DNA of 64,000 bases, taken from contig NZ_JAGTJJ010000001.1 of assembly GCF_028435365.1 (NCBI RefSeq), forward strand, positions 1,054,001-1,118,000, in the 5' to 3' direction. The stretch is from Polyangium jinanense. GTDB taxonomy: Bacteria; Myxococcota; Polyangia; Polyangiales; Polyangiaceae. The notes under the pieces are model-generated. The model made no database searches. It worked only from the letters and a program-made list of their open reading frames with translations, and had not been told where the DNA came from. Below, piece by piece: positions 1-64,000 of the stretch. A program made the position numbers and the translations under genes. How positions within the stretch are numbered: the stretch's first letter is position 1; every line of letters begins with the position of its first letter.

Positions 1-1683
1 AAGGCGACGCGCGACCCGCTCGTGCAGGATCTTTATGCGGGGACTTCGCGCGCGCACGCGGACGCGGCGTCGTGCGCGGCAGCGGGCGGGGAATGGCGGA
101 CGGGGCGGGTGCCGGGCACGATGATGGAGGCCGGGCCGCGTTGTTATCTCGGCGGCGGGGTCTTGCCGGATCTCAATGGGTGCGGCGCGAAGGGCGCGCT
201 CGCCTGCGATGATCCGGCGCTACCGGCGGCGGAAAAACCCACGTCGTTCGGCGCGTGCGCCGATTGCCACGCGGCGGGGCTCGATGGAAAGGCGGGCGGG
301 CGGGATTTGCTGGAGGCGACGGGCATCGCGTTCGAGAATGGAAACCATTGCGACACGTGCCACAAGGTGCGGGACATCGATCTGACGAAACCGCCGGGAA
401 CGGCGGGACGGCTGCTCATGCAGCGGCCGAGCGAGAAGGTGTCCGACGAGCCCCTCGGAAAACTCCGCCAGGTGATGTTCGGCCCGCTGCCCGACGTGCC
501 GAACGAGTTCATGGGCGGGAGTTATCAGCCGAAATTCTCCGAGGCGACGTTCTGCGCGGGCTGCCACGAGCAAACGCAGCCGGCCTTGCTCCCGGGCCAG
601 ACGGTCGATCCGGCGCGTTTTCCCGGTGGCCTGCCCGTGCATTCGACGTTCGCGGAGTGGTCGGCGAGCCCGTGGGCCGAAGTCGGCGCTCCTTGCCAGC
701 ATTGCCACATGCCGCCGAACGAGGGGCTCTGGAACACGCTGGACAAGACGACCCCGAAGAACGGAGGCATCACATTCGGATTCGTGCGGCCGCCGGAGCA
801 GATTCGATCCCACGCATTTCGAGGCCCGCTCACGGGGACGCCGCGTCTTTTGGATCTGGCGCTCGGAATGTGGATGACGGCGAAGACGGCGGCAGGCGTG
901 GTCGACGTGGCAGTGACGCTGTCGAACCAGGGATGCGGGCACGCATTGCCGACGGGCGAGCCGATGCGATCACTCGTGCTCGTGGTCCGTGCCGAGGCCT
1001 GCGGCGAGCTGCTCGTGGCGAGCGCGGGGCCGACGGTGCCGGACGTGGGCGGCGCGTGGGCGGAGGGGGTGATCGGGCAAGGCGTGGCGGTCACGGGGAC
1101 GCAATGGTCCTGGCCGGAGGGCGCGGCCCACGCGAAGCCGGGGCAGGTTTTGCGGGTGGTGCGGGAGACGGGGAACTGGCTGGACTATCCGGGCGTCGGC
1201 ATCTTTGCGGATCCGGCGCTCTCCCCGGCGGAAAAGGGAATTCCGATCCGGGTGCCGGTCGCCGAATGGAAGATCGTATCTGCGGCGAACGGCCAAATCG
1301 TGACGGAGGGCGTGGCGGAGGTGATGCCGGGGGATCGGGTCTTCCTCGGGGATACGCTCGCGGCCGAGGTGATGGACGGATCGGGCGCGGCGGCGCTCGC
1401 GGGCGCGGCGGGGCAAGCATTCGCGCGGGTGCTCGTGGACGCGGAGGGAAACCGGTTCGTCCCGCATTACCGCGCGGTGGACATGGTGAGCGACAATCGC
1501 CTGCCGCCGTTCACGCCTGTCACAAGTCAGCATTCGTTCGTGCTGCCGGCGGGTTGTCCGAGCGTAACGGTGACAGCGACGGCGCTGTATCGGCCGGTGC
1601 CGGTGGGGATGGCAAAAGAGCGAGGCTGGGAGGCGCTGGATTGGGTGGCGGCGACGCGGAAGGAGAGCGTCAGCGCGAACTAG
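1..1683 (+). CDS. Multiheme cytochrome c-family protein (5' end outside window)
   Basis: The reading frame is open from base 1 and the true start lies upstream; a GTG at 22 is in frame but probably internal. Four haem-attachment CXXCH motifs are visible (CADCH, CDTCH, CAGCH, CQHCH), all in the N-terminal half of the visible protein. The second half contains GCGHALPTGEP, which resembles the GHxxPTG element of periplasmic multihaem cytochromes related to cytochrome c554. The protein is therefore probably an exported electron-transfer protein or haem-dependent reductase, but the substrate cannot be read. The C-terminal half lacks CXXCH motifs and looks beta-rich. Its 3' end overlaps the convergent RCC1 gene by 14 bp, an uncommon tight arrangement. 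The absence of a visible signal peptide is explained by the truncation. Confidence 0.75.
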   Translation, partial: KATRDPLVQDLYAGTSRAHADAASCAAAGGEWRTGRVPGTMMEAGPRCYLGGGVLPDLNGCGAKGALACDDPALPAAEKPTSFGACADCHAAGLDGKAGGRDLLEATGIAFENGNHCDTCHKVRDIDLTKPPGTAGRLLMQRPSEKVSDEPLGKLRQVMFGPLPDVPNEFMGGSYQPKFSEATFCAGCHEQTQPALLPGQTVDPARFPGGLPVHSTFAEWSASPWAEVGAPCQHCHMPPNEGLWNTLDKTTPKNGGITFGFVRPPEQIRSHAFRGPLTGTPRLLDLALGMWMTAKTAAGVVDVAVTLSNQGCGHALPTGEPMRSLVLVVRAEACGELLVASAGPTVPDVGGAWAEGVIGQGVAVTGTQWSWPEGAAHAKPGQVLRVVRETGNWLDYPGVGIFADPALSPAEKGIPIRVPVAEWKIVSAANGQIVTEGVAEVMPGDRVFLGDTLAAEVMDGSGAAALAGAAGQAFARVLVDAEGNRFVPHYRAVDMVSDNRLPPFTPVTSQHSFVLPAGCPSVTVTATALYRPVPVGMAKERGWEALDWVAATRKESVSAN

Positions 1684-3040
1684 GAGAAGCCCCCGCGCCC
1701 TTCTCCACGGGAAAGGCCTGCATTCGCGGCCCGCCGCCGACCTTCGCGTCGGCTCCCCACATCACGATGACGCCGTCCCGGCGCACCGCCCACGTCCGTC
1801 TGGGCGAAGCTTCGACGGCCACGGCGTCCTCGACCTCGTCGATCCGGACGGGCAATGGGTGACCCTCGCGGACGTCGTCCGGCATCACGCAACCTGGGAC
1901 GCGCTTGTACACGGGCTGCACGCTCTCCCCGGCGCGCCGCGCATTCCATTGAAGCCGCGCGCACGCGTCGTCGGGTCGTCGCACTGGCACATTTGGATCG
2001 ACCGCCTCGACGAGCGAGCTCGCTTTCGGGGACGGCTCGCACGGGGGATGCTCTTCCGCCCACTTCCGCGCCTCTTGGGTCGCCTTCTCGTCGACGGGGC
2101 AAACCTTGACGTCCGCGGTCGCCTTCTTGCCCGCATCGCCCGTCTCTCCGTCTTTCGAGCGGCCCCAGCACCACACGTCGCCCTGCTCGTCGATCGCGCA
2201 GGCGTGCTCGCCGGACGTGGCGACATCCACCACGCGCGGCAATCCGACCACCCGCACGGGCATGTCGCGCCTCTCGCGCGTGCCGTCGCCGAGCTGGCCG
2301 AAATCGTTCCGACCCCAGCACCACACGCTCGCGTCGTCGCGCACCAGGCACCCGACGAGGCTGTTGAATCCGAAGTCCGCCATCGACACCCGGACCACCC
2401 GGTCGAGCAGCACCTGTTTTTCCGGGCGTCCGGGCCCTCCGAGGACGAATCGACCGTCCGCGAGCAGCGCGGCCCGGCCCTGTGCGTACATCGTCCGGAT
2501 GGGGCCGTACGCCTCGAGCTCCCCGTAAATCGCCTTCATGTCCCGCGGACAACGCACCTGGCCGTCGCCCGTCACGCAGGCGAGGCCATAATCACGGCTG
2601 ACGACCTCGGCGAGACGCGTCCCGCCCTTCGCCTCGAACCCGACTCCCCCCTCGGTGAAGTCGTTGTAAGGCCTCTCGGGGCCGATGTGCGCGTCGAAGC
2701 TGCGAAGCGCCACGCGGCCATCCCGGAAAAGGAGCACGACGTCCTCGCGGCGACACAGGTAATCGAGCACGGGCTCCGAGGACGTCCAGCTCGCCTGCAG
2801 GATCACCTGATCCCCCCCGCGCCCGACCGACGCCACCGCCACCCGCCCGTCCGCGAGGCGCAAGCAGCGGTGGCCCGACAGGACGCGCGGCGACTCCCGA
2901 TACCCCGCGGAGATCTTCGGCGGCGGCCCCAGAACCGCGGGGCCGGCGCCCACGTCCTTGCCCGCCCCACAAGCCGCGGAGAGCAAGGCAAACGTGGCCG
3001 CACCCGTGACTCGTAAAAACGCTCGTCGTGCTCTCGTCAT
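1670..3040 (-). CDS. RCC1-repeat lipoprotein
   Basis: This 456-aa protein starts with an arginine-rich n-region, a hydrophobic stretch and a lipobox ending LLSAAC (Cys about residue 24), so it should be a lipidated envelope protein. The middle carries RCC1/BLIP-II type beta-propeller repeats, recognisable by VWCWGRNDFGQLGDGT and DVWCWGRSKDGETGD. Such repeats are common in myxobacterial surface lipoproteins and usually mediate protein binding; no enzymatic residues are apparent. The ATG at 3040 is the only start that retains the signal sequence. A terminator-like hairpin lies just upstream, so it probably has its own promoter. Confidence 0.8.
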   Translation of the reverse strand: MTRARRAFLRVTGAATFALLSAACGAGKDVGAGPAVLGPPPKISAGYRESPRVLSGHRCLRLADGRVAVASVGRGGDQVILQASWTSSEPVLDYLCRREDVVLLFRDGRVALRSFDAHIGPERPYNDFTEGGVGFEAKGGTRLAEVVSRDYGLACVTGDGQVRCPRDMKAIYGELEAYGPIRTMYAQGRAALLADGRFVLGGPGRPEKQVLLDRVVRVSMADFGFNSLVGCLVRDDASVWCWGRNDFGQLGDGTRERRDMPVRVVGLPRVVDVATSGEHACAIDEQGDVWCWGRSKDGETGDAGKKATADVKVCPVDEKATQEARKWAEEHPPCEPSPKASSLVEAVDPNVPVRRPDDACARLQWNARRAGESVQPVYKRVPGCVMPDDVREGHPLPVRIDEVEDAVAVEASPRRTWAVRRDGVIVMWGADAKVGGGPRMQAFPVEKGAGASPSSR

Positions 3041-3090
3041 GGGCTTCGGGCGAGGAGGCTACCACACCTGACTTCCGCGCCGAAAACAGG

Positions 3091-3116
3091 AAGAGCCCGC
3101 CATCCGGCAGGCTCTT
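3091..3116 (-). terminator. Probable intrinsic terminator hairpin
   Basis: Two 11-nt arms (3091-3101 and 3106-3116) pair at 10 of 11 positions around a 4-nt loop. On the minus strand the stem is followed by a short T-containing tail (CCTGTTTTC). This suits termination of leftward transcripts from the Nudix or small-ORF side before the RCC1 gene. Confidence 0.55.
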
Positions 3117-3146
3117 CGGGGACCTCCTCTGCATTTCCACTCGCCT

Positions 3147-3296
3147 TCATGACTCGCCGATATTTACCTCCGCGAAGAGCTCACCGCCCCATCGCCAGAA
3201 GGCCACGGTGCGGCTGAATAGCAGGACCACTTCGAGGCCCAGACCGCTGTCGAATTCGACGCGCCAGCGACCGGGGTCGACTTCGAGGATGCGCAC
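3147..3296 (-). CDS. Possible 49-aa small protein or gene remnant
   Basis: A GTG-started frame encodes 49 residues including RVEFDSGLGLEVV and TVAFWRWGGELFAEV, with a residue mix that looks protein-like rather than like a high-GC shadow. An in-frame TGA near 3362 limits how far upstream it can extend, and no ATG lies in between. It could be a true microprotein or the 3' remnant of a longer decayed gene. No family was recognised and no clear ribosome-binding site was seen. Confidence 0.25.
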   Translation of the reverse strand: MRILEVDPGRWRVEFDSGLGLEVVLLFSRTVAFWRWGGELFAEVNIGES

Positions 3297-3472
3297 GCAG
3301 GTCAGGGGTGCAATCGATGGGCCACAGAACCCCGGCGTGGCGCGCGGATTCCCACGTCCCTCACATGCAATTCATCCGTCCCAGTCGAAGGACCAGCTTC
3401 CCGATGCGCGGCCCTTGCACGGGCATTGCGCAGGCCTCTGGCACCGCGCGCGGACGATCGCGCCATTCGACC

Positions 3473-3910
3473 TCATTGCAAGACGAGCGCCCGGGTCACG
3501 ACGCGCCGAACGGCCTCCGTCACCCCGAGACGGCCGAGATCGTCCACACGCGCGAGGATCGCCTCGCTCGCGTCATCCCCCGCCTGTAGGTCGCCCCCCG
3601 TCCGGAGACAGGCATAATCGAGAATCACGTAATGGTAGGGAGGATCGACGACCTCGACAACCTCGACGAGCGGACCGACCTTTACGATGAGCCCCGACTC
3701 CTCCAGGACCTCCCGAGCGACCGCGACCTCCAGCCGCTCGCCCGGTTCGACACGTCCTCCCGGAAGCGACCACGTCCCCGCCATCGGCGGGTGCGCGCGG
3801 CGGACGAGCAGGATGCGCGGTTCGTCCTCCCCACGATCGATCACAGCCGCCCCGACAGCGAGGCGGGGCGCGCCCTCGACGAATCTCGAAGGCGCGCCTG
3901 GGACCTTCAC
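3473..3910 (-). CDS. Nudix hydrolase
   Basis: This protein of about 145 aa has a full Nudix box, G-x5-E-x7-REV-x-EE-x-G-L (from GGRVEPGE to EESGL), which binds Mg2+ and hydrolyses nucleoside diphosphate-linked substrates. The preceding beta-strand region and MAGTWSLPGG fit MutT/ADP-ribose pyrophosphatase-like members; the exact substrate is unknown. I place the start at the GTG at 3910, which overlaps the TGA of the upstream transglutaminase gene in a GTGA configuration and suggests translational coupling. A longer in-frame extension to 4105 runs inside the transglutaminase gene and has shadow composition. Confidence 0.85.
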   Translation of the reverse strand: MKVPGAPSRFVEGAPRLAVGAAVIDRGEDEPRILLVRRAHPPMAGTWSLPGGRVEPGERLEVAVAREVLEESGLIVKVGPLVEVVEVVDPPYHYVILDYACLRTGGDLQAGDDASEAILARVDDLGRLGVTEAVRRVVTRALVLQ

Positions 3911-5553
3911 TTCGTCTCCCCTGCCCCGCACCGCGCACCGCCCGGCGTACGCAGGACGAGCTCGTACTCGCCGAGCGAGAGCTCGCGCGGAATGACGACG
4001 GGCCCATTGTACCCGCCCCGATCGTCGGTGGAGAGCGAGCCGACGACGATGCCCTCGGGCGCGTTCGTGCTGCGCAGAAGCACATCCACGCGCACGTTCG
4101 GGCAAGCGCTGCCGCCGCTCTTCACCTCGCCGCGCAGGATCACCGGCAAACCTCGACGCACGTCACGGCCGACCTCGCCCACCGTGATCTCCGCGGGCGG
4201 CGCATTCGGATCGACGGGCTCCGAGGCGCTCGGCGCGGGCTCGGGCGGCGTCGTGCTGGACGAGGTCGTCGCGCTCGGCGAAGGCGCGCTGCCGTTCGTG
4301 CCGCCGTTCTGCGCGTTGCCGCTCTGGCCGCCGCTGTTGCTGTTCCGTGCGCGGTCGGCCATCTCCTGCCCGGAGTCCTGGTTCTCCGGCCACGCATACG
4401 GATCGGCGGGCGGCTGGTGCGCGGGACGATCGTCCTGCTGCGACTCCATGTTCAGCGCGGCGCCGCCGAGGTCGATGCGATGCCAGAGGTTCCCATCGAA
4501 CGCCTCGACCCACGCGTGCGCCTCGTTGACGACCATGCGCGCGGGCAGGCCGATGTTGAGGGCCGTGACGAGGAACGCGAACGAGCGATGCCGGCAGACG
4601 CCTTTTCGCGTGAGCGCGAGGTCGAGGTAGATGTCCTCGCGGCCGCGCGGCGGATCGTCGGAGGGCTCGAACGAGCGGAAGTAGCCGACCATCTTCTCGA
4701 GCACGTCGCGCGGGCGCATCGCGCGCGAGATGCCGATCGCGTCGGCGACCTGGGCGAAGGCCGTGCGGTGCGTGGTGGGCTGCGGCGGAACGAGACGCTC
4801 GAGCTCGGACCAGCCGATGTCGGCGAACGCGCTGCCGAACGTGGCGCGCGGGATGCCGAGCTGGACCACGAGGCGCACCTCTTTGCGATCGTGTCCGCGG
4901 ACGAACCAGTTGTCGGCGCCGTCGCGAAGAACCTCGATGCGCGTCTCGGGGTTCGAGCTCAGCCGGAGCAGGCGCGTGCCGGGCCCGACGTTCGGGATGC
5001 GTACGGGCTGGTCGGGGACGAGACCGACGGAGAAGTCGCCGTAAAACGTCTCCTCGCCGGGCGCGAGCGTGCCGCCGATGGGCACGGGGCGGAGGGTCTT
5101 GTCGCGGACGGCGAGGGTGTAGTCGTCAAGGACGGCGTCGAACGCGCGCAGGCGCTTGAAGGGCGCGGTGGAGGGCGTGAAGGGATCTTCGTAGTTCTCG
5201 ACGTTGGGGCGGCGCGTGTCCCGGTCGGGCTCGTAGGTGGACTCGGGGGTGTCGTCGGTGGTGGAGCCGCCGTAGAGGTTGCGCGCGTCGGGCGGCCTGC
5301 GCGGATCGGGCGCGGTGGCGATGCCGCTCGGCGTCTGCACGGCGGCGGGCAAGTCACCGTCGATGGTCGTGGTGTTGAACGAGAGGTTCTCCTGCGGATC
5401 GGGCGGGAGAAACTCGTGCAGGATCGTGCTCTGCGCGTCGACCGTGCCCGAGAGGGCGATCGTCGCGGCGAGGACGAAGGGCACGAACGGAAGGCGCGCG
5501 AGGGCGCGGCGCAGTCGCGAGCGGGCGGGAAGCGGTGAAGGAGCCACGCGCAT
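3907..5553 (-). CDS. Exported transglutaminase-like (cysteine protease fold) protein
   Basis: This 548-aa protein has an N-terminal signal sequence (residues about 15-40, cleavage near VDAQ). The transglutaminase-core triad is visible: Cys in GVCRHRSF, His in NEAHAWVEAF and Asp in WHRIDLGG. The C-terminal 150 residues have a Ser/Pro/Ala-rich linker followed by a beta-rich, Ig-like region with DVLLRSTNAPEG. Such proteins act in the periplasm or outside the cell on amide bonds or as peptidases. The 3' end overlaps the Nudix start by 4 bp, so the two are probably one operon. Substrate unknown. Confidence 0.8.
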   Translation of the reverse strand: MRVAPSPLPARSRLRRALARLPFVPFVLAATIALSGTVDAQSTILHEFLPPDPQENLSFNTTTIDGDLPAAVQTPSGIATAPDPRRPPDARNLYGGSTTDDTPESTYEPDRDTRRPNVENYEDPFTPSTAPFKRLRAFDAVLDDYTLAVRDKTLRPVPIGGTLAPGEETFYGDFSVGLVPDQPVRIPNVGPGTRLLRLSSNPETRIEVLRDGADNWFVRGHDRKEVRLVVQLGIPRATFGSAFADIGWSELERLVPPQPTTHRTAFAQVADAIGISRAMRPRDVLEKMVGYFRSFEPSDDPPRGREDIYLDLALTRKGVCRHRSFAFLVTALNIGLPARMVVNEAHAWVEAFDGNLWHRIDLGGAALNMESQQDDRPAHQPPADPYAWPENQDSGQEMADRARNSNSGGQSGNAQNGGTNGSAPSPSATTSSSTTPPEPAPSASEPVDPNAPPAEITVGEVGRDVRRGLPVILRGEVKSGGSACPNVRVDVLLRSTNAPEGIVVGSLSTDDRGGYNGPVVIPRELSLGEYELVLRTPGGARCGAGETK

Positions 5554-5614
5554 GACGTTCCGCTAGTGAACCACGACGGGCGCGGAAGTTCCACGCGAGG
5601 CGCGTGTGATCGCG

Positions 5615-6061
5615 TCAGGGAGAGGAAAAGAGGACGACGAGCGAGGCGATCTTCCAGACGCCTCCTACGCGACGGTACTTTTCCTCGTAGCTGCCGAAAT
5701 ACGTGCGCTGCGCGGCGTCCTTCGGTTCGCGCGGGACGTTGTGCACGAAGAACGCCCACGTTCCCTCCGCGGTGTCGCCGTCGACCGAGAGGATGGGGGT
5801 CATCGCGTAGTGGGCGGCCCAGCGCGAGCCCGCGGGTAGGACCTCGGCGAAGGCGCGGACGAGGCCGTCCTTGCCGGAGAACTTGCCGAAGGGGCCGTAG
5901 TCCGCAGTCGCGTCGTCGGTGAACAGCTCGACGAGAGCGTGGGCGTTGTCGACGCTCGGCGTGATGAGGCATCGGTCGGCGAGGACGATGTACCGAGCCT
6001 TGAGCGTGCGGAGTGCTTCGAGCGCTTCGAGCCGATCGATGCGCGAGGGAAGGTCGTTCAT
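5615..6061 (-). CDS. SnoaL/NTF2-like domain protein
   Basis: This 148-aa protein begins MNDLPSRIDRLEALEALRTL, followed by KARYIVLADR and LVELFTDDATADYGPFGKFSGKDGL, the typical start of SnoaL-like polyketide-cyclase/dehydratase NTF2 folds. The later segments WAAHYAMTPILSVDGDTAEG and WKIASLVVLF complete the cone-shaped alpha+beta barrel. Members are small enzymes or ligand-binding proteins; no specific activity can be assigned. The ATG at 6061 matches where family members start; a longer frame upstream overlaps pcnB. It lies in the leftward gene run between pcnB and the transglutaminase gene. Confidence 0.7.
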   Translation of the reverse strand: MNDLPSRIDRLEALEALRTLKARYIVLADRCLITPSVDNAHALVELFTDDATADYGPFGKFSGKDGLVRAFAEVLPAGSRWAAHYAMTPILSVDGDTAEGTWAFFVHNVPREPKDAAQRTYFGSYEEKYRRVGGVWKIASLVVLFSSP

Positions 6062-6122
6062 CGCGGGTCCTCCTGTCGTGCGGGACACCGCGAAGCGTAT
6101 CAGAGCGAACTGCGTCGAGCGC

Positions 6123-7442
6123 TCACCGCCGACCGCGATGCGACGGATGCGGCCGCTCGCGATGGTGGTGGTGCGGCAGGGACGTCGAGGGTGCAGCGCC
6201 GCGGAATCGTTCGAGCGCGGCCGTTGGCTCGCCGCGGGCCGTGAGGTCGGCGAAGGCGACCTCGAGGGCTGCCTGGAAGAGCTCGGTGCGGGCGAAGCGA
6301 CCTGCGCGGCCGGTGGAGAGGCGCGGCATGACGCCGATGATGCGGCGGATGCCGTCGGCGTACCTGCGCGAGAGCGCGAGCCGCTCGATGAGCGGGTCGA
6401 GGAAATCGGCCACGGCGGCGCCACGGTCACGCGCGCCGTCGCACGCTTCCTTGAGCGGTTCGAGCAGCAGCAAGGTCCAGAGGACGGTGTCGTCGAGCGG
6501 GCCCGACTCCGTGGTGCGACGATCGATGTACTCGAGCAAGCGCCACTGCCGCGCGCCTGGGCCGTCCTCGCGCTCCTCGTCGTAGAGCAGCGAGGAGAGC
6601 TCGGGCAGGAGCACGTCGAGCACGCCGGTCTCCCACGCGAGGTAGATCGTCCGGCGCGCCTGACCGCCGCGCAAGAGGCGCAGGATCTCCTCCGAGAGCC
6701 GCGGGCGCGCCGCGAGCGCGAGGGCCTCGCGGCAGAAGACGATGGCGTCGTAGACGTCGGGCGTGATCGCGAAGCCGAGCCTGCCTGCGAACTTGAGCGC
6801 GCGCAGGATGCGCACCGGATCTTCGCGGAACCGCGTCTCGGGGTCGCCGATCGTGTGCACCACGCGGCGCTCGACGTCGGCCATGCCGCCCACCCAGTCG
6901 AGGATTTGACGCGCGTCGATGTCGTAGAACAGCGCGTTCATGGTGAAGTCGCGCCGCATGGCGTCTTCGCTGGCCACGCCGAACGCGTTGTCGCTGCGGA
7001 TGAGCAGCTCCGTCGACTCGTCCGCGTCGTCCTTGGGGTTGCGACGGAACGTGGCGACCTCGATGACCTTGCCGCCCTGGAAGAGCACGTGCACGAGGCG
7101 GAAGCGACGGCCGATGATGCGGGAGTTGCGGAAGAGCTCGCGCACCTCCTCGGGCCGCGCGCTCGTCGCGACGTCGAAGTCCTTGGGGCTCCGATCGAGC
7201 AGGAGGTCACGGACGCAGCCGCCGACGAGGTACGCCTCGTGGCCGTGCCGCGTCAGGCGCCGGAGCACCTTCTGCACGTCCGGGTCGATACGCGCTTCCT
7301 CGAAGGAAACGTCGTAACGACGCGCAGGTTCGGACGGCGGGAGCGGCGCCGGGCCGATGGTGTAGCTCGGCTCGATGTCGGCCTCGGCGAAATCGGGGAG
7401 GGGATTCAGAGGAGAGGGGGTCGTTCGCCCCATGGCTTCCAT
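6123..7442 (-). CDS. pcnB: Poly(A) polymerase / CCA-adding nucleotidyltransferase family (PcnB-like)
   Basis: This 439-aa class II nucleotidyltransferase has the catalytic head LVGGCVRDLLLDRSPKDFDV, with the DFD metal-binding pair. It is followed by ARPEEVRELFRNSRIIGRRF, RLVHVLF, EVATFRR and RRDFTMNALFYD, which match the order in bacterial PcnB. The head-neck region with RFREDPVRILRALKFAGRLGF is intact. PcnB-type enzymes polyadenylate RNA 3' ends, but the closely related CCA enzymes cannot be excluded by eye. The C-terminal tail ends His/Arg-rich. The ATG at 7442 gives an N-terminal extension of about 50 residues compared with the core. Confidence 0.8.
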   Translation of the reverse strand: MEAMGRTTPSPLNPLPDFAEADIEPSYTIGPAPLPPSEPARRYDVSFEEARIDPDVQKVLRRLTRHGHEAYLVGGCVRDLLLDRSPKDFDVATSARPEEVRELFRNSRIIGRRFRLVHVLFQGGKVIEVATFRRNPKDDADESTELLIRSDNAFGVASEDAMRRDFTMNALFYDIDARQILDWVGGMADVERRVVHTIGDPETRFREDPVRILRALKFAGRLGFAITPDVYDAIVFCREALALAARPRLSEEILRLLRGGQARRTIYLAWETGVLDVLLPELSSLLYDEEREDGPGARQWRLLEYIDRRTTESGPLDDTVLWTLLLLEPLKEACDGARDRGAAVADFLDPLIERLALSRRYADGIRRIIGVMPRLSTGRAGRFARTELFQAALEVAFADLTARGEPTAALERFRGAAPSTSLPHHHHRERPHPSHRGRR

Positions 7443-7573
7443 GCGGCTCGTGGGAGTGTTGCTCGGCTCGTCCGAGCGCTTTGCACGGCCTGGGCCGCCC
7501 TTCGAGAGGATTCAGGGCGTCTAGCAGGGGACGGCCCCGGGGGCAAACGTCCAGCGCAGGATAGTGTAAAATC

Positions 7574-8542
7574 TTACCGCAAAGCCCGTCCCTCGGGGGT
7601 GTCGCGCAGGGCCTCGGCCATGGCGGCGGCCGAGCCGTAGCGGCGTCCCGGGTCTTTTTCGAGCGAGCGGACGACGACGGCTTCGAGCGCGGTGGAGGCT
7701 TCGAGCGCGGCGTTCATCGCGCGGAGCTGCGGCGGACGCTCGGTCGCGTGTTTCTCGGCGACGACCGCGGGCGGTCCTGTGAAGGGCGGTCGGCCCACGA
7801 GCATCTCGAAGAGCACGACGCCGAGCGCGTAGATGTCGGCGGTCGGCTGCGCGAGCTCACCCGCGGCTTGCTCCGACGGCATGTACTCGGGCGTGCCCAC
7901 GGCGCCGCGTCGCGTGGTGAGGCGGAAGGAGTCCTTCGACGCTTGGGGCTTCGGGTCGCCTTCGGCGCCCTGCGCCCCAAACCCCGGGCCGCCCGGATCG
8001 CCATCGATCCAGGCGAAGCCGAAGTCGAGCAGCTTGACGAGCTCGCGGCCGTCCGGCGCGTGCACGAGGAAGATGTTCTCCGGTTTGACGTCGCGATGCA
8101 CGACGCCCGACGTGTGCGCGGCGGCGAGAGCGAAGGCGGTATCGAGGGCGATGCGTGTGGCGCGGATGGGAGAGAGAGTGCCCGCGTAGGAGAGCGTGTC
8201 GGCGAGGTCGAGGCCGACGAGGAGCTCGGCGACGAAGTAGGGCAAGTCGCTCGGCAAGGTGCCGAAGTCGTGAATCTGGAGGACGCGTGGATCGGAGATG
8301 CGTGTCGCGGCGGCGACCTCGCGGTGGAAGCGCGCGCGGAGCATGTCGTTCGACTGGTGCTCGGGGCGGAGCACCTTCACCGTGACGCGAGGACCGTTGC
8401 GCGCGCCACGCACGAGTCCTTCGGCGACGTAGACGTGACCCACGCCGCCGCTGCCGAGGTACTGGACGACGCGGAAGCGCTTGTCGATGACGGCTCCGAT
8501 GAGCGCATCGGACGTGGCGGAGCTCTCGCGGTGCATCGGCAA
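7574..8542 (-). CDS. Cytoplasmic Ser/Thr protein kinase
   Basis: This 322-aa Hanks-type kinase has all catalytic elements: glycine loop LGSGGVGHVYVAE, VTVKVL lysine, HRDVKPENIF catalytic loop, LDFGFAW metal-binding loop and GTPEYMPSEQ in place of APE. The kinase domain fills the whole protein with no membrane segment or sensor domain, so it should be soluble. A Gly/Asp-rich insert of about 30 residues sits between DFG and the P+1 loop. It begins 6 bp after gluQ ends, so the two are probably co-transcribed. Its substrate is unknown. Confidence 0.85.
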   Translation of the reverse strand: MPMHRESSATSDALIGAVIDKRFRVVQYLGSGGVGHVYVAEGLVRGARNGPRVTVKVLRPEHQSNDMLRARFHREVAAATRISDPRVLQIHDFGTLPSDLPYFVAELLVGLDLADTLSYAGTLSPIRATRIALDTAFALAAAHTSGVVHRDVKPENIFLVHAPDGRELVKLLDFGFAWIDGDPGGPGFGAQGAEGDPKPQASKDSFRLTTRRGAVGTPEYMPSEQAAGELAQPTADIYALGVVLFEMLVGRPPFTGPPAVVAEKHATERPPQLRAMNAALEASTALEAVVVRSLEKDPGRRYGSAAAMAEALRDTPEGRALR

Positions 8543-8548
8543 TCCATC

Positions 8549-9496
8549 CTACCGCACGATCGCCGACACGCGCACGGGTTCACGCGGCAAGCGAGACCAG
8601 TCGAGCGTCTCGGCGAGGGCTTCGAGCGGCGCATCGGTGTCGCCGAGGTCGTGTCCGTACGCGTGGGCGATGGCGCGCACGAGCGCGCGCGGGTCGCTTC
8701 CCGCGGCGCGGTGATCACGGAGCGCCATGAGCTTGTCGCGCTTGGCGAGGCGGCTGCCGTCGTCGGCGACGAGCAAGGGGACGTGCGCGAAGGTGGGCGG
8801 CGCGCCGCCGAGGAGTGTTCCGAGGAGGATCTGGCGCGCGGAGGAGCTCGCCAGGTCGCCGCCGCGCACGACGTCGGTGATCTGCATGTGGAGGTCGTCG
8901 ACGACGACGGCGAGCTGATACGCGAAGACGCCGTCGCCACGACGAAGGACGAAGTCGCCCGTCACCACGCTGACGTGCTCGGTGTACGTGCCGAGCACGC
9001 GGTCGTGGACGGTGACGATCGCGCGGTCGTCGTCGGGCACGGCGAGGCGAACGGCGGGCGGGCGACGAAAGTCACGCTTCTGCATGCCGAAGGGCCTGCA
9101 CGTGCCGGGATACCGCGGGCCTTCCTCGCCAGCGTGCGGCGCGCTGGCGACGCGGGCGATCTCGGCGCGGGAGCAGTCGCAGTAGTAGACGAGTCCACGC
9201 GCGGCGAGGTCGTCGAGGGCGGCTTCGTAGAGGGCGAGGCGCTCGGATTGGACGTAGGGCGCGAAGGGGCCGCGCAGAGGAGATTCGTCCCAGCGCAGAC
9301 CCAACCACGCGAGGTCGTCGAGGATGGCCTCGGCCGCGCCGGGGACGACGCGCGGACGGTCGATGTCTTCCATGCGGAGGACGAGGGTGCCGCCTGCTTG
9401 CTGGGCGGCGGCGGCGCAGAAGATCGCAGCGGCGGCGCTGCCAAGGTGGAGCGCGCCGGTGGGGGATGGGGCGAATCGGCCGCGGTAGGCGGGCAT
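8549..9496 (-). CDS. gluQ: Glutamyl-Q tRNA(Asp) synthetase
   Basis: The start at the ATG at 9496 gives 315 aa, close to the usual length of about 300 for GluQRS, a GltX paralogue lacking the anticodon-binding domain. It glutamylates queuosine in tRNA(Asp). Visible elements are RGRFAPSPTGALHLGSAAAA (HIGH-like HLGS), RMEDIDRPR, the zinc-site residues YYCDCSR and YPGTCR, and RLAKRDK in place of KMSKS. Frames extending upstream of 9496 run through the 43-bp repeat array and are rejected. The downstream kinase begins 6 bp later. Confidence 0.85.
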   Translation of the reverse strand: MPAYRGRFAPSPTGALHLGSAAAAIFCAAAAQQAGGTLVLRMEDIDRPRVVPGAAEAILDDLAWLGLRWDESPLRGPFAPYVQSERLALYEAALDDLAARGLVYYCDCSRAEIARVASAPHAGEEGPRYPGTCRPFGMQKRDFRRPPAVRLAVPDDDRAIVTVHDRVLGTYTEHVSVVTGDFVLRRGDGVFAYQLAVVVDDLHMQITDVVRGGDLASSSARQILLGTLLGGAPPTFAHVPLLVADDGSRLAKRDKLMALRDHRAAGSDPRALVRAIAHAYGHDLGDTDAPLEALAETLDWSRLPREPVRVSAIVR

Positions 9497-9550
9497 GGTG
9501 GGACGAGAGGGACTGAACCACCCGCGAGGCGGGTCGTCGAGGGGTCGAAA

Positions 9551-9770
9551 TGGTTTCGAACCACCGGCGAGCCGGGTCGGCGGCGGTTCGAGGTGGTTTC
9601 GAACCACCGGCGAGCCAGGTCGGCGGCGGCTCGAAGTGGTTTCGAACCACATGAAAGCCGGGTCGGCGGCGGTTCGAGGTGGTTTCGAACCACCTGAAAG
9701 CCGGGTCGGCGGCGGTTCGAGGTGGTTTCGAACCACCTGAAAGCCGGGTCGGCGGCGGTTCGAAGTGGTT
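9551..9770. repeat. Five tandem 43-bp repeats (minisatellite)
   Basis: Units begin at 9551, 9594, 9637, 9680 and 9723 with an exact 43-bp period, and a sixth begins at 9766 but breaks off. Each starts with TGGTTTCGAACCAC, a near-palindrome able to form a 6-bp stem (GTGGTT/AACCAC), followed by a GGGTCGGCGGCGG-type segment. The copies differ by a few substitutions (CGGCGA versus TGAAAG variants). The period is not a multiple of 3, so apparent frames through it cannot encode a repeated peptide. It lies between the gluQ start and the end of the next leftward gene. Confidence 0.95.
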
Positions 9771-9773
9771 CGA

Positions 9774-10529
9774 CTAGGCCTTCGCGGGGACGCTCGCGGC
9801 GAAGGCGCTCCTCGCACGCGCGTCGGCCTTCTTCTCCGCGTCACGGAGCGGCCCGAAGACGAGCGCCTCCGTGGCGGGCGCGAGCTCGGCGAGCTCGCCG
9901 TCGGCGACGAAGGCATTGACGACCCGGATCCACCGATTGCGAGCCTTGACGAGCGACATCCCGGAGGCGAGCTCGGATTGCTCGGCGAGGAGGCGGCCCC
10001 TTTCGTCCTCGCGCTCGCCGAGCTGCTTGCCGAGGGCAATCCACTCGTCGAGGTACTCCGTCAGGGATGTCTGCGCGGGCCCCTGGCCAATAAAAATGAC
10101 ATTCGTGCGCGCCTTGATCGCGGGCGTGAGGCGGCCTTCGAGCTGCTGCGCCTGGCCGGCTTGCGCGCGATAGGTCTTTTGCACGCTGGGGAGGCCGTCG
10201 GGGATGAGGAGATCGCGGAGCTGGATGAGGTCAGCCCCGGTCTCGCCCCCGAGGAGCTCGGCGGTCGCGGTGAGGAACCCGAAGATGCCGCGGATGATCG
10301 AATCGTGCCGGACGTCGATCTTGGCCTGCTCGGCGCTGATCTCGTCGAGCCGCGGATTCTTGGAGGGCTGCGCCGCGGCGGCGAGGATGGAATGAATCTC
10401 GTCGATACGGGAGAGCTTGGCGGAGAGATCGGGGTTTCCGAGAATGGCCGCGCGGGCGAGGGATTGGGGGTCGACCCAGGTGGCGGAGACCTGGAGCATT
10501 TCTTCGGTTTGGAGGTTTTTGAGGGCCAT
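9774..10529 (-). CDS. Hypothetical helical protein, 251 aa
   Basis: Not recognised. The ATG at 10529 opens a soluble, largely alpha-helical protein beginning MALKNLQTEEMLQVSATWVD and ending in a charged ADARARSAFAASVPAKA tail. There is no signal peptide or membrane segment. It contains ATAELLGGETGADLIQLRDLLIPDGLPS and heptad-like stretches around residues 75-140. It is divergent from the toxin gene, with 96 bp between the start codons, so the two may share a control region. A longer upstream frame overlaps the toxin and is discounted. The stop abuts the 43-bp repeat array. Confidence 0.55.
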   Translation of the reverse strand: MALKNLQTEEMLQVSATWVDPQSLARAAILGNPDLSAKLSRIDEIHSILAAAAQPSKNPRLDEISAEQAKIDVRHDSIIRGIFGFLTATAELLGGETGADLIQLRDLLIPDGLPSVQKTYRAQAGQAQQLEGRLTPAIKARTNVIFIGQGPAQTSLTEYLDEWIALGKQLGEREDERGRLLAEQSELASGMSLVKARNRWIRVVNAFVADGELAELAPATEALVFGPLRDAEKKADARARSAFAASVPAKA

Positions 10530-10625
10530 GGAGAATGGCCGGGACGGTATCATGGGGTACAACGGCAAGGCAAGAGGGCTTCCAGTTGCGTTCGAAACGG
10601 CGGTAGCATCGGCGCGGGAAGTCCC

Positions 10626-11969
10626 ATGCGCCGTGGCGTCTTCACCTCGTCCCTGCTGGCACTGCCCCTTCTCTTCTTCGCCTCGCCTGCGCATGCGCTG
10701 GAGTTCCGCGTCTGCGTCAAGCCGCCGGACGTCCCGCCCGGCATGACCCAGTGGGCCTATGAGCAGGGGTCGGCGAAGGTGTGGACCACGCGCAGCCGGA
10801 TGGAGTTCGCGCGGAGGGTCGAGGGGCGCGCCGTTTTTATATACGACGCTCATGCCCCGCCAGAGAGCGTCCGGGTCCTGCCCATCCCGTACAACGCGCT
10901 GAAATGCCCGCCGCCGCCGCCGAAACCGGCGCCGGCGAAGGAGCCACCAAAAGAAGAGAAGAAAGCGGAGGACGGGAGCGCGAGCAAAGCGCCTGGCAAG
11001 CGCGGCGGCGACGAGGAACGCAAAGGCGGGGACGACGAGGGCAGCGTCGAGAAGCGCGTCGAGGAGCATCGCCTCCCGCAGCCGAAGGAGGGCCCGCCGC
11101 CTCCGCGTGCTTCGGCCCCGGAGAAGCGACAGGATCCGGTCTTGCCGCGGGAAGGCGTCTTGTCGAGCGAACCGATCCTCCCGCGACGAGAGGCGAAGTG
11201 GGCCGACAAGGAGCACGGGCTCGTGGATCGAGGCGGCGCGCTGCCGCTGCTCGTGGAGACGGAGGACCGGAAGCCTTTGAACGTCACGTCGTGCGAGCAG
11301 ACGAAGGAGGGCTGCCCGGCGCGGAAGCAGAAGACGCGGGCCGGGGCGCTCCTGGAGCAGGTGGTGATCGCGGGGGCGATCTTCAACCTGCAAATGAACG
11401 AGGACCTCCATCGGCCCGACGGAAAGGAATACGGGATCGTCGGCGGGATGAACGCCGACGGGCCGAACGACCCGAGGCTCCAGGCGGCGGCCGCGGCGGT
11501 GATGTTTTCCCCGGTCGCGATGGCGCTCGGCAACAAGTTCATGAAGGCGACGTCGGAGGCCTTGGCACGCGGGGAGAAGGTCGTCATCAAGGACGTGGGT
11601 GAGCTATCGGAGGACGCGGCGAAGTACCTGGCGGAGGAGTTTGGAGAGGAGCTGACGGAGGCTCTTGCCAAGGCGGAGGTGATCGGGCCGTATCGCGTGC
11701 TGCAGCACTTCACGAAGAAGTATGGACGGGATTGGCAAGCGCATCACGTCTACGAGACGGCGAGGATGATCAAGGCGGGCCTCGATCCCCTGGATGGGCC
11801 GTGCGTGATCCTTTCGAAGGAGGTGCATCAGAGGTTCACGACCGAATTGGCACAGGCTACGAAAGGCATCGGTGAGCGGGAGCTCCCAAAACTGTGGGAA
11901 GCATACAAGAAGGTCTACAAGGCCAACCCTGCATGGCTCAAGGCTATCACGCACTACTTCGGGGAGTGA
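10626..11969 (+). CDS. Secreted toxin-like protein with C-terminal HH-type (AHH/SitA6-like) domain
   Basis: This 447-aa protein has an N-terminal Sec signal peptide (MRRGVFTSSLLALPLLFFAS, cleavage after AHA). A long Pro/Lys/Glu-rich linker follows (about residues 95-190), then a two-Cys segment (SCEQTKEGC) and an alpha-helical stretch. The C-terminal domain contains DWQAHHVYETARM, PCVILSKEVHQRF and LWEAYKKVYKANPAWL. The paired HH with a later His resembles HNH/AHH nuclease-type toxin domains and, from memory, the C-terminal half of myxobacterial SitA6-type toxins. The next gene encodes a double-CXXCG protein, the known partner family of such toxins. Unlike SitA lipoproteins it shows no lipobox. 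The ATG at 10626 is chosen for the signal peptide. Confidence 0.6.
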   Translation: MRRGVFTSSLLALPLLFFASPAHALEFRVCVKPPDVPPGMTQWAYEQGSAKVWTTRSRMEFARRVEGRAVFIYDAHAPPESVRVLPIPYNALKCPPPPPKPAPAKEPPKEEKKAEDGSASKAPGKRGGDEERKGGDDEGSVEKRVEEHRLPQPKEGPPPPRASAPEKRQDPVLPREGVLSSEPILPRREAKWADKEHGLVDRGGALPLLVETEDRKPLNVTSCEQTKEGCPARKQKTRAGALLEQVVIAGAIFNLQMNEDLHRPDGKEYGIVGGMNADGPNDPRLQAAAAAVMFSPVAMALGNKFMKATSEALARGEKVVIKDVGELSEDAAKYLAEEFGEELTEALAKAEVIGPYRVLQHFTKKYGRDWQAHHVYETARMIKAGLDPLDGPCVILSKEVHQRFTTELAQATKGIGERELPKLWEAYKKVYKANPAWLKAITHYFGE

Positions 11970-12001
11970 GCAAGGCACCCGTGGACCGTGAAGGACAAGG
12001 A

Positions 12002-12913
12002 ATGAAAACCAAGGTACAGCTTTTTTTTCACGGCACGGAGGTCCCAGGACGAGAGCAGATCGTCCTGGAACCTGCAGGCTGCGGGCCCGACGTCGCTCGC
12101 GTGAGCGACATCGAATGGCAGGGAAGGCTCTCGGTATTCGTCTACGTCACCCTCAACGTCGACGATCCTCGTCTGGCGCTCCTGCAAAAGCTCCTTCTCG
12201 CCTACAAAGTAGACTGGAGCGAGGAGCGCTGGGATGAGTACACGGACGAGGATTTCGACGCTGCGCGCTTGATCCTCGCGCGCCCGCTCATCGAGATCGA
12301 CGTCAACGGGGGCCCGAGGTTCGGAACGGATTACGACCTGTCGAGCGCGTGCCCGGCGTGCGGCGCGGGGATGCGGCAAACCTCGGCGTTCGTGATCGAT
12401 GGCGCATACCCCGAGGAGATCGGAAAACTTGAGAAGTCTCCCGCCGTCGCCAGCAACGAGGAGATCCTGGTGAACGAGCGGCTGGCCGAGGTCCTCGAAG
12501 GCACAGGCCTCTCGGGGCTCTCGTTCCGGAGCGTGTACGTCCTGCAGAAGGATAAGCGCCAGACCAAGCTGCCCTGGCGGCAGATGTGGGCGTCGCACAC
12601 GTTGCCACCGATGTCCCCACGCTCGACAGGGGTCTCCTGGGACCGGGCGTGCAAAACCTGCGGGCGTAGCAAGCTGGAAAGGTCAAGCCCGGGGCCCCTG
12701 CGTGTCGCCTACCGCGCCCAGGACCTCGTCGGGGCCCAGGACGTCAACCGGATGTGGGAGCGCTTCGGTCACGTTCAGTGGAACGGCGATCTGAAAACGG
12801 CCGTACTGGGGCAACCCTTTTTCCTCGTCACCCCCAAGGTCTGGCGCATCTTCCGCGACGCGGGCGTGACCGGGTTCCAGTGGATCCCCATCCGCGTCGT
12901 CGAGGAGGAGTGA
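12002..12913 (+). CDS. Double-CXXCG-motif immunity protein (SitI6/TIGR02264-like)
   Basis: This 303-aa cytoplasmic protein carries two CXXCG motifs, CPACG (about residue 118) and CKTCG (about residue 219), as in the myxobacterial paralogous family now linked to SitI-type immunity. A purine-rich Shine-Dalgarno AAGGACAAGGA directly precedes the ATG. It lies 32 bp downstream of the toxin-like gene, consistent with a toxin-immunity operon. The C-terminal segments DVNRMWERFGHVQWNGDL and FLVTPKVWRIFRDAGVTGF look typical of the family. In these pairs the immunity protein neutralises the toxin delivered between kin cells. Specific pairing here is inferred from adjacency. Confidence 0.8.
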   Translation: MKTKVQLFFHGTEVPGREQIVLEPAGCGPDVARVSDIEWQGRLSVFVYVTLNVDDPRLALLQKLLLAYKVDWSEERWDEYTDEDFDAARLILARPLIEIDVNGGPRFGTDYDLSSACPACGAGMRQTSAFVIDGAYPEEIGKLEKSPAVASNEEILVNERLAEVLEGTGLSGLSFRSVYVLQKDKRQTKLPWRQMWASHTLPPMSPRSTGVSWDRACKTCGRSKLERSSPGPLRVAYRAQDLVGAQDVNRMWERFGHVQWNGDLKTAVLGQPFFLVTPKVWRIFRDAGVTGFQWIPIRVVEEE

Positions 12914-12945
12914 CGTTTTCAATCGGCTGTCGAGCGGACTGCCCC

Positions 12946-13479
12946 TCAATTCGAAGGCCCGCCCGCCTTCTTCATCATCTCCGCGACGCTCTCCTCGAGG
13001 CGCTCCCGGTACGCGGTGAGCTCCTCCACGAGGAGCCGAACCTCGCGCTCGATGTCCTTGAGCATCTCCATCTTTTCGACGCCCTCGCGCATCCGCACGA
13101 TGTCCGCGTGCCGGACATCGATTCCCCCCTCCTCCATCAGGGAATCGAAGAGCTCCGGCTGCGAGGCGAGCTCGTCGAGGACTTCTTTCATCTGCTCCGC
13201 TCGCGCTTCGCTCATGGGCTTGATCCGCGCGCGCTCCTCCGGCGTGAGTCGCCTCCGAAGGAGCGGGAGCATCTCCACCAGCTCCTGCAGGTGCCGCTGG
13301 CCCTGCTCATGGTCGACGGCGGGCCTCGGCCCAGGGGCGTCCTCGAGCGTCATGCCCACCTCCACCGCGAGGGCGCGGCGTTGCTCGCGCAGGAAAGCCA
13401 CCACGAGGTCGACACGACGGCGCATCTCGGAGACCGTGAGCGCGTCGAGCCGTTGCTGGAGATCGTCGTCGTCCGCCAT
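12946..13479 (-). CDS. Hypothetical coiled-coil protein, 177 aa
   Basis: Not recognised. The ATG at 13479 starts MADDDDLQQRLDALTVSEMRRR. The protein is highly charged and helical with heptad patterning (VEKMEMLKDIEREVRLLVEEL), no signal peptide and no cysteines. It sits 11 bp downstream of the Tat-signal protein gene on the same strand, so the two probably form an operon that ends convergently with the immunity gene. A longer frame to 13749 overlaps the neighbour and is rejected. Confidence 0.6.
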   Translation of the reverse strand: MADDDDLQQRLDALTVSEMRRRVDLVVAFLREQRRALAVEVGMTLEDAPGPRPAVDHEQGQRHLQELVEMLPLLRRRLTPEERARIKPMSEARAEQMKEVLDELASQPELFDSLMEEGGIDVRHADIVRMREGVEKMEMLKDIEREVRLLVEELTAYRERLEESVAEMMKKAGGPSN

Positions 13480-13490
13480 CGAAATCGCTC

Positions 13491-14078
13491 CTACCGACCC
13501 CGCTCGTAATCCTTCGCCGCGCGCTCGACGATGTCCCAATCCCGCGCCGCCCGCTCCGACTCGGCCACGAGGTCCGCCGTGAACAACGTGAGCCCCCAGA
13601 TCCCATTCTCGCGCCGCCGAAACCCGTACCGCGTCCCGCGCGCCGTCTCCACCGTCGCCCGCTCGCCCACGATTTCGACCTTCGCCATTCCCGACAGATC
13701 CCGCCGCAGCCGCGTCACGAATCCTTTTTTCGTCGCCAGATCCACCCACACGTCCGCCCCGTCCTCGGCCGTCGCGTGCGTCCGGTACGCGTCGAGCAGG
13801 CGCGTGCGCTCGGGCTCGGGGTAGGCCTGCGTGATGCGGTCGCTCGCCTTCTTGCGATAATCGCGGATGCTGTAGGCAGCGTGCTGCGCGGAGTCTTCGA
13901 GGTAATGGAAGCAGGTGCGCGCGTCGCCCTGCGAGAGGTTGAACGCAACCCGCAGGTAGGCGCCCTCGGGCGTGGTATCCGGCGGGAAACGAGACGCCGA
14001 CCAGAAGACGTAGCCAGCGCCGCCGAGCGTGAAGAGGGCGAGGCCGGAGGCGAGGGCTTGGCGGCGCGTGAGGGGCAT
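13491..14078 (-). CDS. Exported hypothetical protein with Tat-like signal
   Basis: This 195-aa protein starts MPLTRRQALASGLALFTLGG, a twin-arginine plus hydrophobic stretch that resembles a Tat signal or a signal anchor (TRRQAL). The mature part contains RTCFHYLEDSAQHAAYSIRD and YGFRRRENGIWGLTLFTADL and may be an NTF2/DUF4878-type domain, but the similarity is weak. It lies 58 bp downstream of the DUF1015 gene and upstream of a coiled-coil protein on the same strand. The ATG at 14078 is preferred over an upstream start at 14123, which would bury the signal. Confidence 0.6.
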   Translation of the reverse strand: MPLTRRQALASGLALFTLGGAGYVFWSASRFPPDTTPEGAYLRVAFNLSQGDARTCFHYLEDSAQHAAYSIRDYRKKASDRITQAYPEPERTRLLDAYRTHATAEDGADVWVDLATKKGFVTRLRRDLSGMAKVEIVGERATVETARGTRYGFRRRENGIWGLTLFTADLVAESERAARDWDIVERAAKDYERGR

Positions 14079-14136
14079 CGGCGAGGTTAGCGTCTCGTTT
14101 CCACGTGGAAGGCCGCTCGGCAAGCAGCCAGGCGCA

Positions 14137-15360
14137 TCAGAAGGTGTGCACGAACAAGCCGCTCCGGAGCTTCGGCTCGAACCACGTGCTCTTCGGCGGC
14201 ATGAGCAGGCCCGCGTCGCTCACCGCGAAGAGCTGCTCGATCTGCGTCGGATAGAGGTGGAGGCCCAGCGTGAACTCCCCCGCGTCGACGCGCCGCTCGA
14301 GCTCGCCGTAGCCGCGGATGCCGCCCACGAAGTCGACATGCTTGTCCCGGCGCGGGTCCTTCACGCCGAAGATCGGGCCGAGGAGGAGGTCCTGCGCGAT
14401 CGAGCAGTCGAGCGAGGCGACCGGATCCTGGTCCCGCGCAGGATCCTGCGGGGCGCGCAGGAGGTACCACTTGCCCGCGAGGTACGCGCCGAAGGTGCGC
14501 GGCTCGGGCGGGGTCGCGGCAAGGCCGTCGGGGCGCGGCTCGACCTGCATGACCGACGCGAGGCGCTCGAGGATCGCCTCGGGCGAGCGGCCTTCGAGGT
14601 CCCGCACGACGCGGTTGTACGGCATGATCTTCATCTGGTCGTGCGGGAAGACGACCGCGAGGAAGATGTCGTGCTCGCGGCCGTCGCCGCGGAAGATCTG
14701 GTGCACGCGCGCCGCGGCGGCGCTGCGGTGATGGCCGTCGGCCACGTAGAGACACGCGACGTCCTCGAAGCGCTCTTCGAGCGCGCGCGTGGCGTCGCGG
14801 CCAAGCACCCAGAAGCGATGGCCGACACCGTCCTTCGTGGTGAAGTCGTAGATCGGCGGCGCCTCGGTCGAGGCCCGGACGAGCGCGTCGATCGTCGGGT
14901 CCTTGCGGTACGTGAGGAAGACAGGCTCGTCATGCGCGGCGAGCTCTTCGATGTGGCGCGTGCGGTCGTCTTCCTTGTCGGCCCGGGTTTTCTCGTGCTT
15001 CTTGATCGCGCCGGCGAGGTACTCGGACACGGCCGCGCAGCCGACGACGCCGATCTGCCGGTGGTCGCCCATGGATTGCGCGTAGAGGTAGAGGTGCGGC
15101 TCGGGGTCCTGGGTGAGCGCGCCCTCGGCGATGAGCTTCGCCAGGTTCTTCGCGCCCATGGCGTAGACCGCATCGTCGTGCTCGTCCGTGCCCTCGGGGA
15201 GGTCGATCTCGGGCCGGGAGACGTGCAGGAAGCTCGCCGGGTTGCCCTCGGCGAGCTTGCGGGCCTCGGCCGTGGAGATGACGTCATACGGCGGGCTCGC
15301 AACCTCGAGGGCCAAGGCGGGCGGGGGGCGGAAGGCGCGGAAGGGGCGGACTTTGGCCAT
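14137..15360 (-). CDS. DUF1015 family protein
   Basis: This 407-aa protein begins MAKVRPFRAFRPPPALALEV followed by ASPPYDVISTAEARKLAEGNPASFLHVSRPEID, the hallmark N-terminus of DUF1015 proteins. Further family features are VADGHHRSAAAARV, which resembles a catalytic or metal-binding HHR element, and AVVFPHDQMKIMPYNRVV. The length matches the family, about 400-430 aa. DUF1015 members have often been noted near serine-biosynthesis or NAD-linked dehydrogenase genes, but no such neighbour is present here. The function is unresolved; the protein is cytoplasmic with no signal peptide. Confidence 0.85.
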   Translation of the reverse strand: MAKVRPFRAFRPPPALALEVASPPYDVISTAEARKLAEGNPASFLHVSRPEIDLPEGTDEHDDAVYAMGAKNLAKLIAEGALTQDPEPHLYLYAQSMGDHRQIGVVGCAAVSEYLAGAIKKHEKTRADKEDDRTRHIEELAAHDEPVFLTYRKDPTIDALVRASTEAPPIYDFTTKDGVGHRFWVLGRDATRALEERFEDVACLYVADGHHRSAAAARVHQIFRGDGREHDIFLAVVFPHDQMKIMPYNRVVRDLEGRSPEAILERLASVMQVEPRPDGLAATPPEPRTFGAYLAGKWYLLRAPQDPARDQDPVASLDCSIAQDLLLGPIFGVKDPRRDKHVDFVGGIRGYGELERRVDAGEFTLGLHLYPTQIEQLFAVSDAGLLMPPKSTWFEPKLRSGLFVHTF

Positions 15361-15415
15361 GCGAGGCGGTTAACCCGGTTCGGGCGTCGTGTCGAGATGG
15401 GCGGCGCGCAGGCCC

Positions 15416-15961
15416 TCAACGAGGGCGGACGGGCTCTTCGGTCGAGAGGAAGACACGCCGGTGCCGGTACAGGTACACCTGGTTGCCGACGACCCAGAGC
15501 AGCGCGAACGGCGCGTAGTGGAGGAAGATCGCCGCGACGGGCAGGACCCAGTGGAGGTAGTAGCCGAACGCGCGCCGCCGCGAGAGCAAGACGGCGACCG
15601 TCACCACGAACGAGCACTGCAACGCGGTGACGAGGAACGCTATGAGGCTGCTCCGCCCCTCCCAGAAGGTCTGGGCAGCGATGAACGCGGTCCCCACGCC
15701 GCTCATGCCGAGCAGCGCCGGGTAGTAGTTCAACCACGAGAATCCGAGGCGCGGGTCCTCTTGCACCCGACGCGCGATCGAGAGCTTCTTCCGATCGACG
15801 CGCGCGCCTCGCTTTTGCAGCTCCGCGGCGGCGAGCGCCCGGGCCTCTTCGGTGTAGTCCTCTCGCGCGGGGCCGACGACCGCTCTCAGCTGTTCATCGG
15901 ACATCTCCGCGAACCGCGCGGCCGCGTAGGCTCGATCGATCTCCGAGTCCGGCGTCGACAT
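15416..15961 (-). CDS. Small membrane protein, 181 aa
   Basis: The N-terminal 65 residues are soluble and helical (MSTPDSEIDRAYAAARFAEM, then ALAAAELQKRGARVDRKKL). About four membrane segments follow: around YYPALLGMSGVGTAFIAAQ, SSLIAFLVTALQCSFVVTVAVLL, YYLHWVLPVAAIFLH and FALLWVVGNQVYLY. Short proteins pairing an ALAxxELxxRG-type helix with a membrane bundle are common in myxobacteria without assigned function. It is divergent from the MinD-like fusion gene across about 93 bp. Confidence 0.65.
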   Translation of the reverse strand: MSTPDSEIDRAYAAARFAEMSDEQLRAVVGPAREDYTEEARALAAAELQKRGARVDRKKLSIARRVQEDPRLGFSWLNYYPALLGMSGVGTAFIAAQTFWEGRSSLIAFLVTALQCSFVVTVAVLLSRRRAFGYYLHWVLPVAAIFLHYAPFALLWVVGNQVYLYRHRRVFLSTEEPVRPR

Positions 15962-16054
15962 GGCCGCCCCCTTGCCCGAGAGTGTCGGCCCGCGAGCGCG
16001 CCCCGGTCAAGCGCTCGGAGCCGATCGGTCGGATCCTGTGGTACACGTCCCGCC

Positions 16055-17683
16055 GTGCCCGTGCCCGGAGACGACGACAACGAGCGGCTGACACCCACGA
16101 TCCCGCCGCCGCCCATGATCGAGTCGGCCTCGGGCGCCCGGACGCGACGTGTCATCGCCGTCGGAGGCGGGCGCGGCGGCGTCGGCAAGACGCTGCTCAC
16201 CGTGAACCTCGGCGTCTACTTCGCCCAGCTCGGCCGCGAGGTCGTCGTCTGCGACACCGATCCGTTCGGTTCGAACCTGCACGGCGTGCTCGGCCTGGAG
16301 ACGCCGCCGCTCGTGACGAGCGAGGCCCTCGAAGAAGGCAAGGCCAAGCCCGTGAGCACGATCGTCCCGGGGCTGCGCCTCTTGCCCACGGCCTACGATC
16401 CGATGACCGCGACACCGATCCGCCCGAACCGCGGATCGCACTGGGCGAGGCAGATCGAGAAGCTCGACGTCGACTACGTCCTCCTGAACCTCGGCGCCTC
16501 GACGACGGCCTCCACGCTGGATCTCTTCCTCCAGGCCGACGTCGGGATCTGCGTGACGGCGCCCGAGCCGCTCGCGATCGAGACGACCTACCGCTTCTGC
16601 CGCGCGCTCTACCTGCGCGTGCTCCGGCGCGCGCTCACGAAGGAGCGCTTCAAGCTGCGCCTCGTCGAGCGCGTGATCGCGGCGCTCCCACCGCTCGCCC
16701 CGCCGCCGGCGATCGTCGCCGAGATCAAGCGCTACGACGACGGCGTGGCCAAGGTCGCGGCCGAGGAGATGCTGAGCGTCGCCGCGCACCTCGTCGTCGG
16801 CCAGACACGCCTGCGCTCCGACCTCGACCTCGGCATGAGCATGCACGTCATCGCCGAGCGTTTCCTCGGCATCTCGCTCGACTACCTCGGCCACATCGAG
16901 CACGACGACGCCGTGTGGCTGACGGTGCGGCGCAGGCAGCCGCTCCTCATCGACAGCCCCACGTCGAAGAGCGCGCGCAACATCGAGCGCGTCGCGCGCC
17001 GCATCCTCGCGCTGCTCGCCGCGCAGAGCACCCGCGGCGGCGCGCTCCCGGCCCGCGCGCCGGTCGCCCAACGTGCCGGCGCCCTGCCTGCCACGCTCTA
17101 CGAGGTGCTCGGCGTGCCACGCACCGGCGCTGACGACGAGATCCGCCGTGCAGTGAAGCGCCAGCGGGAGATCTTCCGCGAGGGCAGCTTGCCGCTCTGC
17201 TCCGTCGTCGCGCCCGAGGTCTTGCAAAAGGTGCAAGCGCGCATCGAAGAAGCGCACGACACCCTGCTCGATCCCGTGCGCCGCCGCGCCTACGACCTCT
17301 CCACGTTCCCGGACGACACGCCCGCGACGGTCGTGCCGCAGCGCAGCAGCAACGCGGCGCAGGTAGCCGAGCTCGCCATGCTGCAGGCCGAGCTCGCGCG
17401 CGAGATCAACGCCGAGACGCAGTTCACGGGCGCGCTCCTGCGCAAGGTGCGCGAGTCGCAGGGGATCGAGATCACCGAGATCGCGCAGCGCACGAAGATC
17501 AACGTCGCGCACCTCAACGCGATCGAGAACGAGTCGTTCGGGGACCTGCCCGCGCTCGTGTACGTGCAGGGCTTCGTGCAGCAGGTCGCGAAGTTCTTGA
17601 AGCTCGACCCGGCGCAGGTCGCGAAGACGTACACGCGAAGGCTGCGGGATATCTCCCTTGGGCGCGCGAGGGGCAGTGGATAA
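16055..17683 (+). CDS. MinD/ParA-like ATPase fused to J-like and RodZ-type HTH domains
   Basis: This protein of about 542 aa has three parts. Residues about 28-320 form a MinD/ParA P-loop ATPase: GGGRGGVGKT (an R replaces the signature Lys of the deviant Walker A) and VVVCDTDPFGSNL. Residues about 345-425 resemble a DnaJ domain (TLYEVLGVPRTGADDEIRRA, then DPVRRRAYDL) but lack the HPD motif, so DnaK stimulation is unlikely. Residues about 450-535 match the RodZ/HTH_25 helix-turn-helix (LLRKVRESQGIEITEIAQRT, then YVQGFVQQVAKFL). GTG 16055 is chosen; an in-frame ATG at 16115 is the alternative. The downstream membrane-protein gene overlaps its stop. A role in spatial organisation or envelope-linked regulation is plausible but inferred. 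Confidence 0.8.
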   Translation: MPVPGDDDNERLTPTIPPPPMIESASGARTRRVIAVGGGRGGVGKTLLTVNLGVYFAQLGREVVVCDTDPFGSNLHGVLGLETPPLVTSEALEEGKAKPVSTIVPGLRLLPTAYDPMTATPIRPNRGSHWARQIEKLDVDYVLLNLGASTTASTLDLFLQADVGICVTAPEPLAIETTYRFCRALYLRVLRRALTKERFKLRLVERVIAALPPLAPPPAIVAEIKRYDDGVAKVAAEEMLSVAAHLVVGQTRLRSDLDLGMSMHVIAERFLGISLDYLGHIEHDDAVWLTVRRRQPLLIDSPTSKSARNIERVARRILALLAAQSTRGGALPARAPVAQRAGALPATLYEVLGVPRTGADDEIRRAVKRQREIFREGSLPLCSVVAPEVLQKVQARIEEAHDTLLDPVRRRAYDLSTFPDDTPATVVPQRSSNAAQVAELAMLQAELAREINAETQFTGALLRKVRESQGIEITEIAQRTKINVAHLNAIENESFGDLPALVYVQGFVQQVAKFLKLDPAQVAKTYTRRLRDISLGRARGSG

Positions 17684-19124
17684 GCCTTCGGACGAAGGAC
17701 GGGATCGGCTCTTTTCGGCCGCCCTCTTCGTGCTGGCGCTCCTCCTGCGCCTCTACGTCGCCATCGCCTGGGCCCGCGAGCCCGTGTGGGACGGGCACTA
17801 CTACGACTTCGGCGCGCGCCGCATCGCCGAGGGTTTTGGCTACTCCGACGACGTCGTCGTGGGCGGTCAGCGCGTCTGGCATCCCTGGTGCCACTACCCC
17901 GTCGGCTACAGCGGCTTCCTCGCGATCTTCTATCGGCTCTTCGGCGCGGGCCCCATGACCGCGCCCGTCGTCAACGCCGTCACGGGCGCGCTCGTCGTGG
18001 TGCTCGTACACAGGCTCGCGAGGTACGCGACGACGAAGAACCGCGCCCGCGCCGCGGGCCTTCTCTGCGCGCTCGATCCCGGCCTCATCGTCTACGCCGC
18101 GCTCGTGATGACCGAGCCGCTCGCCGCGCTCGGCCTCGTCGCGGCGGGGTGGCTCGTCGCGCGGGACGCGAAGACCAAGCCAATGCGCGGCGCGCTGCTC
18201 GCGGGCCTCACGCTCGGCCTCGCCACGCTGGTGCGGCCGCAGAGCCTGCTCTGCGCGCCTGCGCTCGGCTTGTTCACGCTGGGCGACGGCACGCTGCGCA
18301 CGAAGCTGAAGAAGGGGCTCGTCACGGCCGGAATCGCGCTCGCGACGGCCGTGCTCGTCGTCCTGCCGTGGACCGCGCGCAACTGCCGCGTGATGGACGG
18401 CTGCGCGTTCGTGTCGACGAACGCCGGGTGGAACCTCGCGATCGGCGCCTCCCCGCGCGCCACGGGCCGCTTCGAAACGCTGCGCGCGAGCGACGGCTGC
18501 AAGGTCGTCACGGGCCAGGTGCAGCAGGATCAATGCTGGCGCGACGAGGGCCTGCGCTGGATCACGAACGACCCGATCCGCTGGCTCTCGCTCGTCCCGA
18601 AGAAGCTCAGCCACACCTTCGATCACGAATCGTTCCCGATGGGCTACCTCGGCGAAGCGAACCCCGCGGCCTGGCCCGAGCCGCGCAAAGCCACAGGCCG
18701 CGCCGTGCTCACCACGGTGCACGTCGCGCTGCTCGCGCTCGCCGCGCTGGGACTCGTCGCCTCCCCGCTCGGACGTTTGCCGCTCCGCGCGCGCCTCACG
18801 CAGATCGCGGCGCTCCTCGCGGTCCTGGGCGTCGTGCTCCACGGCATCCTCTCCGACGCGCATCCGTTCTGGCCGCTCGCCGTGCTGATCGTGCTCTTCG
18901 GCGCCCTGCCGCTCCCGGGCGCGCCGGCCCGCAACGCGGCCGTCGGTTACCTGGTCTTCGCCGTCGCCACCGTGGCGCTCACGCACGCGATCTTCTTCGG
19001 CGAAGACCGCTATCACGTGGTGATCACGCCGGTCCTCTGCTTGCTCGCGGCCCTCGCGTTGCGGCCGTCCGGAGCGCTCGCCGCTCCCTCACGAGCAGCC
19101 GCAGACGTTCCCCCACCGTCCTGA
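17676..19124 (+). CDS. Polytopic membrane protein, GT39/ArnT-like (GT-C) glycosyltransferase family
   Basis: This protein of about 482 aa has many hydrophobic segments. Its first periplasmic loop contains EPVWDGHYYDFGARRIAEG, the acidic D-x-Y pattern typical of GT-C lipid-linked sugar transferases (PMT/ArnT-like). A conserved stretch RPQSLLCAPALGLFTL follows. The last third is membrane segments with short loops. Donor and acceptor cannot be predicted. GTG at 17676 overlaps the stop of the upstream fusion gene by 8 bp, implying coupled translation; a TTG at 17658 is the alternative. Confidence 0.7.
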   Translation: MDKPSDEGRDRLFSAALFVLALLLRLYVAIAWAREPVWDGHYYDFGARRIAEGFGYSDDVVVGGQRVWHPWCHYPVGYSGFLAIFYRLFGAGPMTAPVVNAVTGALVVVLVHRLARYATTKNRARAAGLLCALDPGLIVYAALVMTEPLAALGLVAAGWLVARDAKTKPMRGALLAGLTLGLATLVRPQSLLCAPALGLFTLGDGTLRTKLKKGLVTAGIALATAVLVVLPWTARNCRVMDGCAFVSTNAGWNLAIGASPRATGRFETLRASDGCKVVTGQVQQDQCWRDEGLRWITNDPIRWLSLVPKKLSHTFDHESFPMGYLGEANPAAWPEPRKATGRAVLTTVHVALLALAALGLVASPLGRLPLRARLTQIAALLAVLGVVLHGILSDAHPFWPLAVLIVLFGALPLPGAPARNAAVGYLVFAVATVALTHAIFFGEDRYHVVITPVLCLLAALALRPSGALAAPSRAAADVPPPS

Positions 19125-19146
19125 CCAGGTCTGATAGAGTACCGTC

Positions 19147-19473
19147 ATGTTGAAGAACCTGAGCCACGAGGATCGTCTTCAGGTGATGCGGTTCGTGTGC
19201 TCGTTCGCCTGGGCGGACCTCGAGGTCAAGCCCAAGGAGCGCGCCCTCGTCCACAAGATGGTCAAGGAGTTCCAGCTCGATCCCGACGAGGCAAAGCAAG
19301 TCGAGGGCTGGCTGCAGGTGCCGCCGCGCGCCGAGGAGGTCGACCCGGCCACGATCCCGGCCGCGCACCGGAAGATGGTGCTCGACGCCGCACGCCGGAT
19401 CATCAAGGCGGACGGGAACGTGGACCCGGAAGAGGCGGAGAGCTTCGAGCTTCTCGAGCAGTTGCTAGCGTAA
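19147..19473 (+). CDS. TerB-like helical protein
   Basis: This 108-aa protein has the TerB/DjlA-N type pattern: VCSFAWADLEVKPKERALVH, then AARRIIKADGNVDPEEAE, that is, two helical hairpins with acidic DG-turns that may bind metal. Stand-alone TerB proteins are cytoplasmic or membrane-associated and linked to stress and envelope sensing, without a firm reaction. The start is MLKNLSHEDRLQVMRF. It lies 22 bp after the glycosyltransferase-like gene in the rightward run. Confidence 0.75.
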   Translation: MLKNLSHEDRLQVMRFVCSFAWADLEVKPKERALVHKMVKEFQLDPDEAKQVEGWLQVPPRAEEVDPATIPAAHRKMVLDAARRIIKADGNVDPEEAESFELLEQLLA

Positions 19474-19513
19474 CCGTTCGCCACCCCCAGCGTCCGTCTG
19501 GTACGCTCGGGGC

Positions 19514-20572
19514 GTGCTTCGCCAAGGTCTCGGTCGCCGGCACGGGCCGTGGGGGATCACCCTCGCGTGCGTGGCGACCGCGCTCGCCCTCACGATCACC
19601 CCTGCAAGGCCCGCCGGCGCGTTCCCGCACGTCGTCCGCTCCGGTGAGACGCTCGCGCAGATCGCCGAGCGCGTGTACGGCCGCGTCGAGATGGAGCAGA
19701 TCCTCGTCGCGGCAAACTCCCTCGACGCGGGCAGAGGCCTGTCGATCGTGCCCGGCATGCGCCTGGAGATCCCGTCGGTCGGGCACCACCGCGTCACCGC
19801 CGGCGAGACCTGGACCTCGCTCGCCGACACGCTGCTCGGCCACCCCGAGCGCAGCGACGTCCTCGCCTTCGCGAACGAAGCCAAGCCCTGGATCCAGCCC
19901 ACCGAAGGCCAGGAGATCCGCGTCCCCTACAACCTGCGCTACGTCGCCGGCCCGGGCGACTCGACGCTGACCGTCGCCTACCGTTTCCTCGGCCAGCGCG
20001 ACAAGGCGTGGATGCTCGATCGGTACAACCGCCTCGGCGGCGAGTCGCTGCAGCGCGGCGACGTGGTGCTCGTGCCGCTCACCGAGCTCGAGCTCACGAC
20101 CGAAGGAAAAGCCCTCGCCGCGAGCGCCGGCGCGCTCGTCCGCTCGGAAGGCGCAGGCCGCGCCCGCGAAGCCCAGCGTCGCGCCGAGACCGAGCTGCCA
20201 CAGCTCGCCGCCGACGTGCGGAGCGGCCGCTACGTCGACGCCGTCGCCCGCGCGAGCCGCATGCTCGGCTCCGGCGAGCTCTCGCGCACGCAGCTCGCCC
20301 AGATCCACCAGCGCCTCGTCGAAGCCTACGTCGCGCTCGACGCCCAGGGCCTCGCCGAGACGTCCTGCCTCGCCTGGCGCGAGGCCGATCCCGCGCTCGT
20401 CCTCGACCCGATCGAGCTCTCCCCGAAGATCGTGCGTGCCTGCACGAACGCGAGCACCCTCGGCGCCGCGGCTCCGCCCGCCGCCGTGATCCCGTCCGCC
20501 CCAGCATCCGCGTCCGCAGCCTCGTCCACGCCCCCCAGCGCGCCGCGCCGCTCGCCCGTGGGAGGTCGGTAG
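19514..20572 (+). CDS. Exported LysM-domain protein
   Basis: This 352-aa protein has a signal peptide (residues about 12-37, ending PAGA) followed by LysM-type modules: HVVRSGETLAQIAERVYGR, HRVTAGETWTSLADTLLG and a third, YVAGPGDSTLTVAYRFLG. LysM modules bind peptidoglycan or chitin-like glycans, so the protein should sit in the periplasm or on the cell wall. The C-terminal half is helical (REAQRRAETELPQLAADVR) and ends with a low-complexity Ala/Ser/Pro tail. A GTG start at 19514 is used. The downstream kinase begins 2 bp after its stop, so the two are co-transcribed. Confidence 0.8.
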   Translation: MLRQGLGRRHGPWGITLACVATALALTITPARPAGAFPHVVRSGETLAQIAERVYGRVEMEQILVAANSLDAGRGLSIVPGMRLEIPSVGHHRVTAGETWTSLADTLLGHPERSDVLAFANEAKPWIQPTEGQEIRVPYNLRYVAGPGDSTLTVAYRFLGQRDKAWMLDRYNRLGGESLQRGDVVLVPLTELELTTEGKALAASAGALVRSEGAGRAREAQRRAETELPQLAADVRSGRYVDAVARASRMLGSGELSRTQLAQIHQRLVEAYVALDAQGLAETSCLAWREADPALVLDPIELSPKIVRACTNASTLGAAAPPAAVIPSAPASASAASSTPPSAPRRSPVGGR

Positions 20573-20574
20573 GC

Positions 20575-21762
20575 GTGCAGCAAGGCGAGACGCGCGCCCC
20601 GGCCTCCTCCGACGCCGAGTATCTCGCGCCGGGCACCGTCGTCGCCTCGCGGTACACCGTCGCGTCCGTCGTCGGCGAGGGCGCGACGGGCATCGTCTAC
20701 GTCGCCACGGACGGCGAGACGGGCGCGCGTGTCGCGCTCAAGGTCATCCACAGGAGCCTCTGCTTCGACCCGCACTTCTCGCGCCGCTTCACGCGCGAGG
20801 CCTCGATCCTGAAGCAGCTCGAAGGCAACCACATCGTGCGCCTGCTCGACGTCACCGAGGACGACGGCCTGCCCGTGCTCGTGCTCGAGTACGTCGAGGG
20901 CCTCTCGCTCGAAGCGACCTTGCGCAAGCACAGGCCCACGATCGAGGAGGCCGTGGAGATCACGCTCCAGATCTGCGCCGCGCTCGGCGCCGCGCACGCG
21001 GGTGGCTTCGTGCACCGCGATCTCAAGCCCGGCAACGTCATCATCCAGGGCGAGCTCGGCACGGGCCGTCAGCCAACGCATGGGGGCTCCGCTCCGACAA
21101 GCGGAGCTGCGCCCCCAAACCCCCCGCCCATGGTCTGGGTCGTCGACTTCGGCCTCGGCAAGGCCTTGCACCGCGATCCTTCGGGCACCTCGCTCACCGA
21201 GCGCAACATGATCCTCGGCACGCCCGAGTACATGTCGCCCGAGCAGGTCCGCGGCGACGAGCTCGATCATCGCTGCGACATCTACGCGGCCGGCGTCCTG
21301 CTCTTCGAGATGCTCACGGGCCGCGCGCCGTTCGCGGGCAAAACGCCCATCGCGGCCATGACCGCGCACCTCACCGAGCCCGTCCCCTCCCCGCGCGCCT
21401 CGAGCCCCGATCGCGACATCCCGCCCACGCTCGAAGCCGTCGTCCATCGCGCCCTCGCGAAAAACCCCGACGAGCGATACGAGACCGCGCGCGCCTTCGC
21501 CGAGGCCCTCTCCGCCGCGCGCGACGAACACCACGTCATCGCGCCGGCCGCCGTGGACGACGCCGACGCGCTCGCCACGGGCGACACCGAGCTCGAGCTC
21601 CGCACGGCCGTCGCGAAGGCCGTCGCGCTCGAGCAGAAGGCGTCGACGACGAAGGCCGCCGCGGAGCGCCCGGGACAGCCGGTGCGGTGGCCGTGGATCC
21701 TCGTGGCGGTCGTGCTCGCGGCCGTGGCGATCGCCGTCGGCGCGATGGCCGGCGCGCGATAG
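20575..21762 (+). CDS. Membrane-anchored Ser/Thr protein kinase
   Basis: This 395-aa Hanks kinase has VGEGATGIVYVA, VALKVI, HRDLKPGNVII, VDFGLGKAL and GTPEYMSPEQV, all catalytic residues present. One transmembrane helix lies at the C-terminus (WPWILVAVVLAAVAIAVGA) with almost nothing outside, so the kinase faces the cytoplasm without an obvious sensor domain. A Shine-Dalgarno GGGAGG precedes the GTG at 20575. A Gly/Pro-rich insert of about 20 residues interrupts the stretch between catalytic loop and DFG and is encoded by a hairpin-forming sequence at 21082-21116. It follows the LysM gene by 2 bp, so a cell-wall input is possible. Confidence 0.85.
   Translation: MQQGETRAPASSDAEYLAPGTVVASRYTVASVVGEGATGIVYVATDGETGARVALKVIHRSLCFDPHFSRRFTREASILKQLEGNHIVRLLDVTEDDGLPVLVLEYVEGLSLEATLRKHRPTIEEAVEITLQICAALGAAHAGGFVHRDLKPGNVIIQGELGTGRQPTHGGSAPTSGAAPPNPPPMVWVVDFGLGKALHRDPSGTSLTERNMILGTPEYMSPEQVRGDELDHRCDIYAAGVLLFEMLTGRAPFAGKTPIAAMTAHLTEPVPSPRASSPDRDIPPTLEAVVHRALAKNPDERYETARAFAEALSAARDEHHVIAPAAVDDADALATGDTELELRTAVAKAVALEQKASTTKAAAERPGQPVRWPWILVAVVLAAVAIAVGAMAGAR
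21082..21116 (+). repeat. Intragenic palindromic hairpin inside the kinase gene
   Basis: GGGGGCTCCGCT (21082-21093) pairs with AGCGGAGC (21100-21107) and, after a 4-nt bulge, with the C-run at 21112-21116. This gives an 8-bp stem plus 4-5 further pairs around a 6-nt loop. It stays in frame and encodes a GGSAPTSGAAPPNPPP insert between HRDLKPGN and DFG. The shape resembles palindromic intergenic repeats that have inserted into a coding region. Confidence 0.6.
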
Positions 21763-21821
21763 CAGGCAACGCGCATCGCGGATGGCTTTCGCGCGGCATC
21801 GCGGCGATAATGCGCGCGATC

Positions 21822-23216
21822 ATGAAGACGCGCTTTCTTGGGAAGAAAGGTTTCCTCGCGGCCTCCGCTGTCGCACTCGGGGTCGCGCTTTTTCCGAGCG
21901 CGGCGCGCGCCGAGGTCGTCGCCGTCGATTGCGACGTCGATCCCGACTGGTGCAAGACCGCTCCGATCGGCTTCTCGCACAGCGACTCTCTCCCGATCGA
22001 ATGGAGCTTCGACACGGGTTGGGTCCCGGCGAACTCGCCCTTGCAGGTCCACATCTGGGCGGGCGTTTATGCGACCACGCGCGTCTCGCTCAAGGGTGCG
22101 CTCGAAACGAGCTGGCCCGAGGCGCTTCTCCTCCGCGCGCCGGGCAACGTCGACGGCGGTTTGCTCTCGTATCACTACGGCGTCGAGCTCGGCGCGCAGG
22201 CGCAGTTCCACGTGGAGATCGCGGGCATCCCGTACGACTGGGTCGGCGACATCCCGTATATCCCGCAGATCGATTTCCAGGTCGAAGGCGAACAGGTCTT
22301 CAACGCGTGGGGATGGAACCCCGGCGCCACGCTCGCCAGCAAGACGCAGCCGCAGACGATCATCGAGGTCGGCCTCAGCGACATCATCAGCATCCCCAGC
22401 GTCTTCGTGGACGGCGGCCTCAAGGTCGACGTGCAGATGGAGCTCGCCGCGACGTACACGACCGAGCGCATCGTCGTGGAGACCGCCGAGGGCAAGAGCG
22501 TCAAAGGCGGCGACATCACCGAGGAAGACGGTGAGACGAAGGCCGAGTATTTGAACGGCCCCGCGATCGACCTCGACGTGCATCCCGAAGGGAACATCGA
22601 CTACGACGGCATCATTCACCTGATCCCGGGCATGTGGATCGAGATCCTCGGCCAGAACTTCGCGTTCGACCTCGTCGACATCCCGATCACCTTCCCGATC
22701 ACGCAGACGACGTGGTCGTTCCCCAAGCAACGCGTGCACGTGCCTCTGCCCGACGTCGTGCTGCCGAAGGCCGAGATCGATTTTGGCGAGGTCGAGGTCG
22801 GCCAGAAGAGCCTCGAGAGCTTCAGCGTGTGGAACGCGGGCGAGGCGCGCGCGAAGGTGACGCTCGTGTCGAGCAGCCCGGAGCTCTTCCCCGCGTGGGA
22901 TCCGAGCATCGACATCGAGCCCGGCGTCACGGCGGACACGGCCGTGCGCTTCATGCCCCGGAAAAACGGCCCCTTCGAGGCGACGTTGTTCATCGCGTCC
23001 AACGACCCGAACGACCCGGTCCAGGAGATCGTCCTCAAGGGCGTGGGCTTCGGCGGCCCCGTGGCGCCGTCGCAGGACATCTCGCAGGAGAGCGGGTGCG
23101 CCTGCCGCGCCGCCGGAAACGACGCGCCCACCTCCGCCCCGGCGGGCCTCGCGCTCACCGCCCTCGCTGGGTTCGCAGCCCTCGTACGGCGAAATCGGAG
23201 GGTGGGTCGAGGTTGA
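21822..23216 (+). CDS. MYXO-CTERM-anchored surface protein with ASH-like domain
   Basis: This protein of about 464 aa starts with a signal peptide (MKTRFLGKKGFLAASAVALG, cleavage near ARAE). The mature protein has an all-beta N-terminal body, then an ASH/HYDIN-type Ig domain (IDFGEVEVGQKSLESFSVWN, then IASNDPNDPVQEIVLKGVGF). The C-terminus carries a MYXO-CTERM signature: ESGCACRAAG, a hydrophobic helix (PAGLALTALAGFAALV) and an RRNRR tail. That signal is known in Myxococcota to direct surface sorting and cleavage. An ATG at 21810 is also in frame. The ligand or partner is unknown. Confidence 0.8.
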   Translation: MKTRFLGKKGFLAASAVALGVALFPSAARAEVVAVDCDVDPDWCKTAPIGFSHSDSLPIEWSFDTGWVPANSPLQVHIWAGVYATTRVSLKGALETSWPEALLLRAPGNVDGGLLSYHYGVELGAQAQFHVEIAGIPYDWVGDIPYIPQIDFQVEGEQVFNAWGWNPGATLASKTQPQTIIEVGLSDIISIPSVFVDGGLKVDVQMELAATYTTERIVVETAEGKSVKGGDITEEDGETKAEYLNGPAIDLDVHPEGNIDYDGIIHLIPGMWIEILGQNFAFDLVDIPITFPITQTTWSFPKQRVHVPLPDVVLPKAEIDFGEVEVGQKSLESFSVWNAGEARAKVTLVSSSPELFPAWDPSIDIEPGVTADTAVRFMPRKNGPFEATLFIASNDPNDPVQEIVLKGVGFGGPVAPSQDISQESGCACRAAGNDAPTSAPAGLALTALAGFAALVRRNRRVGRG

Positions 23217-23223
23217 CCCCCAT

Positions 23224-23239
23224 GGGTCCTGTGCGACCC
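23224..23239. promoter_or_regulatory. Dyad GGGTC-N6-GACCC (upstream copy)
   Basis: A perfect inverted repeat, GGGTC CTGTGC GACCC, lies about 147-162 bp before the predicted start site of the degenerate sigma-54 activator gene. A second copy with identical arms lies 78 bp downstream. The position suits an enhancer-type activator site. It also lies just after the MYXO-CTERM gene stop. Confidence 0.5.
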
Positions 23240-23301
23240 CCCTTTCCGCCCGCCACAGGAACGACGCACACGGCATTTCGCCAGCTTACAAACTCACCCC
23301 T

Positions 23302-23317
23302 GGGTCTGTCGCGACCC
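23302..23317. promoter_or_regulatory. Dyad GGGTC-N6-GACCC (downstream copy)
   Basis: GGGTC TGTCGC GACCC has the same arms and spacing as the copy at 23224-23239 but a different core. Conserved arms with a varying core are what a dimeric DNA-binding protein site looks like. It lies about 76 bp upstream of the predicted start site. Confidence 0.5.
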
Positions 23318-23359
23318 CCCGTCCGACAAAAACCTGCGAAACTCCGCCAATTCCTTGGC

Positions 23360-23375
23360 TGGCATGACCGTTGCT
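23360..23375 (+). promoter_or_regulatory. Sigma-54 (-24/-12) promoter
   Basis: TGGCATGACCGTTGCT matches the sigma-54 consensus TGGCACG-N4-TTGCW at every defined base except one (T for C). The invariant GG and GC are correctly spaced. Transcription would start near 23386, 34 bp before the ATG at 23420. Confidence 0.75.
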
Positions 23376-23419
23376 GATGTCCATTCCGGACCTGACTTCA
23401 GCATCGGGGAGTTCCTGAC

Positions 23420-24430
23420 ATGTCGACGGCCACGCAGCAGGACCAGCACATCCACGAAACCCAGCCCTCTTCGCAGACCCGCGCCGTACGCCAGGCGCTC
23501 GTCTCCATGGGATCGCGCGTCGTCGGACAAGGCGCGGCGATCGAGGAGGTCGTCCGCAACATCGGAGTCCTCTCGACGTCCCGCACGCCCGTGCTCTTCG
23601 TGGGCGAGCCCGGCGCCGGCAAGCGCTTCTTCGCCCGGGTCCTGCACGAGACGACGGCCCAGGGTCCGCTCGTTCTGCTCTCCGACGAAGCCGCGCCCAT
23701 CGACGCCGCCGCGCTCCGCACCGCCACGGAGAGCGCTCGCGGCGGCACGCTCGTCGTCGTCGACATCGATCGTCTCACCCCCGAGCTCGCCGACGAGCTC
23801 GTCGCGCTGGCGAGCCGCGGCGACACGCGCCTCGTCGCAACCTCCACGATGGCGCTCGATCCGAGCTGCTGTCACGCCGCGCTCTGCGCGCTCTTCACCA
23901 CGAGCACGGTGAAGCTCCCGAGCCTGCACGAGCGCGCCGAGGACGTCCCGCAGCTCATCCAGCACTTCTTCGAGCTGCACGCGACGCGCTCGCGCCGCAC
24001 CGATCTGCGCGGCCTGTCGCCCGAGGCGACCGCGCTGCTCGAAGGGCACACCTTCGCCGACCACGTGCGTGGCCTCGACCGCGCGATCGATCAGGCGATG
24101 GCGTTCGCCGAAGGCCCGTACGTGACCGTCTCGGATCTGCCGGAGGAGATCCGCGGATCGAAGCCGCTCGGCTCGTCGCTCCTGCTCGGCGCGCTGCCCG
24201 TGAACGGCCTCGATCTGCGCGCCGCGGTCGAGGAGTTCGAGACGCGCATGATCCTCCAGGCGCTCGAGCGCACGGGCTGGAACAAGAACCGCGCCTCGCG
24301 CTTGCTCGGCCTGAACCGCACGACGCTCGTCGAGATGATCAAGCGCAAGCGCCTCGCACCGCCGCTCGGCGCGCGCAAGCCGACCACGACGAAGGCCGAC
24401 GCGCACGAGGTGCTCGCCGACGCCGAGTGA
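23420..24430 (+). CDS. Degenerate sigma-54 activator-like AAA+ protein with Fis-type HTH
   Basis: This 336-aa protein resembles the AAA+ and C-terminal parts of bacterial enhancer-binding proteins. It has Walker A GEPGAGKR, a Walker B-like LVVVDIDRL and an ERAEDVPQLIQHFF segment typical of NtrC-class domains. The C-terminal Fis-type HTH is intact (ILQALERTGWNKNRASRLLG, then LNRTTLVEMIKRK). No GAFTGA loop, required to contact sigma-54, is visible and the ATPase domain is shortened, so it may bind DNA without activating sigma-54 itself. It has no receiver, PAS or GAF domain at the N-terminus. Its own gene has a good sigma-54 promoter. Confidence 0.75.
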   Translation: MSTATQQDQHIHETQPSSQTRAVRQALVSMGSRVVGQGAAIEEVVRNIGVLSTSRTPVLFVGEPGAGKRFFARVLHETTAQGPLVLLSDEAAPIDAAALRTATESARGGTLVVVDIDRLTPELADELVALASRGDTRLVATSTMALDPSCCHAALCALFTTSTVKLPSLHERAEDVPQLIQHFFELHATRSRRTDLRGLSPEATALLEGHTFADHVRGLDRAIDQAMAFAEGPYVTVSDLPEEIRGSKPLGSSLLLGALPVNGLDLRAAVEEFETRMILQALERTGWNKNRASRLLGLNRTTLVEMIKRKRLAPPLGARKPTTTKADAHEVLADAE

Positions 24431-25366
24431 TCAGCGCATCACGTCCTTGAAGCTCATGGCCGGCTTCGGCGAACCCTCGTGGGCCAGCCGGATCACGAGG
24501 TCGGCCATCTTCTCCACCACCCACGGAAAGTGCTCGGGCCCGAGCGACGTGATGTCGAAGTCGGGCGCCGAGTTCATGAAGTCGATCGCGTACGGCACGC
24601 CGTCGCGGATCGCGAGCTCGACCGTGTTCATGTCGTAGCCGAGCGCGCGACAGAGCGAGCGAGCGTCCTCCACGCAGCGCGCGAGCAGCGCCGGTTCGAG
24701 CGGCGGCATCGTCTCGCTCGCCCGCACATACCGGTCGAAATGCCCGAGCCGCGGATCCCAGAGCGCGGGCCGCACGTGCTCCTTGCCGATCACGATGCAC
24801 CGCACGTACTGCGACCACGGGATCGCCTCCTGCGCGATCATCGTGAGCGTCCCGGTCCGATCGTACGCGCCCCAGAGCTCCTCCATCGAGCTCACGCGGT
24901 AGACGTCGCGAAACCCTCCGCCCCAGTGCGGCTTGATGAACATCGGAAAGCCGAGCTCGCGCGCCGCGCCTTCCCAGTCGAGCGGGAAACGCAGGTTGCA
25001 GAGCGTCTGGCTCGACACCCCCTCGCCGTACGACTTCGACGGCAAGACCACCGTCCTCGGCACGCGCACGCCGAGCCGCGCGGCGAGTGCGGTCCCGAAG
25101 AGTTTGTCGTCGGCGATCCGCCAGAAGGGGTTGTTCACCACGCGCGTGCCGTTCAGCACCGCGAGCTTCAGCACCGGCTGGTAACAGGTCACCTCGTGCG
25201 AGATGCGATCGACGAGCACGTCGTACGGCGGCGGACGATCGATCGAGGTGATGTCGAGCTCTGCGTAACTCGCGACCACGCCGGCGTCGCGCCGCGCGAC
25301 CTCGGCGATCAGGGCATCGGGAAAGGAGCGCTCACGTCCGACGAGCAAGCCAACGCGGAGGACCAT
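24431..25366 (-). CDS. ATP-grasp (RimK-like) ligase family protein
   Basis: This 311-aa protein has an ATP-grasp organisation: RIADDKLFGTALAARLGVRV opening the ATP-binding subdomain, FPMFIKPHWGGGFRDVY as the nucleotide-loop lysine region, and a C-terminal metal-binding end (YAIDFMNSAPDF). Family members ligate an amino acid or peptide to a carboxylate; the substrate is unknown. It stops immediately next to the convergent activator-like gene (24430/24431). It lies 31 bp downstream of the acyl-CoA synthetase on the same strand. Confidence 0.7.
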   Translation of the reverse strand: MVLRVGLLVGRERSFPDALIAEVARRDAGVVASYAELDITSIDRPPPYDVLVDRISHEVTCYQPVLKLAVLNGTRVVNNPFWRIADDKLFGTALAARLGVRVPRTVVLPSKSYGEGVSSQTLCNLRFPLDWEGAARELGFPMFIKPHWGGGFRDVYRVSSMEELWGAYDRTGTLTMIAQEAIPWSQYVRCIVIGKEHVRPALWDPRLGHFDRYVRASETMPPLEPALLARCVEDARSLCRALGYDMNTVELAIRDGVPYAIDFMNSAPDFDITSLGPEHFPWVVEKMADLVIRLAHEGSPKPAMSFKDVMR

Positions 25367-25397
25367 AGGGCCGTCCTACACCAAACCTCTGCGCTCG

Positions 25398-27101
25398 TCA
25401 CAGGGCCATGCTGCGGAGTTCGCGCTTCAGGACCTTGCCTGTCGGGTTCCGCGGTAAGGACGGAAGAAACACGAATTCGCGCGGCACCTTCGCGCCCGAC
25501 AACCGCGCGCGCGCGAACGCCTCGAGCTCCTTCGCTTCGGCGCTCACGTCCGCTTTCAGCACCACGAACGCGCGCACCCGCTCGCCCCACGCTTCGTCCG
25601 GGACGCCCACGATTGCGACCTCCGCGACCGCCGGATGATCGTGGAGCACGCCCTCCACCTCGGCCGGATACACGTTCACGCCGCCCGAGATGACCATGTC
25701 GCGCTTGCGACCTTCGAGAAAGAAGTAGCCGCGCTCGTCCCTCCGCGCGAGATCGCCGACCGAGAAGAACCCGTCCCGCATCGCGTCGCGCGTCCCCGCG
25801 TCGTCGGCGTGGTAGCCCGAGAAAAGCTGCCCGCTCCGTGCGTAGAGCTCGCCCACCGCGCCGGGCCCGCAGATCCGCCCGGACTCGTCGTAGAGCCGCA
25901 CCTCCGCGCCCGGAATCGCGCGTCCGATCGTGCCCGGCGCCGCGCGCAGATCCGCGGGCTTCGCCAGCGTCACCACGCCCGTCTCCGTCGCCCCGTAGAA
26001 GTTGAACAGTTTGTCCCCAAAGAGCCGGAGCACCTCGTTCGCCAGCGGGACCGAGATCGCCGCGCCGCCCGTGAAGATCGCCTTCAGCGACGACGTGTCG
26101 TAGCGCCGGATCCTCTCCTCCCCGAGCTCCACGATCCGGTGCAGCATCGTCGGCACCACGGCGGTCGTGGTCACGCGGTAGCGCTCGATCGCTTCGAGGA
26201 ACGACTCGGGCCGGAATTCACGCAGCACGATCACCGTGCTCCCGACGAGGTACGACATCGTGATGAACCCGAACGCCGTCGCGTGATAGAGCGGGCACAC
26301 CGCGAGGTGCACCTCGCCCATTTCCATCGGCGTCTCCCCGATGAACGCGAGCGCCGCCGTCGTCGCGCCCTTGGCGAACTGCCGCACCGCGCCCTTTGGT
26401 TTGCCCGTCGTGCCCGACGTGTACATCACCACCGCGGGCTCGTCGCCCGCGTCCGGCGGCGGCCCCTTCGCCGACGCGACCAGCGCTTCGAGCGTCGGGA
26501 ACGGCGCGGCCGCGCCGCCCACCGAGAAGCATCGCGATGCGCCGATCTGCGCGAGCTTCGGCCCTGCTTCCTGCACGGTCTCGGCGACGTCCACGTCGAA
26601 GAACAGCGCACGCGCGCCCGAGTGCGTCGCCACGTACTCGAGCTCGTTCGGCGTCGACCGGAACGAACAACTCACCGCCCCGCAGCCGAGCTTGCCGGCG
26701 GCGATCTGCAGCAGCACGAACTCCGGCCGGTTCTTGAGCATCAACGCGACGCGATCGCCCGACCGAACGCCTCGCTCGGCGAGGCCTGCGGCGATGCGCT
26801 CGATCCGCTCGTTCATCTCGGCGAACGAGTACGCGCGCTCCTCCACGAGCCTGCCGCTCGGCAGCGCGGAAAGCCCCACGAGGCCCACGGTGTGCGGATC
26901 GTTGTGGGCCATGAAGTGGAACAAGAGCGGCGGCGCGGCCTTCTTGGTCCGAAAAAGCTCGCGCGCGGCGGCTTCGAGCCCGGACCAGTGGACGTGACGC
27001 GGCATCTTGGTCTGGATCGCGACGCGGCCTACCGTCCGCGCCCCGAACACCATGCCCTCGGCGGCCTGCTTCAGCGAGGAGAGCCTCTCCTTCCAGTGCA
27101 T
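25398..27101 (-). CDS. Acyl-CoA synthetase / AMP-dependent ligase
   Basis: This 567-aa protein is an ANL-superfamily adenylate-forming enzyme. It shows YTSGTTGKPKGA (A3), FNFYGATETGVV (A5), FFSVGDLARRDERGYFFLEG (A7/A8) and the C-terminal PTGKVLKREL with the catalytic Lys (A10). It activates a carboxylic acid as acyl-AMP and transfers it to CoA; the length suits long-chain or bile-acid-like ligases. The start is MHWKERLSSLKQAAEGM at 27101; a frame continuing upstream through the divergent PilZ gene and beyond is an antisense artefact. It probably shares an operon with the downstream ATP-grasp gene. Confidence 0.85.
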   Translation of the reverse strand: MHWKERLSSLKQAAEGMVFGARTVGRVAIQTKMPRHVHWSGLEAAARELFRTKKAAPPLLFHFMAHNDPHTVGLVGLSALPSGRLVEERAYSFAEMNERIERIAAGLAERGVRSGDRVALMLKNRPEFVLLQIAAGKLGCGAVSCSFRSTPNELEYVATHSGARALFFDVDVAETVQEAGPKLAQIGASRCFSVGGAAAPFPTLEALVASAKGPPPDAGDEPAVVMYTSGTTGKPKGAVRQFAKGATTAALAFIGETPMEMGEVHLAVCPLYHATAFGFITMSYLVGSTVIVLREFRPESFLEAIERYRVTTTAVVPTMLHRIVELGEERIRRYDTSSLKAIFTGGAAISVPLANEVLRLFGDKLFNFYGATETGVVTLAKPADLRAAPGTIGRAIPGAEVRLYDESGRICGPGAVGELYARSGQLFSGYHADDAGTRDAMRDGFFSVGDLARRDERGYFFLEGRKRDMVISGGVNVYPAEVEGVLHDHPAVAEVAIVGVPDEAWGERVRAFVVLKADVSAEAKELEAFARARLSGAKVPREFVFLPSLPRNPTGKVLKRELRSMAL

Positions 27102-27143
27102 GCGCGGATTGTAGTCTCGCGACGTTGGGGATAGGTTACTCCC

Positions 27144-27542
27144 GTGAGTGACCGGCGAACCACCGGAGGCCGCGCGGCCATCGAGCTGAACGTCGAGTAC
27201 AAGCGCCTCAACACGTTCTTCGCCGACTACACGCGCAACATCTCGAAGGGCGGCACGTTCATCCGCACGGATCGGCCCCTCGACGTGAACACCGAGTTCG
27301 TCTTCGCGCTCAGCATCAAGAACCTCGCCGAGCCGCTCCGCCTCCGCGGTCGGGTCAAGTGGATCGTGCGCCCCGTCGACGCCACGCCCGACTCGCCCGC
27401 CGGCATGGGCATCGAGTTCCAGTACAACGACGAGAAAGAGCGCCGCGAGACCGAGGCGATCGTCGAGAAGCTCATGGCGAACGAGCTTGGCGACGAGCTC
27501 GCCGGCAAGCTCCTCGGACACAAGCCGAACACGAAGGCGTAA
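27144..27542 (+). CDS. PilZ-like domain protein (TIGR02266 type)
   Basis: This 132-aa protein fits the myxobacterial single-domain PilZ-like family: RAAIELNVEYKRLNTFFADY, NISKGGTFIRTDRPLDVNTE and a C-terminal MGIEFQYNDEKERR. Canonical PilZ domains bind c-di-GMP through RxxxR and D/NxSxxG. Here NISKGG is a good second motif, but the RxxxR box is reduced, so nucleotide binding is uncertain. A GTG start is used. It is divergent from the acyl-CoA synthetase gene across about 42 bp. Confidence 0.8.
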   Translation: MSDRRTTGGRAAIELNVEYKRLNTFFADYTRNISKGGTFIRTDRPLDVNTEFVFALSIKNLAEPLRLRGRVKWIVRPVDATPDSPAGMGIEFQYNDEKERRETEAIVEKLMANELGDELAGKLLGHKPNTKA

Positions 27543-27647
27543 GCGCGAAGAGCTCCGTTCGTCTACGCCGGTTTCAAGCTTGCTTCGGCGTCCGGAGGGA
27601 CTCGTCGCCTCGTGCAGGTTCGCGCCCGCCGTGTACACTCCGCGAAG

Positions 27648-29903
27648 ATGCCTCCGAGATCTACGCCCCGCGCGCGCGCGTTCGCCCGAGCCATCCTCGC
27701 CTCGCTCCTCGCCGCCGGCGCCGCGGGCTGCGGGACGTCGGCCCGGCCCACGAAGACCCCCGTGCAGGTCGTCGAGGGCCCGGTCAAACCCGTCGACGTC
27801 CAGGACGCGGACTTCGCCACGACGCTCGCGCGTGTCCTTTCGGACGGCTCGCGCACCCCGGAGCGGCTCGGCACCGTCGCGGGCGTCGTGCGCCGCCAGC
27901 TCGCCCACGCCGAGCGACGCTTCGCGCTCGGCGCACCCGAGCGAGGGACCTCGAGCGTGATGGGCGCGCTCTACCTCGTCCGCGTCGGCGAGGGACAAGG
28001 CGCGATGGTCGACGCGTCCGGCGCGCGCGCGCTCGACGGCGCGATCCGACACCTGAGCACGCTCGGCGACGAGGGCCGCGTGCACGCGCTCATGCGCATG
28101 CGCGCCACCGCGCTCGGCACGAGCGCCCCGGGCCGCGCCGAGCTCGACGAGCACCTCTCGAACCTCGAACGGTGGATCGGCGACACCCACGCGGGCAGCC
28201 CCGGCGTGCGGCTCGGCGCCGAAGCGCGTTACCTGGCCGCGCGTGCGATGGTCGATCCGTCCGGCGAGACCCTCGACGCCGCGGCGAACGCGATCGAGGC
28301 GTGGGTCAATCGTGGCATCGAGATCAACCGCATCTTCCGGCAAACGGGTAAGCGGCCCGAGCGCGCCGAGGCCATGGAGGCGGCGCGCTCCATCGAGACG
28401 GGCGCGGTCATGCTCGCGTCGATCTTCATCCGCCACGGCGACGCCCAGGGCGCCTTGTCGCGCATCGAGAGCTCCGAGGTCCGGCTCATCACCGAGCCCG
28501 CGCTGCGCAGGAGCCTCATGGTCGCCTCGGAGGACGGCGATGCAGAGGCGTGGGAGATGGTCGCGGCGGCGTTCGCCAACGAAGGCGCGCCGACGAGCGA
28601 GGACGAGGACGAACGCGAAGAGCGGCTCGATCCGTGCCTCGTCGAAGCGGGCGTCTGGGGCAGCGTGCTCGAGGCGTACCGCAAGGACCCGAAGAACTTC
28701 CGCATGGCCGCGCTCCTTGCCGAGGAGCTCGTGCGCCTCGGCATGTCCGAGGGCGCGCCGGCCGTGCTCGCGGGCGCGCTCGGGGCGCAGCCGAGTGCGA
28801 GGTTCGTCGCGGCCGCGAACCGCATCGTCTTCGAGGCCATGGCCGTCGACGCCGACGCGGGCGACGTCGACGCCGTTCGCCGCACCTTCCGCGCCGCCGC
28901 GCCGATCCTCGCGGCCGCGGATCGACCGGAGATCGCGACGGCCGGCCTCGAACCCACGCCCGCGCGCCTGCGCTTGCTCATGGCCTCCGTCGAGGTCCGC
29001 AGTGGCGACCTCGCCGCGGCGCGCCCGCTCTTCGTGGCCGCCGCGAAAGGTGATCCCTCGGTCGCCGCGTGGATCCGCGTCGCGCGCGCAGATCGCCAGG
29101 CGAAGGACTCTGCCGCCGCACTCGACAACCTGCGCCGCGCGTATGCCGCGCCCGACGCGCGTGTCGCCCTCGCCGACCTCGCCGAGGCGCACCTGCTCGC
29201 GTTCGAGATCCAGCGCGACCTCGGCGCTGCCGACGCCGCCAAGGCCGAGCTCGCGGACGCGCTCACCGCCGCGCTCGCCTCGCAGAAGCAACGTGGCGAT
29301 GCAGGGATGCGCGCGCGGGCCGAGACCTTGCTCGCCCGTGTCCTCGAAGCGTACGGCGATGCCAAGGCTGCAAGGCGCGCGCACGATCGTGCCCTCGCCG
29401 TCGCGGCCACCGATCGTCCTGCGCTCGGCGCCACCATCCTCCAGGTCACCTCCCGCGCGCTCGTGCGTCGCGACCTCGACGCGGCGCGCGCGGCCGTCCG
29501 CCAGGGCCTCGAAGCCGACGTCGATCAGGAAGAGCGCATCTACGGCGGCCTCTGGCTCCACCTCCTCGAACGGGAGCTCCGCGCGACGCCGGATGACACG
29601 GCCACGCGCGCGCTTGCGACGAACGGCGATCGGGACGCGTGGGTCGTCAAGCTCGCGCAATGGGCGCTCGGGCGCATGACGGACGACGGCCTGCTCGCCG
29701 CGGCACAGAATGCGGCGCAGCGAGTCGAGGCGGAGTTTTACACGGCCATGGCACGCCGCGCGTCGGGCGACCCGGCGGCGGCGGAGCGTTTGCGCAAAGT
29801 CGCGGACAGTCCGGTCCTCGATCTCGTCGAGGTTCAGCTCGCGCGAGATCTGCTTGCGCCGAATTTTCGCGTAGAGCTGCCACAGGGCGCCGCGCTGCCC
29901 TGA
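27648..29903 (+). CDS. Large TPR-like lipoprotein
   Basis: This 751-aa protein has a signal sequence with a lipobox-like end (LLAAGAAGCG, Cys about residue 26). The remainder is almost wholly alpha-helical and alanine-rich, with repeats of the TPR/Sel1 kind (e.g. LRRAYAAPDARVALADLAEA and RRAHDRALAVAATDRPALG). It may act as an envelope scaffold. No catalytic residues are seen. ATG 27648 is preferred over the upstream GTG at 27612, as it places the signal at the N-terminus. It stands alone between the PilZ and M23 genes. Confidence 0.6.
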   Translation: MPPRSTPRARAFARAILASLLAAGAAGCGTSARPTKTPVQVVEGPVKPVDVQDADFATTLARVLSDGSRTPERLGTVAGVVRRQLAHAERRFALGAPERGTSSVMGALYLVRVGEGQGAMVDASGARALDGAIRHLSTLGDEGRVHALMRMRATALGTSAPGRAELDEHLSNLERWIGDTHAGSPGVRLGAEARYLAARAMVDPSGETLDAAANAIEAWVNRGIEINRIFRQTGKRPERAEAMEAARSIETGAVMLASIFIRHGDAQGALSRIESSEVRLITEPALRRSLMVASEDGDAEAWEMVAAAFANEGAPTSEDEDEREERLDPCLVEAGVWGSVLEAYRKDPKNFRMAALLAEELVRLGMSEGAPAVLAGALGAQPSARFVAAANRIVFEAMAVDADAGDVDAVRRTFRAAAPILAAADRPEIATAGLEPTPARLRLLMASVEVRSGDLAAARPLFVAAAKGDPSVAAWIRVARADRQAKDSAAALDNLRRAYAAPDARVALADLAEAHLLAFEIQRDLGAADAAKAELADALTAALASQKQRGDAGMRARAETLLARVLEAYGDAKAARRAHDRALAVAATDRPALGATILQVTSRALVRRDLDAARAAVRQGLEADVDQEERIYGGLWLHLLERELRATPDDTATRALATNGDRDAWVVKLAQWALGRMTDDGLLAAAQNAAQRVEAEFYTAMARRASGDPAAAERLRKVADSPVLDLVEVQLARDLLAPNFRVELPQGAALP

Positions 29904-29946
29904 ACGGTCGCCCTGGGAAGCGCATTTCCCTCCCGCGACCGGCCAC

Positions 29947-29964
29947 GAATGTTATCATACATTC
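29947..29964 (+). promoter_or_regulatory. Perfect 6-6-6 inverted repeat abutting the M23 start codon
   Basis: GAATGT-TATCAT-ACATTC has perfect 6-bp arms and ends exactly one base before the ATG at 29965. The central TATCAT resembles a -10 box and would place a start site at or near the A of ATG, that is, a leaderless transcript. A convincing -35 is not visible. The palindrome could also be a repressor or activator operator. Confidence 0.45.
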
Positions 29965-30876
29965 ATGAAATTCTTATTGGCGCGGGGTGCTTCCGTCCTC
30001 GTTTCTGCAAGCGCGCTCGTCCTCGGCGGCTGCGGCGCCGACGGGCCTGTCGTTTGGCCAATCAGCGGCGCGACAGACGGTGATTTTCCGCTCTCATCGA
30101 CCTTTGGTCCCCGCGTTCGTACGGACGACGACGTATACGACTTTCATCGTGGCATCGACATTGCCGTCCCCGAGGGCACGGACATCTACTCGATCGCCGC
30201 GGGCGTGGTCAGCGAGATTCAGGAGGACACGAGCGCTGGCGGTATGCTCGTCAAGGTCGATCACGGCAGCTATTACAGCACGTACGTGCATTGCTCCGAG
30301 GTCGACGTCGACGTCGGAGACAGGGTCGACGCCGGCGAGTTCATCGCCGAGAGCGGCAAGGCCTCGAATGGCTTTGCGCACCTGCACTTCGAGATTCGCA
30401 AGCCCGGCGACAACAAGAAGGACTGCGTCCACCCGCTCGACGTCCTGCCCTATACCGACAAAGGCGCGCCCACGCTGGAGATCGGCAAGGTGGACATGAC
30501 AACCCCTCTCCAGCCCAAGGTCACGGTCACGGCCCGTGTGGGCGCGGGCGAGCTCGATCTTCGCAGCGTTTCCGTCGCCACCTACGAGGCCGACGCGGCC
30601 GCCATCCTCGAAGGCCTCGTGCCTCTCTCCGAGCGGACCTACGACATCGAGACCTGGAATCGCACCTATACGTCGAGCGAATCCGACGTCGTGATCGACG
30701 ACCCGAACAACGAGGGAATCCTCGTCCGGCCGCAAAAATACAACAACACGATGCCGGCGCAGGAGATCGATTTCACGTTCACGGGGCTCGTCGGCACCGT
30801 CACGAGCGGCATGCTCCGCGTCCGGGCCGTGGCCGTCGACGTGAAGGGCAACAAGATCAGCGTCGAATCGCAGTGA
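29965..30876 (+). CDS. M23 (LytM) family peptidase-like lipoprotein
   Basis: This 303-aa protein has a lipoprotein signal (LARGASVLVSASALVLGGC). The M23/LytM domain has HRGIDIAVPEG (the H-x3-D zinc motif) and HLHFEIRK (the HxH motif), so zinc-binding residues are intact. Such enzymes cut peptidoglycan cross-links or other Gly-rich peptides, or act as regulators of amidases. The C-terminal 130 residues form a beta-rich extra domain of unknown role. The gene starts immediately after a perfect inverted repeat and converges on the downstream lipoprotein gene. Confidence 0.8.
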   Translation: MKFLLARGASVLVSASALVLGGCGADGPVVWPISGATDGDFPLSSTFGPRVRTDDDVYDFHRGIDIAVPEGTDIYSIAAGVVSEIQEDTSAGGMLVKVDHGSYYSTYVHCSEVDVDVGDRVDAGEFIAESGKASNGFAHLHFEIRKPGDNKKDCVHPLDVLPYTDKGAPTLEIGKVDMTTPLQPKVTVTARVGAGELDLRSVSVATYEADAAAILEGLVPLSERTYDIETWNRTYTSSESDVVIDDPNNEGILVRPQKYNNTMPAQEIDFTFTGLVGTVTSGMLRVRAVAVDVKGNKISVESQ

Positions 30877-30888
30877 CGCGCGGAAAAC

Positions 30889-30906
30889 CTGCCCGCGTCA
30901 GGGCAG
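30889..30906. terminator. Short hairpin between convergent genes
   Basis: CTGCCC-GCGTCA-GGGCAG forms a 6-bp stem between the M23 gene and the convergent lipoprotein gene and overlaps the latter's stop codon. There is no T-run, so it is only a weak terminator candidate. Confidence 0.3.
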
Positions 30907-31716
30907 GATGTTGAAATTGTCGAAACGCGCGCGGCCCGGGTCCTGCGCCGGTTCGTCGATTCCTCCGGTCAAGGCCACGTACATCTCCCCGAAGGGCAGC
31001 GGGTTCGGCTCGCTCGCCTGCACCGTCCATTGCTGCGCGTCGGGCGACGTCTCCCAGAGCGTCGTCCCGTCCTGCTCGCGAATGCGCCAGAACGCGTGTT
31101 CGGTGGGATCGTATTCGGTGAACGCCACATCGGTGTAGTTGTTGTCGAGGATCTTGTGGAAGTACAGCGTCCCCTGGTAGAAAGCGATCTCGACCGCGTT
31201 GTCGCTCCCCGTGCCGATCTGGAACGACGCATAAGCTTTGGCGGCCGGGTTCGGGACCTCCAGCACCTGGACGAACGCGCCGCAATTCGAAACGTCGTAC
31301 GGCTGGGTCGAGTAATGCACCGCGTACCCGGGGGCCCCGGACTGGATCTCCACGACCAGGTTGCCCTCGGACTCGGCGATCGACCCGCCGTTTTCCACGT
31401 AGATCGACCATTTCGCCGGATCGGTCATCCCATCGTCGAAATCGTCCTTCAAGTCGATCGTGCACTGCGGAGCGCCGCCCGCGCCGCCCGCGCCGCCCGC
31501 GCCCCCGGCGCCCCCGGCGCCGCCCGTGCCGGAGCTTGCGCTGCTGCTGCTCACCGAAACGCCCACGCCGGAATCGCTGCTCGAAGCGCTCGTCCCCGTA
31601 TCCGCGCCTCCGCCGCCGAGCCGCGGATCGTATGCGTCCCAGTCTCGGCTGCAACCGACGAGACCCACGAAGAGCGGCAACCAGGCGAGCCTCGAAATCG
31701 TGTTGTTGTACGTCAT
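30898..31716 (-). CDS. Lipoprotein with Gly-Gly-Ala repeat linker and Con-A-like domain
   Basis: This protein of about 272 aa has a lipobox (LFVGLVGC), then a Ser-rich stretch and a (Gly-Gly-Ala)n linker of about six units (TGGAGGAGGAGGAGGAGGAP), encoded by 9-bp tandem repeats near 31470-31530. The C-terminal domain, DDFDDGMTDPAKWSIY to FDNFNILP, resembles concanavalin-like/DUF1349 sugar-binding folds. A surface or periplasmic glycan-binding role is plausible. The start is the ATG at 31716; longer frames overlap the neighbouring gene. The repeats are a likely site of copy-number change. Confidence 0.7.
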   Translation of the reverse strand: MTYNNTISRLAWLPLFVGLVGCSRDWDAYDPRLGGGGADTGTSASSSDSGVGVSVSSSSASSGTGGAGGAGGAGGAGGAGGAPQCTIDLKDDFDDGMTDPAKWSIYVENGGSIAESEGNLVVEIQSGAPGYAVHYSTQPYDVSNCGAFVQVLEVPNPAAKAYASFQIGTGSDNAVEIAFYQGTLYFHKILDNNYTDVAFTEYDPTEHAFWRIREQDGTTLWETSPDAQQWTVQASEPNPLPFGEMYVALTGGIDEPAQDPGRARFDNFNILP

Positions 31717-31733
31717 GCCAAACCTCGCCCGGC

Positions 31734-32717
31734 TCAGAACGCCCCGCCCACCTCGACGAACGCGCCCGCGGGCCCGACCATCACCCTCGCGTCCGCCTTC
31801 TTCGCCGCTTTTGGCCCGCCGAGCGCAATCATCAGCGCGCCCGCTGCCACGCCCACCGCGCCGCCCACGAGCGAGCCGAGCGCGATCGTATCGAGCCGTT
31901 TTCCCTCGTCGATCACGTCCGCATAGCGCGGATCCGTGCACCGATTGCCCCCGCAATCGGCGACGAGCCCATCATACTTGCTCTGCGCCATGGCGGTCGT
32001 CACGCCAAACACCCCGAGCCCCACCACGCCGAGCCCTGCGACCACGTATCCGGCGATCCGCACCCCGCCGCCCGTCGTCGATTCTGCGGGCGCGGGCGCG
32101 CTCGGCTCGGTCTTTTGCGCCTCGGCGCCCGGGGCCACGAAGATCGTCTTCGTCTGCCCGCCGACCACGACCTCCTCGCGGTGCATGGGCGCGCCTTTCG
32201 CCGGCTCGACGTCCACCACCACCTTGCCCGGCAGCACCACGATGGCCACGCCGAGCCGCTCGGCGGACAGCTCCGTGCCATTGAGGGTCACGCGCGCGCC
32301 CTCGGGCTGCGCGAGCGCCACGATCACCTTCGCCACCTTGGGCTCGAGCGCCGCGAGGTCGGCGGCCGCGCTGTCGCGGGCCCGCTCGTATTTTGGTTGC
32401 TGCTCGGCGAGTGTCGCCGCCTCGATCCGCGTGGCCGCGAGCTCTTCGTACGCCTCGACGACCTTGCCCAGCGCGAGGAGCGCGCGTGCGACCATCAATC
32501 GTGCATTCGGGCTCTTCGTGATGGAGTAGGCCTCGCGAAACTTGGCGATCGCCTCCTCGTGCCGGCCCTTGTCGAATAGATCCTGCCCCGCGTCGAACGC
32601 CTTCTGCGCCGCGGCCGGGGATGCGGTGGTCGGCTCGGCGAACGCGGGCGCGCTCGAAATCGTGAGCTGGGCCGCCACCACGAATGAAGCGAGAAAACGT
32701 CGCATGAAACCCGTCAT
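31734..32717 (-). CDS. TPR-PEGA-like membrane protein
   Basis: This 327-aa protein starts with a signal sequence (FLASFVVAAQLTISSAPAFA). A TPR-like helical region follows (AFDAGQDLFDKGRHEEAIAK, then FREAYSITKSPNARL), then a PEGA-like beta domain (PEGARVTLNGTELSAERLG). Two membrane segments lie near the C-terminus (AGYVVAGLGVVGLGVFGVTT and LGSLVGGAVGVAAGALMIAL). The ATG at 32717 overlaps the TGA of the upstream kinase gene (ATGA), implying coupled translation. Kinase/TPR-PEGA pairs like this recur in myxobacteria, and the PEGA protein may be a partner or substrate. Confidence 0.75.
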   Translation of the reverse strand: MTGFMRRFLASFVVAAQLTISSAPAFAEPTTASPAAAQKAFDAGQDLFDKGRHEEAIAKFREAYSITKSPNARLMVARALLALGKVVEAYEELAATRIEAATLAEQQPKYERARDSAAADLAALEPKVAKVIVALAQPEGARVTLNGTELSAERLGVAIVVLPGKVVVDVEPAKGAPMHREEVVVGGQTKTIFVAPGAEAQKTEPSAPAPAESTTGGGVRIAGYVVAGLGVVGLGVFGVTTAMAQSKYDGLVADCGGNRCTDPRYADVIDEGKRLDTIALGSLVGGAVGVAAGALMIALGGPKAAKKADARVMVGPAGAFVEVGGAF

Positions 32718-34159
32718 AACTCCCGGGGGCGATAGCCCCCCTTCACCGGAGGTTTTGCCGTTCGGCTCGTCGTGGCCGTCGAAGGAGGCGCCGCGGGCTT
32801 CGCCACCGCGGGCTGCACCACCTCCGCGGGCGCCGCATTCGCCGACGTCGCCGCGGACGCCGTGGCAGACGCGGCCGGCGGCGGCACCGCGGCCGTCGTC
32901 GCGGGCGGCGCTTGCGTCTCGACCGGCGCGCCCTGCGCGGCCGGCCGCTCGTTCGGCCCATTCGCGTCCGTGGGCGGCTTTCCATACCGGATCCACACGA
33001 ACAACGCGAGCGCCGCCACCGCCACCGCGCCCACTGAAATGAAAACCCCCCGGAACGACCTCTTCTTCGACGCCTCGACGTCCGCATCCCGCGTGCTCGT
33101 GAGCGCCGTGCGCGCCGGCGTCGCGGGCGGGGACAGCGGCGCCTCCTTGCTCGCCGGCCCCGACCCCGAGCCCGTCACGCTCGAAAGGCCGGATATCACC
33201 GAGCGCCGGCCCTCCGGGGCGAGCGCCGACGGCGCGCGGTGCACGTTGATCGCCCGGACATACGCCGCCACCGCGCGGTGATTCGCAACCACGACCCCTT
33301 CCGCGCGCGCGGACGCCTCCAGCGCCTCGGCGAATTCGGCGGCGCTCGGGTATCGCTGGTCCGGGTTTTTCTCCAATGCCTTCAAGCAAGCGCGCGCAAC
33401 GCCCTCGGGCACCTCCGGAATCACCTCGCGTGGCGAGACAGCCACGCCCTCGGTGATCTGGTACATCATCGCGACCTCGCTATCGCCCTGCACGAGCCGC
33501 CGGCACGCGAGCATCTCCCACAGCACCGCCCCCGCCGCATACACGTCCGTGCGCCGATCGAGCGACTTCGAGCGAATCTGCTCGGGCGCCATGTACGGCA
33601 CCTTCCCCTTCACCGTCCCCGTGCGCGTGCTCGAAAGCCGTGAATCGGCGCGCGCGACCCCGAAATCCGTGAGCTTGGCAATCCCATCCGTGCTCACGAG
33701 GATGTTTTGCGGGGACACATCACGATGCACGATGTGCAGCGGCGTGCCGCTCTCGTCCGTGAGCTCGTGCGCGGCCTCGAGGCCCGAGAGTGCGTCGAGG
33801 AAGAGCCGGAGCCCGAGGTCGATCGGCACGCGATCGTGTTGACGAACGGCGCGCCGCAGGATCTGCTGCAGGCTCGGCCCCTCGACGTATTCCATCACGA
33901 GCGAGAGCGAGCCCTCCTCGTTCTCGGTCACGTCCAGGGTCGCGACCACGTTCGGGTGCCGGATCTGCGCGGCGAGCCGGGCTTCGTCGAGGAACATCGC
34001 GACGAACTCCGGCTCCTTGGCGAGATGCGGATGCATCTCCTTCACGGCGACGAGCCGTTCGAACCCGCCGAGGCCGTGGGCACGCGCGAGGTAGACCGTG
34101 GCCATGCCGCCGGACGCGATCTCGGCAAGCTTGTCGTAACGGCCGCGCTCGGATGCCAT
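32714..34159 (-). CDS. Ser/Thr kinase with C-terminal transmembrane segment
   Basis: This protein of about 481 aa has a complete kinase domain (residues about 10-280): IASGGMATVYLA, VAVKEMHPHL, HRDVSPQNILV (the usual HRDLKPEN Lys is replaced by Ser, common in myxobacterial kinases), TDFGVARA and YMAPEQI. A transmembrane helix (VFISVGAVAVAALALFVW) is followed by a Pro/Ala-rich periplasmic tail. The start is the ATG at 34159; a GTG at 34174 adds only five residues. It is translationally coupled to the TPR-PEGA gene and lies 78 bp upstream of the M15 gene end. Confidence 0.8.
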   Translation of the reverse strand: MASERGRYDKLAEIASGGMATVYLARAHGLGGFERLVAVKEMHPHLAKEPEFVAMFLDEARLAAQIRHPNVVATLDVTENEEGSLSLVMEYVEGPSLQQILRRAVRQHDRVPIDLGLRLFLDALSGLEAAHELTDESGTPLHIVHRDVSPQNILVSTDGIAKLTDFGVARADSRLSSTRTGTVKGKVPYMAPEQIRSKSLDRRTDVYAAGAVLWEMLACRRLVQGDSEVAMMYQITEGVAVSPREVIPEVPEGVARACLKALEKNPDQRYPSAAEFAEALEASARAEGVVVANHRAVAAYVRAINVHRAPSALAPEGRRSVISGLSSVTGSGSGPASKEAPLSPPATPARTALTSTRDADVEASKKRSFRGVFISVGAVAVAALALFVWIRYGKPPTDANGPNERPAAQGAPVETQAPPATTAAVPPPAASATASAATSANAAPAEVVQPAVAKPAAPPSTATTSRTAKPPVKGGYRPREL

Positions 34160-34237
34160 CCGACCAGGGTACACGAGGGCCCCGATCTCTGGAAGTCCTC
34201 CAGATCACGAGCCCTTCGCGGGGCTCGTCACGGCCGG

Positions 34238-35362
34238 CTAATCGTCGTTCCCGCCCCCCGGTGGTTCCTTGTCGATGTGCACGTGCGACGCGATGTTCAA
34301 TTTGCCGACCGACGTCGTGTCGTTGTCGCGGAGCCCGTCGTTGTTCTCGTCGGGGTTCTTCGCGTTCGGCAGCGGCAGATCCGTATTGCCCGTTTGCAGC
34401 GCCTTCGTCCCCTTTTCGAGCAGCACCATCCGCCCGCCCGCGGTCTCCTTCGCCCGCAGCGCGGCCCGGTAGAGGTTCAGGATCGCGGTCCGACCTGCCT
34501 GCGTCCCCCGCGTGCTGTTGTAATTGCCGGGCGCCATGTCGATCGCGCCGCCGTGCTGGTGATTCGAGTTCGGCACGCCCCCGACCGCCTTGTTGCGTTG
34601 CGGGCACCGCCACGAGCTGTTCACCGTCACCCGCTCCCCATACTCCGCCTCGACGGCCTGGAGCAGCTCCAGCATTCCGGAGTTCAGCACCACGCGGTGC
34701 GACGCGTAGTTGTTGTTGTTGAGGAACTCCTCCCGCGGCGCCGTCACGATCTGGTCCCGATACGGCACGTGCAGCGACGTCTTCTTCGCCGCCAGCGAAC
34801 GATAATCGACGTACTCCTGCCGGATGATGTCGCGCACGTCCTGCTCGATCTTCTCCGTGTACGTCGTCGACCGCCCCCGCGTCAGCTTCACCGTGATCTC
34901 GTAGCCTACCGGCTTGTTCGGCGACTTCGAGCCGCCCACGGGCCGCTGCGACGCCGTCACCTTCGGGACCCACGTGAACTCCGCGCCCTTGCCCTTGTTC
35001 GGCGTCGGCGTCCCGCTGTGACTCCCGATGGGTTTCACCTCCCACTCCGCGTCGGCCATCGGCGGGTTTGTCCGGACCGTCAGCTTCCGATCCTGCCCGA
35101 TCAGGAAGATGAACTCCTTCGCCGGCACCCACACCTCTTTCGTGTACCGGTTCGGCGTCTTGTCCTTCTGCCCGGCTTCCGTGTAGCGGCTCTTGTATTC
35201 GAGCTTGAAGCCCGCCGGGCAATCCGCGCACGCCGCGCCGGCCTCGGACGCGGGCATGTTCGACGCGGCCTGGTTCGCGTTCTCTAGCTGGTTGGCCGTT
35301 GCGGTCTGGTCCTCCGGCCGCTCCGGCCGCGGCCGCGGAATGGGCACATCGCCTTCACTCAC
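34238..35362 (-). CDS. M15-type zinc D,D-peptidase domain protein without signal peptide
   Basis: This 374-aa protein shows the peptidase M15 (VanY/endolysin-like) zinc signature: SNHQHGGAIDM (S-x2-x-H-x2-G-x-A-x-D pattern) and a C-terminal HVHID, preceded by VNSSWRCPQRNKAVGG. Such domains cleave D-Ala-D-Ala or peptidoglycan stem peptides. No signal peptide is present; residues about 1-45 are Pro/Glu-rich and disordered. A cell-wall enzyme without a Sec signal is expected for a phage lysin or for a T6SS/VgrG-delivered effector. A strong Shine-Dalgarno GAGGAGG precedes GTG 35362, which overlaps the small upstream gene by 8 bp. Confidence 0.65.
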   Translation of the reverse strand: MSEGDVPIPRPRPERPEDQTATANQLENANQAASNMPASEAGAACADCPAGFKLEYKSRYTEAGQKDKTPNRYTKEVWVPAKEFIFLIGQDRKLTVRTNPPMADAEWEVKPIGSHSGTPTPNKGKGAEFTWVPKVTASQRPVGGSKSPNKPVGYEITVKLTRGRSTTYTEKIEQDVRDIIRQEYVDYRSLAAKKTSLHVPYRDQIVTAPREEFLNNNNYASHRVVLNSGMLELLQAVEAEYGERVTVNSSWRCPQRNKAVGGVPNSNHQHGGAIDMAPGNYNSTRGTQAGRTAILNLYRAALRAKETAGGRMVLLEKGTKALQTGNTDLPLPNAKNPDENNDGLRDNDTTSVGKLNIASHVHIDKEPPGGGNDD

Positions 35363-35747
35363 GACCCACCTCCTCGGAAGCCTTTGGCGCGTCGCGCTCG
35401 CGCAGCCACGCGATGGCCCGGTCCATCAATGCGCTCACCTTCTGCCACCCGCTCGCCTCCGGGTCTTCGAGAATCTCGCGCACCCAGGGCAGCGCCGGAT
35501 CTTCCTCGAAATCGGGCCCGAGCACCAGCATCAGCGACACGTAGCGGAACACGTCCTGCTCCGACTTGCACCCGTGACGCGCCGCGCGCCCGAGCGCCCG
35601 ATCGACGAGCGCGGCGCATCCCTCCTCGCCGAGCCTCGACCATTCCGCCGGAAAAATCCCTTGGATCTGCGCGAGCACGCGCTCCCGGTACTCTTCGAGC
35701 TCCGCCTGGCGCAGCGCATCGACCTGTTCGCGAAGGATTCTCAACAT
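35355..35747 (-). CDS. Small acidic helical protein, possible effector partner
   Basis: This 130-aa protein starts MLRILREQVDALRQAELEEY and contains VDRALGRAARHGCKSEQDVF and LVLGPDFEEDPALPWVREIL. I recall small proteins with this LGPDF...DP..PW pattern beside T6SS and other effector genes, but this is unverified memory. No signal peptide or membrane segment is seen. It overlaps the M15 gene by 8 bp, so the products are made together and may bind each other (chaperone or adaptor). The solute-binding-like gene stop lies 36 bp upstream. Confidence 0.5.
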   Translation of the reverse strand: MLRILREQVDALRQAELEEYRERVLAQIQGIFPAEWSRLGEEGCAALVDRALGRAARHGCKSEQDVFRYVSLMLVLGPDFEEDPALPWVREILEDPEASGWQKVSALMDRAIAWLRERDAPKASEEVGRE

Positions 35748-35782
35748 GGCCCGGCCACAGCCTCCGAAATCACGGCGCCCCA

Positions 35783-37339
35783 CTACGGCAGCGCCATCAC
35801 CTCCACCACCGCCGCCCCCTTCGCACCCGCCTTCTTCGGTGCCACGAGCTTTCCGCTCTCGAGATCGAAGCGACCCGCCGCCGCCTCGATCACCTTCTTC
35901 GTCTTCGCCCCGTCCACGCCTGCCCCGCTCGTCACGGACACGCGCACCACGCTCCGCTCGAACACCGCCGCGAGCAGCCCGATCGTGTCGATCAGCGCCT
36001 CCTCGTCGAGTTTTTCCTGACGGAACACGACGAGCGGCTTCGCGCCCTCTTCCAGCTTGCCCTTGCCCGCCTCGGCCTTCGCGTCACCGCCGGGCAGCGC
36101 GCCCGACCGCGCGAGCGCCGCGATCACGTTCGTCGCGATCGGCGGCGCCTCCGGCGGCGGCGTCGCGAGCACCGAAGCCCCGCGATAGAGCTGCCACGAT
36201 CGCTGGAACAAAGTCGTCAACGTGAGCGCCCCGCGCCCCGACAATCCCGCCATCCGCGCGTTGTCCCCGATCGACGCCGGCGCGACGTCCCCGAGCCGTC
36301 GCAAGAGCGTGAGCGGCTCCGGCGCGCCCTTCGCCGCGGCCACGATCCGCGCCCCGCCCGGCGGATCCGTCGCGAGCTTCTTCTGGCCCTCGAGCAGGCC
36401 CTTCGCGAGCGCCACGAGCGCGCGCTCCTTGTCGGCGACGAGCCCACGCGGCGCCACGGCCACGAGCGGAACGAGCCGCGGCGCGTCCGCCGTCGTCAGC
36501 ACGATCTTGCGTCCCGCGGCCCCGTCCGCGCCCATCTCCGTCCGATCGAACGCGACGAACCCAGCCTCTTTTTCGTCGTGGCTTCCCGGCGCCACGACCT
36601 TCACGTTCGCGGACGGCACGCCCGCCACGTCGAGCAAGAAGAGCCCCACGAACGTCGACGGTGCGCCCGGCGTACCCACGAGCGTCACGTCGCCCTTCAC
36701 GGGCCCCGAGGGCAAACCGTCCTTCGCCGCGAACGCCTCACGCCCGCGGGAAAACCCGGCCACGAAAAACACCTCGGGCGAGAGCGCCCGCAGCCGCTCG
36801 TAGGCCGCGATGAACGTCGGCAGCGGCACCACGGCCACGTCCGCGCCGTTCTCGTCGCCGCCGCCGCGCGCGAGCGCCTCCTCGACCGCGCTCATCGCGT
36901 CCGACACGGAGATCCGCACGTCGAGCCCCGCGGCCGTGAACACGCTCTTCGGCCCCGGCGTTTGTCCCTCGTTCGCGAGCATCCCCGGCGCTGCGAGCTC
37001 CCAGCCGAGCGACACCACCTTCAGCGGCCGATCGAGCAGCGCCTGCGGCTTCGCATCGACCGGCGGCGCGCCTGCGCTCGAGCTCCCGTTCGCCACGGGC
37101 ACCGGGCCTGCGCTCGCGCTCGTGCCTGGCACAGGCCCCGCGCTCGCGACGGCGCTCGTCCCGGGGCCTGCGCTCGCGCTCCCGCTCGGGACGGGCAGCG
37201 CGGCATCGGCGGCCTCGCCTTTCGGCGGCGGCGGCGCTGTGTGGGGTGCGCGGCTCCGCGTCACGAAGATCGCGCCGAACCCTCCGAGGAGGCAGATGAG
37301 CAAGACGAAGACGATTTTCTGGCGCAATGGACTCACCAC
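35783..37339 (-). CDS. Membrane-anchored periplasmic binding protein-like (NMT1/SsuA-type)
   Basis: This 518-aa protein has an N-terminal membrane anchor (KIVFVLLICLLGGFGAIFV) followed by a Pro/Ser/Ala-rich linker (residues about 30-105). The rest resembles a type II solute-binding fold of the nitrate/sulfonate (NMT1) type: LKVVSLGWELAAPGMLANEG, VAVVPLPTFIAAYERL and LVAVAPRGLVADKERALVAL. No permease or ATPase genes are adjacent, so it may be a sensor or orphan binding protein. GTG 37339 overlaps the HtrA-like protease stop by 7 bp, so the two proteins are probably co-produced. Confidence 0.65.
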   Translation of the reverse strand: MVSPLRQKIVFVLLICLLGGFGAIFVTRSRAPHTAPPPPKGEAADAALPVPSGSASAGPGTSAVASAGPVPGTSASAGPVPVANGSSSAGAPPVDAKPQALLDRPLKVVSLGWELAAPGMLANEGQTPGPKSVFTAAGLDVRISVSDAMSAVEEALARGGGDENGADVAVVPLPTFIAAYERLRALSPEVFFVAGFSRGREAFAAKDGLPSGPVKGDVTLVGTPGAPSTFVGLFLLDVAGVPSANVKVVAPGSHDEKEAGFVAFDRTEMGADGAAGRKIVLTTADAPRLVPLVAVAPRGLVADKERALVALAKGLLEGQKKLATDPPGGARIVAAAKGAPEPLTLLRRLGDVAPASIGDNARMAGLSGRGALTLTTLFQRSWQLYRGASVLATPPPEAPPIATNVIAALARSGALPGGDAKAEAGKGKLEEGAKPLVVFRQEKLDEEALIDTIGLLAAVFERSVVRVSVTSGAGVDGAKTKKVIEAAAGRFDLESGKLVAPKKAGAKGAAVVEVMALP

Positions 37340-38607
37340 TGGCTGGAGGAGGCGCTCGGATCGCCGAGCTTGCGCCGCCCGGGGTAGCTCGATTTGACGA
37401 GGCGCTTGAGCTCGTTCACCGGCACGGCGAGGTTCAGGTTCTGCGCCCCTGCGAAGGCCCCACCGAACTGGGCCGTGTTGATCCCGATCACCTCACCGCG
37501 CATGTTGAACAGCGGTCCGCCCGAGTTTCCCGGGGAAATCGGCACCGAGATCTGGATCCACTGCCGCCCCTCGTGAAGCCGACGCGCCGACACGAGCCCG
37601 TCGGTCAGCGTGTGCTCGAGCCCTAGCGGATTGCCGATCGCGATCGCCCTCTCGCCGACCACGATCTTGTCCGAGTCGCCGAGGTCGAGCACTTTCGCGC
37701 TCGGCGGCGTGCCGCCTTCGAGCGGCTTCTTGATCTCGATCGCGAGCAGCGCGAGGTCCGCCTCGCGGTTGTCCACGAGCACCTGGATGTCGGCGTAGGT
37801 CGCGCCGTTCTCGAACTTGAGCCGCGCCGACCCGGCGCCGTCGATCACGTGGTGGTTCGTCACGACGACTCCGGCCTCGTCGATCAAGAACCCGGTCCCG
37901 CCGCCCTGCGCCTCGCCCTTCTTCACGAAGATCGTCACCACCGACGGCGAGAGATCACGGAAGAGCTCGGCGGGCGTCTTGTCGGCCTTCCCCGTCGCGC
38001 CGGCGTCCACGGGCGCGCTCGCATCGACCGCCACGCCTGCGTCCGTGGCCGCGGGCGTCACCGCCGCCGCGTCCGTTGCTGCGCCTGCATCCGCTGCGGC
38101 TTCCGCGTCCGCGCCGGCATCCGTGGCCGCGTCCGCTGCGGGCGCGGGCGCAGGCACGGGCTCCGGGAACGCGGGCTTTACGCCGCCGAGCAGGTACGCG
38201 ACCTGCGCGAGCGTCTTGTAGCCCGAGGCGGCGAGACGATCGCCTTCCTTCACGTAGAGCGACCCGGTGAACTTCGCGGCGCCCGTGAACGCGAGCGACA
38301 CGCCGAGCAGGAAGATCGCGAGCACGTCGGAAACGACGCTCGCCCCGCCCTTGGTTTCTCCTTCGGGCAGCAGCCTGTCGGCGATCCCGAGCGGCACGAT
38401 CACGGTCACGGCGAGCGCGATGAGCGCCCGGGCATAACCGTTCTCCGTCAACGCGCCGACCGCGGCCATGAGTGAGACCAGGGTGGCGACGAACCCCCAG
38501 ACGATCGCGACGATCTTGAGGAGGACCAGCGCGACACGAAAGCCTGCCGAAGGCTGGCTCAGCGTGGGCCTGGGTGCTGGCTTGGGCGTAGGTTTGGGGC
38601 TGGGCAT
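37333..38607 (-). CDS. HtrA-like trypsin-family serine protease with N-terminal membrane domain
   Basis: This 424-aa protein has about three membrane segments in the first 110 residues (around VALVLLKIVAIVWGFVAT, ALIALAVTVIVPLGIADRL and SDVLAIFLLGVSLAFTGA), an Ala/Asp-rich linker, then a trypsin-like domain. The catalytic residues are visible: His in VVTNHHVID, Asp in READLALLAI and Ser in SPGNSGGPLF. There is no C-terminal PDZ domain, unlike DegP/DegS. The protease would face the periplasm. It is divergent from uvrC and translationally overlaps the binding-protein-like gene. Confidence 0.8.
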   Translation of the reverse strand: MPSPKPTPKPAPRPTLSQPSAGFRVALVLLKIVAIVWGFVATLVSLMAAVGALTENGYARALIALAVTVIVPLGIADRLLPEGETKGGASVVSDVLAIFLLGVSLAFTGAAKFTGSLYVKEGDRLAASGYKTLAQVAYLLGGVKPAFPEPVPAPAPAADAATDAGADAEAAADAGAATDAAAVTPAATDAGVAVDASAPVDAGATGKADKTPAELFRDLSPSVVTIFVKKGEAQGGGTGFLIDEAGVVVTNHHVIDGAGSARLKFENGATYADIQVLVDNREADLALLAIEIKKPLEGGTPPSAKVLDLGDSDKIVVGERAIAIGNPLGLEHTLTDGLVSARRLHEGRQWIQISVPISPGNSGGPLFNMRGEVIGINTAQFGGAFAGAQNLNLAVPVNELKRLVKSSYPGRRKLGDPSASSSQW

Positions 38608-38700
38608 GGACGCTTTCGCGGGGAGGAGCGTCGCTCTCGGTTCGGCGTCGCGTCAAGCCAGAGCTTGCTAGGAGCGCCGATCCGGCGCTAGACGAAGGAC

Positions 38701-40845
38701 GTGTCCGACGACGCACGTGCTCCCGAGCCCGAGACCGATCCCGTCCTCGCGAAGCTCGACACGCTCCCCGTAAAACCCGGCTGTTACCTCTTCTACGACA
38801 AGACCGGCGCCGCGATCTACGTGGGCAAGGCGAAGAGCCTGCGCTCGCGCGTCCGCAGCTACTTCCAGGAGGGTGGCAGCGACTCGCGGTACTTCATCCC
38901 GATCCTGCGCAAGATCGTGCGGGACCTGGAGACCGTCGTCACCTCCACGGAGAAGGAAGCGGCCGTCCTCGAGAACGAGCTCATCAAGAAGCACAAGCCG
39001 CGCTTCAACGTGAAGCTCCGGGACGACAAGGACTTCCTCTGCCTGCGCATCGACACGAAAAACCCCTGGCCGCGCCTCGAGACCGTGCGCCGCCCCTCGC
39101 CCGACGGCGCCCGTTACTTCGGCCCCTTCCACTCGGCGACGAGCGCGCGCCGCACGCTCCACCTCGTCAACAAGCACTGGAAGCTCCGCACCTGCACCGA
39201 CCTCGACATGGCCTCGCGGCGCAGGCCCTGCTTGCAATACCAGATCAAGCGTTGCCCCGCGCCGTGCGTCTACGAGGTCGACCGTGACGAATACGCCGAG
39301 CAGGTCCGCTCCGTCTCGCTCTTCCTCGAAGGCCGCCACGACGAGCTCACGGGCGAGCTCGAAAAACGCATGAAGGAAGCGGCGCGCGCCATGGAGTTCG
39401 AGCGCGCGGCGATCTACCGCGACCAGCTCAAGGCCGTCGAGAGCGCGCGCGAATCGCAACGCGTCGTCTCCGTGAAGGACGTCGACCAGGACGTCGTCGG
39501 CCTCTACCGCGAGGGCTCGATCGCCGAGGTCGAGCTCATCAAGGTCCGGAGCGGCCGCGTCGCCGACACGGTCTCGTTCTCCCTGCGCGGCGTCGAGCTG
39601 CCCGACGAAGAAATCCTCGGCAATTTCCTCACGCAATACTACGGCGACGAGGCCGAGGTTCCGGTCGACGTCATCCCGGACGAGATCCTCCTGCCTGTCT
39701 TGCCGGACGGCGCCGAGGGTGTCTCGGAATGGCTCGGCGATCGCCGGGGCCGCAAGGTCGCGCTCGTCGTGCCGCAGCGCGGCCCGCGGGTCGAGCTCCT
39801 CGCGATGGCGCGCGAGAATGCCGAGCACGCATTCAAGGAAAAGCAGCGCGCCTCGGACGACATCGAGGCGCGGCTCGACGACCTGCGCGAGCGCCTGCGT
39901 TTGCCCGCGCTCCCGCGGCGCATCGAATGTTGCGACATCTCGCATCTCGGCGGCGGCGACACCGTCGGCTCGATCGTCTCGCTCAAGGACGGCCAGCCCG
40001 ACCGCAAGCATTACAGAAGCTTCCGGGTGCGCACGAAGACCGAGGGCGACGATTACGCCGCGATGTACGAGGTCCTCGCCCGCCGCTTCCGGCGCGGCCG
40101 CACGGCGAAGGAGGTCAAGGAGGCGGAGCTGGCCGCGGAACTGGCTGCCGAAGCGGCGGCGGAGGCGGAGCTCGCGTCGGAGGCTTCCGCGATTGCGGAG
40201 CCGGGGACGGAGCTCGATGCGGCCGCGGAGGTGATCGACGAGGCACGGACGGAGACGCCCTCGGAGCCGCCGCCGCCGTCGTCGGGAAAGAAGGCCGAAG
40301 CCGACTGGGATTTGCCGGACCTTTTCGTGGTCGACGGCGGCCGGGGCCAGCTCAATGTCGCGCTCTCGGCGGCGCGCGATCTGGGCCTGCACGACTTGCC
40401 GATCGTGGGCCTCGCAAAGGAGCGGGAGAGCGTGATCGGCGAGAAGATGGTCGACCGCGTGTATTTGCCTGGCCAGAAAAACGGCATCTTGCTCCGGCCG
40501 GGCAGCTCGTCACTGTTCTTCCTGGCGCGTGCACGCGACGAGGCGCACCGGTTCGCGAACCATATTCGCGAAAAGCTCGGCAAAGCGCGGCGACTGCGCT
40601 CCGAGATCGAAGACATCCCCGGCCTCGGCGACGCCGTGCGCAAGGCGCTCCTGCGCGAGCTCGGCTCGATGGCGGCGCTGCGCACGGCGACGGATGCGCA
40701 GATCCTCGCCGTGACGGGCGTGACGAAGCGGCATTTGACGGCGATTCGGAAGGTGATTGCGGCGCCGGGGGCGGTGGCGGAACCTGCGCCGGGGCCGGCT
40801 GCCGCAGAGGCTACGCCCGCAGAAGACCGCAAGGACGAAGCTTAG
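38701..40845 (+). CDS. uvrC: UvrC excinuclease subunit with extra linker
   Basis: This 714-aa UvrC makes the two incisions in nucleotide excision repair. It shows the GIY-YIG nuclease (GCYLFYDKTGAAIYVGKAKS), the UvrB-binding UVR motif (MKEAARAMEFERAAIYRDQL), the RNase H-like second nuclease (IECCDISHLGGGDTVGS, then DLFVVDGGRGQL) and C-terminal helix-hairpin-helix motifs. Typical UvrC is about 600-620 aa. The excess is mainly an Ala/Glu-rich insert (about residues 463-537) inside the RNase H-like domain, just before DLFVVDGG. A GTG start is used. It is divergent from the HtrA-like gene. Confidence 0.9.
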   Translation: MSDDARAPEPETDPVLAKLDTLPVKPGCYLFYDKTGAAIYVGKAKSLRSRVRSYFQEGGSDSRYFIPILRKIVRDLETVVTSTEKEAAVLENELIKKHKPRFNVKLRDDKDFLCLRIDTKNPWPRLETVRRPSPDGARYFGPFHSATSARRTLHLVNKHWKLRTCTDLDMASRRRPCLQYQIKRCPAPCVYEVDRDEYAEQVRSVSLFLEGRHDELTGELEKRMKEAARAMEFERAAIYRDQLKAVESARESQRVVSVKDVDQDVVGLYREGSIAEVELIKVRSGRVADTVSFSLRGVELPDEEILGNFLTQYYGDEAEVPVDVIPDEILLPVLPDGAEGVSEWLGDRRGRKVALVVPQRGPRVELLAMARENAEHAFKEKQRASDDIEARLDDLRERLRLPALPRRIECCDISHLGGGDTVGSIVSLKDGQPDRKHYRSFRVRTKTEGDDYAAMYEVLARRFRRGRTAKEVKEAELAAELAAEAAAEAELASEASAIAEPGTELDAAAEVIDEARTETPSEPPPPSSGKKAEADWDLPDLFVVDGGRGQLNVALSAARDLGLHDLPIVGLAKERESVIGEKMVDRVYLPGQKNGILLRPGSSSLFFLARARDEAHRFANHIREKLGKARRLRSEIEDIPGLGDAVRKALLRELGSMAALRTATDAQILAVTGVTKRHLTAIRKVIAAPGAVAEPAPGPAAAEATPAEDRKDEA

Positions 40846-40847
40846 GT

Positions 40848-40875
40848 GAGCCGTTCGCACGATCGAGAACGGCTC
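40848..40875. terminator. Hairpin between convergent uvrC and PAS-STAS genes
   Basis: GAGCCGTT and AACGGCTC form a perfect 8-bp stem around a 12-nt loop in the 38-bp gap between uvrC and the convergent PAS-STAS gene. There is no strong T-run, so it could serve either direction as a weak bidirectional terminator. Confidence 0.45.
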
Positions 40876-40883
40876 AGAGAGCC

Positions 40884-42281
40884 CTACACGCGCCGCATGG
40901 CGAACGCAATCCCACTCTGGAGCGTGCTGCGCGTGACGATGTTGCCGAGATCCACGCCGAGACCGATGAGCGCCTGGGCCACCTCGGCGCGAATCCCCGT
41001 GAGCACCACCTCTGCGCCGAGCAGCCGCACCGCCTTGGCGGCGCGCAGCAGCGCCTCGGCCACCGCGGCGTCGACGGTCGCCACGCCCGTGATATCTAGA
41101 ATGGCCACCTTCGCGCCCCGCGCCGCCACGCCCGAAAGCAAGCTATCGAGCACACGCTCGGCGCGCGCCTCGTCCACCGTACCGATGAGCGGCATCACGA
41201 CCGCGTGATCGCTGATGGGGATGAGGGGCGTCGAAAGCTCCGCCAGCATGGCCGCCTGCGCCCGGATGATCTCTTCCGCGAGCTGCTGCCGCTCCTCCTC
41301 CGCCCGTTTCGCCGCCCGTAAATCACGCGTGACCGCCCCGATACCGATCGGCTGTCCCGTCTGCTGGTCCTTGATGAGGAACGCGTTGTATTGCGTGGGG
41401 AAGGCCTCGCCCGTCTCGAGGTGCCTGAACTCGAGCTCCCCCTTCCAGCACCCCGTCTCCAGGATCACCGGTATGATGTCCTGCACGAAATAGCGGGTGG
41501 CCTCCGGCGTGAGCACCTTCGTGACGTCGAAGCCTCGCATGTCCGCGTCGACGTCGAATCCGATCAGCCTGCGGCCGGCCGCGTTGCAGTAGATCGTGCG
41601 GCCGTCCAGCGTGCAGATGCCGATGAAATCGGCGCAGGCTTCCACGGCGGCGATCATCTGCTGACGCTCCTCGTCGAGGGTCTCGATGCGCGCCTGCCCG
41701 TGGCGCAATGCCGCGGCCGCCTCCGATTGCTGCTCCAAAAGCCGCTGCCGCTCCTCGGCCTCCCGCTTCGACGCCCGCAGGTCGCGCGTGACCGTGGCCA
41801 GGGCGAGCGGCGCCCCCGTCTCGGGGTGGTGGACGAGATACGCGCTGTAATAGACGGCGACGGGCTCGCCCGTGGGCATGTGCCGGAACCTGAGCTCGCC
41901 CTCCCAGCGGCCTTCGGTCATGAGAATGGGGACGATCTCGTTTATCAGCCGGGGGATTTCTTCCGGCATCACGTAATCGGGCATCACGGTGCCCTGCACC
42001 GCTTCCGCGCTCTCGAGCCCCACGAGCTTGCGGCCGGCCGAATTGACGAAAATGGCCTCCCCCTCGAGCGAGGCGATACCCACGAAATCCGTGCAGCACT
42101 CGAGGGCGGCGATCATGACGCGCCGCTCCTCCCCCATGCGTTCGAGGAGCGCCTCCTTGGCGCGCAGGGCCTCGATGGTTCGCTCCTGCAGAGCGACCTG
42201 CTCCTCCAGCGCTGCAATACGCCGCGACAGCGCCTCCACGGATCCCCGCTCGTCGGATCCCCCCTCGGAAGAGCCATTCAT
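40884..42281 (-). CDS. RsbR-like PAS-PAS-STAS stress-signalling protein
   Basis: This protein of about 465 aa has an N-terminal coiled coil (LSRRIAALEEQVALQERTIE). Two PAS-like modules follow (DFVGIASLEGEAIFVNSAGR and DFIGICTLDGRTIYCNAAGR), then a C-terminal STAS domain (VMPLIGTVDEARAERVLDSL, then VAILDITGVATVDAAVAEAL). This matches stressosome RsbR-type proteins, where the STAS Ser/Thr sites are phosphorylated by an RsbT-like kinase. No rsbS/T is adjacent, so it may act as a stand-alone sensor. ATG 42281 is chosen; a longer start at 42365 adds an unlikely Cys/Arg-rich leader. Confidence 0.8.
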   Translation of the reverse strand: MNGSSEGGSDERGSVEALSRRIAALEEQVALQERTIEALRAKEALLERMGEERRVMIAALECCTDFVGIASLEGEAIFVNSAGRKLVGLESAEAVQGTVMPDYVMPEEIPRLINEIVPILMTEGRWEGELRFRHMPTGEPVAVYYSAYLVHHPETGAPLALATVTRDLRASKREAEERQRLLEQQSEAAAALRHGQARIETLDEERQQMIAAVEACADFIGICTLDGRTIYCNAAGRRLIGFDVDADMRGFDVTKVLTPEATRYFVQDIIPVILETGCWKGELEFRHLETGEAFPTQYNAFLIKDQQTGQPIGIGAVTRDLRAAKRAEEERQQLAEEIIRAQAAMLAELSTPLIPISDHAVVMPLIGTVDEARAERVLDSLLSGVAARGAKVAILDITGVATVDAAVAEALLRAAKAVRLLGAEVVLTGIRAEVAQALIGLGVDLGNIVTRSTLQSGIAFAMRRV

Positions 42282-42414
42282 GAAAACGAACGTATCCGAG
42301 CGGCACGAAGCGTTGCAACAGGGATCACGCTCTCGCCCGGGCTTCGCGGCGGCATGAATCGTCAACGCATTGACGAATACCAGGCGTCGTCACCCGCGAC
42401 CCAGGTTTCCGGCG

Positions 42415-42927
42415 TCAACGTGCCGACGCTTTGGCGCCGAGCCCCGTCATTTGCGTGTTCAGTTGCGTTTCCAGCTCGGTCGCAAAGTCCGAACAGAAGG
42501 ACGCACGGATCCAGTGCGGCCTTCGATGCATCACGAGCGTGGACGCGCTGCTCGAGGCTGCGGCGGTCACCTGCGCGGCCTTCTGCGGCGTGATCACCCC
42601 GTGAACCGCGTGCCGGATCGGCATCCAGACGAAGACCTGGCAAGACCAGGCATTCGAGAAGAAAATACCCCGACCATCCACGAAGCGCAGCGTGGTGCCG
42701 GCGGCTTGCCATCCGCCGGCTTGCTCCGTCCCGCCGTCGGCCACGACGGTGATGAAGGGGAATTCTGCCTCCGAGACGCCGCCGATCCACACGATCGGAC
42801 TTTCCGCTTCCGCGACCCCTTCCGTGTCCTCCGGGACATCCTCCGAAGCCGCCTGCGCAATCGCAGGAATCGCTGCACAAAAGGCCGCGACCATCCACGC
42901 AAACCAGGGATTGCCAGCTCGAACCAT
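42415..42927 (-). CDS. Small exported hypothetical protein, 170 aa
   Basis: Not recognised. The start is ATG 42927, supported by a strong GGAGGAGGAG ribosome-binding site directly after a stable hairpin. A signal peptide ends near IAQAASED; the mature part is short and beta-rich (SPIVWIGGVSEAEFPFITVV), with a Cys pair at SCQVF and SFCSDF. The leader and the first codons lie in a repeat element of about 97 bp whose second copy is upstream of the broken immunity-like gene. It lies downstream of the 994-aa gene. Confidence 0.55.
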   Translation of the reverse strand: MVRAGNPWFAWMVAAFCAAIPAIAQAASEDVPEDTEGVAEAESPIVWIGGVSEAEFPFITVVADGGTEQAGGWQAAGTTLRFVDGRGIFFSNAWSCQVFVWMPIRHAVHGVITPQKAAQVTAAASSSASTLVMHRRPHWIRASFCSDFATELETQLNTQMTGLGAKASAR

Positions 42928-42998
42928 GTCTCCTCCTCCCCGGCAGAACCTGCCGGGCACGCGAGGGCTACATGGGTCCGCTCGGCGTCGCGTCGATG
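42902..42998 (-). repeat. 97-bp dispersed leader element, copy A
   Basis: On the minus strand it carries a hairpin (CCCGGCAGGTTCTGCCGGG) directly 5' of the Shine-Dalgarno and start codon of the 170-aa gene, and also includes the first codons of the gene. It is about 89% identical by hand count (one gap, about 10 mismatches) to copy B at 46816-46911. Confidence 0.8.
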
Positions 42999-43023
42999 CT
43001 CGGATCGCGCTCCGTGGCGAGAT

Positions 43024-46008
43024 TCAGCCGTCCTCGAATGCGCTCTCGTCGAACAGGGACCGATGGGCGTGGTGGGCCTCCACCCGACGCGCCAGGGCGT
43101 GCCGTCCGAGGGCCTCATACCCTGCGACCATCAGTTCCAGGGCCTCGGCTTGCCAAAGCGGGGGGCGCTCGTCCTGGGGAGGCCAGGGATAGGAGGCGTG
43201 TAATTCCCGCCCGAGCGTCAGCGCATAACGAGGATCTCCGTCCGCGAGCTCTCGCTTGGCGCGCGCAATCCAGCTCGGCAGCTTTGCTTGGACCTCGTCC
43301 TCCGCATCCTGGTACTTCGCCAGCGCGCCTTCGAGCTCCATTCCTTGGGCATCTCCCTGGTCGGTCCGGATGCCGAAGATACCCATCTTAGGGTCCACCG
43401 CGCTCCGCTCCTCGTAGGACCAGCGCATGGCGGCGCGGTCCTCCCGTCGAATTCGCGCTTCGTGCTCCGCGAACCCATCCAGCACCTCGAGCAGCCGCCG
43501 CGCCAGGAGCATCTGGTCCTTTCGGCAGTGGAATGCGCCCACCTTGTCTTCGAGGACGCCGTTCGCCCACGCGCGGATCTGGTCCAGCAGCGTCTCCCCG
43601 CGCCAAACCTGGAAGTGCAAGCTATTATCGACGAGCATCAAGCCGCTCGGCGTACAGGACGGATCGTCGTACACCAGGGCGAGCCGATGGTCGGAACCGG
43701 CTGCCGCGACGAGCAGGTACTCGGGGGCATCGCACGGCTGGACCTGGTGCAGTCGCTCGTCGAAGCCCTCCTTGACCTTTCGATCGAGCCCGCCGTCTTC
43801 GAATAGCTCCATCACGCCCGCGGGGTCGATGCTGAACAGCTCCCGGAAACCACGCGCCTCGGATTCCTGCAGGCTCGAGAAATAGGCCCACGCGAGCGCG
43901 ACATGTTTGGGCAGCCGCAGCCCGTACGTCTTCTCCACCCGCGCCGCGACCGCCGGGAAGCGCAAAAGGGCGGTCTCCAGCGCGGCGGCCCAACGACGCT
44001 TGTCCTGCTCCGCGTCCGAAGGGTGCTCGGCCTCCAGATAGGCCCTGTATTGCTGCTCCTTGTTTCTGCCGCCGTTCTGGAGACCGTCCCGGATGGCCCA
44101 CGCGAAGTCCTCCTCGGTGGTATTCGCTTCATTGGCCAGCGCGTAGTCGCTCCACATGTCACGGATGTCCATCGCGTCGATGACCTCCTGACCCGCGTCT
44201 TCCTCCGCTCGAAGGCGGTCGATGCACGGCTTCCAGCGCCTCGCGATGTCCGGGAACCCCTTCTGCCACCCGGCGAGGAACGAGTGAAAGCGCTGCACGG
44301 AGACGTTCTTCACGTCGTACTGCGCGGTAACGAAGAACCCCACGGCCGAATCGTCCTCGGGATCCGTGTGGGTGAAGGCCAGGGTCATGGTAAGGATTCC
44401 ATCCTGGAGCTGGATACAGTCGCTCGGATCCGCGGCCTGTCCGTCCGCGGTCTCGAATCCCAGCTTGTATTCGCCGCGCTGGATCAGGAAGGGAAAGTAG
44501 TCTCCCGCAAGCGACACGGCAAACTCGAGCCCCAGCGGCTCGGTGGCGGGATCTGCGTCCTTGTAGGCGTCCTTCATGAAGATCCCACGATTCGCGTGGT
44601 GGACCTCCGCCTTGCGCGCGAGCGCACCTCGCCCGAGCGCCTCGTACGCGGCCACCATCAACGAAAGCGCCTCGGCCTGCCAGAGGGTGGAGAAGTTCTG
44701 CCGATCCGGGACGCCGCAGGCGCAATGGAGCTCCCGGCCGAGCGCCAATGCATATCGCGGATCTCCTTCCGCGAGGAGCTGCCTGGCGCGCGCGACCGCC
44801 TGCGTGACGGCCTCCTGGGATTCGGCGGCATGGATGTCCGACGGAATCTCGAAGCCCGCGCCGTCCCCCAGGTCGGTGCAAATGCCGACCCCCGAGCGAT
44901 GCTCCGCCATCTGCGCGCGTTCGCTGTAAGGCCAGCGCATCCGGGCGCGATCTTCCTCGCGGACCTGCTCGGTATACTCCTCGAACTCCTCGAGCGCCTC
45001 CAGGAACAAGCGGACGTTGAAGAACGTGGTTTCGTCGATCTTCCCGTCCTCGCCCCTCAGAGTCCAGGGGTACTTGATGAGCTCACGGGCCCAGTCCCGG
45101 AAGAAGTCGAGGAAGGTCTCTCCCATCCAACGGGACTTGTCTTCCATGTCGTAAATGACCGCGCCGCTGGGAAGGTAGGCCGGATCGTCATAAAAGAGCG
45201 CGAACGCGTGGAAGTCCCCGAGGAACATGATCAGGGCCTCGGGCGGGAAGGCCGGAGCAACGAAGTGCATCTGCGGCTCGAAGCCCTCCTTGAGCGGCCG
45301 CTGGAAAGCGCGCTCCGAATAGAAGCTGAGCACCCCCGAGGACACCGTATAGGGGCCGATGCCGAGGCGCTGGGCTGGTGCCCGCCACTCATACGGAGAG
45401 AGGCTGGAGAAAAAAGCCCAGGTCAGCGCCGCATGCTTGGGCAGGAGGAGCCCGTAGGTCTGCTCGACCCGGGCCGCCACCTCCGCGTGGCGAGCCATGC
45501 ATTGGTCGACGGCTTCGGCGCGCCGGCGCCGGGCGTCTTCTTTGCCCTTGGGCCGCGCCTTCTGCAGGTAGGCCTGGTAGCCCTCCTCGGTCTTCTCGAG
45601 GAACGTCCGGTCGTCCTCGTCCTCGGGATCAGGCGTCAGGAACGCCCGCTCGAAATCGTCCGCCGTCACGTTCGCCGGATCGTCGAACGCCTCCTCACGC
45701 GCCACGCCGGGGTCGTGCTCGAGGGAGGGAAACGCCCGCCGGAAGCCCTCCAGATAGGCCACCCAGCGCTCCTCGGTGAGCTTCGTCAGGTCGTACGTCC
45801 TCGCAAACTCCATGACGTCGGAGATGCTGCCATCGGGCATTCTTATCACGAGCATGTAGGTCAGGGTGAGGGTATCGCCTTCGATCTCGATGTCGTCGGA
45901 TGGCGACTTGTCTTGATAAAAAAGGCTCCTGAACCCGAAGGTGACCCCGTCGTGCTCGAACGGGAGGAACCGCAAGGCAATCTCTTCGATCTGGCGGGCA
46001 GTGAGCAT
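43024..46008 (-). CDS. 994-aa protein with two internal repeats, HPF1/DUF2228-like segments
   Basis: The protein consists of two related halves (about residues 1-500 and 505-994). Matching pairs include VEQTYGLLLPKHAALTWAFF with VEKTYGLRLPKHVALAWAYF, GDPRYALALGRELH with GDPRYALTLGRELH, and WQAEALSLMVAAYEALGR with WQAEALELMVAGYEALGR. Each half contains EGFEPQMHFVAP or EGFDERLHQVQP, followed by FALFYDDPA or LALVYDDPS. These resemble the LHW..Y.DPPE / YRDSP pattern of HPF1 (DUF2228), which assists PARP ADP-ribosylation. That assignment is tentative. No signal peptide. ATG 46008 (MLTARQIEEIALRFLPFEHD) is chosen. It lies between polymorphic-toxin-type genes and repeat elements. Confidence 0.45.
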   Translation of the reverse strand: MLTARQIEEIALRFLPFEHDGVTFGFRSLFYQDKSPSDDIEIEGDTLTLTYMLVIRMPDGSISDVMEFARTYDLTKLTEERWVAYLEGFRRAFPSLEHDPGVAREEAFDDPANVTADDFERAFLTPDPEDEDDRTFLEKTEEGYQAYLQKARPKGKEDARRRRAEAVDQCMARHAEVAARVEQTYGLLLPKHAALTWAFFSSLSPYEWRAPAQRLGIGPYTVSSGVLSFYSERAFQRPLKEGFEPQMHFVAPAFPPEALIMFLGDFHAFALFYDDPAYLPSGAVIYDMEDKSRWMGETFLDFFRDWARELIKYPWTLRGEDGKIDETTFFNVRLFLEALEEFEEYTEQVREEDRARMRWPYSERAQMAEHRSGVGICTDLGDGAGFEIPSDIHAAESQEAVTQAVARARQLLAEGDPRYALALGRELHCACGVPDRQNFSTLWQAEALSLMVAAYEALGRGALARKAEVHHANRGIFMKDAYKDADPATEPLGLEFAVSLAGDYFPFLIQRGEYKLGFETADGQAADPSDCIQLQDGILTMTLAFTHTDPEDDSAVGFFVTAQYDVKNVSVQRFHSFLAGWQKGFPDIARRWKPCIDRLRAEEDAGQEVIDAMDIRDMWSDYALANEANTTEEDFAWAIRDGLQNGGRNKEQQYRAYLEAEHPSDAEQDKRRWAAALETALLRFPAVAARVEKTYGLRLPKHVALAWAYFSSLQESEARGFRELFSIDPAGVMELFEDGGLDRKVKEGFDERLHQVQPCDAPEYLLVAAAGSDHRLALVYDDPSCTPSGLMLVDNSLHFQVWRGETLLDQIRAWANGVLEDKVGAFHCRKDQMLLARRLLEVLDGFAEHEARIRREDRAAMRWSYEERSAVDPKMGIFGIRTDQGDAQGMELEGALAKYQDAEDEVQAKLPSWIARAKRELADGDPRYALTLGRELHASYPWPPQDERPPLWQAEALELMVAGYEALGRHALARRVEAHHAHRSLFDESAFEDG

Positions 46009-46143
46009 GGTTTTCGATGGGGGGTGGGTCGAAGGGGCCGGGGTCGGACCGCGGGTTACGGCGACGCTTGGCGTAGGTAAGACAAACTGCACCCGAACGT
46101 CAAGAACAGCCTTGCGCGAAGGCTGCAGCGTGGGCTGATCAGC

Positions 46144-46770
46144 TCATGCGTCCTTTTTGGGTGGGAGCGTCAGCTCGTCGATCAGGCAATCGTAGATCGT
46201 GGCCTCACCTGCCCATTTCGACGGGTGTTGAACGTCCGGAACGACGACATGACCGATTTCGGGCGGCATGAGCTCGTACCCGGGATACGCGACTGCGATT
46301 TCCTGTGCGATCCCATCCGCATAGGGTTGCTCCTCGGGTGTGAGCTCGATACGCCGCTCCGCCGGTGGGAAGAGATTGCCGTGGCCGTCCGGCTCGTCGA
46401 AGAAGAGATAGCGATAGCTATGAAGGACGTAGTAGGGTACGAGAAAGCTCACCCCGAAGGCGAGCGAGTGAAAACCAACGTCCCGGGCTCACGTGGGGAG
46501 ACGGATGCCCCCCACGTGAGCCCCGACCGGTCCTGCCCCCCAAAAATGCGGAAACGCGTTCTCTACGTCGCATTCCGGGAACCGGTCCCGGAGGCGGCGG
46601 AGCAGGCCGCGCCAGACCTCGTATTCCGCGCCTGTGATGGCCTGTCTGCGCCGTTCGATCAGCCGTCGATGTTCCGCTGTCTGCCTATATTCGCGCTCGC
46701 TAGGCGAGATGCCGATTCCGGGATAGTACTGGCGAGCGAGCTCGATCAACTCCTGGGGCGAGTGCTTCAT
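46144..46770 (-). pseudogene. Immunity-protein-like gene broken by an in-frame TGA
   Basis: The frame from ATG 46770 runs 93 codons to a TGA at 46489-46491 and then continues in the same frame without any other stop to 46144. It joins AHVGGIRLPT to ARDVGFHSLAFGVSFLVPYY. A single 208-codon gene is therefore interrupted by one nonsense codon rather than being two genes. The halves (LIELARQYYPGIGISPSERE, then LTPEEQPYADGIAQEIAVAY and GEATIYDCLIDELTLPP) resemble, from memory, small myxobacterial immunity-type proteins. Readthrough, a GTG restart at 46452 or a sequencing error are alternatives. Confidence 0.65.
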
Positions 46771-46815
46771 TGTGCGCGTACTCTAGCGCCGAGGTCATTC
46801 ATCCGCGCCGGATGG

Positions 46816-46911
46816 AACCAGCGCTTGCCACCTCGACCCATGCCTCCCCCTCCCCGGCAAAGCCTGCCGGGCACGCAGGGCTACATGGGTTCGCTCGGCG
46901 GCGCGTCGATG
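46816..46911 (-). repeat. 97-bp dispersed leader element, copy B
   Basis: This is copy B of the element at 42902-42998, in the same orientation and upstream of the broken immunity-like gene. The hairpin, the purine-rich ribosome-binding site and the ATG are all kept. The start codon opens a 24-codon frame (MGRGGKRWFHPARMNDLGAR) that ends in TGA at the start of the next gene. Confidence 0.8.
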
Positions 46912-46984
46912 ACCGGACCGGCGGGGGCTTCCTTGTCGCTCCGTCCGCCGGACCGTGCGCGCGTGTTCGGGGGACGTCGCGCAC

Positions 46985-47080
46985 CAGTCGCACCACACCT
47001 CCAAGACAGTCGCACCACACCTCCAAGACAGTCGCACCACACCTCCAAGACAGTCGCACCACACCTCCAAGACAGTCGCA
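46985..47080. repeat. Four tandem 22-bp repeats plus a partial copy
   Basis: Units of CAGTCGCACCACACCTCCAA-GA begin at 46985, 47007, 47029 and 47051, and a partial one begins at 47073. The four full units look identical. The region is not coding by composition, and the period is not a multiple of 3. Confidence 0.9.
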
Positions 47081-47539
47081 CCCCCCCGCGACCCACTGTC
47101 ACCTGGCCGCGCATCCACTCCGAACCATCTCCCAAAACTGTCCGAATTCGCCCGGACATGTCCACGCCTCCCCCCGTGACCTCTCGCACCTCTCCCCTCG
47201 ACCCCCTCACCTACCGCCGCCCCCAGTCCCGCCCCTCTTCCCCCCGAGACCCCTTTCCCTCACCCCCACGCCCACTCCTCTCCGCACCGACATCCACCAG
47301 CTCCCCAATCCAGCCTGATCCCTCCTCCCATCCACCCCGCTCAAACCTGCCCCCGACGCCCAATCCCTCCCCGCCATACCCGCCCCTCGCCTCACGAAAC
47401 ACCGACCCCACCCCCGCCCCAATCCCACGGGTAAGGTGCGTATCGTTCGATTGAAAGGACCTGTAAGGACACCACCGAGCCGCAGGGTGATATCGATCCT
47501 TTCGAGAGAGGTTCACCGGACCTCGAAGGAGAATGCCCC

Positions 47540-47740
47540 ATGGCTCACGACGTGGAAGCAATCAAGGGACCTTACGGCTCGATCGGCTGGGTGCAGTGCA
47601 AATCGTGCGGATGGAGCGGCGCCGGCGGCGACCAGCCCCCGAGATGCCCGCCGGCGGCCGCCACGGACCCGGGGACGGGCACGCTAGATCCCGTCGATCC
47701 GCTCGACCCCGAGCCGGTGGTGAAAGAGCCCGCGCCTTGA
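47540..47740 (+). CDS. Small zinc-ribbon-like protein, 66 aa
   Basis: This small protein begins MAHDVEAIKGPYGSIGWVQC and has a CKSCGW knuckle followed by PRCPP, that is, three cysteines that could bind zinc. The tail is Pro/Asp/Glu-rich. A good Shine-Dalgarno (GAAGGAG) precedes the ATG. The function is unknown. It is convergent with the pseudokinase gene, with 7 bp between the stops. Confidence 0.55.
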   Translation: MAHDVEAIKGPYGSIGWVQCKSCGWSGAGGDQPPRCPPAAATDPGTGTLDPVDPLDPEPVVKEPAP

Positions 47741-47747
47741 CGGCGCC

Positions 47748-48968
47748 TCAATCGACGACGCGCACCATGGCCTTCGGCGCCAGCCGATAGCCGTCCTCGA
47801 ATCGCTCGATCACCTCACGCAGCCCGAAATGCCTGAGCCGGGTGAGCGCCACGTACACCCGGTTCGCGCCCACCTCGAAGCTCGGCCGCTCGCCGGGCCA
47901 CCCCGCTTCGAGCAGCTCCCACATCGTGAGCGGCTCGCCCGACCCCGCCTTTTGCTTCTCCACGAGCGCCAGCAAAATGCGCCGCTGCGCCCGGCCGAGC
48001 CGGCGCCGCTCTCCATCCGATCCCGCCACCCAGGCCGCGTCCTGTCCGAGCGTGAGCATGAGCTCCGCGCCCGTCCGCGCTCCGCCCCGCCCGATCAGCG
48101 CGGCGACGTGCGCCTCGAAGGCCTCCGGCTCCGGCACGGCGCCCACGCAGGCGCGGATGCGGTCGGCCACCTCGATCGCCTCCTCCATGCTCGCCCTGAG
48201 CGCTGGCAGCTCGCCGAGCACGCGTTGCTCCACCCAGCGCAAGCAATCGACGAGCTCCGCGTCCGACGGCTGGAGCTCGCCCCGCACGATGCGACCCACG
48301 GCGTCCGAGATGTCCACGTAAGGCATCAGCGAGCGCATGAAAAGCACGAGCGCCACGTAATCGCCCATCGGCGACGCGCTCCCCTGCATTGCGAGCTCGG
48401 GCGCTTGATACGGCGTGAGGGTGCCGTCGCTCGTCCCGTCGTCCTTCTCGACCGGGAAGTTCCTGCCGAATCCTACGAGGAAGAAACGGCCCTCGGCGTT
48501 GAACAGCACATTGCCTGTAGAAATGCGGCCGAGGCAGATCGGCCCGCCCGTGCGCGGGTCACGCTGCGCGTGCGCGGCCTGCATCGCCGTGCGCAGCCCC
48601 ACGATGAACCCGTCGGCCGCGCCATAGGGGATTTTTTGCGTTGAATCGGCCATCGCCCGCACCACGTCCTGACCGTCGACGACAGCGTCGCAGGCGAGCT
48701 CGAGGAATGGCGTCCCCTGCGCCTCGCCGCGAAAGGCGACCTTCGGGATCCGCGGGTGATCGAGAAGCGCGTGCGTGCGCTCCACCTCGGCGAGCGCCTC
48801 GCCGATCCGCCTCGGATTCGCGGATGCTCCAGGGAGCACCACCGTGCAGCGCCCGCCATCGTCCGCGCGCCTCGCTGCGACGACGTTGTACGCGCTGCGC
48901 GATCGAATGGGCACCGGATCGACGTAGCGCTCGAGGAACGAGGGCACGCTCGTGGATACCACATCCAC
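47748..48968 (-). CDS. Pseudokinase fused to winged-helix DNA-binding domain
   Basis: This 406-aa protein has an N-terminal kinase-like fold (residues about 20-280) with lost catalytic signatures. The HRDxKPxN loop reads LGRISTGNVLF (Asn retained, HRD lost), DFG reads VGFGRNF, the glycine loop and VAIK Lys are missing, and only TPYQAPELA resembles the APE region. The C-terminal 90 residues (RRILLALVEKQKAGSGEPLT, then ANRVYVALTRLRHFGLREVI and ERFEDGYRLAP) match the OmpR-type winged helix. It is therefore probably a transcription regulator using a pseudokinase sensor. It is divergent from the first vgrG over 98 bp, suggesting control of that cluster. Confidence 0.7.
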   Translation of the reverse strand: MDVVSTSVPSFLERYVDPVPIRSRSAYNVVAARRADDGGRCTVVLPGASANPRRIGEALAEVERTHALLDHPRIPKVAFRGEAQGTPFLELACDAVVDGQDVVRAMADSTQKIPYGAADGFIVGLRTAMQAAHAQRDPRTGGPICLGRISTGNVLFNAEGRFFLVGFGRNFPVEKDDGTSDGTLTPYQAPELAMQGSASPMGDYVALVLFMRSLMPYVDISDAVGRIVRGELQPSDAELVDCLRWVEQRVLGELPALRASMEEAIEVADRIRACVGAVPEPEAFEAHVAALIGRGGARTGAELMLTLGQDAAWVAGSDGERRRLGRAQRRILLALVEKQKAGSGEPLTMWELLEAGWPGERPSFEVGANRVYVALTRLRHFGLREVIERFEDGYRLAPKAMVRVVD

Positions 48969-49011
48969 GTGGCCCGAGCGACGCCGCCGCGAGCCGCGTC
49001 GCAGTTTACGC

Positions 49012-49041
49012 TTGTCTTCCAGGAAAGGGCCGCTTTAGAGT
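49012..49041 (+). promoter_or_regulatory. Predicted promoter of vgrG module 1
   Basis: TTGTCT (49012-49017), an 18-bp spacer and TAGAGT (49036-49041) give a housekeeping-sigma-like promoter about 26 bp upstream of the ATG at 49067. The same TTG-N3, 18-bp spacer and TAGRGT layout appears in front of module 2. Confidence 0.45.
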
Positions 49042-49066
49042 CATGGCCCCCCAGGAGGCGGCTTTC

Positions 49067-51151
49067 ATGCCGATTCTCGAGCTTTCGTTCGCGTGTGGAG
49101 AGACGTCCTTGTCCGTGCGCCACTTCGCGGTGCAGGAGGCCGTCTCGAGCTTGTTCACCGTGTCCGTGATGGCTCGGTCCGAGAGCCCCGGCATCGACCT
49201 CGAAGCGATCATCGGCAAGCCCGCGAGCCTGCGCGTCGTCAGCGGCTGGCTCTACGCCCGCCTCGGCGGCGCTCGCCTCTGGTCGGGCATCGTCAACTCG
49301 ATCGAGCAGGTGCACGCCGTCCAGCCCGGGGGACAGGGCAAGGAGCTCTCCACCTATTCGCTCACGATCGTCCCCACGTTGTGGCTCCTCACCCAGCGCC
49401 GCAACTACAAGATCTTCCAGCACCTCTCCATCCCCGACATCGTCGATCGTGTCCTCGACGAGTGGAGCCTCGAGCGCACCTGGGCCGTCGATCGCGGCCG
49501 TTATCCCAAGCTCGAGTACAAGGTCCAGTACGGCGAGAGCGACTTCGCGTTCGTGAGCCGCCTGCTCGAAGAAGCGGGCATCTCGTACACGTTCCCCGAC
49601 GACGACGCGAAGGGCTCGAAGCTCACGCTCGGCGACAGCCTCGAAGCGAACCCGCTCCGCCCGGGCCCGGCGCTTCCGTACGTCGACAACCCGAACCGCG
49701 AGTCCGAGAAAGAGTACGTCTCCAAGGTCCGCCTCTCGCAGGCCGTGCGCCCCGGCGCGCACGTGATTCGCGACTACGATTTCCGCAACCCGAGCTACGC
49801 GCTCCTCGGCGACGCCCAGAACGCCGAAGGCAACGAGGCCAAGTACGAGCAGTACCATTACCAGCCCGGCGCCACGCTGATCGAAGGCGGCAAGGGCGGC
49901 GGCACGCCGGTCGCGGACGACAAGGGCACGGCGCGGTACGTCGAGTCGCACGGCAAGGATCGTGCGGCGCGGATGCTCGGCGGGGCGCGGAGCGACCGGC
50001 GCGCGGCCTCGTTCGAGACGAACACGATCGACCTCTGGCCGGGCCAGATCTTCCGCATCGACAAGCACCCGCACGCGCTGCTCGGCGACGAGACGCGCCT
50101 GCTCGTGACGCGCTTCTCCGTCGACGGCACGCCGGGCGAGGAGTGGCACATGTCGGGGCAAGCCGTGTTCACGGACGCGCCCTACAGGCCGCAGCAGAAG
50201 ACGCCGAAGCCCAAGGTCGAGGGCGTGCAGAGCGCGCGTGTGGTCGGGCCTTCGGGCCAGGAGATCCACACCGACGAGTTCGGCCGCGTGCGCGTACAGT
50301 TCCCCTGGGATCGCGACGGCCAGAACGACGACGACAGCTCGTGCTGGATCCGCGTGAGCCAGGGCTGGGCGGGCACGGGGTACGGCATGATCGTGATCCC
50401 GCGCGTCGGGCAGGAGGTCCTCGTTGGCTTCCTCGACGGCGATCCGGATCAGCCGATCGTCGTGGGCCGCGTCTACAACGCGAAGCAGGCCGTCCCGTAC
50501 AAGCTGCCCGAGAACAAGACGCGCTCGGCGTGGAAGACGAACACCTCGCAGGGCGGCGACGGCTTCAACGAGATCATGTTCGAGGATCTCAAGGATCAGG
50601 AGCTCGTCTGGGAGCACGCGCAGAAGAACCGGCGCAGGCTCGTCAAGAACGACGAGACGATCACGATCGGCCACGATCGTCAGAAGCTCGTGCAGAACGA
50701 CGAGCAGGAAAAGACGCTCGGCAACCTCAAGATCTACGTCGGCAAGGACCAGGACGTCGTCGTCAAGCAGGACAAACGCGAGCGCGTCGAGGGTGACGAT
50801 CACCTGGCCGTGTGGGGCAAGCAGAGCACGGCCATCGAGGGCAACCGCTCGTTCGTGGTGCAGGGCGACCGGCACGAGGTCGTTGGGAAAAACCACGCGC
50901 TCGCGGTCGTGCAGGACATCCACGTCGCGGCCGGATCGGCGATCGTCATCGAGGCGGCCAGCGATCTCACGCTGAAGGGCCCCGGCGGGTTCATCCGCAT
51001 CGATTCGGGCGGCGTCACGATCCGCGGCAAGAAGGTCTGGATCAACAGCGGCGGATCGCCCGGCGAAGGCCGTGGCGCGTCGCCCGAGGCGCCGGCCGAG
51101 GCGATCGAGGCGGTCGTGGACGACGTGAGCAAGACCCTGATCGGGCAATAG
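49067..51151 (+). CDS. vgrG: VgrG spike protein, type A, module 1
   Basis: This 694-aa VgrG has the N-terminal gp27-like part (MPILELSFACGETSLSVRHF), with PTLWLLTQRRNYKIFQHLSI and YPKLEYKVQYGESDFAFVSR. The gp5 OB-fold starts near residue 391 (GQEIHTDEFGRVRVQFPWDR), followed by VSQGWAGTGYGMIVIPRVG. The beta-helical needle starts near residue 508 (GFNEIMFEDLKDQELVWEHA). The tail is short with no fused toxin domain, so effectors must bind non-covalently. The ATG at 49067 is chosen over 49043 because an AGGAGG ribosome-binding site precedes it and the module 2 copy starts identically. It is the first gene of a probable operon with PAAR, FHA-DUF4123 and a second VgrG. Confidence 0.9.
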   Translation: MPILELSFACGETSLSVRHFAVQEAVSSLFTVSVMARSESPGIDLEAIIGKPASLRVVSGWLYARLGGARLWSGIVNSIEQVHAVQPGGQGKELSTYSLTIVPTLWLLTQRRNYKIFQHLSIPDIVDRVLDEWSLERTWAVDRGRYPKLEYKVQYGESDFAFVSRLLEEAGISYTFPDDDAKGSKLTLGDSLEANPLRPGPALPYVDNPNRESEKEYVSKVRLSQAVRPGAHVIRDYDFRNPSYALLGDAQNAEGNEAKYEQYHYQPGATLIEGGKGGGTPVADDKGTARYVESHGKDRAARMLGGARSDRRAASFETNTIDLWPGQIFRIDKHPHALLGDETRLLVTRFSVDGTPGEEWHMSGQAVFTDAPYRPQQKTPKPKVEGVQSARVVGPSGQEIHTDEFGRVRVQFPWDRDGQNDDDSSCWIRVSQGWAGTGYGMIVIPRVGQEVLVGFLDGDPDQPIVVGRVYNAKQAVPYKLPENKTRSAWKTNTSQGGDGFNEIMFEDLKDQELVWEHAQKNRRRLVKNDETITIGHDRQKLVQNDEQEKTLGNLKIYVGKDQDVVVKQDKRERVEGDDHLAVWGKQSTAIEGNRSFVVQGDRHEVVGKNHALAVVQDIHVAAGSAIVIEAASDLTLKGPGGFIRIDSGGVTIRGKKVWINSGGSPGEGRGASPEAPAEAIEAVVDDVSKTLIGQ

Positions 51152-51165
51152 GAAGGAGCCGGGCG

Positions 51166-51528
51166 ATGCCTCCTGCCGCGCGCATCACGGATCGACACAA
51201 CTGCGGGATTCATCCGCCGAACGTCATCGTGGAAGGCGAGGGCACGGTCATCGTCGGCTTTCAGCCCCAGGCGCGCGTCGGCGACGCCGAGGCCTGCGGC
51301 GCGGCCATTTCGGCCGGCGAGCCCACCGTCATCATCGGTGGAAAGGACGCCGCGCGAAAAGGCGACCCCACGAACCACGGCGGCACGATCGCGTCGGGCT
51401 GCCCAACCGTGATCATCGGCTCCAATCCGATGGCAGTCCTCCAGACGGACAAACCTTTCTGCGAGGACTGCGCCAAGAAGGCCGCCGAGCGTGCGGCGCG
51501 GCAGAAGGCCGGGAGGGACGGGTCGTGA
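51166..51528 (+). CDS. PAAR-family spike-tip protein, module 1
   Basis: This 120-aa protein is a PAAR/DUF4150-like tip: MPPAARITDRHNCGIHPPNV, then GTVIVGFQPQARVGDAEACG and GDPTNHGGTIASGCPTVIIG. PAAR proteins cap the VgrG needle and can carry effectors. This one ends in a short Cys/Lys-rich tail (FCEDCAKKAAERAARQKAG) without an effector domain. The Shine-Dalgarno GGAAGGAG precedes the ATG. The TGA overlaps the GTG of the adaptor gene. The product differs from the module 2 copy by one residue (CAKK versus CARK). Confidence 0.85.
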   Translation: MPPAARITDRHNCGIHPPNVIVEGEGTVIVGFQPQARVGDAEACGAAISAGEPTVIIGGKDAARKGDPTNHGGTIASGCPTVIIGSNPMAVLQTDKPFCEDCAKKAAERAARQKAGRDGS

Positions 51529-52382
51529 CGGAGCCTCGGCTCATCGTCGAGGTGCGTTATGGCAAGCTCGCCGGCACGAAGACCGTGATCGATTCCGGTC
51601 GCGGCTTGCGCGTGGGCCGGACCGACCTCGCCGACCTCGTCATCGCGCACGACATGCAGATGTCGGGCACGCATTTCGAGCTGCAATGGGACGGCGCGCG
51701 CTGCGCCTTGCGGGACCTCCACAGCCAGAGCGGCACACGCCTCGGCGGGCAGGCCGTCGAGCAAGGCGAGGTCCCGCACGGCGGCTGGATTCAAGCGGGC
51801 GAGACCGATTTCATGGTCTACGTCGAGGGCAAGACGAATCCGCCGGTAGACTTCCTCGAAGAGGACGAGCTCGCGCGGGAACAGGCGCGTGTCCTCGCGG
51901 CCGAACAGGCGCTCTTCTCCCTGCGCTCGCTCGCCGGGGACAAGCCTCTTTATGCCGTCCTCGACATGGCCCGGGATCGACGCATCCTCGCCCTCGTCCG
52001 CGAGCACGTCGAGCTGCACCGCTCGCTTTACGACGGTCCGCAGGGCGAGACGTTCGAGGACGTCGCGCCGTACCTCGTGGGCCCGATGCGCCGCGACTCC
52101 GCGTTGCTCGATCGCCTCGTGCGCGAGGGCTTCGGCAAGCGCTGGGGCATCTATTGCACGAGCGACGAGAAGTTCGTCGAGGTGCGCCGCCATTTCCGGC
52201 GCTTCTTGATGGTCGAGCTCGACGAAACCGGGGAGCAGGTCTATTTCCGTTTCTACGACCCCGGGGTCGCGCGGGTCTTCTGGCCGACGTGCAATGCCGC
52301 GCAACGAACCGAGCTTTACGGCACGCTCGGGGACATCTTCGTCGAGGGCAAGGACCTCTCGCTCCTCCGCCTGCCGCGCTGA
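51525..52382 (+). CDS. FHA-DUF4123 fusion adaptor, module 1
   Basis: This 285-aa protein starts at GTG 51525 (GTGA overlap with PAAR). Residues about 1-105 look like an FHA domain: LRVGRTDLADLVIAHD, MSGTHFEL and LHSQSGTRLGG, with the canonical SRxH changed to SGTH and the NG turn altered. Residues about 140-280 match DUF4123 (LYAVLDMARDRRILALVREH, then YDGPQGETFEDVAPYLVGPM and VYFRFYDPGVARVFWPTC). DUF4123 proteins load effectors on VgrG in T6SS. An FHA domain fused to this adaptor is unusual and suggests a phospho-dependent or protein-binding input. No signal peptide. Confidence 0.75.
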   Translation: MTEPRLIVEVRYGKLAGTKTVIDSGRGLRVGRTDLADLVIAHDMQMSGTHFELQWDGARCALRDLHSQSGTRLGGQAVEQGEVPHGGWIQAGETDFMVYVEGKTNPPVDFLEEDELAREQARVLAAEQALFSLRSLAGDKPLYAVLDMARDRRILALVREHVELHRSLYDGPQGETFEDVAPYLVGPMRRDSALLDRLVREGFGKRWGIYCTSDEKFVEVRRHFRRFLMVELDETGEQVYFRFYDPGVARVFWPTCNAAQRTELYGTLGDIFVEGKDLSLLRLPR

Positions 52383-52400
52383 CGCACTGGGAGTTTTGCG

Positions 52401-54509
52401 ATGGCCATCCTGGATTTGAAGGTCGCCGGAGAACACGAGCTCTTCGTCCGTCATTTCTCCATGGATGAGGGCGTCTCCGAGCTCTTCACGGTCACGCTCC
52501 TCGTCCGCTCGCGCGACCATAGCCTCGACTTCTCCTCCATTGTCGGAAAGCCCGCCACCTTCCGCTTGCAAGCTGGCTACGAGCACGTCGCGGGCGGCGG
52601 CACGCGCGCGCTCGCGGGCATCGTCTCCTATGCGGAGCAGGTCGAAGCTTTGCAGGAGGTCAGCGCCGAGGATGGACTCTCGACCTACGTCCTCTGCATC
52701 GTCCCCGACCTCTGGCTTTTGACCCAGCGCCGCGGCAATCGCATCTTCCAGCACCTCTCGATCCCGGACATCGTCAAGCGTGTCCTCGGCGAATTCGGAA
52801 TCAGCGGCGAGTGGCGCATCGACGGCGGCGCGTATCCCAAGCTCGAGTTCAAGGTCCAGTACGCCGAGACCGATTACGACTTCGTCTCGCGCCTCCTGGA
52901 AGAGGCCGGCGTCGCGTTCGTCTTCGAGGACGGCGGCCGGCTCGTCTTCAGCGACGCGCTCGAAGCGGGCCCGAAGCGCAAAGGCCCGCCCATTCCGTAC
53001 GTCGACAACCCGAGCGTCGCCGCCGAAAAAGAATACGTCAAGAACGTCGGCATCGGCCGCGTCGTGCGTCCCGGCGCCGTCGCGTATCGTGATTACGACC
53101 CGCGCCACCCCGAGCTCGAGCTCACCGCGCTCGCCGCGCCGCACACCGGCGTGGAAAAACCCCTCGAGCAGTACCATTACGATGCCGGCTCCTTCCTCGT
53201 CGAGACGGGCAAGGCCGGCTTCACGCCCGTCGCCGACGACAAGGGGTTTGCCCGGCACGATCATACGTACGGCTACGGCCTCGCCCGCCACACGCTCGAA
53301 GCCGCGCGCGCCGATCACCGCGACGTCACCCTCGAAGGCAACACGCTCGACCTCTCGCCCGGCGTCGTCTTCTCGATCGCGCGCCACCCGCACCCGGAGC
53401 TCTCCGAGGGCCGCTCGCTCGTCGTCGTCGAGAGCAAGCTCTCCGGCTCCGACACAGGCGAGTTCGAGATGAGCGCGCGCGCCTTCTTCACCGATTACAA
53501 ATACCGCCCGCCGAAGAAGACCCCGAAGCCGCTCCTCCACGGCGTGCAGAGCGCGACCGTCGTCGGCCCCGCGGGCCAGGAGATCCACACCGACGAATAC
53601 GGCCGCGTCCGCGTCCAGTTCCCCTGGGATCGCGAGGGCAAACGCGACGACGACAGCTCTTGCTGGATCCACGTGAACCAGGGCTGGGGCGGGCTCGGGT
53701 ATGGAATGCTGAACCTCCCGCGCGTCGGCCAGGAGGTGCTCGTCGTCTTCCTCGAAGGCGACCCCGATCAGCCCGAGGTGGTCGGCCGCGTCTTCAATGC
53801 CATCCAGCAGGTCCCGTACAAGCTGCCGCAGCACAAGACGCGCAGCACGTGGAAGAGCGACACCTCGCTCGGCGGCGGCGGCTTCAACGAGATCATGTTC
53901 GAGGACCTCGCCGAGAAGGAGCTCGTCTGGCAACAGGCGCAAAAAGACCGCCGGCGCAAGGTCGAAAACGACGAGTTCTCCACGATCGTTCACGACCGGA
54001 CGAAGCTCGTGAAGAACGACGAGAACGAGCGTATCGAGGGCAACCAAAAGCTTTGGGTCGGTAAGAATCTCGATGCGGTCACGAAAACGAACAAGCACGA
54101 ATGGATCGAGAAAAACGCTCACCTCGTGGTGAAAGGCAGCCGACGTGAGGAAGTCACAGGCAAGCATTCACTGACGGTGAAAAAAGACCTCCAGGAGAAG
54201 GTCAATGGAAGCCTTGCGCTGCGCGCGGGGAGCGACGTGCACCACGTGGCCGGCGAAAACTGGGTCGGCGAGGGTGGCGGCGACGCGACCGTGAAGGGGC
54301 CCGGCGGCTTCCTCCGTATTGACGGGGGCGGCATTACCATTTCGGGCACGATGGTGTGGATCAACGAGCGCGGATCCCCCGGCAAGGGCCGCGGCGCGAA
54401 GGCCGAGGCGCCCGCGTTCGGCGAGCAGACGGGCCCCAAGCTCGACGAGGGCCTCGGCGAAGGGTCCGGCCAGCTCGGCGACGAAGAAGAGGCGAGCTGC
54501 CAGCATTGA
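52401..54509 (+). CDS. vgrG: VgrG spike protein, type B, module 1
   Basis: This 702-aa VgrG, MAILDLKVAGEHELFVRHFS, belongs to a second subtype, more like the module 2 partner (58 kb) than the type A VgrGs. The OB-fold is near residue 390 (GQEIHTDEYGRVRVQFPWDR), followed by needle repeats (GFNEIMFEDLAEKELVWQQA). The C-terminal tail is acidic (GEGSGQLGDEEEASCQH) with no toxin domain. It starts 18 bp after the adaptor. The two VgrG subtypes and PAAR made by one operon could form mixed trimers, which is inference. Confidence 0.9.
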   Translation: MAILDLKVAGEHELFVRHFSMDEGVSELFTVTLLVRSRDHSLDFSSIVGKPATFRLQAGYEHVAGGGTRALAGIVSYAEQVEALQEVSAEDGLSTYVLCIVPDLWLLTQRRGNRIFQHLSIPDIVKRVLGEFGISGEWRIDGGAYPKLEFKVQYAETDYDFVSRLLEEAGVAFVFEDGGRLVFSDALEAGPKRKGPPIPYVDNPSVAAEKEYVKNVGIGRVVRPGAVAYRDYDPRHPELELTALAAPHTGVEKPLEQYHYDAGSFLVETGKAGFTPVADDKGFARHDHTYGYGLARHTLEAARADHRDVTLEGNTLDLSPGVVFSIARHPHPELSEGRSLVVVESKLSGSDTGEFEMSARAFFTDYKYRPPKKTPKPLLHGVQSATVVGPAGQEIHTDEYGRVRVQFPWDREGKRDDDSSCWIHVNQGWGGLGYGMLNLPRVGQEVLVVFLEGDPDQPEVVGRVFNAIQQVPYKLPQHKTRSTWKSDTSLGGGGFNEIMFEDLAEKELVWQQAQKDRRRKVENDEFSTIVHDRTKLVKNDENERIEGNQKLWVGKNLDAVTKTNKHEWIEKNAHLVVKGSRREEVTGKHSLTVKKDLQEKVNGSLALRAGSDVHHVAGENWVGEGGGDATVKGPGGFLRIDGGGITISGTMVWINERGSPGKGRGAKAEAPAFGEQTGPKLDEGLGEGSGQLGDEEEASCQH

Positions 54510-54543
54510 CGCAGAGCGACACGTTTTTGCGCCCATTTTGATC

Positions 54544-54573
54544 TTGAGCCCGACCGCGAAGCCGGTTTAGGGT
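54544..54573 (+). promoter_or_regulatory. Predicted promoter of vgrG module 2
   Basis: TTGAGC (54544-54549), an 18-bp spacer and TAGGGT (54568-54573) match the layout upstream of module 1. Here the leader before the ATG at 54644 is longer, about 64 nt. Conservation of the layout in both copies supports a real promoter. Confidence 0.4.
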
Positions 54574-54643
54574 GCCGGTGCCAAAATTCGGACAGTACGC
54601 GCATTGGTCCTGGCGGTCACGTCACGTCGAGGAGGCGGCTTCC

Positions 54644-56728
54644 ATGCCGATCTTGGAGCTATCGTTCGCTAGTGGTGAGACGTCGTTGTCGGTGCGCCAC
54701 TTCTCGGTGCAAGAGAGCGTCTCGAGCTTGTTCAGCGTGAACGTGATGGCGCGTTCGGAGAGCCCTTCGATCGATCTCGAAGCGATCGTCGGGCAGCCAG
54801 CGAGCCTCCGCGTCGTGAGCGGCTGGCAGTACGCGCGCCTCGGCGGCGCGCGGCTCTGGACGGGCGTGGTGAGCTCGATCGAGCAGGTGCACGCGGTGCA
54901 GCCGGGCGGCCAAGGCAAGGAGCTGTCGACGTATTCGCTCCGCATCGTGCCGACCTTGTGGCTGCTCACGCAGCGGCGCGGGTATCGCATCTACCAGCAC
55001 CTCTCGATCCCCGACATCGTCGATCGTCTGCTCGGCGAGTGGAACGTCGAGTCGAAGTGGGAGATCGATCGGGGCCGCTACCCGAAGCTCGAGTACAAGG
55101 TGCAGTACGGCGAGACCGATTTCGCCTTCGTGAGCCGCCTGCTCGAAGAGGCGGGCATCTCGTACACGTTCCCGGACGACGACGCGAAGGGCTCGAAGCT
55201 CACGCTGAGTGATCGCCTCGAAGCGAACCCCGCGCGGCCCGGCGGCGCCCTGCCCTACGTGGACAACCCGAACCGCGAGTCCGAGAAGGAGTACCTCTCG
55301 AAGGTCCGCCTCACGCACCTCGTCCGGCCGGGCGCGCACACGATTCGCGACTACGATTTCCGCAATCCGATGTTCGCGCTCTTCGGCGAGTCGCCGAAGG
55401 CCGAGGGCCCCGAGGCCAAGTACGAGCAGTATCATTATCAGCCGGGCGCCACGCTCGTCGAGAACGGCAAGGGCGGCGGCGGCACGCCGACCGCGGACGA
55501 CAAGGGCACGGCGCGCTACGATCAAGGGTTCGGCAAGGACCGCGCGGACCGCATGCTCGGTGGCACGCGCGCGGACAAGCGCACGATCGCCTTCGAGACG
55601 AACACGATCGATCTCTGGCCGGGGCAAATCTTCTCCGTCGACAAACACCCGCACGCCGAGCTCGGCGACGACAAACGCCTGCTCGTGACGGAGTTCACGG
55701 TCGAGGGCACGCCAGGCGAGGAGTGGAGCATGTCGGGGCAAGCCGTGTTCACGGACGCGCCCTACAGGCCGCAGCAGAAGACGTCGAAGCCGAAGGTCGA
55801 GGGCGTGCAGAGCGCGGTCGTGGTGGGTCCATCCGGCCAGGAGATCCACACCGACGAGTTCGGCCGTGTGCGCGTGCAGTTCCCCTGGGATCGCGAGGGG
55901 AAAAACGACGACAATAGCTCCTGCTGGATCCGCGTGAGCCAGGGCTGGGCGGGCACGGGGTACGGCATGATCGTGATCCCGCGCATCGGGCACGAGGTGA
56001 TGGTCGGCTTCCTCGACGGCGATCCGGATCAGCCGATCATCGTGGGCCGCGTCTACAACGCGAAGCAGGCCGTACCGTACAAGCTGCCGGACAACAAGAC
56101 GCGCTCGACGTGGAAGAGCGATACGTCGCTCGGCGGCAACGGCTTCAACGAGATCATGTTCGAGGATCTCAAGGGCCAGGAGCTCGTCTGGGAGCAGGCG
56201 CAAAAGAACCGGCGCAGGCTGGTCAAGAACGACGAGACGATCACGATCGGCCACGATCGGCAGAAGCTCGTCTCGAACGACGAGCAGGACAAGACGATCG
56301 GCTTCGTCAAGGTGTTCGTCGGCAAGGACCAGGACATCGTCATCAAGCAGGACAAACGCGAGCGCGTCGAGGGCAACAGCCACCTGCACGTGCAGGGCAA
56401 GCGCAACCAGCGCATCGAGGGCAATCAGTCGCTCGAAGTGAAGGGCGATCGGCACGAGCTCATCGGCGAGAACCACGCGCTCGCGGTGTCGAAGGAGCTC
56501 CACATCAAGGCGGGCACGGCGCTCGTGATCGAGGCCGAGGATCTCACGCTGAAGGGCCCGGGCGGGTTCATCCGCATCGACGGCAGCGGCGTCACGATCC
56601 GCGGCACGAAGGTCTACATCAACAGCGGCGGCGCGGCGGGCCAGGGCTCGGGCGCGTCGCCGGAGAAGCCGGACGAGGCGATCGAGGCGGTCGTCGACGA
56701 CGTGAGCAAGACGCTCATCGCGCAATAA
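54644..56728 (+). CDS. vgrG: VgrG spike protein, type A, module 2
   Basis: This 694-aa protein is collinear with the VgrG at 49067, with the same length and start (MPILELSFASGETSLSVRHF) after GGAGGCGGCTTCC. The OB-fold and needle match throughout (GQEIHTDEFGRVRVQFPWDR, then GFNEIMFEDLKGQELVWEQA). The main differences lie in the surface loops of the gp27-like part and in the needle. No toxin extension is present. The gene follows the first module with only 134 bp between them. Confidence 0.9.
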   Translation: MPILELSFASGETSLSVRHFSVQESVSSLFSVNVMARSESPSIDLEAIVGQPASLRVVSGWQYARLGGARLWTGVVSSIEQVHAVQPGGQGKELSTYSLRIVPTLWLLTQRRGYRIYQHLSIPDIVDRLLGEWNVESKWEIDRGRYPKLEYKVQYGETDFAFVSRLLEEAGISYTFPDDDAKGSKLTLSDRLEANPARPGGALPYVDNPNRESEKEYLSKVRLTHLVRPGAHTIRDYDFRNPMFALFGESPKAEGPEAKYEQYHYQPGATLVENGKGGGGTPTADDKGTARYDQGFGKDRADRMLGGTRADKRTIAFETNTIDLWPGQIFSVDKHPHAELGDDKRLLVTEFTVEGTPGEEWSMSGQAVFTDAPYRPQQKTSKPKVEGVQSAVVVGPSGQEIHTDEFGRVRVQFPWDREGKNDDNSSCWIRVSQGWAGTGYGMIVIPRIGHEVMVGFLDGDPDQPIIVGRVYNAKQAVPYKLPDNKTRSTWKSDTSLGGNGFNEIMFEDLKGQELVWEQAQKNRRRLVKNDETITIGHDRQKLVSNDEQDKTIGFVKVFVGKDQDIVIKQDKRERVEGNSHLHVQGKRNQRIEGNQSLEVKGDRHELIGENHALAVSKELHIKAGTALVIEAEDLTLKGPGGFIRIDGSGVTIRGTKVYINSGGAAGQGSGASPEKPDEAIEAVVDDVSKTLIAQ

Positions 56729-56742
56729 AAGGAGCCACGAAG

Positions 56743-57105
56743 ATGCCTCCTGCCGCACGAATCACGGATCGCCACAACTGCGGGATTCATCCGCCGAATG
56801 TCATCGTGGAGGGCGAGGGCACGGTCATCGTCGGCTTTCAGCCCCAGGCGCGCGTCGGCGACGCCGAGGCTTGCGGCGCGGCCATTTCAGCCGGCGAGCC
56901 CACCGTCATCATCGGCGGGAAGGACGCCGCGCGAAAAGGCGACCCCACGAACCACGGCGGAACGATCGCGTCGGGGTGCCCAACCGTCATCATCGGCTCC
57001 AATCCGATGGCCGTCCTCCAGACGGACAAACCTTTCTGCGAGGACTGCGCCAGGAAGGCCGCCGAGCGCGCCGCGCGGCAGAAGGCCGGGAGGGACGGGT
57101 CGTGA
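56743..57105 (+). CDS. PAAR-family spike-tip protein, module 2
   Basis: This 120-aa PAAR protein is almost identical to the module 1 copy, including at third-codon positions. That is far closer than the flanking VgrG and adaptor genes, which suggests recent gene conversion. It starts MPPAARITDRHNCGIHPPNV and ends in the same Cys/Lys-rich tail. Its TGA overlaps the GTG of the adaptor gene. It should cap the VgrG trimer made from the neighbouring genes. Confidence 0.85.
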   Translation: MPPAARITDRHNCGIHPPNVIVEGEGTVIVGFQPQARVGDAEACGAAISAGEPTVIIGGKDAARKGDPTNHGGTIASGCPTVIIGSNPMAVLQTDKPFCEDCARKAAERAARQKAGRDGS

Positions 57106-57962
57106 CGGAGCCTCGGCTCATCGTCGAGGTGCGTTATGGCAAGCTCGCCGGCACGAAAAAGGCCGTCGAGGCGGGTCACGCGCTGAAGGTCGGCCGCACC
57201 GAGCTCGCGGACCTCGTCATCGCGCACGACGGGCAGATGTCGGGCACGCATTTCGAGCTGCAATGGGACGGCGCGTCGTGCCTCTTGCGTGACCTCAGCA
57301 GCCAGGGCGGGACGCGCCTCGGCGGCCAGGCCACCACGCAGGGCGAAGTCCCGCACGGCGGCTGGATTCAGGCGGGCGAGACCGATTTCCTGGTGTACGT
57401 CGAGGGCAAGACGAAGCCGCCGCGGCGAAAGCTCGAACGTTCACCCGAGGACGAAGAAGCGCGCATCGAGGCGGCGGCGCGTGCGTGCGAGCGTTTGCGC
57501 GCGGAGGCGGCGAAGGCGCCGCTTTATGCCGTCGTCGACGGCGCGCGTGACCGCCGGATCCTCGAAGTGCTGCGCGAGGGTGTCGAGCCGCATCAATCGC
57601 TCTACGACGGCCTGCAGGGTGAGACGCTCGAAGACGTCGCGCCGTATCTCGTGGGCCCGTTCCGCAAGGACTCGGCGCTGCTCGACCGTCTCCTCGCCGA
57701 GGGTTTCGGCAACCGCTGGGGCATCTTCTGCACGAGCTACGACAAGTTCGTGGAGGTGCGGCGGCACTGGCGGCGCTTCTTGATGGTGACCCTCGAATCG
57801 ACGAACGAGAAGGTCTACTTCCGTTTCTACGATCCGGGCGTGTTCCGCGTCTTCTGGCCGACCTGCAGCCCCGCGCAACGCCAGGAGTTCTCGGCCGGCA
57901 TGGAGGAAATCTTCGTCGAGGAAGAGGACCTCTCGATCTCGGCGCTCGTAAGGCCTCACTGA
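57102..57962 (+). CDS. FHA-DUF4123 fusion adaptor, module 2
   Basis: This 286-aa protein has the same FHA (LKVGRTELADLVIAHD, MSGTHFEL) plus DUF4123 layout as the module 1 copy (YAVVDGARDRRILEVLREG, then YFRFYDPGVFRVFWPTC). The first 20 residues are encoded by nearly identical DNA in both copies, but the linker and DUF4123 have diverged. That would fit adaptors specialising for different cargo. GTGA overlap with PAAR implies translational coupling. Confidence 0.75.
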   Translation: MTEPRLIVEVRYGKLAGTKKAVEAGHALKVGRTELADLVIAHDGQMSGTHFELQWDGASCLLRDLSSQGGTRLGGQATTQGEVPHGGWIQAGETDFLVYVEGKTKPPRRKLERSPEDEEARIEAAARACERLRAEAAKAPLYAVVDGARDRRILEVLREGVEPHQSLYDGLQGETLEDVAPYLVGPFRKDSALLDRLLAEGFGNRWGIFCTSYDKFVEVRRHWRRFLMVTLESTNEKVYFRFYDPGVFRVFWPTCSPAQRQEFSAGMEEIFVEEEDLSISALVRPH

Positions 57963-57977
57963 TTCGGAGTCAATGCC

Positions 57978-60113
57978 GTGGCAAACCTCGAGCTCTCCCT
58001 CGCCTCCGGTCAACGCGACCTCTACGTGCGGCGTTTTTCCGTCCGGGAAGCCGTCTCGAACCTCTTTTCGATTCACCTCCTCGTCCGCTCGCCGGACCAT
58101 AGCCTCGACCTCGGGGCCGTGGTCGGGTATCCCGCGGGCTTCCGCCTGCACGCCGGGTATGCCCACGTGCAGAGCGGCGCCCAGCGCACGTGGACGGGCA
58201 TCGTGTCCCGCGCCGAGCAGGCGCACGCGCTGCAAGAGGTCTCCGCCGAGGACGGGCTCTCGACGTACCACATCCACATCGTGCCGGAGCTCTGGCTGCT
58301 CACGCATCGCCAGAACAATCGCATCTACCAGCAGGTCTCGATTCCGGACATCCTCGATCGCCTCCTCGGCGAGTGGAACATCCGGCCGACCTGGCGCATC
58401 GAGCGCGACAAGTATCCGAAGCTCGATTACAAGGTCCAGTACCGGGAGACCGATTACGCCTTCATGTGCCGCCTCCTCGAAGAGGCGGGCATCGCGTATA
58501 CCCTGAGCGAGCACCCCGAACGTGGCACGACGCTCGTCTTCGGCGATCGCATCCAGACGAACCCGCCCCGCTCCGGCCCGCCCATTCCGTACGTCGACAA
58601 CCCGAACGAGGCGGCCGAGAAGGAGTTCATCAGCCGCGTGCGCTTCGGCCGCGAGGTTCGCCCCGGCGCGGCGACGTTCCGCGATTACGACCCGCGCAAG
58701 CCCGATCTCGCCCTCTTCGGCAAGGCCGAGCCGACGGCCGGCATCGAGGGCAAGATGGAGCAATACCATTACGACGCGGGCTCCTTCCTCGTCGAGACGG
58801 GCAAGGCCGAAGGCACGCCGAACGCCGATGATCGCGGCTTCGCGCGGCACGATGGCAAATACGGCACCGAGCTCTCGACGCGTGTCCTCGAAGCTGAGCG
58901 CACGGGCGAGCGGATGGTCTCCTTCGCGGCCAACACGTTCGACCTCGCGCCGGGCGTCATCTTCTCGATGGCGCGCCACCCGCATGCAGCACTCCCCGAG
59001 AGCCGCCAGTTCCTCGTCGTCGGCGCCTCGCTCGAAGGCACGGACACGGGCGATTTCAGCTTCTACGGCCACGCGTTCTTCGCCGAGGCGCCTTATCGTC
59101 CGGCAAGGCAGACGCCGAAGCCGCGCATCAACGGCTTGCAAAGCGCGACGGTCGTCGGGCCCTCGGGCCAGGAGATCCACGTCGACGAGTTCGGCCGCGT
59201 GCGCGTACAATTCCACTGGGATCGCGAGGGCCAGAAGAACGAGCAGAGCTCGTGCTGGATCCGCGTGAGCCAGGGCTGGGGCGGCATGGGCTATGGCATG
59301 GTCACCGTGCCCCGCATCGGCCACGAGGTGCTCATTGCGTACCTCGAGGGCGACCCGGACCACCCGATCATCGTGGGCCGTGTCTACAACGCCGCCCAGC
59401 AGGTCCCGTACAAGCTGCCGCAAGACAAGACGCGCAGCACGTGGAAGAGCGATTCCTCGCTCGGCTCGGACGGGTTCAACGAGATCATGTTCGAGGATCT
59501 CGCGCAGAAAGAGCTCGTCTGGCAGCAGGCGCAGAAGGACCGCAACCGGAACGTCAACAACGACGAGTTCGCCACGATCGTCCACGACCGGCAGAAGCTC
59601 GTGAAGAACGACGAATCCGAGCAGACGATGGGCAACCGCAAGTTCTGGGTCGGCAAGGATTACGACGAGGTCACGAAGCAAAACAAGAACGAGACGTACA
59701 ACAAAGACGTCCACCTCGTGGTGAAGGGCAGCCGGCGCGAGCGGATCGACGGCAAGCAATCCCTCACGGTGAAGAAGAGCCGCCACGAGAAGGTCGAGGG
59801 TCGCAGCGCGCTCCGGGCAGGCCAAGAGATTCACCACGTGGCCGGCGAGGAGTGGGTTGGCGAGGCGGGCGGCGCGGCCACGATCAAGGGCCCGGGCGGC
59901 TTCATCAAGCTCGACGGCGCGGGCGTCACGATCTGGGGCACGATGGTGTGGATCAACGAGCGCGGCGAGCCTGGCGACGGCAGCGGCAGCAAGCCCGAGG
60001 AGCCCTTCGATCCGCCCCCGCCCGAGGAGCAGGCCACGTCCGACGAGAGCCCGAATGATCACGCCCCGGTCGATGATCCCGCCGACGAGGACGGGACCTC
60101 GATCCCGTCATGA
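57978..60113 (+). CDS. vgrG: VgrG spike protein, type B, module 2
   Basis: This 711-aa VgrG uses GTG 57978 (MANLELSLASGQRDLYVRRF). It has the OB-fold (GQEIHVDEFGRVRVQFHWDR) and needle (GFNEIMFEDLAQKELVWQQA). The C-terminal tail is longer than in the module 1 partner and Pro/Asp/Glu-rich (ending PADEDGTSIPS), with no toxin domain. It is 15 bp downstream of the adaptor. The two amidase genes follow at 84 and 855 bp, in the same direction, so cargo delivery by this VgrG is a reasonable guess. Confidence 0.9.
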   Translation: MANLELSLASGQRDLYVRRFSVREAVSNLFSIHLLVRSPDHSLDLGAVVGYPAGFRLHAGYAHVQSGAQRTWTGIVSRAEQAHALQEVSAEDGLSTYHIHIVPELWLLTHRQNNRIYQQVSIPDILDRLLGEWNIRPTWRIERDKYPKLDYKVQYRETDYAFMCRLLEEAGIAYTLSEHPERGTTLVFGDRIQTNPPRSGPPIPYVDNPNEAAEKEFISRVRFGREVRPGAATFRDYDPRKPDLALFGKAEPTAGIEGKMEQYHYDAGSFLVETGKAEGTPNADDRGFARHDGKYGTELSTRVLEAERTGERMVSFAANTFDLAPGVIFSMARHPHAALPESRQFLVVGASLEGTDTGDFSFYGHAFFAEAPYRPARQTPKPRINGLQSATVVGPSGQEIHVDEFGRVRVQFHWDREGQKNEQSSCWIRVSQGWGGMGYGMVTVPRIGHEVLIAYLEGDPDHPIIVGRVYNAAQQVPYKLPQDKTRSTWKSDSSLGSDGFNEIMFEDLAQKELVWQQAQKDRNRNVNNDEFATIVHDRQKLVKNDESEQTMGNRKFWVGKDYDEVTKQNKNETYNKDVHLVVKGSRRERIDGKQSLTVKKSRHEKVEGRSALRAGQEIHHVAGEEWVGEAGGAATIKGPGGFIKLDGAGVTIWGTMVWINERGEPGDGSGSKPEEPFDPPPPEEQATSDESPNDHAPVDDPADEDGTSIPS

Positions 60114-60197
60114 CGTCCGTTTCAAAGAGGTTCGTCCTGGCAAGCTGGACCATCTTCCTGGAAGCCAACGAATAGCCACGATTTTTTGGGTTCCGGC

Positions 60198-60908
60198 ATG
60201 AACGTTTCGTCCAAGCAGCAGCAGCAGGTCGCGGGTGCAAACGGCGTCCAGAAGTGCGCCGTCGTCGTGGTGATCGATCCGGGGCACGGCGATACACACG
60301 ACGAGAGCAGCGTCGTCGACCCGGGGGCCGTCGGCGGTGGCCTCCAGGAGAGTGACTACGTCCTCGAGGTCTCGAAGCTCCTCAAGGGCAAGCTCGCCGC
60401 GCGGACCGACGTCATCGAGGCGGTGCACCTGACCCGTGAGGGCATCGCCAATGACCCCTCGCAGGAGAAGCTTCTGTGGCGCCAGAAGGTCGCTGTCGCC
60501 AAGAAGGCCGATATCTTCGTCAGCCTCCACCTGAACTCCAACGCGAATACAGCGGCCCTGGGCAAAGAGGTCTACTACAATCAGAAAGCGTCCAACAAGG
60601 CGGAGAGCGCGAAGCTCGCGGCCTCGCTGTACGCGGCATACAAACTGCCGCTCGACCCCCGGGGCGTCAAAACGATGGGCCTCAGCGTGCTTGCCACGTA
60701 CAAGTGGAAGTCGAAAAAGCTCGGCATCTGGCGCGATTCCACGATCTTCCAATCGGTGAAGGCTGCCGCGCTCTTCGAGCTGGGCTTCATCTCGAATACG
60801 GGAGACCGCACGGCCGTCCTCAACAACAAGGACCCGATCGCCGAGTATCTCTGCGAAGGGATCTGCTCGTACGCGAGCGCCAATCGCGCCGCGCTCTGCG
60901 GCCCCTGA
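60198..60908 (+). CDS. Amidase_3 peptidoglycan amidase without signal peptide (candidate effector)
   Basis: This 236-aa N-acetylmuramoyl-L-alanine amidase (Amidase_3) shows the zinc/active-site motifs DPGHG (about residue 26), the Glu in LQESDYVLEVSKLL, SLHLN (about 108) and FELGFISN (about 194). It should cut the bond between MurNAc and the stem peptide. It has no Sec or Tat signal and no wall-binding domain, although substrates lie outside the cytoplasm. Together with its place after vgrG this makes a T6SS-type effector likely. No immunity gene with a signal peptide is visible next to it. Confidence 0.75.
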   Translation: MNVSSKQQQQVAGANGVQKCAVVVVIDPGHGDTHDESSVVDPGAVGGGLQESDYVLEVSKLLKGKLAARTDVIEAVHLTREGIANDPSQEKLLWRQKVAVAKKADIFVSLHLNSNANTAALGKEVYYNQKASNKAESAKLAASLYAAYKLPLDPRGVKTMGLSVLATYKWKSKKLGIWRDSTIFQSVKAAALFELGFISNTGDRTAVLNNKDPIAEYLCEGICSYASANRAALCGP

Positions 60909-60968
60909 CCAGAGCTCAGCAATTCACGCTTCCCGATTGCTCGACGACATCGGAGGCTCGATCCCATC

Positions 60969-61700
60969 ATGACGACCGTATCCCCGGACCAAGAAAAGGC
61001 GCTCGCAACGGAGCAGAGCGACGGCAGCGCCGTCCAGAAATGCGCCGTCATCGTGGTCATCGACCCCGGGCACGGAGACCGGCTCAAGAAGGGAAACCCG
61101 ATCGACCCCGGCTGCGTCCATGGCGACATCTACGAGAAGGACCTCGCGCTCGCCATTGGAAAGCTCCTGAAGCCGAAGCTCGAGGCGAAGACCAGTTGCG
61201 TCGAGTCCGTCCACCTGACGCGCGACGGCGATATCAGCGAGCTCCGGAGGAGGCTCCACTGGCGGACCAACATCGCCAAGGACAAGAAGGCGAACATCTT
61301 CATCAGCCTCCACCTCGACGCGGCCGGCGCGTCGGCGTCAGGCCAGTCGGTCTGCCATCACCCGAGTTTCAAGAACTCGGTCAAGCTCGCGACTGCGATC
61401 TCCGCGCGCGCCAAGGTGGTCAAGCCCAAAACGAAGGGCGCCATCAGTCCCAGGAGCGACCTCCACGTGCTCAACAAGAACCATTTCGGCAAGGAGACGA
61501 AAGCCTCCGTGCTGATCGAGCTCGGGTTCATCTCGAACGACGCCGACCGCACGGCCTGCCAGACGAAGCAGAGCGAGATCGCGGCCGAGATCGCCGACGG
61601 CGTCGAGGATTTCATCCTCGCGAACAAGGCCATCTTCAGCGAGGACTCCAGCCTGCCGAAGAACGTGCCCATCCCGCAGCCCCGCCCGGCCAATCGATGA
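60969..61700 (+). CDS. Second Amidase_3 amidase without signal peptide (candidate effector)
   Basis: This 243-aa paralogue of the preceding amidase has VQKCAVIVVIDPGHGD (about residue 32), the Glu in YEKDLALAIGKLL, ISLHLD (about 112) and IELGFISN (about 184). The two share the VQKCAV-VVIDPGHGD start but differ elsewhere, so they form a diverged pair. A GGAGG ribosome-binding site precedes the ATG and a proline-rich tail ends the protein. No signal peptide is present. Its stop is 6 bp from the convergent sensor gene, leaving no room for an immunity gene. Confidence 0.75.
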   Translation: MTTVSPDQEKALATEQSDGSAVQKCAVIVVIDPGHGDRLKKGNPIDPGCVHGDIYEKDLALAIGKLLKPKLEAKTSCVESVHLTRDGDISELRRRLHWRTNIAKDKKANIFISLHLDAAGASASGQSVCHHPSFKNSVKLATAISARAKVVKPKTKGAISPRSDLHVLNKNHFGKETKASVLIELGFISNDADRTACQTKQSEIAAEIADGVEDFILANKAIFSEDSSLPKNVPIPQPRPANR

Positions 61701-61706
61701 ATTCGT

Positions 61707-62955
61707 TCACGAGCTGAGCCACGCCCCTGCGATCCCGTCGCCCAGATCGGGCGAGAGGATCAGACGGCCCGGCACCACGAGCTTCCACGGCGCGAGGCTC
61801 TCCCGCGTCAAACCCGGGCCGGGAATGGGGAGGATGTGCAGCTCGGCGCCATCGGCATTTCGGCGCAGGTCCACCTGCATGGCGCCGCCGCGGGCGGCCC
61901 GCATGGCCCCGAGCAGGTGACGAAACACCGTTCGTGACAGGGTATTCGGATCCGCCTCGATCACGAGGGGCTCGATGTCGTGCAGGACGACCTCGACATT
62001 GCGCATGGACGCCTCGGTCTGGAGCAATTCCAGGAGATCATGCACCAGCGCGTCGAGAGGAACCGGACGCGATGCGGCGGGCTCGTCCCGCGCGAGCTCT
62101 CTCCACAAGGCCGCGTGAAGCCGGAACCGCTCGAGGATCGTGGTCACGAGCGCGAGGAGGTCGCGCGCGTGTGTCAACCGGTCGAAGGAGAGCTGTTCCG
62201 CGGCAAACGCGAGCCGAAGGCGCACGCCCGCCTGCGCCTGGAGGATGTCGCCGAGGAGCCGCTCGAGCGCCTCTTCGAGCTGCCCACCCACCACGAGCGC
62301 CTGCTTCAGCTCCTCCTCCAGCCGCGCGGCCAAAAGCTCCATTTCGATGCCATGCGCGGCGCAGAGCATGATCTCGCGCAGCCGATGCCCGGCCTCGTGC
62401 TTGCGCACGGAGATGCTGAGCACGCCGGCCATCGCCCCGGCGCCGTCGCGCACCGGGATCGCCTGGCAGTTGAAGACCTGAAACCCTTCGATGAAATGCT
62501 CCGGCCCGACGATCTCCACGTATGCGTTTTCCACGATTGCCGTGCCCACCCCGTTCGTCCCGGAAGACGCCCTCGTCGAGCAACGAGCCGGGGCCGGGCA
62601 TCGGCCCGGGGCCATGGATCGTCCGCGCGTCGCCGAGCACGTCGAGGACCACCGCCCGCGAATCCCCCAGAATGGCCGCGTGCAGCTCGCGTCCCGAGGC
62701 GCGCGAGAGCGCCTGCATGTACGGCTGCGCGGCGCGAACCAGCGTGTCGTGCCGCGCGCGCAGGCGCTCGGTGTCGAGCACACCGAGCCTCTCGGCGAAC
62801 GGGCGTCGTGGATTGGCGCCGCCGAGGTGCGAGCGCTCCCAGGAGTTCCGCACGTGCGGACGCAAAAGCGCCGACGAAATGGCTCCCGTCGACCGGTAAA
62901 GCCGCCCTGCTTCGACAACGCCTTCCTGGGACACCGTGACCATGGCCCCTCCCAT
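61707..62955 (-). pseudogene. GAF-domain sensor with frameshift (AcoR-like N-terminus, HATPase-like C-terminus)
   Basis: The N-terminal part reads in one frame from ATG 62955 (or 62943). It contains LLRPHVRNSWERSHLGGANP and LHAAILGDSRAVVLDVLGDA, typical of AcoR-type sensory regulators, up to LLDEGVF. The coding sense then moves to another frame: GTNGVGTAIVENAYVEIVGP, then VFNCQAIPVRDGAGAMAG and a degenerate HATPase-like end (VPLDALVHDLLELLQTEASM). Removing one A from the AA at 62564-62565 restores LLDEGVSGTNGVGT, the expected family motif. It is therefore either a recent frameshift pseudogene or an assembly error. An intact copy would be a sensor acting on transcription or a partner kinase. 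Confidence 0.65.
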
Positions 62956-63068
62956 CTCCGAGCGAAAGTTTGGTGCACATGGCCATCTTCCGCTCTCCGC
63001 TGTGTCTAGACTACATCCTGAGAAGTGTACGAGCGCGAGGTGCCTGACGAAACCTTCCGTGGCGAAAG

Positions 63069-64000
63069 ATGGAGTCGAGCCGCGCCATGGCGGACCTAGG
63101 GGAGCGACCCGACGCGACGTTTGATCTGGCCGCCGTGGGAATGGCGGTCGTCTCCCTCGAAGGCGTCTTGCTCCGCGCCAACCCGAAGCTCTGCGATTTG
63201 CTCGGCCGCAGGGAAGAAGAGCTCGCCGGGCGCCCCGCGCAGGACCTCCGACATCCGGACGACACGAAGGCCGCCCTCCAGCACATGCAGGTGCTCGGCG
63301 AGGGCGTCGTGCAATCCGCCACGACCGAGGAGCGCTTGCTACGAAGGGATGGCTCGTCGCTATGGGTCGCGGTCACCCGCTCCGTCGCCCGCGGCCCCTC
63401 GGGGGCTCCGCTCCACATCCTCGAAGTCATGCAAGAAACCGGGCGCTACAAGCGCGCCGAGGAGGCGCGGGAGCGCGACCTCGCCGGCGAACGGGCGGCG
63501 CGCATCCGGGTCGAGCTGGCCGAGGCGCGAATGGCGCGCCTCCAGACGATCACGTCCGAGCTTGCGCGCGCCGTGACGCCCACCGAGGTGGCGGACGTCG
63601 TGCTGCGGCAGGGGCTCGCCGCCGTCTACGCGGACGCGGGGTACGTCGCGCTGGCGGAGGGCAGCATGATCGAGGTCCTCCTCGCCCCCGGTTATCCGGA
63701 AAATGACCTCGAGCGATTGCGCCGCGTGCCCCTCCTCACCGCAGCTTTGCCGTGGGCCGATTGCATTCGCACCGGCCGCCTCCTCGTTTACGACTCCCCG
63801 CAAGCGTTTCGCGCGGCCTACCCCGATGCGCCTTCGCAGCGCTGGGCCAAGACCTGGGTGGTTGTCCCGATGAAGGTCGGCGATCGGACGATCGGCGCGC
63901 TCGGCGTCACGTACCTCGATACCTGCAGGATCAACCAGGACGATCGGGCGTACATGTGCACGCTCGCCCAGCAATGCGGGCAGGCCCTGGAGCGGGCACG
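63069..64000 (+). CDS. PAS-GAF sensor protein (3' end outside window)
   Basis: An open frame from ATG 63069 (or 63087) to the window edge encodes over 310 residues. It starts with a PAS domain (FDLAAVGMAVVSLEGVLLRA, then DGSSLWVAVTRSV), then a coiled-coil linker (RAARIRVELAEARMARLQTI) and a GAF domain (VADVVLRQGLAAVYADAGYV, then WVVVPMKVGDRTIGALGVTY). This is the usual N-terminal half of myxobacterial hybrid histidine kinases; the output domain is beyond the window. It is divergent from the frameshifted GAF sensor gene. Confidence 0.75.
   Translation, partial: MESSRAMADLGERPDATFDLAAVGMAVVSLEGVLLRANPKLCDLLGRREEELAGRPAQDLRHPDDTKAALQHMQVLGEGVVQSATTEERLLRRDGSSLWVAVTRSVARGPSGAPLHILEVMQETGRYKRAEEARERDLAGERAARIRVELAEARMARLQTITSELARAVTPTEVADVVLRQGLAAVYADAGYVALAEGSMIEVLLAPGYPENDLERLRRVPLLTAALPWADCIRTGRLLVYDSPQAFRAAYPDAPSQRWAKTWVVVPMKVGDRTIGALGVTYLDTCRINQDDRAYMCTLAQQCGQALERA

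Follow-up and report, generated by a model that had tools for sequence, protein, structure and literature searches.

Two diverged paralogous VgrG/PAAR/FHA-DUF4123/VgrG cassettes in Polyangium, with candidate amidase cargo behind the second

Two paralogous cassettes of T6SS spike genes stand in tandem in the window, the stretch of 64,000 nucleotides of DNA from the soil bacterium Polyangium jinanense that was analysed. They are best explained as cargo-dedicated spike-loading cassettes, the second of which (copy 2) would load amidases through its adaptor; a probability of roughly 0.6 is assigned to this reading. Each cassette consists of VgrG-A (slot 1), PAAR, an FHA-DUF4123 adaptor and VgrG-B (slot 2), and would be served by T6SS machinery encoded elsewhere. 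The DUF4123 adaptor is proposed to load cargo onto one of the VgrGs in the same cassette. Copy 2 would send two peptidoglycan amidases that lack a leader into the periplasm of the prey, and copy 1 would launch cargo encoded elsewhere.

Layout, age and retention of the two cassettes

The array had initially been annotated as an exact tandem duplication of a four-gene module. All eight genes are open from the starts claimed for them, the start-to-start spacing of 5,577 bp is exact for all four gene pairs, and the Pfam domains agree with the described content of VgrG, PAAR, FHA plus DUF4123, and VgrG (Table 1). Phage_GPD, Phage_base_V and Gp5_trimer_C (gp27-like, OB and gp5 C-terminal domains) were found in all four window VgrGs, a linked PAAR tip gene in both modules, and DUF4123 (PF13503) in both adaptors with E values of about 2e-30. 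The two VgrG subtypes described for each module are real, since the VgrG-A and VgrG-B proteins are 54–57% identical.

Table 1. Positions of the array genes and candidate cargo genes in the window.
Feature	Positions	Strand	Evidence
VgrG-A copy 1 (slot-1 VgrG, 694 aa, C-terminus DDVSKTLIGQ)	49067..51151	+	Pfam PF05954, PF04717, PF22178; tail
PAAR copy 1 (120 aa), within low-divergence tract common to copy 2 (~51165-51580)	51166..51528	+	PF05488; mismatch map, trees, distances
FHA-DUF4123 adaptor copy 1 (285 aa)	51525..52382	+	PF00498 + PF13503; AF2 model; FHA fold matches
VgrG-B copy 1 (slot-2 VgrG, 702 aa; tail short, no toxin domain)	52401..54509	+	Pfam; tail
VgrG-A copy 2 (slot-1 VgrG, 694 aa, C-terminus DDVSKTLIAQ)	54644..56728	+	Pfam; tail
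PAAR copy 2 (protein 99% identical to copy 1)	56743..57105	+	Pfam; BLASTP
FHA-DUF4123 adaptor copy 2 (286 aa)	57102..57962	+	Pfam
VgrG-B copy 2 (slot-2 VgrG, 711 aa; tail short, no toxin domain)	57978..60113	+	Pfam; tail
Amidase_3 gene 1 (236 aa), candidate T6SS cargo	60198..60908	+	PF01520 E 6.6e-28; next array gene in relatives
Amidase_3 gene 2 (243 aa), candidate T6SS cargo	60969..61700	+	PF01520 E 1.9e-30; BLASTP

The copies are not exact duplicates. DNA identity between them is 84.5% for VgrG-A, 95.6% for PAAR, 76.1% for the adaptor and 71.7% for VgrG-B; the corresponding protein identities (BLASTP) are 82, 99, 72 and 64%. When the window was compared with itself at a constant shift of 5,577, identity was 0.58–0.96 within two blocks and stayed at background level outside them, because small indels compensate. 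A simple exact duplication was ruled out by the gene-by-gene and fixed-offset identities. The tandem modules are homologous, as had been claimed, but the duplication is old, diverged and shared across the genus.

The double array was found near uvrC in four of the six other Polyangium genomes (G001, G003, G005 and G002), and copy 2 alone in the other two (G004 and G006). The same 12.7 kb in G001 is 96% identical to the window, G003 carries the complete double array, and G005 and G002 carry it without the copy-1 PAAR gene. An assembly artefact was excluded by this recurrence, and the presence of the pair in other Polyangium genomes means that the duplication is old. A recent within-genus duplication giving rise to copy 1 was rejected because grouping by genome was rejected for VgrG-A, the adaptor and VgrG-B (AU p of 6.9e-7 or less). 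An origin of copy 1 from an unrelated module is not favoured; in the trees, each copy has the other as its closest neighbour among the modules, and both are split from the other modules with support of 99 (VgrG-A), 82 (adaptor) and 88 (VgrG-B). The genomes with copy 2 alone are sisters in the uvrC tree (support 99), which fits a single loss of copy 1; the joined copy-2 gene tree places G006 with G002 (support 95) and would need two losses. The initial annotation made no mention of the amidases, of the apparent PAAR exchange, or of the relatives that have lost PAAR or copy 1.

The dS/dN values between the window paralogues are 0.39/0.118 for VgrG-A, 0.19/0.004 for PAAR, 0.55/0.233 for the adaptor and 0.60/0.283 for VgrG-B. 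For VgrG-A, the adaptor and VgrG-B, omega between paralogues is 0.31–0.47, as compared with 0.06–0.27 between orthologues. This difference would suit a copy 1 that is a decaying, non-essential duplicate kept by chance, as would the loss of copy 1 in two of seven genomes (window included), the missing PAAR gene in two of the five that have copy 1, and the finding of no cargo gene adjacent to copy 1, because of which the function of copy 1 is the weakest part of our explanation. Such a leftover is decidedly unlikely, however: copy-1 VgrG-A, adaptor and VgrG-B are open in all five genomes that have them, their orthologues are under purifying selection (omega 0.10–0.22), and the end of the copy-1 VgrG-B tail is alike in all five.

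That the window lacks core T6SS genes was confirmed by tblastn: of 45 proteins predicted at three loci with sheath genes in the nearest genome, G001, none matched the window at E 1e-3. The sheath matches in G001 lie on three contigs, and one locus encodes TssB, TssC, Hcp, gp25-like, TssF, TssG, TssK, DotU and IcmF-related proteins (Pfam). The neighbouring gene at 47748-48947 is not favoured as a part of the system: of its 159 relatives, those with a name come from myxobacteria, and none was predicted next to the array in G002, G004 or G006.

Relationship of the PAAR genes

The tip-cap PAAR gene appears to have been copied between the cassettes by gene conversion, PAAR following the genome and not the copy; this is supported, not proven, by the comparisons below. 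The nearest relative of the copy-1 PAAR gene is the copy-2 PAAR gene of the same genome in all three genomes that have PAAR in copy 1 (95.6, 97.0 and 93.9%), the reverse of the pattern of the other three genes. Against this, when the comparison starts from copy 2, an orthologue is nearest for the PAAR gene of the window (96.7 vs 95.6%) and for that of G003 (94.2 vs 93.9%). The by-genome pairs have tree support of 55, 85 and 63, and forcing the copy-1 PAAR genes together did not reach rejection at the 5% level (AU p = 0.063, delta lnL 18). The low-divergence tract extends into the first 19 codons of the adaptor, with the same end point in three genomes; over the first 57 nt of the adaptor, copies 1 and 2 differ at one position in the three genomes with a copy-1 PAAR gene and at six in the two without.

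Strong constraint on PAAR, instead of gene conversion, could also account for the likeness of the two copies. The near-identity of the proteins and an AU test that leaves grouping by copy possible speak for constraint, which we nevertheless hold to be highly unlikely in view of the shared end point of the tract, its greater strength where the copy-1 PAAR gene is present, the nearness of every copy-1 PAAR gene to its own genome's copy-2 gene, and the silent sites. At four-fold sites, W2 and G004 differ at 20/67 in PAAR and at 41/344, 21/150 and 43/341 in the neighbour genes, so the silent sites of PAAR do not change slowly between species. The four-fold-site contrast gave p = 0.052 (window), 1.5e-5 (G001) and 0.035 (G003) by Fisher tests, values that overstate the evidence, the orthologues being non-independent. 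The PAAR cap is proposed to be interchangeable, so that it could be overwritten by conversion or lost while the cassette itself persists. A PAAR gene exchanged in this way beside a strongly diverged VgrG-B and adaptor would point to the parts that set cargo specificity.

Candidate cargo, adaptor and the two VgrG slots

One or two Amidase_3 genes lie directly behind copy 2 in all seven genomes (window included). In four of the seven, the stop codon of VgrG-B and the start of the amidase gene overlap by 4 nt; in the window, amidase gene 1 starts 84 nt past VgrG-B, without overlap. The product of gene 2 is 39% identical to that of gene 1 (BLASTP), and both fit Amidase_3 (Zn amidase) by family profile and conserved H, E, H and E residues. 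H30, E51, H111 and E194 are invariant in 18 aligned amidases (the two from the window and 16 picked from the 120 matches listed). By eye, no signal peptide was visible in the copy-2 amidases, and no immunity gene common to the genomes was seen beside them. From their linkage and the missing signal peptide, the Amidase_3 proteins are likely to be the copy-2 cargo; amidases without a common immunity gene are odd for an antibacterial effector. Putative cargo in other modules of the family comprises a Tle1-like phospholipase, DUF5675, a nuclease, and lipase- or C39-like VgrG tails (5 of the 10 proteins scanned). The VgrG-B tails are conserved within each copy and differ between copies. The earlier suggestion of cargo-specific launching modules fits the varied putative cargo, the amidases behind copy 2 and these copy-specific tails.

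The AF2 model of the copy-1 adaptor has a pLDDT of 89.8, and the best Foldseek match to its FHA fold is 3po8 (TM(target) 0.90). No adaptor with a solved DUF4123 structure was named among the 50 Foldseek matches listed, which are mostly to FHA domains. The pocket residues R32, S47 and H50 are invariant in all 38 rows of an alignment of window copy 1 with 37 sequences picked from the 120 matches listed. The Asn before GT, which we take to be canonical for FHA domains, is absent from both window copies (Ser and Gly in copies 1 and 2, respectively); this position is variable in the family and is Asn in P0005. From sequence and model, the probable ligand of the FHA domain is a phosphothreonine partner.

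The two VgrGs of a module follow opposite C-terminal rules. In 29 two-VgrG modules, the slot-1 VgrG ends in [LIV][GA]Q in 28 and the slot-2 VgrG in none; slot-2 VgrGs are variable and frequently have a long tail (more than 100 aa in 14/29), whereas slot-1 VgrGs are never extended (0/29). The slot-1 motif was found in 3 of the 18 slot-1-only modules with a readable tail; in L085 a slot-2 gene may sit past the contig edge. These counts derive from 51 sources (the window and 50 loci) chosen from search matches and are not a census. They cover 57 adaptor places, ten of which lack a readable slot-1 tail: six have no VgrG match, and four have a VgrG in which no tail pattern was detected (L088, L106, L109 and L110, the first with a VgrG ending in LGQ). 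The two-VgrG locus L014 (G001c44) did not reach the adaptor threshold and lacks the slot-1 motif; its inclusion gives 28/30. In the tree, all slot-2 VgrGs but those of G001c44 fall into a single clade (97), separate from the slot-1 VgrGs, and the pairing is retained in Polyangium, Chondromyces and G009. The conserved C-terminal tail of VgrG-A probably serves docking; VgrG-A would be the constant carrier and VgrG-B the specialising partner.

The same observations bear on a different reading, in which the VgrG-A and VgrG-B of a cassette form mixed trimers under one PAAR and the two copies yield two composite spikes. The single PAAR per two VgrGs, the separate slot-2 clade with its retained pairs, and the motif that accompanies a slot-2 VgrG are in keeping with such heterotypic spikes, but the motif association may reflect common ancestry and not function. 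The natural mixing of VgrG types is disputed in print: in the excerpts concerned, PMC8668125 proposes heterotrimers in Vibrio and Aeromonas (and also argues that several effectors, not mixed trimers as such, are needed), and PMC4924876 argues against them in Serratia, where none of VgrG1 with VgrG2 were found. We regard heterotypic spikes as possible but unlikely here. Co-inherited VgrG classes with opposite C-terminal rules, and one PAAR and one adaptor per pair, make the question of mixing directly testable. A broader proposal, likewise doubtful, is that Polyangiaceae inherit the T6SS tip as a cassette of paired VgrGs: a constant slot-1 VgrG bearing a conserved C-terminal docking peptide and a variable slot-2 VgrG carrying or recruiting cargo would be joined by a phospho-reading FHA-DUF4123 adaptor in one mixed spike, under a shared PAAR moving between cassettes by gene conversion.

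Comparison with known systems

Comparable vgrG loci have been described in other bacteria. According to excerpts on the Agrobacterium vgrG loci (PMC6971182, PMC8546570), VgrG, PAAR, adaptor and cargo are linked there as a module, several paralogous modules occur per genome, and within-locus recombination is reported; unlike these loci, the Polyangium module has two distinct VgrGs and an FHA-fused adaptor, and forms a tandem pair with PAAR exchange (as proposed above) and candidate cargo behind the second VgrG. In Serratia, as described in parts of PMC4924876 and PMC13373197, several VgrG/PAAR combinations (VgrG1-Paar1, VgrG2-Rhs) likewise serve one T6SS. The Serratia PAARs differ and are VgrG-specific, whereas the Polyangium PAARs are nearly identical in protein; TvpC is VgrG-like without the gp27 part, which all four Polyangium VgrGs have.

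The locus on plasmid p2ABSDF of Acinetobacter baumannii SDF also combines PAAR and two vgrG genes with a putative amidase effector, as given in an excerpt of PMC6838775. Its amidase is Tae4, accompanied by its immunity protein, whereas Polyangium has Amidase_3 without a common immunity gene, and has in addition the FHA-DUF4123 adaptor and tandem copies. The N-acetylmuramoyl-L-alanine amidases CwlV (1jwq) and AmiC (4bin) share the Amidase_3 family and the conserved residues with the window amidases, which, unlike them, adjoin T6SS spike genes and have no signal peptide seen by eye. The Polyangium array is a variant of the vgrG islands already known.

Gene content, spacing, and age of the two modules

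According to Pfam, genes for a VgrG, a PAAR protein, an adaptor with FHA and DUF4123 domains, and a second VgrG are present in both tandem modules (copies 1 and 2, starting at 49067 and 54644), as the initial annotation had read from the sequence. The VgrG in front of the adaptor (slot 1) and the one behind it (slot 2) are termed VgrG-A and VgrG-B, names coined in this analysis, and suffixes 1 and 2 denote the copy. All eight genes open at the start codons proposed in that annotation, each pair exactly 5,577 bp apart. The "exact tandem duplication" described there applies to this spacing and not to the sequence: in gene-wise alignments, the DNA identity of the copies was 84.5% (VgrG-A), 95.6% (PAAR), 76.1% (adaptor), and 71.7% (VgrG-B), and the protein identity 82, 99, 72, and 64%, respectively. 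The spacing is partly arithmetic, due to near-equal gene lengths and small compensating indels; because of these indels, identity at the fixed 5,577-bp offset is patchy.

The relatives compared were taken as Polyangium sp. 15x6 (G001), P. spumosum (G002), Polyangium sp. 6x1 (G003), P. fumosum (G004), y55x31 (G005), and P. mundeleinium (G006); G037 was taken as Chondromyces crocatus. Of these, G001 is closest to the window, with 96% identity across positions 47448-60113. A double array was found in four of the six other Polyangium genomes (G001, G002, G003, G005), and a single array of the copy-2 type in G004 and G006. Because uvrC is found upstream of the array in all six, always with the same relative orientation, the arrays represent one locus. 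Sequences clustered by copy in the VgrG-A, adaptor, and VgrG-B trees; grouping by genome was rejected for these genes (AU p 6.9e-7 or less). When other modules were included, copies 1 and 2 were each other's nearest neighbours. G004 and G006 are sisters in the uvrC tree (support 99), so a single loss of copy 1 would suffice; in the tree of joined copy-2 genes G006 pairs with G002 (support 95), so two losses would be needed. Under either number of losses the duplication is, as judged from these trees, older than these Polyangium species.

Positions of features in and around the arrays (L056, array locus of G006)
Feature	Position	Strand	Remark
Short recurring stretch	window 42782-42998
Long open frame, 1,022 aa	window 43024-46092	-	no Pfam match at E 0.1
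Short recurring stretch	window 46816-46920
399-aa protein	window 47748-48947	-	no Pfam match at E 0.1
OB-fold region of VgrG-A1	window about 50387-50506		codons about 440-480
Low-divergence tract	window 51165-51580		PAAR start to adaptor codon 19
DUF2169 protein, 864 aa	L056 13956-16550	-	E 7.6e-66

The gene for the 399-aa protein is oriented divergently to copy 1 in the window, G005, and G003, and also lies inside the stretch aligned with G001; inspected by eye, its product resembles a degenerate kinase in its N-terminal part and a winged helix at its C terminus, and those of its 159 relatives that are named are myxobacterial. Each of the two short stretches has multiple matches in L009, the syntenic stretch of G001. 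The DUF2169 gene of G006 is downstream of, and convergent with, the array; genes with a like N terminus, recognised by it alone, occur at L055 and L057 (G002, G004). DUF2169 proteins have been described as stabilisers of PAAR-like proteins (PMC13373197).

Probable exchange of PAAR between the copies

The dS value between the window copies was 0.19 for PAAR, versus 0.39 (VgrG-A), 0.55 (adaptor), and 0.60 (VgrG-B). When ten PAAR genes were compared, copy-1 PAAR was nearest to copy-2 PAAR of the same genome in all three genomes possessing it (window 95.6, G001 97.0, G003 93.9% identity), and the copy-1 PAARs of the window and G001 are 93.1% identical; in the other three genes, unlike PAAR, orthologues are 95-97% and paralogues 72-85% identical. 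Viewed from copy 2 the pattern is weaker (the closest relative of window PAAR2 is its G001 counterpart, 96.7%, and that of G003 PAAR2 its G005 counterpart, 94.2%), which is what copying from copy 2 into copy 1 would produce. PAAR is not slow-evolving, since 20/67 four-fold sites differ between the copy-2 genes of the window and G004 (VgrG-A 41/344, adaptor 21/150, VgrG-B 43/341). The deficit of four-fold-site differences between PAAR paralogues relative to the other three genes gave p = 0.052 (window), 1.5e-5 (G001), and 0.035 (G003), values that overstate the evidence because orthologues are not independent. In the PAAR tree, the two copies of a genome paired at modest support values (55 for the window, 85 for G001, 63 for G003), and the alternative to this pairing was not formally rejected (p = 0.063).

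The low-divergence tract has the same end point in the three genomes. The first 57 adaptor nucleotides differ between copies at one position in these genomes and at six in G005 and G002, where copy 1 lacks PAAR and the adaptor comes immediately after VgrG-A1; the next 60 differ at 14-19 positions in all five. We read this pattern, from sequence comparison, as gene conversion with copy 2 as donor and copy 1 as recipient, together with PAAR loss; an old loss from copy 1, later made good from copy 2, fits equally well.

Silent divergence between copies is also low in the OB-fold region of VgrG-A1 (pS 0.12 in the window, 0.09 in G001, 0.035 in G003), possibly a second exchange tract.

Adaptors, VgrG tails, and candidate cargo

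The adaptor model (mean pLDDT 89.8) comprises an FHA domain, a long helix, and then the DUF4123 part; its best PDB matches are FHA domains. R32, S47, and H50 were invariant in 38/38 aligned adaptors (window copy 1 and 37 picked from 120 listed), and the canonical Asn of FHA domains was mostly replaced. The search returned 1,858 relatives; all 120 listed carry PF13503 and 118 also PF00498, so the fusion is common in the group and not peculiar to this locus.

VgrG tails were surveyed at 57 adaptor places from 51 hand-picked sources (not a census), 29 with both flanking tails readable. The ending [LIV][GA]Q occurred in 28/29 slot-1 and 0/29 slot-2 VgrGs, and a tail of >100 residues in 0/29 and 14/29; without the window's locus family, the figures were 16/17 and 0/17 for the ending and 0/17 and 14/17 for the long tail. 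Only 3/18 slot-1-only modules with a readable tail had the ending, and it was absent from L014, a two-VgrG locus of G001 below the adaptor threshold. Slot-2 VgrGs, L014's excepted, formed one clade (97) in a tree of 46 sequences. Among the modules scanned, genes between adaptor and slot-2 VgrG encode a Tle1-like phospholipase and a DUF5675 protein, long tails resemble lipase or C39 peptidase (E about 3e-5), and one slot-1-only module has a nuclease; five of the ten scanned proteins gave no such cargo-like match. In the window, neither the adaptor-VgrG-B gap nor the VgrG-B tail holds cargo, and the candidates follow VgrG-B2. VgrG-B1 tails are alike across genomes, as are VgrG-B2 tails, and B1 is unlike B2.

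These candidates are two Amidase_3 genes, the first of 236 aa (E 6.6e-28) and the second of 243 aa (E 1.9e-30), with products 39% identical to each other. Behind copy 2, 7/7 genomes (window included) have one or more amidase genes: two in the window, G001, G003, G004, and G005, and one predicted in G002 and G006. The VgrG-B stop and amidase start overlap by 4 nt in G001, G003, G004, and G005, and VgrG-B1 and VgrG-A2 are only 134 nt apart. H30, E51, H111, and E194 were invariant across 18 aligned amidases (two from the window, 16 picked from 120 listed); relatives of solved structure include CwlV and AmiC. By eye, no signal peptide was seen on the amidases of the window and these genomes. No immunity gene common to the genomes was seen beside them. 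As a proxy for linkage, with contigs equated by size, nine contigs including the window's were common to the adaptor and amidase best matches (43 and 32 entries, from 120 listed each); two more (11 in total) rest on adaptor places from other searches.

Proposed function and relation to known systems

Core T6SS genes are absent from the window, in agreement with the initial annotation: 0/45 predicted proteins of three sheath-gene loci of G001 matched it. VipB matches lie on three G001 contigs, and one locus, L021, encodes by Pfam TssB, TssC, Hcp, gp25-like, TssF, TssG, TssK, DotU, and IcmF-related proteins. Most likely, each cassette would equip a T6SS, encoded elsewhere, with a tip, and the adaptor would load cargo onto a VgrG of its own cassette, copy 2 delivering the amidases and copy 1 unlinked cargo; VgrG-B and the adaptor, being most diverged between copies, would carry specificity, with PAAR as common stock. 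That VgrG-A and VgrG-B of one cassette enter one mixed spike seems unlikely to us; published accounts are divided on mixed-VgrG spikes (PMC8668125 versus PMC4924876). The cassette is a good test case for one disputed point.

No description of this cassette was found, judging by titles and abstract starts in a literature coverage mostly outside subscription journals. According to the papers cited, DUF4123 adaptors mediate the loading of particular effectors onto their cognate VgrGs (PMC6971182); vgrG islands, such adaptors, and recombination within these loci are already known (PMC8546570); 35 PAAR genes are reported for Chondromyces apiculatus (PMC8651086); and in an Acinetobacter locus a Tae4 amidase accompanies PAAR and a pair of vgrG genes (PMC6838775).
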